A DNA stretch of 40,374 nucleotides from Verrucomicrobium sp. BvORR106 (GTDB lineage: Bacteria; Verrucomicrobiota; Verrucomicrobiia; Verrucomicrobiales; Verrucomicrobiaceae): assembly GCF_000739655.1 (NCBI RefSeq), contig NZ_BATR01000151.1, forward strand, positions 1-40,374, given 5' to 3'. Position 1 is the first letter of the stretch. Every line of letters begins with the position of its first letter. The translations under genes and the position numbers were made by a program. Below are positions 1 through 40,374 of the stretch, one piece after another. Under the pieces are notes generated by a model that was given only the letters and a program-made list of their open reading frames with translations, was not told the origin of the DNA and did not search any database.

Positions 1-97
1 TGCTTGAACCGTAAGACGTAAGCGGAGGGAGATGACTGGTGTTGTAAGGACGATCGACTGCGCCACCTCAACTCCGACTCCCCCTTTCGTCACCAGT

Positions 98-169
98 GTA
101 GAAGAACCGTCTCGGTTCTTGTTCTCCCAACCACCCAACACCCCCAAAGAGCCGGGACGGCTCTTCTAC
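98..169. repeat. Nested inverted repeat of two triloop hairpins
   Basis: Arms at 98-119 and 148-169 (22 nt each) are inverted copies differing at a few transitions. Each arm contains its own perfect 7-bp stem with a three-base loop: AGAACCG/CGGTTCT with loop TCT, and AGAGCCG/CGGCTCT with loop GGA. The A-to-G change in the second hairpin is matched on both sides of its stem, so pairing is kept. The same architecture recurs at 36943-37007 and 40219-40323. Confidence 0.75.
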
Positions 170-409
170 CTTCCCAACGCAACGCCAACCAGAAAAAGGA
201 GGCGGGGTTTCCAACCCCGCGGGCGAACGGAGCCAAGGAAGCCCTTGGACGATTGCATCCACTCACCCGGGATGAGGTCAGCAGTTATTCGACCGATCCG
301 CCTCCTTTTCATCTCCAACATAAAAGAACCTTGCTCGCCCTCTCCCCCGCCAATCCCCCCTCGACCTGCCCCACCCATGCATTCAAGCATCCTCACCCCA
401 ATTTCCCCT

Positions 410-424
410 TGCGACTGAGTCGCA
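410..424. promoter_or_regulatory. Fur-box-like 7-1-7 palindrome before the fecI-like gene
   Basis: TGCGACT-G-AGTCGCA is a perfect 7-1-7 inverted repeat ending 39 bp before the sigma-factor start. Fur sites are described as 7-1-7 repeats (TGATAAT-N-ATTATCA), and this site keeps the TG, A, T and symmetric positions but has GC-rich variants. Similar TTGC-nCTGAG strings precede the AraC gene (11489) and the DNRLRE gene (13351). Assignment to Fur is inference. Confidence 0.45.
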
Positions 425-463
425 TTTACCCCAGCATGAGGCAGTCTAAATATTGCGATCCTC

Positions 464-988
464 ATGCCAGAAGCCGGTCATCCCCCCATCATTCAGGAGG
501 TCCTGCCCGATTATGACAGGCTGCAGTCTTTCTTCCACGGTCAGGTGGGTTGCCAACATGAGGCGCAGGATCTCACCCAGGAGACCTTTACCCGGGTGCT
601 CTCCTGGCAGCCCAAGGCCCAGGTCACTCAGCCTCGCAGCCTCCTGTTCCGCATCGCCCGCAATCTGCTGATCGACCGCTCCCGCTCCCACGCGAGGACG
701 CAGCAGGTGCAGGTGCCTCTCACGCAGGAGCGCCTCGCTGAGACAGCCAGCACGATCGCCCCGCCGGATCAGCATTTCGCGGCGCGGGAACAGCTCCGGA
801 AGGTGCAAACAGCCGTGGCAGCCCTGCCCGAGCGTTGCCGTGAAGTCTTCATCCTCAATCGCTTTGGTGGCCTCTCCTACCCGGAAATCGCGGACCGTCT
901 CGGCATCGCTCCCAGTACGGTAGAGAAGCACATGATCCGCGCTTTGGCGGCCTGCCGGGCCACCATGGATGACGGCCCTCAGGCATAG
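464..988 (+). CDS. ECF RNA polymerase sigma factor, FecI-like
   Basis: A 174-residue sigma-70 family protein that should direct RNA polymerase to iron-starvation promoters. Region 2 spans about residues 16-82 (HEAQDLTQETFTRVL, then RSLLFRIARNLLIDRSR). Region 4 spans about 107-163, with LPERCREVFILNRFGGLSY and the helix-turn-helix EIADRLGIAPSTVEKHM. The spacing, length and VEKHM ending are typical of FecI-type ECF factors. The ATG at 464 is the first in frame. A FecR-like gene follows 81 bp downstream on the same strand, the usual fecIR order, and a TonB receptor with a signalling domain lies beyond it in convergent orientation. A Fur-box-like palindrome upstream (410-424) fits iron repression. 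The exact symbol is not assigned because the cognate siderophore is unknown. Confidence 0.93.
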   Translation: MPEAGHPPIIQEVLPDYDRLQSFFHGQVGCQHEAQDLTQETFTRVLSWQPKAQVTQPRSLLFRIARNLLIDRSRSHARTQQVQVPLTQERLAETASTIAPPDQHFAAREQLRKVQTAVAALPERCREVFILNRFGGLSYPEIADRLGIAPSTVEKHMIRALAACRATMDDGPQA

Positions 989-1069
989 GTGGACACTTTT
1001 TGTCCTACGCCTTGATTTTGCGCTGGAGGTGAACAGAAACCAGTGCGTCTTATAAGTTGAACGATACGC

Positions 1070-2098
1070 ATGGATTCCCGTCGCCCCCACTCACCTCACG
1101 TTCCCGCGCCATCTGGCCATGGGACCAAGGCGGTGCGTGATCTGGCCATGCACTGGCTGGTGCGAAAGCTGAACCCCGCAGAATGGACGGCCGAGGACGA
1201 AAAAAACCTCCAGCAATGGCTGACCCTCCGCCCTGAGCACCACAACGAGTACCTCGCCGCCCAGGCCGCGCTCTCTCTCATGAGCCAGCCTGGGGCGTTC
1301 TCAGCGGATGAGGTCGCCCGGGTGTTGAATCGCCCGTCCGCTCCCGCAACATCTTCCGCATCACGCCGCCGCTGGGTCGGCCTGGCCGCAGCGGCCGCCA
1401 TCGGTGTGGCCGCCACGGGAGCCTGGATCGCCCTCTCCCAGCAGAAGACCTATTCCACCGGGCTCGCCGAGACGAGGCAGGTCACCCTGCCCGATGGCAC
1501 CACAGTGTATCTGGATGCGCAGTCATCTCTGCGCTACAGCGCCTCCGCATCAGGTCGCAACGTGCAGCTGGACCAGGGCACGGCTGTCTTCGAAGTCGCC
1601 CCCAATCACTCGCCCTTCCTCATCACGACCGGCTCCTGGACCGTGCGAGATATCGGCACCACTTTCCAAGTCCAGCTCCGCAGCGGTCCCACGGATACAG
1701 CGCTGGAAGTCAGCGTGGCCGAGGGTGAGGTGGAACTCGCCTCCACCCGCCATCCCGAAACCCCTCCGGTCAGACTGCTGGCGGGCGAGGAAACCACCTG
1801 GAACTCCAGCGGGGCCCAGCCCGCTGCCAGGGGTCGCGCTCCGGAGCGGGTGGACTTTGCCCCCTGGAGGGAAGGCCGTCTCCGCTATCGCAATCAACCG
1901 CTCACCCACGTGCTCGCTGATCTGCAACGCTATCACCCCGGCCGCCTGGTGCTGGCGGATCCGGAACTCGGTCAAATGACGGTCACAGGGACCATCTCCA
2001 CCAGAGATCTGAAGCAGGCCTTCGCCACCCTGGAGCAAGCCCTCCCCGTACAGTTCGACTCCGCCGGTGGCGGAGAAGTGCGCATCACCCGGCGTTGA
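1070..2098 (+). CDS. FecR-family anti-sigma/sigma regulator
   Basis: A 342-residue inner-membrane regulator that would carry the signal from an STN-bearing outer-membrane receptor to the FecI-like sigma factor. Residues 20-70 form the cytoplasmic FecR N-terminal domain (AMHWLVRKLNPAEWTAEDEK, LTLRPEHHNEY). One membrane helix lies at about 103-121 (VGLAAAAAIGVAATGAWIAL). The periplasmic FecR domain is at about 130-230 (VTLPDGTTVYLDAQSSLRY, VRDIGTTFQV, VSVAEGEVEL). The C-terminal 80 residues (RYRNQPLTHVLADLQRY, GTISTRDLKQAFATLEQAL) resemble the STN-like end that contacts the receptor. It lies 81 bp after the sigma factor and ends 19 bp before the end of the convergent receptor gene. The 19-bp gap contains the palindrome ATCCGCGGAT and no clear terminator. 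Confidence 0.93.
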   Translation: MDSRRPHSPHVPAPSGHGTKAVRDLAMHWLVRKLNPAEWTAEDEKNLQQWLTLRPEHHNEYLAAQAALSLMSQPGAFSADEVARVLNRPSAPATSSASRRRWVGLAAAAAIGVAATGAWIALSQQKTYSTGLAETRQVTLPDGTTVYLDAQSSLRYSASASGRNVQLDQGTAVFEVAPNHSPFLITTGSWTVRDIGTTFQVQLRSGPTDTALEVSVAEGEVELASTRHPETPPVRLLAGEETTWNSSGAQPAARGRAPERVDFAPWREGRLRYRNQPLTHVLADLQRYHPGRLVLADPELGQMTVTGTISTRDLKQAFATLEQALPVQFDSAGGGEVRITRR

Positions 2099-2117
2099 CT
2101 CCCGCATCCGCGGATTC

Positions 2118-4523
2118 CTAGAACCGGATCACCACACTGGCCTGCACCTGCAGCGGAGGCTCAGGGTAGATCAGTGCTCCCTGGCTCTGGTATCCCCGCT
2201 CGCTTGTCAGGTTTTTGAAATTCACCTGAGCCTGCCAGCGCTCCCGGCGGTAGTACACCGCCGCATCCCAGCGCCAGGCGGAGGGGAGGATGACGGACTT
2301 CTCCTGCAGGGTGGCTGGACTGGTGCCAGCATAGGCCAGCCCAGTGCCCAAACCAAAGCCCTTGAGCGGCCCCGACTGCCACTCGTACGTGGTCCAGAGC
2401 GCGCCTTCATGCTCGGGCACACCAGCCAGCGGCGTTCCTGCCGGGATGTCCGGATCTTCGCTCACCCGGGCATCGGTGTAGCCGTAGTTCACTCTCACAT
2501 TCCAGCCCGGCCGCAGGGCACCCGTCACATCCAGCTCCAGCCCACGGCTCTTTTGCTCCCCTGCCGTGGTCACGTATTCCGGATTGACCGGGTCGGTCAC
2601 CAGCACATTGGCTTTTGTGATTTCATAGACCGAAAGCGTCGCCGCCAGCTTCTTCTCCAGAAGGTCAAGCTTCACCCCGGCTTCCAGTTGCTCACCCTTC
2701 TCCGGAGGGAGCGCCACCTTGTCGCGATTCACCCCAAAATTGGGCGAGAAGGCGTGGGACCATCCGGCGAACAGGGACAACAGCTCCCACGGCTGGTAGA
2801 TCAGCCCCACCCGCGGGCTCCAGGCCTCATGCTCCAGCGTCCGGCCCAGCAAGAGCTCGCGCGTGCGGAAGCAGTCATGCCGCAGTCCCGCCAGCATTTT
2901 CCATTGAGGGGAAAGCGTAATGAGATCCTGCACAAAGAGCCCCACGGAGTCCGTGCTATAGCCATCCAGCGGAGCAAACGCCGGACGGGATAGCGGCGCT
3001 CCATACACGGGCGAGAGGAAGTCGATGGAGTCCATCGCCATGAACCCCATTTCATAGCGGAATTCATAGCGGGCCAGCTCCACTCCTGCCAACAGCTCAT
3101 GCGCCAGGCCGCCCGTATGGAAGGCGCCGCTCACCTCATTCTGCAGAGTGTAGTTCTCAGACCGCTCATGGCGGGCGGTGGCCTGACGCAACACCGTGCG
3201 ATCATCTGCCGCCACCGCGTAGGGTTGGGCAAAGTGGCTCTCCTGGTCACTGACAATGGCCGCAAAGCCACTCCGGAACTCCCAGGCCTCACCCAGCCTG
3301 TGTTTCAGTTCATAGGCTGCCCGCCACGCATTGGTCTCCGCATGATTCCCAGGCTCTCCCAGGAAACGGCTCTCTGGCACCTTCAGAGCTTGAGGCACGG
3401 CCAGCAGGCCGCGGTCAAACACATAGTCATAGCGATGGTACTCACCTAGAACCGTGAGGGAGGTGTCGGGGCCAATCTGCCACGTCACCGCCGGGGCCAG
3501 AAACAGGGACTCCGCTCCGACATAGTCCCGATGGCTGTCCGCATCTTCGACGGACGCGTTTAGCCGATACGTCAGCGGCGCGGCTTGATCCTGCTCTTGG
3601 GGCTCGACCAGGGTCCCTCCCAGATCCAGGGAAGCCCGGTACAGGTTTTCAGACCCACCCGTGAGAGTCAGTTCACGGATGCGCTGGGGCACCGGCCGTT
3701 TCGAGAGATAGTTGACCATCCCACCCGGCTGTCCTCCTCCATACAAGACGGAACCCGGCCCCTTGAGAAACTCCACCCGCTCGATCCCGGCCAGTTCCAC
3801 CGGTGAGAGAAAGGAAAAGTCCTTGAAGCCATTCCGGTAAGTGGTGTCTGTGCCGAAACCACGAATGAAGAAATCTCCGCTGGTGATACCGCCGTAGCCG
3901 GTGAACGCCTGCACACCGGGCACCACATCTGCCACCTCCGCGGGCCGCAGCATGGCCCTGTCCTCCAGCAGCTCACGCGGCACCACATTCACCGTCTGGG
4001 GCACATCCCGCAGCGGCACATCCAGCCGAGTCGCCGTGGTGGCACTCTCCACCGCGTACCCCCGGTCTGCATAGTCCACGACCAGCACCTCGTTCACCTC
4101 ATGACGTGCGGCATCATCCGCATCTCGCGTGCCTTCCCACTCGGTCGCAGGCACCACCGCCACGGCGCTCACCCCTGTTCTCCGGGCACTCAGACCCGCA
4201 TCCTGAAGCAGACGCTTCAGCGCCTCCTCTGCAGTCATCGTTCCCTGCAAGCCAGGAGCCTTACGGCCCGCCAGCACCTCACCGCGAGCTACCACGTCCA
4301 CCTTGGTCGCACGGGAGTAGGATTCCAGCGCATCCGCCAGATCTCCGGGGGATTGTGAAAAGACGTAAGTCCCCTCATACTCCGCCCGAAGCGCAGACAC
4401 ACTCCCCAGGCAAAACAGCAGAACCAACCCAGCCACCGCACGCCGACGCCGCGCGGTACGCCCCATGCCTCTGCCAGCAACCCCCAGACGGGTAGCTTGG
4501 CATGGACTTGGGGCTATTCTCAT
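2118..4523 (-). CDS. TonB-dependent siderophore receptor with N-terminal STN signalling domain
   Basis: An outer-membrane ferric-siderophore receptor and signal transducer of up to 801 residues. A signal peptide follows RTARRRR (hydrophobic GLVLLFCLGSVSA). The STN domain (about 52-126; YVFSQSPGDLADALESYSR, GTMTAEEALKRLLQDAGL) is the part that contacts FecR-type proteins. A TonB-box-like EVLVVD precedes the plug (about 165-280; LRDVPQTVNVVPRELLEDR, RVEFLKGPGSVLYG, PGGMVNYLSKRP). The barrel fills the rest and ends in the canonical terminal Phe (VIRF). The ATG at 4523 is 16 bp after the PepSY gene stop. An internal ATG at 4466 (MGRTARRRR) gives a more usual signal peptide and may be the real start. 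It is the third gene of a leftward operon and the likely partner of the convergent FecI/FecR pair. Confidence 0.93.
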   Translation of the reverse strand: MRIAPSPCQATRLGVAGRGMGRTARRRRAVAGLVLLFCLGSVSALRAEYEGTYVFSQSPGDLADALESYSRATKVDVVARGEVLAGRKAPGLQGTMTAEEALKRLLQDAGLSARRTGVSAVAVVPATEWEGTRDADDAARHEVNEVLVVDYADRGYAVESATTATRLDVPLRDVPQTVNVVPRELLEDRAMLRPAEVADVVPGVQAFTGYGGITSGDFFIRGFGTDTTYRNGFKDFSFLSPVELAGIERVEFLKGPGSVLYGGGQPGGMVNYLSKRPVPQRIRELTLTGGSENLYRASLDLGGTLVEPQEQDQAAPLTYRLNASVEDADSHRDYVGAESLFLAPAVTWQIGPDTSLTVLGEYHRYDYVFDRGLLAVPQALKVPESRFLGEPGNHAETNAWRAAYELKHRLGEAWEFRSGFAAIVSDQESHFAQPYAVAADDRTVLRQATARHERSENYTLQNEVSGAFHTGGLAHELLAGVELARYEFRYEMGFMAMDSIDFLSPVYGAPLSRPAFAPLDGYSTDSVGLFVQDLITLSPQWKMLAGLRHDCFRTRELLLGRTLEHEAWSPRVGLIYQPWELLSLFAGWSHAFSPNFGVNRDKVALPPEKGEQLEAGVKLDLLEKKLAATLSVYEITKANVLVTDPVNPEYVTTAGEQKSRGLELDVTGALRPGWNVRVNYGYTDARVSEDPDIPAGTPLAGVPEHEGALWTTYEWQSGPLKGFGLGTGLAYAGTSPATLQEKSVILPSAWRWDAAVYYRRERWQAQVNFKNLTSERGYQSQGALIYPEPPLQVQASVVIRF

Positions 4524-4539
4524 GAATCAAAAATGGGAC

Positions 4540-5718
4540 TCACAGCCTGCTTGCCGTCCCACGTTGATCAACCTCCTTGCGCGAGATTCGCTGACTCGAT
4601 TTGCCCCGAATTGTCCGGCTTCGTTTCCAGTACATCATCACACCCGTCCACGCCAGCACACCGGGAGACAGCCCGAGCACGCACCAGAGGATCTTGATGG
4701 GCAGCCCGCCAAAGGTGCCAAAATGCAGCGGCCCCATCATGACCTCAAACTTGCCCCACCAGGAGGCATGGCGGTAGTCCGTGAGTTCCACCAGACTGCC
4801 TGTCTCCGCGTGAAAATGGATCGTGCTGTTGTAGTCCCCCACCAGCCGGTTGCCCGGCACGACGGAGCCAATCAGTCGCATGTGTTCATTCCGCGGCGGC
4901 AGGCTCAGGTACACGCGATTGGGGTCCAGCCCGGGCAGCAGTCGCGCAGCCTCTTGCACCAGTTCGTTGATGGAGAGCTGTTGGTTGTACATCCTGGGTC
5001 GGGCCACCGCTTCCTTCTCTCCCTCCGTCTCTTGTTGGCTCGAACCATACTTCCCCAAAACAAGTTCCTTGAAGACCGGGAGGTTCCACCAGGCTCCGGT
5101 CAGGCCCAGGATCAGATTGAAGACGACCGAACTGATGCCCACCATCTTGTGGAGATCCGAGAAGAAGATGCGCGCACTGCTGCGCCAGCGCAGGGTGAAG
5201 AGCGTCTTCCAAAATCCCCTGTAAAGGTAGATGCCTGAAATGCCCAGTAGGCAAAGCAACAGCGCCAGCACCCCGGCGAAGAAGATGCCCCAATCCCCCA
5301 GCAGGAGGCTGTAGTGAAGCCTCAGCGCCCATTCGAGGTAAGGTGAGGCCCAGCTCTCCGGTTCATCCGGCAGCACCTGTCCTGTACTCGCCGCCACCCG
5401 GATCCAGTCCCACTCCTGGGGATTATCCTGCTTGGTTACGGCGGCGGCATCCACGCCTTTGCCAAACATGATCGTATCCCAGGCCACCACCTCCCGGCCC
5501 GCCAACTGCTGCCGTACTTTTTGAAACAGCGTATCGTAGTCCAGCCGGGCGCGAACGTCCGGATTCACCACGACCTTCTCCTCCGCTGCCGGGGCCTTGA
5601 GCAGGACCTCCAGCTCTGTGCGGAAGACGAGAAGGGACCCGGTCAGCCCGATGAGGAGCAGACCGAGTCCCGAAACCAGCCCCATCCACGAATGGAGCAT
5701 CCAGAGACGTTTGCGCAT
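4540..5718 (-). CDS. PepSY-associated transmembrane protein (putative siderophore-iron reductase type)
   Basis: A 392-residue inner-membrane protein with about four membrane helices (residues 12-32, 144-166, 191-212 and near 345-368) and two periplasmic PepSY-type stretches. Family hallmarks are the N-terminal LHSWMGL, the central RLHYSLLLGDWG and SDLHKMVGI, and the late MGPLHFGTFGGLP, each with a conserved His. Members commonly sit beside TonB-dependent siderophore receptors and are thought to act in release or reduction of imported ferric siderophore. That function is inferred from family and context, not from a catalytic motif. It starts 7 bp after the stop of the upstream receptor gene and ends 16 bp before the next, so the three genes almost certainly share a transcript. 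Confidence 0.9.
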   Translation of the reverse strand: MRKRLWMLHSWMGLVSGLGLLLIGLTGSLLVFRTELEVLLKAPAAEEKVVVNPDVRARLDYDTLFQKVRQQLAGREVVAWDTIMFGKGVDAAAVTKQDNPQEWDWIRVAASTGQVLPDEPESWASPYLEWALRLHYSLLLGDWGIFFAGVLALLLCLLGISGIYLYRGFWKTLFTLRWRSSARIFFSDLHKMVGISSVVFNLILGLTGAWWNLPVFKELVLGKYGSSQQETEGEKEAVARPRMYNQQLSINELVQEAARLLPGLDPNRVYLSLPPRNEHMRLIGSVVPGNRLVGDYNSTIHFHAETGSLVELTDYRHASWWGKFEVMMGPLHFGTFGGLPIKILWCVLGLSPGVLAWTGVMMYWKRSRTIRGKSSQRISRKEVDQRGTASRL

Positions 5719-5725
5719 GCTTGCG

Positions 5726-7885
5726 TCAGAACTTGAACGTCACCGAGGCCTGCACGTTGAACGGCGCATCCGGATAGATGAGATAACCCTGGCTCTGGTA
5801 GATGTTCTCGTCGCTGATGTTCTTGAAGTTCACCTGGGCAGACCAGTTGTCCTTCTTGTAGAACACCGAGGCATCAAAGCGCCAGTAGCTGGGCAGATCC
5901 ACCCCGTTCCCCGGCATGGTCGCAGGACGGGCTCCCACGTAGAAGGCCCCTGCCCCCACGCCGAAACCCTTGAGCGCGCCGTCCTGGATCTCATAGCTGG
6001 ACCAGAGCCCGGCCTGATGTTCCGGCACCGCCGCCAGCTTGGTCCCGTTCGGGATGGTGGTGTCCTCGCTCACATAGGCGTCCGTATAGGAGTAGCTGGC
6101 CACGACGTTCCAGCCCGGAATGGGGCTGCCCAGGAGGTCGAACTCCGCACCGCGGCTCTTCTGCTCGCCAGTCAGGATGCTGTAGTCAGGGTTCTTGGGA
6201 TCGGTCGTGAGGACATTCTCCTTGGTAATGTCATAGAACGCGATCGTACTCGCGAGCTTGTTCTTCACCCACTCCACCTTCACGCCAGCCTCGAACTGCT
6301 CCGACTCCTCGGGGTCGAAAGCGCTCCCACTCTGGCTCAAGGCGAAGATGTTCGGACTGAAAGCGGTGGACCATCCGGCGAAGATGGACACCGGCTCCCA
6401 GGGTTGATACACGATCCCCACGCGAGGGCTCAGTGCCTTGTCGGTCTGCTCCGGCATGGCACCGCCATATTGCGACTCCACATAGTCATAGCGCAGGCCG
6501 GCCAGCAGCTTGAGCTGGCTGGTCAGCGTGACCTGATCCTGCACGTAGATGCCCAGCGCATCCGCTCCGTATTCCTCCCAGGGATCAAACGACACCTTGC
6601 CAAGGCTGGCACCGTACTTCGGATTGAAGAGGTCAATCGATGCCAGCGGCCCGGACCCGATATTGTAGCCAAAGGAGTAGCGGGCCAGCTCCACGCCCAC
6701 CAGAGCGTGATGCTCCACCGAGCCCGTGTTGAAACGTCCGCTCAACTCGTTCTGCAACGTGTAGTTCTCAGACTTCTCATAGCGACGGGTGCTGCCCCGC
6801 AACACCGTCCGCCCGTCTGCGGCAAGCTCGCTTGCCTGGGCGAAGTGGCTGTGCTGCTCGCTCTGGATCGCGGCAAAGGCACTGCGGAATTGCAGATTGT
6901 CGCTGAAATTGTGGATGAACTCGTACCCAGCCCGCCAGGATTCCGTCTCCGCATAGCTCGATGGCTCACCGAGGAAGCGGCTCGTGGGCACCTGGAAGGT
7001 CTGCTTCACCGGCAGGAGACCGCGGTCAAACACATAGTCATAGCGCTGGAACTCGCCAAACACCGTCAGGGTGGTGTCGGGCGTGATGTTCCAGGTGACC
7101 GAGGGCCCGATGTAATAACTCTCGGACTCGTTGTAGTCCCGGTGGCTGCCGGCGTCCTCATAGGAACCTGTGAGGCGATACGTCAGTACCGGCTCGCTCG
7201 TGGGGCCATTCACAGGAGCCACGGCCTTCGGGTTCTTGGCGCTCACGGGTCCCGGAGTTCCGGGCACATCCCTGCTGATCAAGGTGCCGCCGAAGTCACC
7301 CGTCGCACGGTAGAGATCATAGCTCCCGTACGTGAAACCCAGCTCATTCAGCGAGTACGGCACCGGACGCTTGGAGACGTAGTTTACAATGCCGCCGGGA
7401 TTGTTCTGCCCATAGAGCACAGACGCAGGACCTTTCAGGAACTCCACTCGCTCCAGCGCCACCACATCCACGGGTGAGAGGAAACCGAAGTCCTTGAATC
7501 CATCGCGATAGGTGCCGCTGGAATCAAAACCGCGGATGAAGAACGAGCCGCTGGAGAGACCGCCGTAGCCGCTGGAGTACTGCACCCCGGGCACGTTGTC
7601 TGCTACTTCCTGCACCCGGGTCACGCCGCGGTCTTCCAAGACCTGCTTGGGGATGACGTTGATCGCCTGGGGAATATCGCGCAGCGGGGTGTCCAGCTTG
7701 GTAGCCGTAGTGGCTTCCGTAACGGCGAAGCTGCGCTCAGCATCAGCTGTGACCACCACTTCGGGAAGAGTTTCGCTATTCTGCGCGGTCTGGGCCTGCG
7801 CCGCCAGCGGCAGCAGCACGCCGGGAAGGCACTGCATCGCCAGGGAGATTCGCAGGAGTCGGGAGGAGAGGATTCCGTGATTCAT
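5726..7885 (-). CDS. TonB-dependent siderophore receptor without STN domain
   Basis: A 719-residue outer-membrane receptor for a ferric siderophore, from the ATG at 7885. That start gives a clean signal peptide (NHGILSSRLLRISLAM then PGVLLPLAAQAQ); the frame is open up to 8029 but the extra 48 residues do not look secretory. A TonB-box-like ETLPEVVVTA lies at 38-47. The plug is at about 65-170 (LRDIPQAINVIPKQVLEDRG, FFIRGFDSSGTYRDGF, RVEFLKGPASVLYG, NPGGIVNYVSKRP). The barrel ends in Phe (VTFKF). It is clearly paralogous to the third gene of the operon through plug and barrel but lacks the signalling domain. One paralog probably transports only, while the other also signals. First gene of the operon. 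Confidence 0.94.
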   Translation of the reverse strand: MNHGILSSRLLRISLAMQCLPGVLLPLAAQAQTAQNSETLPEVVVTADAERSFAVTEATTATKLDTPLRDIPQAINVIPKQVLEDRGVTRVQEVADNVPGVQYSSGYGGLSSGSFFIRGFDSSGTYRDGFKDFGFLSPVDVVALERVEFLKGPASVLYGQNNPGGIVNYVSKRPVPYSLNELGFTYGSYDLYRATGDFGGTLISRDVPGTPGPVSAKNPKAVAPVNGPTSEPVLTYRLTGSYEDAGSHRDYNESESYYIGPSVTWNITPDTTLTVFGEFQRYDYVFDRGLLPVKQTFQVPTSRFLGEPSSYAETESWRAGYEFIHNFSDNLQFRSAFAAIQSEQHSHFAQASELAADGRTVLRGSTRRYEKSENYTLQNELSGRFNTGSVEHHALVGVELARYSFGYNIGSGPLASIDLFNPKYGASLGKVSFDPWEEYGADALGIYVQDQVTLTSQLKLLAGLRYDYVESQYGGAMPEQTDKALSPRVGIVYQPWEPVSIFAGWSTAFSPNIFALSQSGSAFDPEESEQFEAGVKVEWVKNKLASTIAFYDITKENVLTTDPKNPDYSILTGEQKSRGAEFDLLGSPIPGWNVVASYSYTDAYVSEDTTIPNGTKLAAVPEHQAGLWSSYEIQDGALKGFGVGAGAFYVGARPATMPGNGVDLPSYWRFDASVFYKKDNWSAQVNFKNISDENIYQSQGYLIYPDAPFNVQASVTFKF

Positions 7886-8331
7886 GTTCGGTTGTTGAGG
7901 GAGAGCCAACAGCCGCTCACGAGCCACGGGGAATGAACCCGGGAACAGGCTGTCACCCCTCGCTGACGAAAATCCCGCCAAACACCTCCATACCATTTTT
8001 TCGGTTTCTGCATTTTGTCTCTCGATCAAAGCTCTTCCTCGAAGAGGATGCGGCTACAAGCCCAACGTTGGCGAGCTTCCAGCGAGTCTACGTTGGGTTG
8101 GTGAATGATGAATCTCTACTCCGAAGGAGTTGCGGCGGTCTGGAGATCCCGCAGGCCCCGCTCTCCCATTCAGTCACAAGCGATTGACATCCCCTCCTGC
8201 CCCTCCTATAACCGCGACGTGGCACCGCGCAGGCGAAGCGAGGTGCTCACGGGGATCAAAGTTCGCCGCTCCACTCCATCTTGCTGCCGCAGGCCGAAAG
8301 CCTGCTCTCGGCAGAGTCATCTGCTTTGGTC
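7886..8331. other. Divergent intergenic region with repeat copy A
   Basis: This 446-bp region lies between the divergent receptor operon and the G8-domain gene and should hold both promoters. I see no clear sigma-70 boxes and no Fur-box-like site. The main content is copy A of the 110-bp three-hairpin repeat (8031-8140). Confidence 0.55.
8031..8140. repeat. 110-bp three-hairpin dispersed repeat, copy A
   Basis: Starts GCTCTTCCTCGAAGAGG and ends GCGGCGGTC. It holds three successive hairpins: CTCTTC/GAAGAG with a CTC loop; CCCAACGT (8061-8068) with ACGTTGGG (8090-8097); and ACTCC-GAA-GGAGT (8118-8130). Copies at 13004-13112 and 33758-33867 have the same order and nearly the same length. No coding capacity is evident. 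Confidence 0.85.
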
Positions 8332-10413
8332 ATGATCCCCTCCTCCCTCGCTTCCTCAGGCGTGCGCTGTCGCTCTCTTGCGCAGAGTCTCCTCGTCCTT
8401 ACCACCTTCGTTCTGCATTTCACGGGACAACTCCCCGCCGCAGACCCGACCACGGTCCGCACTGCCAGCAGCGGCCCCTGGTCCACCACGTCCACCTGGG
8501 AGGGCGGGCAACTGCCCAACTCAGGGCAAAAGGTGCATATCCTCCCCGGCCACACCATCACCTATGACGTGGCCAGTGATGCGGTCATCCGCTCCATCCA
8601 CATCGGTGGGACGCTGACCTTTGCGCGAGACCGCAACACCAAGCTCTGCGTGGGTCTCATCAAGGTGCAACCCAACGCGGACACACGGGAAGAGGGTTTT
8701 GACTGTCACGCTCCGGCCGGGCCCGTCGACACCGTTGGCCCCGACGCCGCCCTGGAGGTGGGCACTGCCAGCCACCCCATCTCCCGCCCTTTCACCGCCC
8801 TCATCCGACTCACCCTCGTGGAAGGGCTCGATCCAAACTCCTGCCCAGCCATCATCACCTGCGGCGGACGACTCGATATCCACGGTGCCCATTTGCAGAA
8901 GACCTGGGTGAAACTGGGCCGCACCAACAAGAACTCCGCCGAGTTTGACCTGGAGCTGGCGGAGCGTGTGCCCGACTGGCAAAAGGGCGACACCGTCCTC
9001 ATCACCGGCACCCGTCGCCAGTTCCCCGGGCATCCCTATAACTTCACGACGAGCGTCTCCGAGCGGCCCCAAAGCGAGACCTTGAAGATCGGTGAACTCC
9101 GGGAGGAGCGCGGCCGCACCATCATCACTTCCGCAGATCAACCTCCCTCCCATGAACACGAGGGCGGCGGACTCTTCTCCGCAGAAGTGGCCAATCTCTC
9201 CCGCAATGTCGTCGTAGAGTCAGCCGACCCCAACGGTGCCCGCGGTCACACCATGTACCACCGCGGCAGCAGCGGCGGGCTGAGCTACGCGGAGTTTCGT
9301 CATCTGGGCAAAAAAGACGTTCTGGGACGCTACCCCATCCACTTCCACCAATGTGGAGCCACCATGCGGGGCACCAGCGTGGTGGGCATGAGCATCTGGG
9401 ACAGTCACAACCGCTGCATCACCATCCACGGCACCGACTACCTCGTGGTGCGTGACTGCATTGGTTATCAAAGCGTGGGCCATGCCTTCTTCCTGGAGGA
9501 CGGCACCGAGACCCGCAATCTCCTGGATCGCAACCTGGGCGTGCTCGCCCTGCGGGGGAAACCGCTTCCAGAGCAGGCACTTTCCTTTGATCAGAATGAC
9601 GGCGCCGCTTTCTGGTGGTCGAACTCTCTGAACGCCTTCACCCGCAACGTCGCCGTGGAGTGTGATCAGCACGGCTACCGTTTTGAAGTCGTGGCCTCAG
9701 ACAAATTCAACCCCGTACTCTCCGTACTCCACCCAGACGGTTCACGGAAACCCGTGGACATCCGCACCCTGCCCTTCATCCGCTTTGAAGACAACGAGGC
9801 CCACACCCAGCGTCGGTTTGGCATCAATCTCGGTGGGTTCAACGGTCTGTCCATCCTCGGCCTGCCCGATGATCAGGCCTTCAAAGACGTGGATGGCGTG
9901 GGCCCCGACCGGACTCACCCCTTCATCCTGCGCAACACCCTCCTCTGGGATTGCGACTGGGCCTATCACGCCGGCAGCCCCTCCGTGGTCAATGACCGTA
10001 TGCGCATTCATCGCGTGCTCTACGGCATCTGGCGCATCAACTCCCACCTGCAAGATCACAGCCGCCTGGAGATCTCCGACGTCGTGGCCGCCTCCTTCTT
10101 CCACCCCCGCGCCAGTCGCTTCCAGAAACCCGGTGATCTCGACTCCGTCGAAGCCGTGGATGACTTTCCGCCGTCAACGGTCATCACCTCCTGCGAGCCT
10201 GCACCCGGCGGCAAACTCCGGGTTCGCGGTGTCACGCTCGACAACGGTGAAGTCACCAACGTCACCGTCAACAACCTCCCCGCCCGCCCCCTGCGGACAA
10301 ATTATGCCGATTGGGAAGCCCTCGTCCCCGCGGCCAATAGCATCACAGCGAAAAGCAACGACGCTGTTGGCAACGAGGAGAAGACCCCACACGTCGTGAG
10401 ATTGAAGCATTGA
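8332..10413 (+). CDS. Secreted G8-domain right-handed beta-helix protein (CEMIP/TMEM2-related)
   Basis: A 693-residue protein from the ATG at 8332. This start gives a signal peptide (RSLAQSLLVLTTFVLHFTG, cleavage near AAD); the frame is open a little upstream from a TTG at 8281. A G8 domain covers about residues 48-180 (GPWSTTSTWEGGQLPNSGQK, VHILPGHTITYDV, IRSIHIGGTLTFARD). The central part has LGRYPIHFHQCG (331-342), very like the GRYP-(I/V)HFH string of animal CEMIP, TMEM2 and fibrocystin-L. It is followed by beta-helix repeats (NRCITIHGTDYLVVRDCIGY). CEMIP and TMEM2 act in hyaluronan breakdown, so a polysaccharide-binding or depolymerising role outside the cytoplasm is a reasonable guess but not shown. 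It is a stand-alone unit between the receptor operon and the convergent VOC gene. No PEP-CTERM anchor, so probably periplasmic or released. Confidence 0.82.
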   Translation: MIPSSLASSGVRCRSLAQSLLVLTTFVLHFTGQLPAADPTTVRTASSGPWSTTSTWEGGQLPNSGQKVHILPGHTITYDVASDAVIRSIHIGGTLTFARDRNTKLCVGLIKVQPNADTREEGFDCHAPAGPVDTVGPDAALEVGTASHPISRPFTALIRLTLVEGLDPNSCPAIITCGGRLDIHGAHLQKTWVKLGRTNKNSAEFDLELAERVPDWQKGDTVLITGTRRQFPGHPYNFTTSVSERPQSETLKIGELREERGRTIITSADQPPSHEHEGGGLFSAEVANLSRNVVVESADPNGARGHTMYHRGSSGGLSYAEFRHLGKKDVLGRYPIHFHQCGATMRGTSVVGMSIWDSHNRCITIHGTDYLVVRDCIGYQSVGHAFFLEDGTETRNLLDRNLGVLALRGKPLPEQALSFDQNDGAAFWWSNSLNAFTRNVAVECDQHGYRFEVVASDKFNPVLSVLHPDGSRKPVDIRTLPFIRFEDNEAHTQRRFGINLGGFNGLSILGLPDDQAFKDVDGVGPDRTHPFILRNTLLWDCDWAYHAGSPSVVNDRMRIHRVLYGIWRINSHLQDHSRLEISDVVAASFFHPRASRFQKPGDLDSVEAVDDFPPSTVITSCEPAPGGKLRVRGVTLDNGEVTNVTVNNLPARPLRTNYADWEALVPAANSITAKSNDAVGNEEKTPHVVRLKH

Positions 10414-10439
10414 ACAGCGCCAGAACGCGGCAGCTGAAA

Positions 10440-10510
10440 GTAGTGCAGAGCTTTAGCTCGGTATTGGAAGACGTGGGCAGCGCGACTGACGAGCTAAAGC
10501 TCTGTACTAC
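10440..10510. terminator. Long hairpin between convergent genes, possible bidirectional terminator
   Basis: Arms 10440-10459 and 10491-10510 are 20 nt and pair at 19 positions plus one G-T. The loop is about 31 nt. A TTT run follows the hairpin on each strand. It lies between the convergent ends of the G8 gene (10413) and the VOC gene (10586), which suits a two-way terminator, though the arms are longer than usual and it may be another dispersed palindrome. Confidence 0.5.
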
Positions 10511-10538
10511 TTTGCTCCGCCCTAGTCCTCCAGCCGAA

Positions 10539-10560
10539 GCTCTTCCTCGAAGAGCATTCG
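10539..10560. repeat. Solo first hairpin of the 110-bp repeat
   Basis: GCTCTTCCTCGAAGAGC followed by ATTCG matches the first hairpin of the three-hairpin repeat, without hairpins two and three. It sits just before the 3' end of the VOC gene. Confidence 0.6.
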
Positions 10561-10585
10561 CCCCACCAACCCAATCACCCCACCC

Positions 10586-11077
10586 TCATCCCTCCCCATC
10601 AAACGCACGCTGCAACGCGGCGATGTCCATTTTCTTCATGCCCATCATCGCGGTCATGGCACGCGCGGCCTTCACCTTGTCCTCATCCATCAGTAACACC
10701 GGCAGGATCTTGGGAACCACCTGCCAGGAGACACCAAACTTGTCCTTCACCCAGCCGCAGATCTGTGCCTCGGGCGGTCCCCCTTCGGCCAGGTGATTCC
10801 AGTAGTGATCCACCTCTGCCTGCGTTTCGCATTCGATCTGAAAGGAGATGGCCTCGTTAAACTTGAAAGTGGGCCCCCCGTTAAGACCGGTGAACTTCAG
10901 ACCATCCAGTTCAAATACGACCGTCATCACCGAGCCCGCCTGCTGCCCGTGCTGCTCCTGGCCTGCCTCACCATAGTAGGCAATGTCTGTGATCTTGGAG
11001 TTCTTGAAGATGTTGATATAGAAGTTGGCGGCTTGTTCAGCCTGACCGTCGAACCAGAGACACGGTGCAATTTTCAT
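10586..11077 (-). CDS. VOC-family protein, PhnB-like
   Basis: A 163-residue protein of the PhnB/3-demethylubiquinone-methyltransferase-like branch of the vicinal oxygen chelate superfamily. It opens with KIAPCLWFDGQAEQAANFY, then IFKNSKITDIAYYGEAG, VMTVVFELDGLKFTGLNGGP, FNEAISFQIECETQAEVDHY and the diagnostic GWVKDKFGVSWQVVP. A C-terminal helix (KVKAARAMTAMMGMKKMDIA) completes it. The paired beta-alpha-beta fold is expected; substrate and activity of this branch are not established, despite the methyltransferase name often attached. Full length for the family. It is a single gene, convergent with the G8 gene and divergent from the AraC regulator across a 446-bp region. Confidence 0.92.
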   Translation of the reverse strand: MKIAPCLWFDGQAEQAANFYINIFKNSKITDIAYYGEAGQEQHGQQAGSVMTVVFELDGLKFTGLNGGPTFKFNEAISFQIECETQAEVDHYWNHLAEGGPPEAQICGWVKDKFGVSWQVVPKILPVLLMDEDKVKAARAMTAMMGMKKMDIAALQRAFDGEG

Positions 11078-11523
11078 GGTGGTGTGGAACTGAGGTTGGA
11101 TGTCTGGCAGCTTTCGCTCCCTTCAATGAGGATGACGAACCATCGCGGCCGCCCAAGACATTCGGCGTCTGGATTCTAAAAAAAGGTTACTCCATACGCC
11201 AATCCCTGCCCTTTCGCCTTCGGGACAAATGAACACCCTTTAAGAAGATTCCGGCCACTTTGCGCCCAAGGTGCGAATCAACGGGGCTGGCAAACCCGGC
11301 CGGGTGGCTCGGGCAACCTTGCCAGTCCCAAAACACAGCACCGGGGCCGCAGACGGAAGTGATTGCACCGACTGCGGCCCCGACATGCTTCAGGGATTCC
11401 AATGCCAAAATCCCTGCGGCACGCTCCAACACCCAGCTTCAGCGTGACGAAAACGCCCCGCCGACTCGCACAAATCGAGACAAAATACTTGCAACTGAGT
11501 CTCGATAGCGCCATAAACGCCCC
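11078..11523. other. Divergent intergenic region with three hairpins and a Fur-like site
   Basis: This region lies between the VOC and AraC genes. It contains a 7-bp stem (CTGGCAA/TTGCCAG near 11286-11328), a perfect 11-bp stem CGGGGCCGCAG (11342-11352) with its complement (11372-11382), and an 8-bp stem CAGGGATT/AATCCCTG (11391-11416). A Fur-like TTGCAACTGAGTCTCG follows at 11489-11504. No gene of its own is supported. Confidence 0.5.
11489..11510. promoter_or_regulatory. Weak Fur-box-like site before the AraC gene
   Basis: TTGCAACTGAGTCTCG is very similar to the string at 409-424 (TTGCGACTGAGTCGCA) and to the start of the stronger site at 13351. It ends 13 bp before the AraC start. The right half-site is degenerate, so the call rests on likeness to the other two sites. 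Confidence 0.35.
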
Positions 11524-12405
11524 GTGCGTACTCCCCCTCCCAAATCCGAATGGCTTCACGGTTCCCTGGCTCAGGACGGCTTCCGGGTGCAGCAGATTCG
11601 CTTCTTTGCCGGTCGCGATGAGTCCCTCAGCCAGTACTTGAGCCCGAACACGCTTGCCCTGGCGGTGGTGTTCTCCGGGCATCAGTCCTTGGTGTTCCGT
11701 AACACGCGGCTTGAGGTCACGGCAGACCACGGCGCCATCCTGCAGCCGCAGTCCGGCCTGTACTGGACAGCCAGTGGCGGCCGCAACCACCGCATGGTGC
11801 TGGTAGAGCTGGGTGAGAAGATGCTCGTCCGCCTCCGTGGCATGGGCGACCACGCCACGCCGGTCTCGGAGGAAGCCCTGAACCACCCCCTCTTCCTCGA
11901 ACCGAAAGAATTCACCGTGCCAGCCAGCGTGCTAAGCCTGGCCCAGCAACTGGCCACGCCGCCTACGCACACCGCCTGCCTCCCCGTCTGGTACCAGGCC
12001 AAAGTCACCGAGCTCGCCTCGCTCACGCTCTTCAAGCCCGTGATGCAGCCGGGCGAGACCAGCACCATGGAAGTGAACCGCGAACGCGTGGACAAGGCCG
12101 TCTTCCTCCTGGAGCGCGACCTGGAAAATCCGCCCACGCTACAGATGCTGGCCCGTGAGGTGGGCTGCGGCCCCTTCTATCTCAGTCGTCTCTTCGCCAG
12201 CCAGATGGGCCGCACCATTCCCGAGTTGCTCCGCCAGCGCCGCATGGAACTCGCGGCCAAACTTCTCAGCACCAGCCGCGAAAGCATCAGCAACATCGCC
12301 CTGCGCGTGGGCTACGAGAGCTTCAGCGCCTTCACCCGCGGCTTCGTCCGTGAATTCGGCGTGACCCCCAGCGGTTACAGGAAACGTTGCCGGCAGGTGG
12401 CGTGA
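11524..12405 (+). CDS. AraC-family transcriptional regulator
   Basis: A 293-residue regulator with a variable N-terminal sensing domain (1-180) and a C-terminal AraC DNA-binding domain (about 187-288). The two helix-turn-helix units are LQMLAREVGCGPFYLSRLF (about 206-224) and ISNIALRVGYESFSAFTRGF (about 254-273), followed by REFGVTPSGYRKR, the standard family ending. The start is a GTG at 11524 with no obvious ribosome-binding site. Length and layout match the PchR/YbtA-like class, which often respond to siderophores. The Fur-like site just upstream and the neighbouring receptor operon support an iron role, but no ligand can be deduced. It is followed by nearly 1 kb of repeat-rich DNA. Confidence 0.92.
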   Translation: MRTPPPKSEWLHGSLAQDGFRVQQIRFFAGRDESLSQYLSPNTLALAVVFSGHQSLVFRNTRLEVTADHGAILQPQSGLYWTASGGRNHRMVLVELGEKMLVRLRGMGDHATPVSEEALNHPLFLEPKEFTVPASVLSLAQQLATPPTHTACLPVWYQAKVTELASLTLFKPVMQPGETSTMEVNRERVDKAVFLLERDLENPPTLQMLAREVGCGPFYLSRLFASQMGRTIPELLRQRRMELAAKLLSTSRESISNIALRVGYESFSAFTRGFVREFGVTPSGYRKRCRQVA

Positions 12406-12644
12406 GAAAGTTCTTGGTTCTTAGTTCCTAGTTCTTGGTTGCCGCACTGCGGTGGCCAGCAGCGAATTTCACTTGGCCGCGGGAGACAAATCCTGCGGCC
12501 TTTTTTGCGCTCATCCATCTCACACATGGAAGGTGGTCTACCTCTGAGATGGTCACAACCAAAGGCCCCGCGCCTCCCCACTCAATCGAATCCCTTCCTC
12601 GTAGAGGATCCGACGTAGACACGTACTTCACAGCGCAATCCCCA

Positions 12645-12913
12645 CGCCAACGGCGTGATACAAAATAGCCCGGGGTCAGACCGCGAAGCGGTCGCCACCC
12701 CGGGTATCGACGGGAGAACGATGGAACTCCAAGGGAGTTCTACAAACTGTCCTGATCACTCGGAGACGATCCTCCCGCATGCGGCGGACACCTCAGGGAT
12801 GGGGTCACGGTTTGTAGAACTCGCTTCGGAGTTCTTCTCCGCCTGCCCATATACCCAGGGTGGCGGCTCGTGCCTCGCCTGACCCTGGGCTACCATGTAC
12901 CACGCCCTTGGCG
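12645..12913. repeat. 269-bp symmetric nested palindromic element
   Basis: The 63-nt arms 12645-12707 and 12851-12913 are inverted copies (47 of 63 match by eye). Inner arms 12724-12747 and 12810-12834 are also inverted copies placed symmetrically about the same centre, 12779. Within the arms lie shorter perfect hairpins with three-base loops: CACGCC-AAC-GGCGTG, GACCGC-GAA-GCGGTC and CACGCC-CTT-GGCGTG. It has no coding capacity; possibly a MITE or REPIN-like element. Confidence 0.8.
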
Positions 12914-13003
12914 TGAAACGCGAAGCGGCGTCATTGCAACCCTGCAAGCCTCAGTCAGCGGCCATCGCAAAGTCCCACAGCAACGCCTCCGCCTTCAGAC
13001 GAA

Positions 13004-13112
13004 GCTCTTCCTCGAAGAGGATCCGGCCACAAGCCCAACGTTGACGAGCCTCAGGCGAGTCTACGTTGGGTAGAGCATAGAAGCTCCCTACTCCGAAGGA
13101 GTTCCGGCGGTC
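13004..13112. repeat. 110-bp three-hairpin dispersed repeat, copy B
   Basis: 109 bp with the same three hairpins as copy A: CTCTTC/GAAGAG; CCCAACGT (13034-13041) with ACGTTGGG (13063-13070); and ACTCC-GAA-GGAGT (13090-13102), ending CGGCGGTC. Confidence 0.85.
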
Positions 13113-13350
13113 TCTATCGCTGGGTACGAGTAAACAATCACCATCCGAAGCACAGACACCAGGCCCACCTTCCCCAACCTTGGCGCATCCTTGCACAACC
13201 CAGGGCAAGCACCTGCCAAGTTTCTGCGCACATTGCATCGTGAACAGCCGACGTCACGGCACGCGGTTAAACTAATTGCCTAGAACCGGCAATCAAAAGC
13301 GCCTTCAGAGCAAAGCGAGGCAAGCAGAAATCAGGAACGCGTCGACTCTA

Positions 13351-13372
13351 TTGCACCTGAGAATCATTATCG
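13351..13372. promoter_or_regulatory. Strong Fur-box-like site before the PEP-CTERM operon
   Basis: TGAGAATCATTATCG (13358-13372) matches the Fur 7-1-7 consensus TGATAAT-N-ATTATCA at 12 of 14 positions. A second, weaker 7-1-7 register (TGCACCT-G-AGAATCA) begins six bases earlier, as in classic overlapping Fur sites. It ends 25 bp before the DNRLRE gene start, where it could cover the promoter. Confidence 0.6.
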
Positions 13373-13397
13373 TTTATTTCCTTCAGGCAAAAAATCG

Positions 13398-14044
13398 ATG
13401 AAACTCCCCCTGTCCGCCTTCCTGGCCTTTGGGCTTGCCGCGTCTTCCCTGTCTCCTACGGCCCTCAGCGGAGCCATCGTCATGGCCACCCAGGATACCG
13501 ACTTCTACCGGTTCCTGAACATCCCCAGCAGCAGCACGGGAGATCTGGACATCGCCAGTGAGTTTGCCAATCCGCACACCTTCCGGAGCTTCATTGAGTT
13601 CGACATCGCTTCCCTGGGTTACACCGCGGGGCAGCCCGTCACTTCGGCACAGCTATGGCTCTACTCGTCAGCGGTCACAGCGGGCGGCACCATCCGGGTT
13701 CAAGACATCACGTCAGACTGGTCCGTGGGTGGGTTCACCTGGGACACCCAGCCCACGGTGGGCAGCTTTCTCACCGACGCCACCGTCTCGACTGCAGGCA
13801 TCTGGTACAGCTTCGATATCACGTCCCTCGTCCAGCAGTGGGTAAACGACCCACGTCCAACTACGGCATCCGCCTCATGGCCCCGGATACCGCCCAGCTG
13901 AAGTTCATCTCCAACGACGCCACCACTGGCAACACAGAGTACCGCCCCTATATCGCGGTGACTCCTGAACCCGGCAGAAGCCTGCTGCTCGCCGCCGCAC
14001 TGAGCACCGTCACCTTCCGCAGACGGCGAGTGCGCACGGCCTGA
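13398..14044 (+). pseudogene. Frameshifted DNRLRE-domain PEP-CTERM protein
   Basis: After a signal peptide (KLPLSAFLAFGLAASSLSPT) the first frame encodes a DNRLRE-type domain of disaggregatase/beta-sandwich surface proteins (ATQDTDFYRF, FRSFIEFDIASL, VTSAQLWLYSSA, IRVQDITSDWSVGGFTWDTQ, WYSFDITSLVQQWVNDP). It then leaves frame near 13853 and stops at 13901. The -1/+2 frame continues it perfectly: SNYGIRLMAPDTAQLKFISN, EYRPYIAV, then the PEP-CTERM anchor TPEPG plus a hydrophobic stretch and RRRR. Adding one A in CCACG (to CCAACG) restores D-P-T-S-N-Y and a 215-residue protein. This may be a true mutation or a sequence error. It heads the group that includes the prepilin-like gene 48 bp downstream. 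Confidence 0.85.
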
Positions 14045-14092
14045 CCCGCAAACAACGATCACCCTTCTGATCGAAAACTTACCAGTCCGACT

Positions 14093-14953
14093 ATGAAACC
14101 CTTCCCCGCCCCCACCCGCCTCCACCACGGTTTCACCCTCATGGAGCTGCTGGTGGTCACCGCCATCATTGCCGCCCTCTCCGCCCTGGCATTCGGAGCC
14201 TTCAATGCTGCCACCACCCACGCCCGCAAGGCAGCAGAAATCGCCGCCGCCAAAAGCCTGATCAGCGCTTATCTCCTCTATCCCAGCGACAACAACGGAG
14301 AGCTGATGGTGGCGCACTACGAGGGCTCCAGCCCTGATCTTGATGCCCGGGACTACACCCTGCCAGACGGCACCACGCTGGGCAGCGCAGAATTGCACCG
14401 CTACCCCTTCCGCCTCGCCCCCTACATGCAGGACAAGATTGAGGGCACCCTGCTGGTGAACCGCAACAAAGATCAAATTGCCGAAGCCTTCCCAGGCAGC
14501 CAGTTCCACTACGGCACCAGCCTCTGCCCCGCCCTTGGCATCAACTACTACTATGTCGGTGGTTACAAGGCGGACAACGAAATCGCCGGTGCCACGGATT
14601 GCGCCACGAACCTCATGCAGGTCAGCAAGCCAGGCTCCCTGCTGGTCTTCGCCTCCGCCTTCACAGAGATTGGGGACAAACGCATTGAAGGCCGCTACGG
14701 CGTCGAGCCGCCGTACTTCCGGTCCAAGCTTTGGGACGGCAGTCTCCATGTCGATGCCCGCTACGGCGGGAAGGCCGTCACCGCTTTCATGGATGGCAGT
14801 GTGCGACTCATGACCATCGATGAGCTGCGCGACATGCGCTACTGGAGCGTTCGTGCCGCGGAGGCGGACAATGCCAACTACACCGTGGCCCCCGTGGCCA
14901 GCACAGGCGTGGGCGGTGGCAATACCGGTGGTGGCAGAGGGGGGCGTCGTTGA
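14093..14953 (+). CDS. Prepilin-like protein with type IV pilin N-terminus (pseudopilin type)
   Basis: 286 residues. The N-terminus HHGFTLMELLVVTAIIAALS is a classic class III signal: prepilin peptidase would cut between Gly13 and Phe14, with Glu at +5 (residue 18). The rest is the H-X9-like soluble domain common in Verrucomicrobiota and Planctomycetota pseudopilins (SLISAYLLYPSDNNGELM, GINYYYVGGY, YGGKAVTAFMDGSVRLMTID). The tail is Gly/Arg-rich (GVGGGNTGGGRGGRR). It is probably a secretion-system or surface-fibre subunit. No pilus machinery is adjacent. It sits between two PEP-CTERM genes and its TGA overlaps the next ATG (TGATG), so translation of the two is probably coupled. Confidence 0.9.
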   Translation: MKPFPAPTRLHHGFTLMELLVVTAIIAALSALAFGAFNAATTHARKAAEIAAAKSLISAYLLYPSDNNGELMVAHYEGSSPDLDARDYTLPDGTTLGSAELHRYPFRLAPYMQDKIEGTLLVNRNKDQIAEAFPGSQFHYGTSLCPALGINYYYVGGYKADNEIAGATDCATNLMQVSKPGSLLVFASAFTEIGDKRIEGRYGVEPPYFRSKLWDGSLHVDARYGGKAVTAFMDGSVRLMTIDELRDMRYWSVRAAEADNANYTVAPVASTGVGGGNTGGGRGGRR

Positions 14954-17478
14954 TGAAGTTTCCGTACTCCACCACCCTCCGACTCGCCCTGACTGCCAGC
15001 GCCATGCTGGCTGGCGTGAGCGGCTCGTTCGCAGGCGTCTTGTACAACCCCACCACGCCGACAGCCAACGGGTTCTATACGCCTACCCTAGACTACGAGA
15101 ATCTCTACTATGAGTACAGTGCGTGGGACGTCTTCTACGCCCCCCATACGGAAGGCAACTACCCAGACCTCTTTGCCCCCTGGGGCGGAGAGGAGGCCCC
15201 GGGAGGCGGCTGGCAGCCCGTACACCGGCCCAGCTCATTCCCAGGGTCACCTGTGTACAATCCTGCCAGCGCGCTTGCCTACTGGGACCTGCGAAATCCG
15301 ACCATCAAGCAGACCGGCACCACCAGCACCTTCATCATTGGCCCCGACGTCACCGGGAACATCTACAGCTTTCAGAGCAAGACCAGCTACGTGCTCAGTG
15401 ACAATCTGGCGGACAGTGGCTCCCCTTCGGCCAACTTCACCCAGATCGGCGGCGTCATCTTCCAGTTTCAAACCGATGGCACGAACGTCGATTTCTCCTC
15501 TCTCCGCCTGGTGTGGAACGACGGGAGTCAGGACCATGTGATCTACGCGACCGAGGCCGAATACCTGCGGGAATTCAGCAGTGGTGAGAGCGGCAGCACC
15601 CACTGGAGCGCGGGCTCCGGGTATGGCAACCGCGTGGCGATACAGTGGGACCTTAGCAATCTCACGACGCTTCTGGGTGCCCCTGTCACCTCTTACAAAA
15701 TTCTGTGGGACTCCGAGAGTTCCAGCATGTCCTTCCAGAAGGCCGACCTCATTGTCACGGAGGACTATGATGCTGGCATCCCCCATGCCGCCATCTGGAC
15801 TGGCACCACTGGCAACTGGACGCAGAGTGCCAACTGGTCACTGAAAGAAGGCAGCGGCCTCACCCTCCCGGAAGCCAACGGAAACCTTCGTTTTCAAAAC
15901 ACCGGCACCGCCACTGTCACACTCAACGATGGCAACCATACCGTCGGCGAGCTCATCTTTGAAAACCCGGCGGACGTCACCATCAACTCCGCCGCGGGCC
16001 AGAACTACCGCCTCACCAGCAACACTGGCATCACGACCCGCTCCACTGCCACCGGCACCTACACGATCAACACCGGGCTGCAGCTGGGGGCGCTGAATTT
16101 CTTCGAGATCAACGCGGGCACCGTCGTCATGAACGGGGCCATCGCCGGATCCTACGGACTGGTCAAGACCGGGCAGGGCACCCTCCATCTGGCGACCGGA
16201 AACACCTTCACCGGCTTCCTCGCGCTGCAAGAAGGAACGCTGCGAATCTCAGGAAACAACACCTACTCCGGAGCCACCACTGTGCTCAACGGACGCATGA
16301 TCCTGGCTGCTGATGCCGGTCTGACCGGGGCTCTGGGCAGCAACAATCTGGCGATCGCCCTCGGTGCGGATGCCTCCCTCTTTCAGTATGTCTCAGAAGG
16401 CTCCACCCTCCTGGCCGAGTTGATCCTGGATGGCAACCGCACGCTATCCCGTGGCGTCTCCTTGGCCGCTGGCGATTTCGGCAAGCGCCTGGGCGCAATC
16501 AATTCCACCGGTACCGGCGCGGTCATCTCCGGTGGCATCAGCCTCACCTCCACCGCAGCGGATCCAGACAGCCCTACATCCGCCGCAGGAAGCGTCTTTT
16601 TCACGGCCCAAAGCGCCACTGATGTGCTGAATCTGACCGGGGCCATCACCGGCGGATCCACCACCAAGACAGTGACGCTAGATGGCCTGGGCACCGTGGT
16701 GTACGGCGGTGCAAACAAGACTTACAGCAACGCCACTGTGGTGGAGAAGGGACGCCTCGTCATCGCGGCGGGCACCTCCCACACCGGCAACGGTAACTAT
16801 ACCGTGAAAGCCGGGGCGAAGCTCCAGATTGATGGCACGTTGGGCGGCACGGGGACCCTGAATATGGAAGCAGGCACCCTCAGTGGCAAGGGCATCGTCC
16901 AACGTGCCGTCATCTTTGACCAGGGGGACCGCCTCGCCCCTGGGAACAGCACCGGCACCCTCACCTTCACCCAGGGCATCACCTTCGGCGGCGGCGGCGG
17001 TTATTTATGGGAACTCCAGGATGTGGATGCCGGCATCGGCACCGGCTGGGACCACACGGCGGTTCAGGGCAGCCTCACCATTACCGCCACCAGTTCGGAC
17101 CGTTTTTTCATCAGCGTGCAATCTCTTGCCTCCACCGGAAACAGCGGGCTGGTGCAGGACTTCGACGGGGTGAACGGACTGTATGACTGGGTCCTGCTGA
17201 CAGCGTCCAGCGGCATCACCGGATTCTCCGCCGACAAGTTCACCATCGATCTCGGCTCCTTCGCCAACGCCTACTCCGGAGGATTCTCCCTGAGCCAGCT
17301 GCTCAATGGAGATGGCAGCACGAGCCTGGTGCTCCACTACAGTGCCGTGCCTGAACCCGGACGATTCCTTCTCCTCACCGCCGCCACCGCCGTGCTGTTG
17401 TTCCGCCGGCGGCGGCCCCAGCCACGGCGCTCCGCCAGTGGGAGCCAGTCCTCACTGGACGGTCTCCCCTGCGCGTGA
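14953..17478 (+). CDS. Autotransporter-associated beta-strand repeat protein with PEP-CTERM anchor
   Basis: 841 residues from the ATG overlapping the previous stop. Signal peptide LRLALTASAMLAGVSGSFAG. Residues 30-275 form a unique N-terminal domain. From about 279 (AIWTGTTGNWTQSANW) the protein is a beta-helical passenger with repeats such as GNTFTGFLALQEGTLRISG and NNTYSGATTVLNGRMILA. It closes with the conserved GRLAPGNSTGTL-like module (DRLAPGNSTGTLTF) and the anchor VPEPGRF-hydrophobic-RRRR near 798-820. After the arginines it has an unusual extra tail of about 20 residues ending DGLPCA. PEP-CTERM proteins are processed by an exosortase, not encoded here. Predicted extracellular or outer-surface; ligand unknown. 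Confidence 0.92.
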   Translation: MKFPYSTTLRLALTASAMLAGVSGSFAGVLYNPTTPTANGFYTPTLDYENLYYEYSAWDVFYAPHTEGNYPDLFAPWGGEEAPGGGWQPVHRPSSFPGSPVYNPASALAYWDLRNPTIKQTGTTSTFIIGPDVTGNIYSFQSKTSYVLSDNLADSGSPSANFTQIGGVIFQFQTDGTNVDFSSLRLVWNDGSQDHVIYATEAEYLREFSSGESGSTHWSAGSGYGNRVAIQWDLSNLTTLLGAPVTSYKILWDSESSSMSFQKADLIVTEDYDAGIPHAAIWTGTTGNWTQSANWSLKEGSGLTLPEANGNLRFQNTGTATVTLNDGNHTVGELIFENPADVTINSAAGQNYRLTSNTGITTRSTATGTYTINTGLQLGALNFFEINAGTVVMNGAIAGSYGLVKTGQGTLHLATGNTFTGFLALQEGTLRISGNNTYSGATTVLNGRMILAADAGLTGALGSNNLAIALGADASLFQYVSEGSTLLAELILDGNRTLSRGVSLAAGDFGKRLGAINSTGTGAVISGGISLTSTAADPDSPTSAAGSVFFTAQSATDVLNLTGAITGGSTTKTVTLDGLGTVVYGGANKTYSNATVVEKGRLVIAAGTSHTGNGNYTVKAGAKLQIDGTLGGTGTLNMEAGTLSGKGIVQRAVIFDQGDRLAPGNSTGTLTFTQGITFGGGGGYLWELQDVDAGIGTGWDHTAVQGSLTITATSSDRFFISVQSLASTGNSGLVQDFDGVNGLYDWVLLTASSGITGFSADKFTIDLGSFANAYSGGFSLSQLLNGDGSTSLVLHYSAVPEPGRFLLLTAATAVLLFRRRRPQPRRSASGSQSSLDGLPCA

Positions 17479-17581
17479 ACGGCGTTCCGCGTCCACCATC
17501 TTCCATCCAGACATCCCCCTCCACCCGGCATCTGCCCAGTGCCGGGCCAGACTCCCATCCTTGATCGGTTCTCTAAGTTCT

Positions 17582-20500
17582 ATGAAACGACCCAAAACAT
17601 CCGCCATGACGCGGCTGTTGCGCAGACGTCACGTGGCCTCCCTTGCGGCGTCCATCACCCTCCTTGCCCACACCGTGACCCAGGCGGCCCCTTATGCCCT
17701 GAACCTCACCGGCACCATCTCCTATGACGGCTGGGCCAACCTGTTCAACCCTCCCTACAGTGGCATGACCTTCCCCGGCAGCGGGGCCTGGCCTACCACA
17801 GGAGCCTGGACATCCTACGATCCCGATGGTGCAGGCGGCGCGGCAGCCGTGGGTGCCATCGGTTCCAATACTGTCGGCTCTGGGGATGCTCTCCTGTACA
17901 AGATCAGCAATGGCACTGATGGAGGGCCCTATCCCGCGACTGGTTCCATCTACTTTGGTGGCTTCTCCGGTAATGCCAACGTCAACGGTGGCACACTCGG
18001 CGTGGTGGACACCACGCCTCTCACCGGCGTGAAGACGGTAGCCTTCCAGGTGGATATCGGCGAGGCCACGGGATACGACTTCTACAATCACAAACTGCCC
18101 ATCCTCCAGTACACCACCCTCGCCGGTGGCAGTACCCTCTACACGCTGGATCCCGCCCAATCCCAGCTCCTGCTCCAGATCTACACGGGGGATATCTTGA
18201 TGCCTACCGGCTACGAAGACCTGTACCGCAACACCTGGGGCCTTCAATTCGACGTGAGCGGCATCACGGACACGATCACCTCCCTGCAACTCTCCTTCAC
18301 CGGGGTGCAGCATGCCCAGCTGTATGCTCTGCAGCTGGATCAATCGACCGACAAATACACCACCAGCGTCTTCGCCACCGCCTCCACCTGGGATGCCGGA
18401 GGAAGCAGCATGGTGTGGTCAGACACGGCCAACTGGAACAACAATACCAAGCCCCTGACCGGCAAGGCAGTCCAGTTCTCTGCTGGCACCAGTGCCATCC
18501 TGGACGCCAATCAAACCGTCCAAGGCGTCACCATCAACAGCCCCGGCGCCTTCTCCCTCACCAGTCAGGGCGGTGCCGTGCTCACGGTGGGCGAAGCCGG
18601 CATCACTGTCACGGGCAGCGCCCCGGCCACTCACAGTATCTCCGCACCCATGGTGTTCTCCTCACAGCTCAACATCATTTCAGTGGACGCTGGATTGGAG
18701 CTGAATGTGACCGGCAACCTTACCGCACCTGGATTCTACAAGAGCGGCGACGGCACACTGCGACTCTCAGGAAATAACACCCTGCTCCAAAACAGCCAAA
18801 ACCGCGTCATCGTCAACGGTGGCGAAGTTTACCTGTCCGGTGTCAATACCTACGCGGGAACGGGCACCCTGGAGTTTGAGGTCAAGAAAGGCATCGTGCA
18901 CCTGATCGGCGGCGACAATCGCCTGAGTTCCAACATCAGTGTGGATCTCGTCAGCCGCCGGGTGATGACGGATGCCACCATTGTGACTGTAGAGAGCGGC
19001 CATCTTGTCTTGGGTGACGCCAGTGGGAAAGTGGATCAAACGGTGGGCGGCATCAGCGCCGAGGCGACAGTCGTCTTCCAGACTGCGACCAGCACCACCT
19101 CCAATGACGCCGTCTCCAGTTCCAGCATCACGGGTGGCAATGCCGCCATCTCCACGCTGACGGCCAACGTCATGGGCAGTTCCTTGTTCACCTACCTGGG
19201 CAGCCTGGGTGGCGCTGGCTCCAACGAGAATCAGTTGGCCTTTGTGAAGAAGGGCTCTGGCACCCAGGTCCTGGGTGGGGTGAGCACTTACGTGGGCGAT
19301 ACCATCGTGCAGGAAGGCGTGCTGCGCCTCAGCAGCACCACCGCCCTCTCCAGCTCCAGCCGCCTGCTTCTCTCAGGTGGCGTGTTGGAACTCGCCGCCG
19401 GGAACTTCACCCGCTCACTCGGAACCGGTGCTGGCCAAGTTCAACTCACCGGCAACACCGGCTTCTCGGCCTACGGTGCCGTGCGCAAGGTCAACCTCGG
19501 CGGCGCAGGTGCCAACGTGACCTGGGGGGCCAATGGATTCCTGGGAGACAACTTGAAACTGGTTTTGTCCTCCACCGTCTCTGACAACACCGTGGAATTC
19601 GAGAACCCGATCGCCCTCGGCTCAACGACACGCACCGTCCAGGTCAACAACGGCAGCGCCGTCGTCGACGCCCGCCTCACGGGTGCTGTCAGCGGAAGCG
19701 GCGGTTTTGAAAAGACCGGCCTGGGTACCCTGGAATCTACCGCTGCCAACACCCACACCGGCGGCACCACCGTCAAGGAAGGCACGCTGGCCCTGGCTGG
19801 CTCGGCTGGCTCGGTCAAAGGCGATGTCGAAGTCGCGGCAGGCGCCACCTTCCAGCTCACCAACACGGAGGTCGCAGCCAACTCAAACCGCGTAGAAGAC
19901 TCGGCCACCGTCCAGCTCAACGGCAGCATCCTGAACTTCAACAACGCCACCACCGGCACGATCCAGGCCTTCAGCGAGACCATCGGAACGCTCGACTTGG
20001 AACGAGGAGCCAACGTGGTCACCACGAGTCGCGCCGCAGACGGCAGCACCGCGGTGCTCATGCTCAACCAACTGACCCGCGACGGCGGTGCCACGGTCAA
20101 CTTCAACGGCACCAGTGTCGGCGTAGATTCCCGTAACCAGATCAAGTTCGCCAGCGCCCCCACCCTGGACAACGGCATCCTCGGTGGCTGGGCCACCGCG
20201 GGCAATGAGTGGGCCACCTACGGCACGTATGGCGTCACCGCCCTCACCTCCTACACCACCACCGGTGAATCCACCTGGACAGCGGCGGACAACGTGAAGT
20301 TCAGCAACACCACTGCCACCACCGTCACCCTCACCGCCTCCCGGCAGGTGAACTCCCTGAACATGGTTGCCCCGACCTCCGGCTCGACGCCCAACACGCT
20401 CAATCTGGGGAACCAGACCCTCCGTGTGGAAAGCGGCGGCATCCTCACCAGTGGCGGCAACACCTCCCGCAAGCTGGTCATCAGCCAGGGCACCCTCACC

Positions 20501-21415
20501 GCAGGTACAGGAAACAACACTGACGGTGAACTCATCGTCGTCGCCAACGGCGTCACCGAAATCTCGGCCACCATCAGCAACAACGGCACTGGCGAGGTGT
20601 CCTTGGTCAAGGCGGGCAGCAACAGCCTCACGCTCACGGCCAACAACAACTACACGGGAGACACCATCGTCAACGCAGGTACGCTCTATCTCAATGGCAG
20701 CCACACCGGCGGCGAAGACCTGATCGTGCGCAAAGGGGCCAACTTGAACATCGTTGGCTCCATCGAAGTGGGTGGCACGCTGCAGATCGACGGCTTCATG
20801 TGGGGCGCAGGCAACCTGGTCTTCGCCTCCGGGAGCAAACTTACCGGCTCCGGCAACATGGAGAACTCCTTCACCATCGGTTCTGGCGCAGGCAAGATCG
20901 CCGTGCTGGCTCCTGGCAACAGTCCCGGCACCCTCACCACGGGCAGCCAGACCTGGACCACAGGCGGCACCTTCCTCTGGGAGATCAATGCCACAGGCCT
21001 CAGCGGTTCCAACATGGGACAGGATCCGGGTTGGGACGTTCTGGCCATCAACGGCTCGCTGGACCTCACGTCCCTCACCGCCGGTGCGTTCGATATCGAC
21101 ATCACCTCGCTCACCGCTGACAGCCAGTCTGGGCTGTTGGATGGGTTCGACTTCATGTCGGACTACTCCTGGACCATCGTCACCACCACCACCGGCATCA
21201 GCGGATTTGAAGCCACCGACTTCAATCTGGATACGACGGCCTTTCTCAACAGCTACACCGGAGGCTCCTTCAGCCTTGCTCAGAGCGGGAACAACCTCGT
21301 GCTGAACTACGCCGGTGCCGTCCCCGAACCCGGTCGGGCCGTCCTTCTCTTGGGAGGGCTCATCACCATGGTCTTTCGTCGCCGACGCGCTGCCCCGAAA
21401 TCAGTGATGAACTAG
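17582..21415 (+). CDS. Large autotransporter-associated beta-strand repeat protein with PEP-CTERM anchor
   Basis: 1277 residues. The ATG at 17582 is followed by a twin-basic signal peptide (MTRLLRRRHVASLAASITLL), and cleavage near TQAAP is likely. The frame is open upstream but through the previous gene's end, so that start is rejected. A unique N-terminal domain covers 35-265. The repeat part begins with STWDAGGSSMVWSDTANWN (about 268), with units such as VNTYAGTGTLEFE, VSTYVGDTIVQEGVLRLS, ANTHTGGTTVKEGTLALAG and NNNYTGDTIVNAGTLYLNG. An ILGGWAT module near 865 is shared with the 1704-residue protein. The C-terminus has VLAPGNSPGTL and the anchor VPEPGRAVLLLGG-RRRR (about 1246 on). Separated by 103 bp from the previous relative and followed by a strong terminator. 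Confidence 0.92.
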   Translation: MKRPKTSAMTRLLRRRHVASLAASITLLAHTVTQAAPYALNLTGTISYDGWANLFNPPYSGMTFPGSGAWPTTGAWTSYDPDGAGGAAAVGAIGSNTVGSGDALLYKISNGTDGGPYPATGSIYFGGFSGNANVNGGTLGVVDTTPLTGVKTVAFQVDIGEATGYDFYNHKLPILQYTTLAGGSTLYTLDPAQSQLLLQIYTGDILMPTGYEDLYRNTWGLQFDVSGITDTITSLQLSFTGVQHAQLYALQLDQSTDKYTTSVFATASTWDAGGSSMVWSDTANWNNNTKPLTGKAVQFSAGTSAILDANQTVQGVTINSPGAFSLTSQGGAVLTVGEAGITVTGSAPATHSISAPMVFSSQLNIISVDAGLELNVTGNLTAPGFYKSGDGTLRLSGNNTLLQNSQNRVIVNGGEVYLSGVNTYAGTGTLEFEVKKGIVHLIGGDNRLSSNISVDLVSRRVMTDATIVTVESGHLVLGDASGKVDQTVGGISAEATVVFQTATSTTSNDAVSSSSITGGNAAISTLTANVMGSSLFTYLGSLGGAGSNENQLAFVKKGSGTQVLGGVSTYVGDTIVQEGVLRLSSTTALSSSSRLLLSGGVLELAAGNFTRSLGTGAGQVQLTGNTGFSAYGAVRKVNLGGAGANVTWGANGFLGDNLKLVLSSTVSDNTVEFENPIALGSTTRTVQVNNGSAVVDARLTGAVSGSGGFEKTGLGTLESTAANTHTGGTTVKEGTLALAGSAGSVKGDVEVAAGATFQLTNTEVAANSNRVEDSATVQLNGSILNFNNATTGTIQAFSETIGTLDLERGANVVTTSRAADGSTAVLMLNQLTRDGGATVNFNGTSVGVDSRNQIKFASAPTLDNGILGGWATAGNEWATYGTYGVTALTSYTTTGESTWTAADNVKFSNTTATTVTLTASRQVNSLNMVAPTSGSTPNTLNLGNQTLRVESGGILTSGGNTSRKLVISQGTLTAGTGNNTDGELIVVANGVTEISATISNNGTGEVSLVKAGSNSLTLTANNNYTGDTIVNAGTLYLNGSHTGGEDLIVRKGANLNIVGSIEVGGTLQIDGFMWGAGNLVFASGSKLTGSGNMENSFTIGSGAGKIAVLAPGNSPGTLTTGSQTWTTGGTFLWEINATGLSGSNMGQDPGWDVLAINGSLDLTSLTAGAFDIDITSLTADSQSGLLDGFDFMSDYSWTIVTTTTGISGFEATDFNLDTTAFLNSYTGGSFSLAQSGNNLVLNYAGAVPEPGRAVLLLGGLITMVFRRRRAAPKSVMN

Positions 21416-21500
21416 TCCCCGGCAATCTCAGTCAAAAAAACCCCCGCTACCCCCCCCCTCAACCCGCACGTATCCTCCCAGATACGATCCACAAAAAACG

Positions 21501-21528
21501 GGCAACCACTTCATCGTGGTTGCCTTTT
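21501..21528 (+). terminator. Intrinsic terminator after the 1277-residue protein
   Basis: GGCAACCAC, loop TTCATC, GTGGTTGCC then TTTT. This perfect 9-bp stem lies 86 bp after the preceding stop and 28 bp before the kelch gene ATG, and should separate the two units. Confidence 0.85.
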
Positions 21529-21555
21529 CATCCCCATCCGTTTCAATTTTTTTCC

Positions 21556-22578
21556 ATGTCCTTCCTCCTTCGCCTATGCGCGCTGGCCGCAGCCACGGCT
21601 ACGCTCGCCCCTGCCGCAGAACTCCCGCCCCTGCCAGATGCGGTCACCAGCTTTGGCGGGGTGATCTCCCAAGGCCGACTTTACACGTATGGCGGGCACC
21701 TCGCAGGCGCACACTCCTGGTCGCTGGAGACCACCAGCGGCAAACTCCGTGCGCTGGATCTCCAGCAGCCGACCACCTGGGTGGAGCTCCCCGGCGGCCC
21801 GCCGGTCCAAAGCCCTGGCCTCACCGAAGCCAATGGTAAGATCTACCTTGTGGGCGGCATGCAGCCACAGAATGAGAAGGGCAAACCGGCCGTCCTCAAG
21901 TCATTGGATCACGCCCTGGTCTACGATCCTGCTGCCAAGACCTGGACCGATCTTCCTAAACTGCCCGCGGCCCGCTCCAGCCACGACATCGCCGTCTTGG
22001 ATGGCAAACTCTACGTCGTAGGCGGATGGCCGCTCGACACTTCCAAGGATGCCCCCGACAAGGAAGCCGATGACCGCCATGAGGTCCGAGCGTTCCACAA
22101 CACCGCGCTGGTGCTGGATCTGGCCAATCCCTCCAGTGGATGGCAGAGTCTTCCCCAGCCCTTCGAGCGTCGCGCCCTCGCGCTCGTGCCCAATGGCGGG
22201 AAGCTCTACGCCATCGGCGGGATGGATGCCAAGAACGAGCTCAGCAACGCGGTGGACGTTTACGACGTGGCCTCCAAGTCCTGGAGCAAGATCCAGGACC
22301 TGCCTGCTGAGGGCAAAGTGAAATCCTTCGCCGTCGCCGCCTGTTCACTGGATGGCCGGGTCATCGCCAGCCCCCGCGGCGGCAAGATCTTTGCCCTGGG
22401 CACCGACAACACCTGGTCCGAAGTCGCCAAACTCTCCGGCTCCCGCTTCTTCCACCAGCTCGAACCCTGGAACCACAGCGTCATCGCCCTCGGCGGCACC
22501 ACCGGTGACAAACCTCTCAACACCGTCGAAATCGTCACCATCCCCGAACCCACCAAAACCGTCGGCAAAGCAGACTAA
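21556..22578 (+). CDS. Secreted kelch-repeat beta-propeller protein
   Basis: 340 residues from the ATG at 21556, which gives the signal peptide SFLLRLCALAAATATLAPAA. Kelch blades are visible as GG doublets followed by spaced Tyr/Trp: LYTYGGHLAGAHSWSLE, IYLVGGMQPQNEKGK with VYDPAAKTWTDLPKLPAARS, LYVVGGWPLDTSKD, LYAIGGMDAKNELSNAVDVY with WSKIQDLPAEG, and VIALGGTTGDKPLNTVEIV at the end. A six-bladed propeller is likely. Such domains bind proteins or sugars, and some are sialic-acid-related epimerases, but no catalytic signature was recognised. It is the first gene after a terminator and may form a unit with the DUF4198-like and PQQ-propeller genes downstream, all encoding exported proteins. Confidence 0.88.
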   Translation: MSFLLRLCALAAATATLAPAAELPPLPDAVTSFGGVISQGRLYTYGGHLAGAHSWSLETTSGKLRALDLQQPTTWVELPGGPPVQSPGLTEANGKIYLVGGMQPQNEKGKPAVLKSLDHALVYDPAAKTWTDLPKLPAARSSHDIAVLDGKLYVVGGWPLDTSKDAPDKEADDRHEVRAFHNTALVLDLANPSSGWQSLPQPFERRALALVPNGGKLYAIGGMDAKNELSNAVDVYDVASKSWSKIQDLPAEGKVKSFAVAACSLDGRVIASPRGGKIFALGTDNTWSEVAKLSGSRFFHQLEPWNHSVIALGGTTGDKPLNTVEIVTIPEPTKTVGKAD

Positions 22579-22607
22579 ACCCCGGTTAGAGGTAAAGCAC
22601 CCCCAAC

Positions 22608-22729
22608 ATTCCGCATTCCGCATTCCGCATTCCGCATTCCGCATTCCGCATTCCGCATTCCGCATTCCGCATTCCGCATTCCGCATTCCGCATTCATAAT
22701 TCATAATTCATAATTCATAATTCATAATT
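22608..22729. repeat. Two abutting heptanucleotide tandem arrays, (ATTCCGC)12 and (ATTCATA)5
   Basis: Positions 22608-22691 are 12 perfect units of ATTCCGC; 22692-22726 are five units of ATTCATA, plus a trailing ATT. Both have a 7-bp period and share ATTC. The block fills most of the gap between the kelch stop and the next ATG (22740). Seven is not a multiple of three, but the arrays are outside coding sequence, so any effect of length change would be on promoter spacing or the 5' UTR. Confidence 0.95.
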
Positions 22730-22739
22730 GTCCCACCCC

Positions 22740-23408
22740 ATGCGCTTCCTCCTCCCCTACAGCCTCACCTTCGCCCTGGCCGCCCTCACCGCATCCCTCC
22801 CCGCCCATGAAGTATGGATCGAGGACACAACCGATGGCAAACTCGTCGTCCGTTTTGCCGAGTATGGCGAAGAATACGAAAAGTCCCCCGGTCACCTCGA
22901 CTCCCTGAAGACTCCGGAAGCCTGGACCGCCGGTGAAGACGGCAAGCCCAAGGCGTTTGAGGTGCAGAAGAAGTCCGACCACTACCTGCTGGTGGATGCC
23001 AAGCCCGAGAACGGTGCCCAGGCCGAGGCCGCCTTTGCCGTCATGAAGCGTGGCGACACCCCCGCCCGCAAGCCCATCTTCTACGCCCGCTGGCATCACG
23101 CCAAGGCCGGTGCCGCCACTCCGGCACTGACCTTTGACATCGTCCCCACCGCCAATGCGGGCGAGGTGCAGGTGTTCTTCCGCGGCCAGCCCGTCTCCGA
23201 AGCCAAGGTCAATGTGGTGCCCCCTGGCGGCGTGGAGTCCGAGCTCACCGCTGACAAAGAAGGCAAACTCAAGATCGACGCCTCCAAGCCCGGCAACTAC
23301 CTCCTCTATTGCAAACACCAGCGGGAAGAAACCAAAGGATACTCCGGTGGCGCTGCCTATGATGCGGTCAGCCACAATGCCTCCCTGCTGTTGAAGGTGG
23401 CCAAGTAA
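22740..23408 (+). CDS. DUF4198-like exported protein
   Basis: 222 residues with signal peptide RFLLPYSLTFALAALTASLP and mature start AHEVWIEDT, the characteristic opening of DUF4198 and related periplasmic metal-uptake accessory proteins. The middle has ARWHHAKAG. The C-terminal half is an Ig-like carboxypeptidase-regulatory fold (VQVFFRGQPVSEAKVNVVPP, then ELTADKEGKLKIDASKPGNY). Family members are frequent near TonB receptors and PepSY proteins, which fits the iron locus 15 kb to the left; a direct link is inference. The ATG at 22740 is used; a TTG 12 bases earlier is in frame but would place the start inside the heptamer array. The array ends 10 bp before the ATG. Confidence 0.8.
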   Translation: MRFLLPYSLTFALAALTASLPAHEVWIEDTTDGKLVVRFAEYGEEYEKSPGHLDSLKTPEAWTAGEDGKPKAFEVQKKSDHYLLVDAKPENGAQAEAAFAVMKRGDTPARKPIFYARWHHAKAGAATPALTFDIVPTANAGEVQVFFRGQPVSEAKVNVVPPGGVESELTADKEGKLKIDASKPGNYLLYCKHQREETKGYSGGAAYDAVSHNASLLLKVAK

Positions 23409-23492
23409 TCCCCTATCATTCCCCCACCGCTATCCCACCCGGGGCCCCGGCATTGTTTGCCCGGCGGCCCCGCTTCATTCACCCCCATCGCC

Positions 23493-24743
23493 ATGCGCCT
23501 GCTCCCCACTCTCGTCTCGGGCCTCGCTTTCTCTCTTCTGGCCGCCTTCCCTGCATGGGCTGCTGAGTCAGACTGGCCGCAGTTTCATGGTCCCAACCAC
23601 AACAACACCTCTCCAGAAACTGGTTGGAACAAGGACTGGCCTGCCGATGGGCCAGCCACATTGTGGAAGCTCAACGTCGGCCGCGGTCTGGCCTCGTTTG
23701 CCGTCGTGGGAAACCGCGCCTACACCGCGGGCAATGACGGTGCCGATACGGACACCGTCTGGTGTCTCGATCTGGAGACGGGCAAGGAGGTCTGGAAGCA
23801 CCAATACCCATGCAAAACCGCGGCGCACCTCATGCCCATCGTCCCCTTCGGTCCCGCTGCCACCCCCACCGTGGTGGGCGGCATGGTTTACACCCTGAGC
23901 CGTGAGGGAGATGCCTTGTGCCTCAATGCCGAGACGGGAAAAGTGGTATGGCAGAAGAACCTGCTCAAGGATTTCGGCGGGAAGCGTCCCGTGTATGGCT
24001 ATGCCAGCAGCGTACTCGTGACCTGCGGATACGCATTCTACGATGCTGGAGGAGACACCGGGTCCACTGTCTGCGTGAAAGCGAAAACAGGTGAACCCCT
24101 TTGGTGGGAGGGCAAAGGAGAGGCTGGCTACTCCATGCCCGTCTTCACCAAGTTGGGCGATCAGGACGTCATGCTTTTGTACAAGGGAGAGGCCCTTGTG
24201 GTCCTGGAGCCGATCACCGGGAAAGAGCTGGCCCGCCACGCCACGACCACCCGTGACTTCAGCAACTGCGCCACCCCGTTTGTGGAGGGCAACACCATCT
24301 TCGTCTCCCACACCGGGGCTGAGGGCAGCACCGGACTGGACTTCAAGAACAACACCCTCACCCCCACGTGGAATGAGCGAGACCTCGGCCTGTTGTTCAA
24401 TTCAGGCGTCCCCTGGCAGAAGCATCTCATCGTCTTCAACGACCAGAAGCGCGGCGTCAAAGATCTCCGCTGCGTGGACATGGCCACCGGCAAGCCCAAG
24501 TGGATCTGTGAGGAGATCGACAAAGGCACGGCCATCTTGAGTGATGATCACCTCATCATCCTGACCAGCACCGGCGAGCTCGTGCTGGCCAAGCCCTTGC
24601 CCGAAAAGCTGGACGTCCTCCAGCGCGCCCAGGTGCTGCCCGGCAAGGGCTACGTCCTGCCCGTGCTCAGCCAAGGACGCCTTCTGTGCAAAAACAATGC
24701 CGGGGATGTGGTGTGCCTGGATGTGAAGACTCCGAAACCGTAG
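23493..24743 (+). CDS. Secreted PQQ-type beta-propeller repeat protein
   Basis: 416 residues from the ATG at 23493, which provides the signal peptide RLLPTLVSGLAFSLLAAFP. An in-frame start at 23457 would add 12 non-secretory residues. The mature N-terminus SDWPQFHGPNHNNTSPETG is the usual opening of the large PQQ-like propeller family of Verrucomicrobiota and Planctomycetota. Propeller blades follow as VWCLDLETGKEVWKHQY, LCLNAETGKVVWQKN, VCVKAKTGEPLWWEG, VVLEPITGKELARH, RCVDMATGKPKWICEE and VCLDVKTPKP. These are Trp-docking blades; no enzymatic PQQ-binding residues could be confirmed, so a structural or binding role is more likely than dehydrogenase. It follows the DUF4198-like gene by 84 bp. 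Confidence 0.88.
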   Translation: MRLLPTLVSGLAFSLLAAFPAWAAESDWPQFHGPNHNNTSPETGWNKDWPADGPATLWKLNVGRGLASFAVVGNRAYTAGNDGADTDTVWCLDLETGKEVWKHQYPCKTAAHLMPIVPFGPAATPTVVGGMVYTLSREGDALCLNAETGKVVWQKNLLKDFGGKRPVYGYASSVLVTCGYAFYDAGGDTGSTVCVKAKTGEPLWWEGKGEAGYSMPVFTKLGDQDVMLLYKGEALVVLEPITGKELARHATTTRDFSNCATPFVEGNTIFVSHTGAEGSTGLDFKNNTLTPTWNERDLGLLFNSGVPWQKHLIVFNDQKRGVKDLRCVDMATGKPKWICEEIDKGTAILSDDHLIILTSTGELVLAKPLPEKLDVLQRAQVLPGKGYVLPVLSQGRLLCKNNAGDVVCLDVKTPKP

Positions 24744-24751
24744 CCCTCATA

Positions 24752-24767
24752 CCTCCGTCCAAGGAGG
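24752..24767 (+). terminator. Weak hairpin after the PQQ-propeller gene
   Basis: CCTCC-GTCCAA-GGAGG lies 8 bp after the stop. The stem is only 5 bp and no T-run follows, so termination is uncertain. The rest of the 212-bp gap to 24956 is comparatively AT-rich (24780-24860) and may hold the promoter of the next gene; no convincing boxes were found. Confidence 0.3.
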
Positions 24768-24955
24768 GCGATGTTCGCGGAATCCAATTCGTAAATACAC
24801 CTACAGACATAATCCAACACCCTATCTAAAAACAAGCATTTCGAGCCATTTCCACATCGGACTGGAGACATATAGACTGTCGGGCTCCCCCACTAAGCGC
24901 CCCCTGCTCTCACAGCGGCCGCGCCTCTCTCTTTGTCCCTTACCGCCCCCGGTTC

Positions 24956-27900
24956 GTGCTTAAGCTTCTTCCCTCAAATCCCCCCCAGTCTCAGCTCTCG
25001 CCAGACACTCTCCGACCTCAGCACCGATTTCCCTGCAGCGGCGCATTCGCCAGGCTGCCGTCGCTGCTTTCCATCACGGGAATGGTGTTGGCGTGGACAC
25101 TTGCTCCCTTCCTGCATGGCCAGTCACTGTATTGGGATGCAAATACCTCGGCAGACGCTGCCCAAGATGGCGGCGGCACGTGGAAGGCTGGCACAGGGAT
25201 CAACTGGCTGCCCACCGTCTCCAGCCCCAGCACAGACAACCAAGTCTGGCCGCAGGATCCTACGGGCAGCAGTACCATCGCGATCTTTGGAGCCGGTGGC
25301 GCATTGAGCAGCAGCACGCGCACCATCTCTGTGGACGGCACAGTCACCACCGCAGGATTGGCTTTCCGGGCGATTCAGCTTTCGGGCATTCCAGACTATG
25401 CATACCAGCTCTCGGGCGGCACCATTCAGATCGCCAATGGTGGATTCATTGAGGTCGGTCAAAGCGCCTCAAACACCGCCACGAACTACCGGATTGATGT
25501 AAACTCCGCCATTACCGGGAACAACATCACCCTGCGCAGATCTGTGGGGGCCACGGATCTTGGACTCATCCAGTTCCGCGCCGCGAACGCCTGGACCGGC
25601 ACCCTATCCCTGGAAGGCTCGTTCTTTGTGGACATCCAAAACCTGGCGAGCGTCTCCACCCTGTCTTCGATCAATGTGGGAAATACCGCCACACTCGTCA
25701 TCAACTACGGAAGCGCATCTCCCCTGAACGTTGCCCTCACTCTCTCAGGGATCGGCACCAGTTCCCGCGGTGCAGTTCGCGTGGACCAGTCCCGTACCCT
25801 CAGCGGCCCCATCACTCTGGCTGGCAATACCGGGATTTCGACAGGGTCCGTCGGCGTGGTTGCCACCCTCTCCGGCAACATAGGTGAATCCGGAGGCAGC
25901 CGCACCTTGCAAATCAACACGAACAACACTGCCGGCACAGTCGTGCTCTCAGGAAACAACACCTTTACAGGCGGGGTGGAGATTGTGGCCGGCACGCTGC
26001 GCATGGGCAGCACGGGCGCCCTCAATTCCAGTGCACCCAACCTGGTGATCTTCAGCAACAACACCAACAGCAAAGTACTCGCCCTCAACGGAACCAACAC
26101 GGTTGCCGGTGGTCTCACCAGCAGCGGCGGCACCGGCACCATCACGGTACAGAATTCCAGCACCACGGCGGCGCGCCTCACCATCAATACCGTTCTGCCT
26201 TCGAATGACTTCACCTACGCAGGGGTGATCACAGATGGCGCGGCGAGCGCCGCATTGACTCTTGTGAAAGAAGGATCTGGACGGCAGATCCTGACTGGCA
26301 CAGCCAACACCTACACAGGAGGGACCATCCTAAACGGCGGGGTGCTGCGAATCGCCGCAGACGGCTCACTGGGAGCCCCCCCGGCATCCTTTTCCGCGAG
26401 CAATCTCACCTTCAATGGCGGCACCCTGCAACTGGCCACCTCGATCAACCTGCATGCCAATCGCGGGTTGCTGATTCAAGCTGGAGGCGGCACGCTCGAC
26501 ACCGCAGGAAACAACAGCATCTACAGCGGAACCATCTCCGGCTCGGGCGTGTTTACAAAGGCAGGTACCGGCACCCTCGCCCTGGATAGCGCCAACACCA
26601 TTACAGGAGAGATCCGCGTTGCGGCAGGCACCTTGAGCGTACGTCACAACCAGGCGCTGGGCTCCACTGCCGGAGAAACGAACGTCCTGATAGGAGCACA
26701 CCTGGAACTGCGTGGTGGAGTGACGATTACAGGCGAGAATCTTTCGGTTCCCCACTTGATCGGGAATGAAGGAAACAACACCTGGACGGGGAACGTGCGC
26801 GGCGCGGTGGGCTCCACCCTCACTTTCGAGGCCACCAGCGGAAATCTGCTGGTCGCGGGCAACGTCAATGCCTCGTCTGTGGATGGGGTCGACCACACCT
26901 TCAGCCTCGATGGCGCGTCCACCGGGCAAATTTCCGGGGTCATCTCCAACACCGTTGTCCTGAACAAGTTCGGCACTGGCACCTGGACTCTGAGCGGCAA
27001 CAATGCCATCACAGGCGGCGTGGCGATCAGCGCCGGCACCCTCATCCTGGCTCACGAAAGTGCCCTCAACGCAAAAACAGCCATCACCCTCACCTTTGCC
27101 GCGACAGCTAGTGACAAGACGGTGGTCATCGCCAACCCGGTCGTTCGGGTAGGGGCTCTTAGCACTCTGGGCGGCACAGGCGCGTCCGTCGTGGAGAACG
27201 CTTCCGGTCAGAATGCCACCCTGGTCCGAACGGGGTCAGTCTCAACCACGTTCAGCGGGCTGCTTCGTGACAATGCGGCCGGAGGCCGACTGGGCCTGAC
27301 GATGCTCGGATCTGGAACGCAAAATCTCAATACCGCGCACACTTACACTGGGGACACCACCCTCGCGGGCGGCACTCTGCAGTTGCAATTTGGTGCGGCG
27401 AGCGCCCCCGTTTCTGACATCATCAGTGCCAGTTCCACCCTGGTGGCGGCGGGAGGTCTCTTGATCGTCAATGGCAACACAGACCATGCCGTGAGCCAGA
27501 CCTTCAACGGGCTGCAGGTCACAAAAGGCACCTCGGAGATCTTGCTCCAAACCAGCTCAGGAAGCCCGCAGAACAATCTGCTCAATCTCGGCGCAATCAA
27601 CCGTACGGGAGGTGCCATCAACTTTGTCTTGCCCTCCGGAACCCAGTCCGCCACCAACGGGTACCGCACCACGTCCTCAAACGTCAACGGCATCCTCGGA
27701 GCATGGGCAACCGTGAGTGGAGGAGATTGGGCCACCGTCTCGAATGGCAATATCGTCGCCTACTCTGGCTACACGAACATTACCAACTTCGGCTCTGGAG
27801 CAGGAGCTCTCGCCCCCTTGCCTGACAACGCGGGAGCCAATGTAAAGATCATTGCCGGAGGAACCGGCGGGGCCATTACCCTGGCTGACACCGGCACACT

Positions 27901-30070
27901 GGGGATCACTGAAATAAACACTCTGTACCAGACTGCCACCAATTCAGCGACCATCAGCTTTGGAGGCTCGCCCGCAAACAAAATCCTCCGGTTGGGCGCT
28001 TCAGGTGGTATCATGCTCTCGCTTGATGCAGGCAACCTCACGATTGGCTCCAGCCCTACGGAGCACAGCCAGCTCACGGCAGGCGGAGCAGCTGACACGG
28101 ATGGCGAACTGATCTTTATCAACCGCACCACGGCTGCCGACCCCTCAACGAAGTCGGTCATCACGGTGAATTCAGACATCGTGGACAACGGCACCGGAAA
28201 AGTGTCCGTCTTCAAGCGGGATGGAGGTCTGCTCGTTCTTGCCAGCACAACCAATACTTATTCCGGCACCACCACGATCGCTTCTGGAACGGTCCGCATC
28301 ATGGGAGACGGCAGTTTGGGTGCGGTGCCAGTCTCCGCCGCCGCTGCAAACATCGTTCTGGGTGCTCCAGCAGCGGGTTCGGGCCCAGCGATACTTCAGT
28401 GGGGGGCATCGTTCGCCCTCTCCGCAAATCGGGGCGTGCTTCTGGAAGCCCAGAGCATCTTCGACACGCAGAATTTCCTCGCCAGTGTGAACAGCATCAT
28501 CAGCGGCCTTGGGTCCATCCAAAAGGATGGTACCGGCACATTGACACTGAATGGAGCCAACACTTACGCTGGCATCACAAATGTAAGCGTGGGCACGCTC
28601 GTTGCTGGCCACAATCTGGCCCTGGGTACAACCGAAGGAGGCACGTTTGTTTCTTCCGCTGCCATCCTCCGCCTGTCCAACGGAGTGACGATCGCCAGTG
28701 AAGCACTCACCATTTCAGGTACAGGAAGCAATAACAATGGGAATCTACAGACCGTGGCGGGCACCACGGAGAATGTCACTCGTGCAACTTGGGCCGGGGA
28801 CATCACCATCAACAATGACAATGCGCGGTTAGGCACCGCCGAATACGGTCAACTCACTGTCAGCGGCACGATCAAGAGTGGTCTAGGCAACAATCTCGGG
28901 ATCTCCGCTCACACCACAGACGGCGTTGTCATCCTTTCAGGAGCCAATACCTATGCCGGATCCACCAGCGTTGTGCGGGGAACTTTGCGTCTCGGTCGCC
29001 ACGATGCCCTGCCCACCGGTACGGTCCTCAACGTTCATTCCTCGGACCTCACGACGGACATGGCAGCGTTCGACTTGGCCGGATTTAATCAGACGGTGAG
29101 CGGACTGAGCAGCGAGCAAAGGAGCAACACCTCCAACTCTGCCTTTAAGACAACGGTGACCAACAGCTCCGGCAACGTCGCCACCCTCACGGTCAACCAG
29201 ACCACCGACCGCGTGTACTACGGCGAGATCACTGGATCCCTGAACCTGGTGAAGACAGGAACAGGCAAACTCACCCTGGAGACCCAACCGCAGGCCCTGA
29301 CCAACTCCTACACGGGCAAGACCACAGTCGCTGGCGGAACCCTGGCCCTGAGCGGCACGGGCAACATCGACGGCAGTACCTGGGTGCAAATCGACTCCAA
29401 TGCAGCACTCAGCCTGACCGGCCGCACCAGCGGAAACTATGAGATGATCAACAAGGTGATCTCCGGCACCGGCAGGGTCGAGGGCACACTCATTGTGCGC
29501 GGGACCAGCGTCATCCGCCCCGGCAGCACAGGCGCAGGCGGCACGGCAGCGGATGCGGGCGCAGGGTTCGGTGAGTTAACATTTGAGAACGTCATCATCC
29601 ACCCCTATTTCGCCCAGGGAACGCCCCGCCTGGAGATGCAACTCGGCGGCACCACCAGCAACCTCGGCAATCCTCTCGCCGCCGGCAATGCCTCCTATTT
29701 CTCCACTGCCGATTCTGGTGGCCTCTACGACACCCTCCAGGTGAACGGCACGCTGGGGCTGAATGACAACACTCTCATCCGTGTCACTTATGGCAGTGGC
29801 TACACCGCAGGATGGGGAGATGTCTTCAACCTCCTCGACTGGACAATCCTGAACCTCAATGGCGACGGTCCCGACAACGCCGGACCGTTTACCCTGGCCA
29901 GTCTCGACCTCTCTAGTATGACGCTGTCTGACGGTAATTTCTGGGCAACGGACAAGTTCATCTCCGACGGGATCATCTACGTGGCTCCGGAGCCTTCACG
30001 GATGCTGCTGACGTTCGGCGGTCTCGCCGCCCTCACGCTCCGTCGTCGCCGCCGTTCCTCCCCTGTATGA
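24956..30070 (+). CDS. Giant autotransporter-associated beta-strand repeat protein with PEP-CTERM anchor
   Basis: 1704 residues if started at the GTG at 24956. The hydrophobic signal (SLLSITGMVLAWTLAPFLHG) starts near residue 37; an ATG at 25082 would cut into it, so an upstream non-ATG start is preferred, with uncertainty. The mature start SLYWDANTSADAAQDGGGTW is a common opening of these beta-helical passengers. At least nine NNTYTGG-type units are visible, including NNTFTGGVEIVAGTLRMG, ANTYTGGTILNGGVLRIA, TNTYSGTTTIASGTVRIMG and ANTYAGSTSVVRGTLRLG. An ILGAWATVSGGDWATV module (about 920) is shared with the 1277-residue protein. The end is APEPSRMLLTFGG-RRRRR, a PEP-CTERM variant with Ser for Gly. 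Likely a surface or matrix fibre; ligand unknown. Confidence 0.92.
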   Translation: MLKLLPSNPPQSQLSPDTLRPQHRFPCSGAFARLPSLLSITGMVLAWTLAPFLHGQSLYWDANTSADAAQDGGGTWKAGTGINWLPTVSSPSTDNQVWPQDPTGSSTIAIFGAGGALSSSTRTISVDGTVTTAGLAFRAIQLSGIPDYAYQLSGGTIQIANGGFIEVGQSASNTATNYRIDVNSAITGNNITLRRSVGATDLGLIQFRAANAWTGTLSLEGSFFVDIQNLASVSTLSSINVGNTATLVINYGSASPLNVALTLSGIGTSSRGAVRVDQSRTLSGPITLAGNTGISTGSVGVVATLSGNIGESGGSRTLQINTNNTAGTVVLSGNNTFTGGVEIVAGTLRMGSTGALNSSAPNLVIFSNNTNSKVLALNGTNTVAGGLTSSGGTGTITVQNSSTTAARLTINTVLPSNDFTYAGVITDGAASAALTLVKEGSGRQILTGTANTYTGGTILNGGVLRIAADGSLGAPPASFSASNLTFNGGTLQLATSINLHANRGLLIQAGGGTLDTAGNNSIYSGTISGSGVFTKAGTGTLALDSANTITGEIRVAAGTLSVRHNQALGSTAGETNVLIGAHLELRGGVTITGENLSVPHLIGNEGNNTWTGNVRGAVGSTLTFEATSGNLLVAGNVNASSVDGVDHTFSLDGASTGQISGVISNTVVLNKFGTGTWTLSGNNAITGGVAISAGTLILAHESALNAKTAITLTFAATASDKTVVIANPVVRVGALSTLGGTGASVVENASGQNATLVRTGSVSTTFSGLLRDNAAGGRLGLTMLGSGTQNLNTAHTYTGDTTLAGGTLQLQFGAASAPVSDIISASSTLVAAGGLLIVNGNTDHAVSQTFNGLQVTKGTSEILLQTSSGSPQNNLLNLGAINRTGGAINFVLPSGTQSATNGYRTTSSNVNGILGAWATVSGGDWATVSNGNIVAYSGYTNITNFGSGAGALAPLPDNAGANVKIIAGGTGGAITLADTGTLGITEINTLYQTATNSATISFGGSPANKILRLGASGGIMLSLDAGNLTIGSSPTEHSQLTAGGAADTDGELIFINRTTAADPSTKSVITVNSDIVDNGTGKVSVFKRDGGLLVLASTTNTYSGTTTIASGTVRIMGDGSLGAVPVSAAAANIVLGAPAAGSGPAILQWGASFALSANRGVLLEAQSIFDTQNFLASVNSIISGLGSIQKDGTGTLTLNGANTYAGITNVSVGTLVAGHNLALGTTEGGTFVSSAAILRLSNGVTIASEALTISGTGSNNNGNLQTVAGTTENVTRATWAGDITINNDNARLGTAEYGQLTVSGTIKSGLGNNLGISAHTTDGVVILSGANTYAGSTSVVRGTLRLGRHDALPTGTVLNVHSSDLTTDMAAFDLAGFNQTVSGLSSEQRSNTSNSAFKTTVTNSSGNVATLTVNQTTDRVYYGEITGSLNLVKTGTGKLTLETQPQALTNSYTGKTTVAGGTLALSGTGNIDGSTWVQIDSNAALSLTGRTSGNYEMINKVISGTGRVEGTLIVRGTSVIRPGSTGAGGTAADAGAGFGELTFENVIIHPYFAQGTPRLEMQLGGTTSNLGNPLAAGNASYFSTADSGGLYDTLQVNGTLGLNDNTLIRVTYGSGYTAGWGDVFNLLDWTILNLNGDGPDNAGPFTLASLDLSSMTLSDGNFWATDKFISDGIIYVAPEPSRMLLTFGGLAALTLRRRRRSSPV

Positions 30071-30103
30071 AGGCCCGCGCCACTCCCGATAGGCGCGTTG
30101 TAT

Positions 30104-30132
30104 TTGACACCCTACTTCACTGCGAGTATCTA
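30104..30132 (+). promoter_or_regulatory. Candidate sigma-70 promoter upstream of the MATE leader
   Basis: A perfect -35 box TTGACA (30104-30109), a 17-bp spacer and TATCTA (30127-30132) in the -10 position, matching only the first three consensus bases. Transcription would begin near 30139, just before the nested hairpin. Confidence 0.35.
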
Positions 30133-30143
30133 GAAACCTCCAT

Positions 30144-30219
30144 GAACTCCTCCCGCCTCCGTCATGATCGCTCCCCGGCCACGAAGCCGGTCGGCATCAT
30201 GGAGCCTGGATGGGAGTTC
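30144..30219 (+). ncRNA. Candidate structured leader RNA or small RNA before the MATE gene
   Basis: Three nested stems can form: GAACTCC (30144-30150) with GGAGTTC (30213-30219); CTC plus CATGAT (30157-30168) with ATCATG plus GAG (30196-30204); and CCGGC (30175-30179) with GCCGG (30186-30190) around a CACGAA loop. A terminator follows at 30254-30290 and the MATE ATG is at 30351. The layout could be a transcriptional attenuator or a riboswitch-like leader, or a free small RNA of about 150 nt. I do not recognise a known riboswitch consensus. Confidence 0.4.
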
Positions 30220-30253
30220 TAGTTGGCGCATTTCGTCGTCTCGCGATTTCTCT

Positions 30254-30290
30254 CCCACCGGCCCCAGATCACAGGGCGGTGGGTTTTTTT
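30254..30290 (+). terminator. Intrinsic terminator 61 bp before the MATE start
   Basis: CCCACC and GCCC pair with GGGC and GGTGGG across a one-base bulge, followed by seven T. It is 184 bp past the stop of the giant PEP-CTERM gene and ends 60 bp before the MATE ATG. It may end the upstream transcript, or attenuate the MATE leader. Confidence 0.75.
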
Positions 30291-30350
30291 GTGCCTGCCG
30301 TCGGCATTTCTCCCCAGTCCCTTCTCAAAAAAACTTCACGGCAGTCGCAT

Positions 30351-31793
30351 ATGTTACCCGCTTCCCCTTCATCAACTCATACCAGCCTGCAACCTGGCCC
30401 GCCTTGGCCATCGTTTGCCAAGGAGCTTCTGGCAACGTTCTCCCTGGCCAGCCCCATGATCGCCGGGCAGGTGGGCCAGATGCTCCTCGGCATCTCAGAT
30501 ACCGTCATGATCGGTCGCCTGGGCGTGAATGAACTGGGTGCCGCAACATTGGCGAACACCCTTGTCATCGTGCCCTTTGTGCTGGGCATCGGTCTCCTGT
30601 CGTCGATCTCGGTCCGCGTGTCCCAGGCCCACGGTGCAAACAGGCCGGAAGACGCGCGTCGCGCCGTCCGCCATGGCACCTGGATGTCGCTCGTCTTCGG
30701 CGTGCTCACGCTTCTGAGCGCCATCGCCATCATCCCCTTCCTAGGCTGGCTCAACCAGCCTGCGGAGGTGATCCAGCTCACGCCTACCTTCCTTGTCATC
30801 ATCGCCGCGTCGTTGATCCCCGCCTTCATCACCATGGCGTGGAAGAATCATGCGGATGCGCTGAATCACCCCTGGCCACCCTTCTACATCATGCTCGGCG
30901 GGGTGTTTCTGGACATCTGGCTGAACTGGCTGCTCATCTGGGGGCACTGGGGCATGCCCGCGCTCGGCATGGAAGGGGCCGCCATCTCTACGCTGATCGC
31001 CCGTGTGCTCACTACCATCGGTCTTTACCAGTGGCTGCGCCGTTCGCCCAAGGTCAATGCCTGGACGCCCCGACTCTGGTGGGCGAGGTGTGAGCGGGCC
31101 ACGTTCAAGAGCCTCCTGGCCATTGGCTTCCCCGCCAGCCTGCAACTGCTGACGGAGGTCGGTGCCTTCGCCGCGTGCACCATCTTGATTGGCACCCTGG
31201 GCGCAGTCCCCCTGGCCGCTCACCAGGTGGCCATCAACTGTGCAGGCTTCGCCTTCATGGTCCCGCTCGGGGTGGCCATGGCCATCACGGTGCGTGTGGG
31301 AGAGATCGTGGGGGCCCGGCAGCAGGCCCGCCTTCACCGCGTCCTGGCCGGTGGCTGGTTCTTCTCCACCGCGTTCATGACCTGCTCCATGATCCTGTTC
31401 TTCACCTTTGGCCGGGAAATTGCCGCCCTCTTTGGCGATAACACCGGGGTGCAGGCCATCGCCGCACGCTTGCTCATCGTGGCAGGCTTCTTCCAGCTTG
31501 TAGATGGCATCCAGGTGGTTTCCGCCTTTGCCCTCCGTGGGGTGAATGATGTGCGTCTCCCGGCCTGGATCGCCTTTGCTGCCTACTGGATCGTGGCCGT
31601 GCCCCTGGGTTATTTCCTCGGGTTGCGGTGCGGCTGGGGTGCAGAAGGCATGTGGACCGGCCTCGCGGCGGGCCTGGGTGTGGCAGCCGTGGTGCTGGCA
31701 TACCGGAGCTGGCTGCTCCTGGCGCCGCCTCGCGATGCCTCGGGTGCCAAGGTCCTCGACGAGTCCCAAGGTGCCCCACCTGAGCCCGCGTAA
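30351..31793 (+). CDS. MATE-family multidrug/cation antiporter
   Basis: 480 residues from the ATG at 30351. The frame is open upstream, but that part runs through the terminator and is not coding. The first transmembrane segment holds the family signature LASPMIAGQVGQMLLGISDT with VMIGRLGVNELGAATLAN. About 12 membrane helices follow in two homologous halves; the second opens near IGFPASLQLLTEVGAFAACT with LIGTLGAVPLAAHQVA. These are NorM/DinF-type features of Na+- or H+-coupled efflux of cationic drugs or metabolites; the substrate cannot be told from sequence. The C-terminus is a short hydrophilic tail. It is possibly controlled by the structured leader and terminator upstream. Single gene, followed 43 bp later by a coiled-coil protein. 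Confidence 0.93.
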   Translation: MLPASPSSTHTSLQPGPPWPSFAKELLATFSLASPMIAGQVGQMLLGISDTVMIGRLGVNELGAATLANTLVIVPFVLGIGLLSSISVRVSQAHGANRPEDARRAVRHGTWMSLVFGVLTLLSAIAIIPFLGWLNQPAEVIQLTPTFLVIIAASLIPAFITMAWKNHADALNHPWPPFYIMLGGVFLDIWLNWLLIWGHWGMPALGMEGAAISTLIARVLTTIGLYQWLRRSPKVNAWTPRLWWARCERATFKSLLAIGFPASLQLLTEVGAFAACTILIGTLGAVPLAAHQVAINCAGFAFMVPLGVAMAITVRVGEIVGARQQARLHRVLAGGWFFSTAFMTCSMILFFTFGREIAALFGDNTGVQAIAARLLIVAGFFQLVDGIQVVSAFALRGVNDVRLPAWIAFAAYWIVAVPLGYFLGLRCGWGAEGMWTGLAAGLGVAAVVLAYRSWLLLAPPRDASGAKVLDESQGAPPEPA

Positions 31794-31836
31794 GGGAGAA
31801 AGTGACCCGGCATTTTCACGCACAGCTCCTTGAATA

Positions 31837-32826
31837 ATGCGCCATGCCGTTCGTCTGAACGGCATGGACCTCTCTTCCACTGCGCGCACCGGCCGGGGCC
31901 AAGTCACCGCCTGGAATCCTCTGCCCGAGAATGCCGTGTACCGCATTTCCAGTCGCGACGACGAGCCTCTCCCGCCGATTCGCCGCAAGGTTCACCGCGA
32001 CATCCCACGTGGCCCTTCTCGCAAGAGACCCGCCACCGCCACCCTCTGCAACATCGCGGCGTGGGTAGTCGCCGCCACTTTGCTGGGGACCACTGCCTGG
32101 AAGCTCCAGGCCTCACAAACCCAGACCGCGGCACTCACCCATGAAGTCACCTCCCTGAAGGCAACCTTGGGTGACCACCTTAAGAAGCTGGAAGGCACCC
32201 AGGCCAGCCTCAGCGTTGCCGAAGAAGAACGGGGTGCCATGATCACTGCCCTGCGCCACTCCATCCTCAAACAGGAAGACTTGCGCGATGATGCCGACAA
32301 CTGGCGTCTGCGTGTCGGTCAGGAAGTGGCAGACAAGACCAAAGCCGTCGCCTCCTGGGCGGCCTACGGCGATCAACTGGCCAACGTTGTGCAGCAGACC
32401 AATGCACTGCGTGATTCTGAACACGAAGAAGCGACCCAGCAACTCACCACCCTGGAGACCAAGACCACGCAACTTTCCCAGGCGAATCAAAACCTGGCAA
32501 ACACCGCGGCAGAATGGGAAGCCAACGCCCGCCAACTGGCCGGAGACAACCGGAATCTCCAGCAGGAGCTGGAACGCACCCAGTCTTGTGTGGCCCATCT
32601 GGAAGGTCAAAACCGCGACCTCTGCAGCCGCAACAATCAACTCTTGTCCGATGTCCTGAACTTGAACTCCTGCATCAGTGGACTGCGCTCCACCATCTGC
32701 CAGTTGGAAGCCCGCATCCGCTGCCTGGAGTCGGAACTGTCCCAAGTGCGCAGCAATGCGAGCAACAGCAATTCAGGCAGCAGCAACGGCAACGATTCTG
32801 GCCATCCTCGCGGACGGTCGAGATAG
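31837..32826 (+). CDS. Membrane-anchored coiled-coil protein of unknown function
   Basis: 329 residues from the ATG at 31837; an alternative ATG at 31864 removes nine residues. A basic N-terminal segment (PIRRKVHRDIPRGPSRKRP) precedes one membrane helix at about 69-90 (TLCNIAAWVVAATLLGTTAW). Residues 95-305 are a long coiled coil rich in Gln, Leu, Asn and Glu (LTHEVTSLKATLGDHLKKLE, QLTTLETKTTQLSQANQNLA, LQQELERTQ). It carries five cysteines between about 250 and 295, suggesting disulfides if exported. The tail is Ser/Asn/Gly-rich. Topology by positive-inside places the coiled coil outside the cytoplasm. No family was recognised. The first codons contain a perfect 11-bp hairpin that covers the second ATG. 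Confidence 0.8.
   Translation: MRHAVRLNGMDLSSTARTGRGQVTAWNPLPENAVYRISSRDDEPLPPIRRKVHRDIPRGPSRKRPATATLCNIAAWVVAATLLGTTAWKLQASQTQTAALTHEVTSLKATLGDHLKKLEGTQASLSVAEEERGAMITALRHSILKQEDLRDDADNWRLRVGQEVADKTKAVASWAAYGDQLANVVQQTNALRDSEHEEATQQLTTLETKTTQLSQANQNLANTAAEWEANARQLAGDNRNLQQELERTQSCVAHLEGQNRDLCSRNNQLLSDVLNLNSCISGLRSTICQLEARIRCLESELSQVRSNASNSNSGSSNGNDSGHPRGRSR
31842..31867 (+). promoter_or_regulatory. Perfect hairpin overlapping the start region of the coiled-coil gene
   Basis: CCATGCCGTTC (31842-31852), loop GTCT, GAACGGCATGG (31857-31867): 11 perfect pairs. The ATG at 31864 lies in the 3' arm and would be hidden when the RNA is folded. There is no T-run, so it is a poor terminator for the MATE gene. 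Confidence 0.55.
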
Positions 32827-32842
32827 AAATCCGGCGCCATAG

Positions 32843-32858
32843 GCAACTAAAGGGTTGC
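32843..32858. promoter_or_regulatory. Operator-like dyad 1, GCAAC-N6-GTTGC
   Basis: A 16-bp inverted repeat with half-sites GCAAC and GTTGC and a six-base spacer (TAAAGG). It is identical in half-sites and spacing to the dyad at 32884-32899, and the centres are 41 bp apart (close to four helical turns). It is likely an autoregulatory site of the ArsR protein encoded in this operon. Confidence 0.6.
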
Positions 32859-32883
32859 ACATCGATCCACCCTAGACCATTAC

Positions 32884-32899
32884 GCAACCGAAAGGTTGC
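32884..32899. promoter_or_regulatory. Operator-like dyad 2, GCAAC-N6-GTTGC
   Basis: Half-sites GCAAC and GTTGC with spacer CGAAAG. It overlaps the ribosome-binding region (GAAAGG) just before the GTG at 32902, so protein bound here would also block the 5' end of the operon. As RNA it could form a 6-bp stem with a GAAA loop. Confidence 0.6.
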
Positions 32900-32901
32900 C
32901 T

Positions 32902-33354
32902 GTGCCTGACCAAATCAAAAAACAAATCGATATCCCCGCTTCCCGTTCCCGAGTCTGGCGCGCCCTCACGGACCACCGTGAATTCGGCGAATGGTTCCGG
33001 GTAAAACTGGAAGCCCCCTTCGCCGTGAGCGAAACCGCCCGAGGTCACATCCTCTATCCCGGCTACGAGCACGTCATCATGGAGGTGGTGGTACAGCAGA
33101 TCGAACCCGAACACCTCTTCTCCTACACCTGGCATCCCTATGCCGTCGACCCAGAGGTGGACTACTCGGACGAAGTTCCCACCCTCGTCGAGTTCCGGCT
33201 CGAGGAAATTGCCAGCGGCACACGCCTGACGGTCACGGAGTCCGGCTTCGACAAAGTGCCCGCTCACCGCCGTCTGGAAGCCTTCCGCATGAACGAGGGC
33301 GGCTGGGAAGAGCAGGTGCAGAACATCCATCGCCATGTCGCCGCCCACCCCTGA
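32902..33354 (+). CDS. SRPBCC-family protein (AHSA1/activator of Hsp90 ATPase-like)
   Basis: About 150 residues from a GTG at 32902, chosen because GAAAGG lies at a good distance upstream; a TTG two codons earlier is in frame. The helix-grip fold of the SRPBCC/AHSA1 group is marked by IDIPASRSRVWRALTDHREF, GEWFRVKLEAPF, MEVVVQQIEPEHLFSYTWHP, PTLVEFRLEEIASGTRLTVT and GGWEEQVQNIHRHVA. These proteins bind hydrophobic small ligands in a deep cavity; most in this context have no known substrate. The gene overlaps the downstream ArsR gene by 20 bp, the standard pairing for this SRPBCC subgroup, and is probably repressed by it through the two dyads upstream. Confidence 0.92.
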   Translation: MPDQIKKQIDIPASRSRVWRALTDHREFGEWFRVKLEAPFAVSETARGHILYPGYEHVIMEVVVQQIEPEHLFSYTWHPYAVDPEVDYSDEVPTLVEFRLEEIASGTRLTVTESGFDKVPAHRRLEAFRMNEGGWEEQVQNIHRHVAAHP

Positions 33355-33688
33355 CCGCCCCGTTGCCGCAGATCAGCTCCGGGCTTCCGTCTTCGCCGCA
33401 TTGGGTGATGCCACCCGCCTTTCGCTCGTGAACCGGCTGGCCGATGGCCAGCCGCGTTCCATTGCCCAACTGAGCGAAGGCTATCCCCTCACCCGTCAGG
33501 CCATCACCAAACATCTGGGTGTACTGGAAAGCGCCGGCATCCTCCACCGCGTCCGCTCCGGCCGCGAGAGCCTGTACGAGTTCGATGCCGGCCCCATGCG
33601 CGATCTCAGCACCTACCTCGAAGCCGTATCCCGCCAATGGTACGCCGCCCTCAGCCGATTGAAGGCCTTCATTGCCGAGAATCCTTGA
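33335..33688 (+). CDS. ArsR-family winged-helix transcriptional regulator
   Basis: 117 residues. The winged helix covers about 17-85: FAALGDATRLSLVNRLADG, the recognition helix region LTRQAITKHLGVLESAGIL and the wing VRSGRESLYEFDAG. A C-terminal helix (LSTYLEAVSRQWYAALSRLK) would form the dimer. No metal-binding Cys pair (such as ELCVCDL) is present, so it is not an arsenic/metal sensor of the classical kind. It belongs to the non-metal ArsR group that is co-transcribed with SRPBCC genes, and it overlaps that gene by 20 bp. The paired GCAAC-N6-GTTGC sites before the operon are its likely operators. Confidence 0.92.
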   Translation: MSPPTPDRPVAADQLRASVFAALGDATRLSLVNRLADGQPRSIAQLSEGYPLTRQAITKHLGVLESAGILHRVRSGRESLYEFDAGPMRDLSTYLEAVSRQWYAALSRLKAFIAENP

Positions 33689-33757
33689 GGAGAACAAACC
33701 GACCGCACGCTCAGGCTGGCGACCAGGAATCCTACCCAGCCTGGATGCTCGGTTGAA

Positions 33758-33867
33758 GCGCTTCCTCGAGAGGATTCAGCCACAAGCCCGACGTTGGCAA
33801 GCTTCAGCGAGCCTACGTCGGGCATACCTCATTCGGAACCTCCTACTCTGAAGGAGTTGCGGCGGTC
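33758..33867. repeat. 110-bp three-hairpin dispersed repeat, copy C
   Basis: Same layout as copies A and B. The central stem is CCCGACGT (33787-33794) with ACGTCGGG (33815-33822), against CCCAACGT/ACGTTGGG in the other two copies: both bases of one pair changed together. Hairpins one and three are slightly degraded (CTTCCTCGAGAGG; ACTCTGAAGGAGT). Confidence 0.85.
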
Positions 33868-33927
33868 AACAAAGGCAACAACCTCCGCCACCACTCCAAC
33901 CTCCCCACCACCTCCAATAAACGCGAA

Positions 33928-34104
33928 GCGTCTTGGAGTACGGTGGCTCGACACCGTTTTCTAGCCGGGACCGACGTACTACATACCCGTCTGCCTGAGC
34001 GAAGCCCAACGCTCCCCCCCATCATCCGCAGGCGGAAAAATCACCTCCTCCGGTCGTCGCGTCGGCTGGCGAAAACAGTGTCAAGCCACCGTACTCCAAG
34101 ACGC
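33928..34104. repeat. Palindromic element, unit 1 of a direct duplication
   Basis: 177 bp with 34-nt terminal arms (33928-33961 and 34071-34104) that pair with two mismatches. It starts GCGTCTTGGAGTACGG and has a TCCGC-AG-GCGGA palindrome in the middle. A second unit lies 323 bp further on in the same orientation. No transposase is present; MITE-like by form. Confidence 0.8.
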
Positions 34105-34250
34105 TGCCGCGACGACCTACGCCCCACTCGATGAGGCGCACCATCGCCGAGTGCAAGTGAAGAGCGGCGCAGTCGACCTGCACGCATCAAGTTAAAGGCA
34201 ACAAACTTCCCCACCGCTCCAACCTCTCCAACACCTCCAACAAACGCGAA

Positions 34251-34425
34251 GCGTCTTGGAGTACGGTGGCTCGACACCGTTTTCTAGCCGGGACCGACAT
34301 ACTGCAACCAGTGGCCTGAGCGAAGTCCAACGCTTCCCCCCATCATCCGCAGGCGGAATAATCACCTCCTCAGGTCGTCTCGTCGGCTGGCGAAAACGGT
34401 GTCGAGCCACCCTACTCAAATACGC
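34251..34425. repeat. Palindromic element, unit 2 of a direct duplication
   Basis: 175 bp with arms 34251-34284 and 34392-34425 (three mismatches). The left arm is identical to that of unit 1. Similarity continues outside the palindrome on both sides (a Pro/Thr-like CCTCCAA-rich stretch before, CACTCGAT after), so the duplicated unit is close to 300 bp. Confidence 0.8.
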
Positions 34426-34515
34426 TGCCGCGACGACGGGCGCACCACTCGATAGAGGAGCCCCCGACCTCGAAGGGGTCGCAGAGAGCTACTCCCTGCG
34501 CACCCCAATTCCAGC

Positions 34516-36756
34516 TCACAACCTCACCGTAGGCTGAATGGCATTCTCATCCTGCCCGGCAAAGATGTCCTTGATCGTCATCTCCGCCTTTTCTTCGGTG
34601 AAGCGCCCCAATGCCCCCTTCATCGTCGTGAACACATCCGGGAAGCTGGCCTTCACATCCCGCTCACAGAACTTGTCAGACTTCAGGTCGAACAACCGGT
34701 AGATCGGTCCATTCTCACCAGGGGTCATCACCAGCTTGAAGCGCTCCGTGCGCAGCGCCCGCTCCTTGGTCTTCAGCACGTCTTCCTGGTACTTGTCCTT
34801 CAGCACAAAGTGGAAGTCGAAGTCCGGATCGATCATGGTCGTCTCATCCATCGGCGGAATGTAGAGCGGCTCTTCCCCCGGGATCTTCCGGCGGAAGAAG
34901 AGGTAGCTGGTCTCGCCATACCAGGCCAGGGAGAGATCCGCCTTGGCATCATTCAGGTACGGCACCAGGCTTTTGCCCTCGAACCGGGCTTCAGCAGGCT
35001 GTCCCACCAGATCCAGCAGCGTGGGGGCGAAGTCCACCGTCCGCACCAACTTGTCCACCGTACGACCGGTCAGAGCGGGATCCAGACCCGGTACGCGTAT
35101 CACGAGAGGGATGTTGTTGCTCTGGTCGCCGCCGTTGAATGTGAGACCGTGACCAAACGTCACGTTGGGCTCGAAAAGGTCATCCCCGTGGTCGCCTGTG
35201 ATCATCACCACCGTGTTGTCCTTCAGCTTGGTAGCATCAAGCGCCCGGACGATGTTGCCCACGCAGTCGTCAAACATGCGCACACAGCCGTCATAGATGC
35301 CGTTGATCTGGTCCACCTCTTTCTGGGGCAGCTTCTCCCACTTCTTGCCGATGTCCACGTCACCGATGAACTCGTCCACGTTCAGCCCCAGCATGTGCTT
35401 GTGCGGGCCCTCGTACTTGGGATCCGTCCAGAGCTCTGCGTACTCCCGCGGAGTGCGGTAGGGCAGGTGCGTGCAGGAGTAGAAGGCAAAGATGACAAAA
35501 GGCTTGTCATCCTTCTCGCGGCTCTTCAGCCGCTCGATGACCTGATTGGTCACCACGTCTGGCGTCATGAAGTTCGCAAAGGACTTCAGCTTGGGGAAGA
35601 GCCAGTGCCCCACCCGGTTGTCAAAGAACAGCGGCAGGATCTGGTGGTGCAGGTACACCACCTCGCTCATGTACACCTTGAAGTTGTCAAAGTCGGACAC
35701 GATGACGTCCTTGAACCCCATGGGCAGTTCATTGAACCCGCAGGCGCACCAGTCCCCGATCACCGCCGTGTCATAGCCCTGGGCCTTCAGTGTGGCCGCC
35801 AGCGCCGGCATCTTGGCGTTCGCCTCATCCACCTGCTGCTTGTTGGGGAACATGTGCTGGATGCCATGGGTATGCGGATACTGCGACGAGAACATCGTCG
35901 TCAGACTTTCCAGCGTGGAGGCGATGGGCGTGAAGCACTTTGAGAAGTTCACCCCTTCGGCAGCCAGCTTGTCGATGCTGGGTGATGTAGGCCGGAAGTA
36001 GCCATTGCAGCTCAGGCGGTCAGCGCGCAGGGAGTCCGAGGCGATGATCAGAATGTTCTTGGGCTTCAGCTTGGGGGGACCCACTTCCTCCACCGGCGGG
36101 GGGTCTTTCACAAAGCCATGACCGGAGACCACAAAGGCCACGAGAATCGCAATCGGCCCAATCACCGGCCACGGGAAGAAACGCGGGTTCTTCTTCCACG
36201 CCTTCCGCAGTTCCAGCGCATAAAAAACCACGCACACGGACAGAGCCACCGTGGGGAAGATGTAGAGCACAAAGAACTGGGCTCCCCCTTGGATGGCGCC
36301 GCCAAACCACTCTCCAAACTTCCGGTAACCCTGGTCGAAGTAGCTGAAGTCACCGAAGTAGGGCTTGTTCATCATCAGCCGGAAGATGAAGAACCCGTAG
36401 AGCACCCCCGAGAACAGCAGCGTGCGCCAGACCACCCCCCAACGGCCAAAGGTCTTGAACCGCTTCCACACCAAGACCAGCGGATAGATCACCAGAACGT
36501 AGACGAGAGCCACCAGGAGGTAGCCCTTGAGCACCTCCACGTTGCTCCACAGCAGGTAAAACCAGTGGTCCACCATGGCCACTTCCGTGAACCGGTTGTT
36601 AAACGAGTAGGTGTTGCCAGCGAAAGTCAGCAAGGCGTTCACATACAGGCCCACCAGCGTGGCCAACACCGTCAGAACGACGAAACGAAAAACCGTTTTG
36701 CGGCTGATCTCCTTTCGAGAGGTTGGGGGGGCGGCGGGCGCCGCAGTCTTGCTCAT
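34516..36756 (-). CDS. Membrane sulfatase-fold (alkaline phosphatase superfamily) enzyme, LtaS-like layout
   Basis: 746 residues. Five membrane helices fill the first 215 residues (about 22-46, 76-97, 107-127, 158-183, 198-213), then a large catalytic domain predicted to be periplasmic. Metal-site motifs are ILIIASDSLRADRLSCNGY (D241) and VMITGDHGDDLFEP (D522, H523), with a late GHG (H536). At the nucleophile position the sequence is ASTLESLTTMFSSQYPHTHG: aligned on the YPH-HG end, Thr281 takes the place of the Cys/Ser of the C-x-P-S-R formylglycine motif, and Pro and Arg are missing. It is therefore more likely a phosphatase or phosphotransferase (as in LtaS or EptA, which use Thr) than a sulfatase. 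Same strand as the frameshifted gene 333 bp upstream. Confidence 0.88.
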   Translation of the reverse strand: MSKTAAPAAPPTSRKEISRKTVFRFVVLTVLATLVGLYVNALLTFAGNTYSFNNRFTEVAMVDHWFYLLWSNVEVLKGYLLVALVYVLVIYPLVLVWKRFKTFGRWGVVWRTLLFSGVLYGFFIFRLMMNKPYFGDFSYFDQGYRKFGEWFGGAIQGGAQFFVLYIFPTVALSVCVVFYALELRKAWKKNPRFFPWPVIGPIAILVAFVVSGHGFVKDPPPVEEVGPPKLKPKNILIIASDSLRADRLSCNGYFRPTSPSIDKLAAEGVNFSKCFTPIASTLESLTTMFSSQYPHTHGIQHMFPNKQQVDEANAKMPALAATLKAQGYDTAVIGDWCACGFNELPMGFKDVIVSDFDNFKVYMSEVVYLHHQILPLFFDNRVGHWLFPKLKSFANFMTPDVVTNQVIERLKSREKDDKPFVIFAFYSCTHLPYRTPREYAELWTDPKYEGPHKHMLGLNVDEFIGDVDIGKKWEKLPQKEVDQINGIYDGCVRMFDDCVGNIVRALDATKLKDNTVVMITGDHGDDLFEPNVTFGHGLTFNGGDQSNNIPLVIRVPGLDPALTGRTVDKLVRTVDFAPTLLDLVGQPAEARFEGKSLVPYLNDAKADLSLAWYGETSYLFFRRKIPGEEPLYIPPMDETTMIDPDFDFHFVLKDKYQEDVLKTKERALRTERFKLVMTPGENGPIYRLFDLKSDKFCERDVKASFPDVFTTMKGALGRFTEEKAEMTIKDIFAGQDENAIQPTVRL

Positions 36757-37089
36757 CTGGGGGGGCGGGAGTCTATCTCAAACGGTCCGGGTGACGATTG
36801 CGTGACAATTGCCCAAAGTCAACCCCGGCCCTGGAGGCGGTTTCCCCACTCCAGATGTTAATTTTCACTCACAATCCCACCTAACAAAGCAGTCACTGGC
36901 AACCAATCGACGCCGCAAACCTGCATTCCCACCGGGACTGAGCCGGACGGCACGTCCGGACTACACCCGACGCGACGCTGCGGGAGTAGTCCGACGGTCC
37001 CCGTCGGTTTGGCAGCGGAGGGATTGGCAAGAATCACCGAGGAGGCGCTCACCACCCAGCTCGCCTTCCGGGATGCAGCCGAGCCCCCC
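36757..37089. other. Intergenic region upstream of the sulfatase-fold gene
   Basis: 333 bp between two leftward genes. The main feature is the hairpin pair at 36943-37007. The part nearest the sulfatase-fold start (36757-36900) should carry its promoter, but no clear boxes were found. Confidence 0.5.
36943..37007. repeat. Inverted pair of triloop hairpins
   Basis: CCGGACG-GCA-CGTCCGG (36943-36959), then ACTAC (36960-36964), spacer, GTAGT (36986-36990), then CCGACGG-TCC-CCGTCGG (36991-37007). Both stems are perfect 7-bp with three-base loops, and the pair is arranged as an inverted repeat, as at 98-169. Confidence 0.75.
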
Positions 37090-38627
37090 TCACTTCTCCC
37101 GTCCCAACGCCCGGGCCAGCACATTCTCCGTGATCCGCTGCACCCGGTCGTCCACCCCATGGGGCCGACTCCAGTGCGACCACGGCAGCATGTGCCCAGG
37201 CGGACTGCTCAACGCCTGAGGCCAGTAGATCGTCGCGGCATTGAAGACGATGTTCCCCTTCGGCCCAGGAAAGACCGTGGCCGACCAGTGCGCCGGAGTC
37301 TCCCCCCGCGCCAGGACGTGCCCTCTGCGATCACCTCCAGGCCCGGCAACTTGGCCGGAGCCCCGTGGTGCTCCCAGCCCACGAGCCCCGGGATGCTGTC
37401 CCCCGCCTTCATCCCCGTTCCGGCAAACACCCAGTGCTCCGGCTTGGTGCAGGTCCAGTCCCCACCGCCGTTGAATGGCACAATGGAACGCGCTCCCATG
37501 ATCAGGCTCTCGTCGGGCCCCAGACGGACCAACTCCTTGGGGAACACCTTCCGCTCGGCTTCGATCTCCGCATCGGTGAGGCCCGCAAACAATCCGGCCC
37601 GGCTGATGATTCGCCCCGCCACGCCCTTGGCCGAAGGCTCGAACGGGCTGACCGCAAACACGGAATTCCCGCACAACCAGAGGGCACTGACTCCTCCCGC
37701 GATGGCCTTCGCCACCGCGTCATACTGTTTTACATCCCAGTATTCGTCGTGCCCCACGCTCAGAAACGCCCGGCAACGGGAGAGATGGTCCGACGAAATC
37801 GTGTCCAGATTGGAGCCATAGGTCACATCGTACCCCTGCTGCTCCAGCCAGTACGCAGCAGGATACTCCCAGAGCAGGTACTCCCCTGAACCGACCGACT
37901 GAGGCGCGTCAAAGATCTGGGCGTACTTGCTATATGGACGGTCAAAGCTCACTGCCACGTCAAAAGCATGAGCTGCCCGGGGATCCGTGTAGAGGGAGTA
38001 GTTGTCTGGCCAGCGATTGTAGGCCTGCCACGTGTTGTCACTGCATTGGAAGAGCAGGTCCGCCTTGCGATCGTCTTTGACAACGAAGATCACGTAGCTC
38101 TGCCACCACGGCTGGTCCTTGCCTTCCGGCAGCGTCGTCAATCGCCCCAGATACACCCCGCTCAGCCAATCCTCAGGTATGGCCACGGAGAGCGAGGGCT
38201 CCCAGCGACACTCGCGCAGCCGACGCGGACCCACCTCAGGATCCGGCTGCACTTTGCCCGCGATTGGGCCGTAGGTCGCCATTAACCGCGCCCCGCGTCC
38301 GCCATAGTAGCCAGTGCGGAAGATCTCGATCTTGAAAGGGCACGCGGGCCTCGTGCTCACCATGATGTCCAGCGTCTCGCCCGGCTTCACCGATTGTCGG
38401 GAGCAGTACCCCTCGATCATCGGCGACCGGAAGCCCTTGGCGCTGTCCAGGCGCACCCGGGTCAACTGCCAGTCTCTCGCGCCCTCCCGGGCATTTTCCA
38501 CCTGTACGGGATTCAGCCCCGATTTCGCAGTCGTCTTCTCCGGCGCTGCGGAAGTCACCAAAGCGGTTGCCATGCTGCCAGCAGCAGTCGCCGTGGTACG
38601 GAGGAAATCACGTCGTTGAGGAGCCAT
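37090..38627 (-). pseudogene. Frameshifted Tat-exported N,N-dimethylformamidase-like protein
   Basis: From the ATG at 38627 the frame begins with a twin-arginine signal (APQRRDFLRTTATAAGSMAT). It encodes a protein like the C-terminal part of the N,N-dimethylformamidase large subunit: IEIFRTGYYGGRGARLM, GVYLGRLTT, YVIFVVKDDRKADLLFQCSD, TWQAYNRWPDNYSLY, AFLSVGHDEYWD, ALWLCGNSVFA. After GLEVIAEG (near 37320) it leaves frame. The neighbouring frame continues with HVLARGETPAHWSATVF, GPKGNIVFNAATIYWPQALS, PPGHMLPWSHWSRPHG and VQRITENVLARALG to a stop at 37090. Adding one G in GACGTGCCC on the plus strand restores a protein of about 512 residues. True enzyme activity is unproven in this exported branch. 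Confidence 0.85.
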
Positions 38628-39055
38628 CGCGACCAAAGGGAGGGTATGAGCGGCGCCAGGTCCCCAGGCTGCCTGCCTGAGATGCCCCGCCTGTCACCCT
38701 TACGCATCCAGAGGACGGTCTTTGTCCATAGGTACGGGGAAATCACCAGCCCAACGTGTTCATTGGATTTCCTCACGGCACAATATTTCTCCATGCCGCC
38801 ATGGATTCTCGCTACCAGATACGGGAGTCACGTTTCCGCGGCACGCCCCCTGCTTCCCTGCCCGGCGCACTTGGAGTTGATACTCAACCGCAAGGCACCT
38901 CACTCACCTCACAACCCCCTCGCATAGCAACCGGCCTTTTTCAGGCAAAAGGATCGGCAGCTCATGTCCTCCGTCCCCGCGTGTCTCACGGTCAGACTCG
39001 TACTCACAGTCCACGCCCATGACCACGCACAAACCAGCTCCAGACGGTCTCGTTC
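38628..39055. other. Intergenic region, nothing recognised
   Basis: 428 bp between divergent genes. I see no repeat of the families found elsewhere and no convincing promoter boxes. Short open frames here have no recognisable protein features. Confidence 0.5.
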
Positions 39056-39988
39056 ATGAACGCCCCTCTCACCCTTTCCACTGGCTTTGTCCCCTCGCTG
39101 GAGGCGATTCCCCTCCTGGCTTCCACCCGGGCCGTCGGCAGCCCCTGGCGCATGCACCCCTGCCCCAGTTACGGGCGGATCATCCGCCACCTCCTCACCG
39201 GTGAACTCGCCGCCGGACTCATCCCCTGGGAACTGGGCATCACCGAGCTCGTCACCAAGCCTGGTCAAAAAGGCCAGTGGATGGTGCCGCTCATCGTGCA
39301 TGCCTGCCCCATGGAACTGGTGCTCACGCCCAAGGCCATGAAGACCGTCTATCCCCCGCGCAATCGCAAGGCCTCGTCAGACTCCAAGCGACTGGTTTTC
39401 GGCATTGAGGCCCGCTGCTCCCTCACCCGCTATCAGATCCTCACCTGGCAGTTGCAGGTCGCGGGGAAACTCCTCGATCCCCCAGCTTTCAAGGTCCTGC
39501 CCATGGAGCTTCTGCGAAAGGGTCTGGAAGCAGGCACCATCGACGGCATGGTCGCCCCCACTCCTTGGGGAATGCAGGCCGCAGCAGAGGGCAGCGGCAA
39601 GATCGATCCCGCCTTCGAACCCGGCAAGTATGCCCAAGAGGTGGCTCTCTTCTGCCAGCGGGATCTCGCAGAAACATTCGCCTCGCCCCTGGCCGCCCTG
39701 CCCGATCTCCTCCAGGCGCAGCATGAGCGACTCGCCGAGGAATCCGAGTTCATGAAAGAAGCCGTCGCCATGGGTGAACTCGGCACCCCACGCTGCGATC
39801 CCGCCCAGCTCCGCCAGGCCGCCCGATTGCATCTTCATGAAGTCACCCAGCACGACTTCCAGCCCGACCACGCCTGGATCGAGCGCGAGCTCAAACTCCT
39901 CACCGAACGCGTCCCCCTCGGCGAAGGCCTCTTCGACCTCGAGGAAATGACAGAGCAACTGACTCTGGCTTGTGGGGTGACGAGGTAG
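39056..39988 (+). CDS. NrtA/SsuA-like ABC substrate-binding-fold protein without signal peptide
   Basis: 310 residues. The start NAPLTLSTGFVPSLEAIPLLA resembles the first strand and helix of nitrate/taurine-type periplasmic binding proteins (GFVPLxDxAPLxxA), but it begins directly at the mature domain. Further family-like parts are LLTGELAAGLIPWELGITEL, PLIVHACPMELVLT, FGIEARCSLTRYQILTWQLQ, KVLPMELLRKGLEAGTIDGM and CQRDLAETFASPLAALPDLL. With no signal or lipobox it should be cytoplasmic, perhaps a sensor or a degenerate relative such as those fused or linked to nitrate regulation. No transporter genes are adjacent up to the window end. The ATG at 39056 is the first in frame. Family assignment is moderate. 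Confidence 0.7.
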   Translation: MNAPLTLSTGFVPSLEAIPLLASTRAVGSPWRMHPCPSYGRIIRHLLTGELAAGLIPWELGITELVTKPGQKGQWMVPLIVHACPMELVLTPKAMKTVYPPRNRKASSDSKRLVFGIEARCSLTRYQILTWQLQVAGKLLDPPAFKVLPMELLRKGLEAGTIDGMVAPTPWGMQAAAEGSGKIDPAFEPGKYAQEVALFCQRDLAETFASPLAALPDLLQAQHERLAEESEFMKEAVAMGELGTPRCDPAQLRQAARLHLHEVTQHDFQPDHAWIERELKLLTERVPLGEGLFDLEEMTEQLTLACGVTR

Positions 39989-40374
39989 AAGGGTGGGAAA
40001 AAACTTCAAAATTCAAAGTTCAAAATTCAACGGTCCCTTCAGTGGCGACCAAGGATTGATCGACCTTCGTCTGTGAGGTAGCGGGTTCAGAGGTACTAAG
40101 CCAAGTTCATACAGCGATCGGTTGCCATCAGAGTTTCGAACCCGGAGGGTTCACCATGCGTAGCCACGGGTCGACCGAGCCTAGCGAGGGCTACCCGTGG
40201 TTGTCACCCGCTCACGTGCTACCGCGGAGCGGTAGGCCCATCGTGTTGCCGAACCCCAGACGCCATCCCCGCGATACCCCCCGTCCGTCATTTGGACCCG
40301 ATCGGCCTACCGCTCCGCGGTAGAATTCCTTATTGCGGTGACCATGGGTAGTCCTCGTTCCACTCGGCCGACCC
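39989..40374. other. Intergenic region with palindromic element reaching the window end
   Basis: Begins with a short TTCAAAATTCAAAG direct repeat (40005-40030). A hairpin GAACCC-GGA-GGGTTC is at 40138-40152 and a long inverted repeat spans about 40168-40374. No gene is seen. Confidence 0.65.
40168..40374. repeat. Large imperfect inverted repeat, possibly cut by the window end
   Basis: Arms of about 75 nt (from 40168 and up to 40374) are inverted copies. Their inner 20 bp (40219-40238 and 40304-40323) are perfect. Each contains a 7-bp stem with a three-base loop: CTACCGC-GGA-GCGGTAG and CTACCGC-TCC-GCGGTAG. The outer parts (GGGTCGACCGAG versus CTCGGCCGACCC) are diverged. The element may continue past 40374. 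Confidence 0.75.

Follow-up and report, generated by a model that had tools for sequence, protein, structure and literature searches.

Putative Fur-type boxes before a sigma factor gene, an AraC regulator gene and a surface-protein gene group in Verrucomicrobium sp. BvORR106

Classical Fur operators follow the consensus GATAATGATAATCATTATC, and PchR is an AraC-type activator that works with ferric siderophore bound and whose PchR boxes have a known order and role. According to passages of two papers, PepSY-like clusters, many of them with DUF4198 genes, are Fur-repressed and tied to periplasmic ferric reduction (PMC8238504, PMC12004947), and a passage of a third paper describes DUF4198 genes of Alteromonas as iron-responsive (PMC7190382). 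Within the open-licence literature, as judged by titles, abstract beginnings and passages, we found no paper on the iron control of PEP-CTERM genes and none that links Fur-type boxes with the surface gene group described here. The window, by which we mean the whole stretch of 40,374 nt that was analyzed, carries three box-like sites. We give a probability of about 0.7 to the reading that all three are Fur operators and that the third would control a group of surface and probable metal-binding protein genes running from 13398 to at least 24743.

The earlier note on this DNA had reported TTGC-nCTGAG strings at 409, 11489 and 13351, each just before a gene start, and all three were found, on the plus strand. 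Box 1, TTGCGACTGAGTCGCA (409..424), has a perfect 7-1-7 core at 410-424 and precedes a FecI-like gene, with 39 bp between the box end and the ORF start (424 to 464). Box 2, TTGCAACTGAGTCTCGATA (11489..11507), precedes an AraC regulator gene at a distance of 19 bp (11504 to 11524), and box 3, TTGCACCTGAGAATCATTATC (13351..13371), lies 26 bp before the surface operon (13371 to 13398). The exact string TTGCNNCTGAG occurred four times in the window vs 0.62 expected, a number that none of 100 shuffles reached; three of the copies directly precede genes, and the fourth is located at 16879 on the minus strand, within ORF 14950-17478. When one mismatch was allowed, the count was at the chance level (13 vs 12.5 expected). 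The description of site 1 (410-424) as a perfect 7-1-7 palindrome was confirmed; since the window holds six such palindromes vs a mean of 3.7 over 100 randomized windows, this property alone was given little weight and was rejected as a proof by itself.

Box 3 matched TGATAATCATTATC at 13 of 14 positions and the classical Fur consensus at 14 of 19, the best match in the window; the next unrelated place reached 11, and the best place per randomized window (n = 30) reached 11-13. The Fur likeness attributed to this site earlier therefore stood, although the count of 12 of 14 given at the time was slightly low. Boxes 1 and 2 agreed with the classical consensus at only 10 of 19 positions. The idea of a single shared box thus held for the common string at the three sites but not for the finer pattern, as sites 1 and 2 fit a clade motif and site 3 is closer to the classical consensus. 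Across the genome, the pattern TGCNACTGAGTCNCA, derived from the window, showed no enrichment in total when up to two mismatches were tolerated (89+66 vs 56+79); with at most one mismatch it was found at five places outside the window, two of which precede receptor units (C80, C103). An Rfam search gave no matches. The strings taken alone are suggestive; the weight of the case rests on other genes and other genomes.

The FecI/AraC matrix was trained on nothing but boxes 1 and 2 with their orthologues, so that no receptor site entered it, and its scores were compared with a background of 91 stretches picked without regard to genes (1.82 Mb). The genome encodes 18 receptor plug domains, two of them within the window. 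Sites scoring at least 18 were observed before 5 of the 16 TonB receptors outside the window (580 bp upstream of each) and nowhere in the 1.82 Mb of background, and at a threshold of at least 16 the five receptor upstream regions compare with 0.010 expected. No site of at least 14 was present in the 580 bp upstream of 11 of these 16 receptors, and 10 to 11 receptors showed nothing notable. The earlier note had made its reading depend on enrichment of the motif before known iron genes, and the siderophore receptor upstream regions indeed lay far above the background. All seven boxed receptors tested with TIGR01783 passed this siderophore-type model, the receptors of C103 and C118 being outside the tested set.

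The receptor matrix comprised six sites, namely the five best of a width-19 discovery run and L036, which was preferred over L044, L041 and L034, of equal or higher score, for its likeness to the window pattern. Because this choice was mildly circular, the tests were run again with the 5, 6 and 9 best sites taken strictly by rank, as well as with a matrix free of receptor sites. With the receptor matrix, box 2 scored 24.2 and box 1 scored 19.7, ranking first and second in the window, and none of 3,636,724 background positions was as high; both the ranks and the empty background were kept over four choices of receptor training sites. In the 2.19 Mb of the genome examined, 11 sites scored at least 18, as against a mean of 1.65 and a maximum of 5 for permuted matrices, and no such site fell in the 91 gene-blind background stretches. 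These 11 consisted of boxes 1 and 2, the six sites used for training and three others. Of the latter, one precedes a unit of an AraC gene followed by a receptor gene, another lies where a unit of PepSY followed by a receptor begins, and the last stands ahead of a histidine kinase gene, beyond which a receptor plug is encoded on the same strand. At a threshold of at least 15, the genome total of 24 was inside the permuted range (4-30). An IucA/IucC-FhuF siderophore synthetase gene has three weaker boxes (12.9-13.8) at its start, and PepSY and AraC genes are likewise preceded by the motif.

The pattern TTGCRAHTGMGWCTCA, taken from the receptors, gave 96 matches vs 35 control matches in 38 genomes, and 8 vs 1 in this genome. 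Thirty loci were kept from the 96 matches (29 in relatives and one own), four of them with a receptor plug domain within the flanks, and the 10 downstream proteins tested comprised three AraC, one PepSY and one PQQ protein and five others. Unsupervised motif discovery was not robust. In the first round, width 19 returned the box and width 16 another motif; on repetition, only two of the six runs, both with seed 1 (widths 19 and 21), recovered the box. Likelihoods ranged over 67.6-79.0 across the widths and over 71.2-75.2 at width 19, overlapping with those of four randomized sets (64.5-73.3), for which reasons this approach was not counted as proof.

Because the siderophore-type boxed receptors, the PepSY genes and, weakly, the IucA/IucC synthetase share the motif, an iron signal read by Fur is its likeliest interpretation. 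The genome has three Fur-family genes (PF01475), of which the one on C116 comes closest to PDB chains of Fur. Judged by their sequences, sites 1 and 2 are very probably Fur-type boxes, and site 3 appears to be one as well, with good but lesser confidence. That all three boxes are chance strings in a GC-rich window is most improbable, for although the one-mismatch count equaled expectation, the two-mismatch genome count equaled the control and the discovery runs were unsteady, such an origin fits neither the excess of exact copies, nor the enrichment before receptors seen with a matrix built from no receptor site, nor the footprints over three species.

Boxes of at least 17 were found at 2 of 16 ORFs of the PEP-CTERM class outside the window vs 12 of 1630 others (Fisher 0.0075); since one of these two stretches had been chosen for its pattern match, the enrichment of this class is a lead only. 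A fourth box candidate in the window (38875..38893, minus strand) scored 18.1 with the FecI/AraC matrix, ranking third and above box 3, and 16.8 with the receptor matrix, and its copy in the sister genome G001 is weaker (13.3). It lies 239 bp before ORF 37209-38636 (DMFA2_C domain, minus strand), with ORF 39056-39988 (NMT1-like, plus strand) on the other side. Two box-like sites were also observed elsewhere before PEP-CTERM genes. One (17.0; L076, G000:C103:4336-4354) is 21 bp before the gene of an adhesin with an ice-binding-like domain, and G001 and G003 share most of the about 75 bp that surround it, the DNA further upstream having diverged. The other (17.9; L083, G000:C31:22848-22866) precedes a propeller-like protein and is kept in G001 and G003, but the region is conserved overall.

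Box 1 stands before a gene for an ECF sigma factor of FecI-like type (464..988, plus strand; Pfam sigma regions 2 and 4), on which the NCBIfam FecI models matched below their cut-offs, and the next gene on the same strand encodes a FecR-like anti-sigma factor (1070..2098; PF04773 and FecR_C). The minus strand then carries a TonB siderophore receptor with an STN domain (2118..4523; Pfam, and TIGR01783 at 311 bits with a cut-off of 223.5), a PepSY_TM membrane protein (4540..5718; PF03929) and a second TonB siderophore receptor (5726..8029; Pfam, and TIGR01783 at 346 bits). The ECF sigma factor, FecR and the STN receptor thus occur together at this locus, as assigned by Pfam, which is the gene combination of FecI/FecR surface signalling. 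Box 1 is unchanged in G001 and G003 although its flanks have diverged. The region 8281-10413, between the receptor and AraC genes, encodes a protein with G8 and CEMIP beta-helix domains, which to our knowledge are rare in bacteria.

The AraC-family regulator (11524..12405, plus strand; HTH_18) has orthologues in 7 of the 68 family genomes, our own included. A box precedes the gene in all six genomes with readable upstream DNA, again including our own (scores 18.5-25.3); G006 was left out of this count because its contig begins inside the gene. In G001 and G003, box 2 is part of an identity block that ends abruptly on its upstream side, and the AraC protein is itself 99% identical; in G008 the AraC gene is on a separate contig from the operon and its own promoter retains the box. 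Together with the constancy of box 1, this distribution supported the view that the sigma factor and AraC promoters have boxes in common. The N-terminal part of the protein, where a PchR-like regulator would have its siderophore-binding domain, gave no Pfam match, and NCBIfam matches stayed under their cut-offs and covered the C-terminal part alone. An inverted repeat with the arms ATCGAGAC and GTCTCGAT at 11474-11506 overlaps box 2 and is identical in G001 and G003.

A candidate operator for this regulator, GCAA-N6-GCAAGCAG (13310..13327, plus strand), was recognized upstream of box 3; it has two GCAA steps 10 bp apart, a spacing that would be compatible with the paired HTH motifs of AraC-family proteins. 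A hand count placed the pattern GCAA-N6-KCAAGCA 29-43 bp upstream of the box in 6 of 6 genomes keeping the surface-operon promoter, and it was absent at the G003 locus. The pattern, which was built from the surface-operon promoter sites themselves, had 15 matches in all, six of them at that promoter, and the nine elsewhere were at the control level (10 in the control). On these sequence features, we lean towards the GCAA repeat being the AraC operator, with the surface operon as the presumed target.

Taken alone, box 3 is evidence of moderate strength. With the FecI/AraC matrix it scored 15.4 and ranked fourth in the window, a level reached by 3 of 1,818,362 background positions; the receptor matrix gave it 12.2 (rank 5, and rank 5 to 32 across training choices). 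The first gene behind it encodes a PEP-CTERM protein with a DNRLRE/CBM96 domain (13398..14044), whose reading frame is broken in this assembly and split over two frames; G006 has an open CBM96-like gene at the same place, and in G001 this gene was not found at the corresponding place and the promoter leads directly to the prepilin gene. Next comes a prepilin-like protein (14093..14953; N_methyl), for which 4 of 37 other genomes contain relatives with E values of 1e-20 or better. It is followed by two PATR-repeat PEP-CTERM proteins (14950..17478 and 17306..21415, of which the true start is probably further in), a Kelch propeller with a likely signal peptide (21520..22578), which also occurs in G001, G003, G004, G008, G014 and other phyla, a DUF4198-like protein (22728..23408) and a PQQ-type propeller protein (23457..24743; PQQ_2), with a further PATR protein beyond it. 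All seven of the genes given with coordinates are on the plus strand. PEP-CTERM sorting signals over the cut-off (TIGR02595) are located at 13961, 17347, 21320 and 29984. The operon had earlier been placed at 13398-17478; this extent was too short, as the co-directional group runs to at least 24743 and might form a single transcript. Promoter and terminator scans of 13200-33000 were near the chance level.

The comparison with relatives supported the proposal that a Fur-type box precedes the surface operon, since boxes are present at the orthologous promoters of related genera. The operon box is kept in four relatives, with receptor-matrix scores of 10.5 in G001, 22.4 in G004, 18.5 in G006 and 20.7 in G008, and at one reduced locus, that of G014, where only Kelch and DUF4198 are present (22.4). 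For G004, G008 and G014, no background position was as high with any of five matrices, and for G006 the number was 0 to 14 positions. The G001 copy is weaker than box 3 itself in most clade matrices, and G003 has lost box 3 and most surface genes, with Kelch, DUF4198 and PQQ retained. It is conceivable, if unlikely, that only boxes 1 and 2 are genuine sites for Fur and that box 3 is a chance resemblance or a decayed box, the surface operon being run by AraC alone. The low receptor-matrix score of box 3 beside those of the other two boxes, lower still with other training choices, the greater constancy of the AraC-like element and the ongoing rearrangement of the locus in G003 and G014 would agree with such a history, but box 3 is the best classical Fur match of the window, its counterparts in G004, G008 and G014 have no equal in the background and that of G006 has few, and boxes also stand before similar operons in other phyla. 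We thus continue to read box 3 as a probable Fur operator.

PF10670 matched the ORF of the DUF4198-like protein at 31.7 bits, under the cut-off of 34, and a PDB sequence search with this protein gave no credible match. Its AlphaFold model (mean pLDDT of 83.8) was closest in fold to metal-bound Zcp (Zn, Cu or Co) and to a DUF4198 protein with bound Ni, with Z of about 17; Z was 17.1 to 9gcb over model residues 27-225, and the alignment to the Ni-bound DUF4198 protein starts at His27. This residue is kept in 13 of 13 aligned rows and is predicted to form the mature N-terminus after signal cleavage. The fold match of the model to metal-bound structures and the conservation of His27 make metal binding likely. 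The structural relatives hold Zn, Cu, Co or Ni, without Fe, and together with the three PF01475 genes of the genome they could point to another Fur-family protein, Zur- or PerR-like, as the owner of the boxes. We consider such an owner rather improbable, given that the seven boxed receptors tested are of the siderophore type, that an IucA/IucC siderophore synthetase gene with an FhuF domain is boxed, though weakly, and that box 3 follows the classical consensus of the iron-responsive Fur. The boxes are therefore best taken as putative operators of Fur itself.

Alignment of the Kelch protein yielded 80 named loci, the closer half mostly from planctomycetes, of which 37 were tested for boxes, 24 with a full 5 kb upstream and 36 with more than 100 bp downstream; the tested set excluded L257, which is G001 itself, L291 and L293, where the contig starts with Kelch, and the weaker L297-L336. 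At 14 loci, the ORF with the Kelch match is at least 500 residues long and also carries, towards its N-terminus, a match to a DUF4198 model (E 4e-22 to 2e-8); what the window has as two genes is thus a single protein at those loci. A box of at least 18 was present within 5 kb upstream of 8 of the 37 Kelch loci and downstream of none, as against a mean of 0.1 and a maximum of 1 for permuted matrices. Sites above the best of the 1.82 Mb background were seen at 10 loci upstream and one downstream with the FecI/AraC matrix, and at 8 to 12 upstream and none downstream with other receptor matrices. Per transcription unit, a site of at least 15 was assigned to 10 of 32 Kelch units vs 9 of 228 other gene starts, of which 5 or 6 share their box with a Kelch unit. 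No box of at least 15 was detected at 24 of the 37 loci of other phyla, so that either the link is not a general one or the box has another form there.

A prepilin motif was found upstream on the same strand at 13 of 35 Kelch loci, and a PEP-CTERM protein comes first after the box at two, L264 (over the Pfam cut-off) and L271 (just under it). PepSY_TM occurs at one planctomycete locus (L283), and TonB receptors lie upstream at three loci, none of them over an NCBIfam subfamily cut-off. At another planctomycete locus, a second very strong box (26.0; L267, 2460-2478) precedes another DUF1559 prepilin gene. By their likeness to the boxes of our genome, the planctomycete boxes might answer to iron. 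As a speculation against which we would still bet, Verrucomicrobiota, Planctomycetota and other phyla may share an iron-starvation module of a metal-binding Kelch-DUF4198 unit, prepilin (DUF1559-type in planctomycetes) and PEP-CTERM surface proteins, all controlled by Fur-type boxes and providing pilin-based or surface-anchored metal capture beside a TonB receptor or, in planctomycetes, replacing one.

Based on these data, we propose that Fur would bind and block the three promoters when iron is present. In the absence of iron, the box 1 promoter would release FecI/FecR, leading to the switching on of the receptor-PepSY-receptor genes (2118-8029), the box 2 promoter would release the AraC-family activator, and the box 3 promoter would release the co-directional group from 13398 to at least 24743. 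Activation of this group would probably come from the AraC protein bound to GCAA-N6-GCAAGCAG just upstream of box 3, perhaps when it carries a ferric siderophore in the manner of PchR. The job of the operon is likely to be metal capture, binding or reduction at the surface and in the periplasm, and the role of the surface proteins in this is a guess. The analysis provides a clade-specific Fur-type motif that is usable in Verrucomicrobiales, ties PEP-CTERM, PATR, prepilin, Kelch and DUF4198 genes of obscure purpose to probable iron control, and offers a testable proposal for surface metal handling in these bacteria and in planctomycetes.

Compared with known systems, the arrangement resembles the 19-bp or 7-1-7 Fur regulons in having a palindromic box before siderophore receptors and FecI/FecR and a Fur gene in the genome, but it differs from classical Fur regulons in its clade consensus, which is about TTGCRAYTGMGTCTCA rather than GATAATGATAATCATTATC, and in targets that include PEP-CTERM, prepilin and Kelch genes. 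As in Fec/Fpv-type signalling, an ECF sigma factor, FecR and an STN receptor occur with a box upstream of the sigma gene, whereas here two receptors and PepSY are encoded on the opposite strand. The AraC gene with its Fur-type box and the conserved repeat upstream of the box of its presumed target recall PchR-type regulators, and a similar arrangement exists elsewhere in this genome, where a boxed AraC gene precedes a FauA-like receptor; the likeness is one of architecture only, and the presumed target here is a surface operon and no receptor. The PEP-CTERM signals over the cut-off at four places in the window are like those of PEP-CTERM/exosortase surface proteins. Finally, DUF4198 under a Fur-type box, with PepSY in the same regulon, is shared with the PepSY/DUF2271/DUF4198 iron-reduction clusters, while in contrast to those clusters DUF4198 here stands beside Kelch, to which it is fused in many planctomycetes, and beside prepilin and PEP-CTERM proteins.
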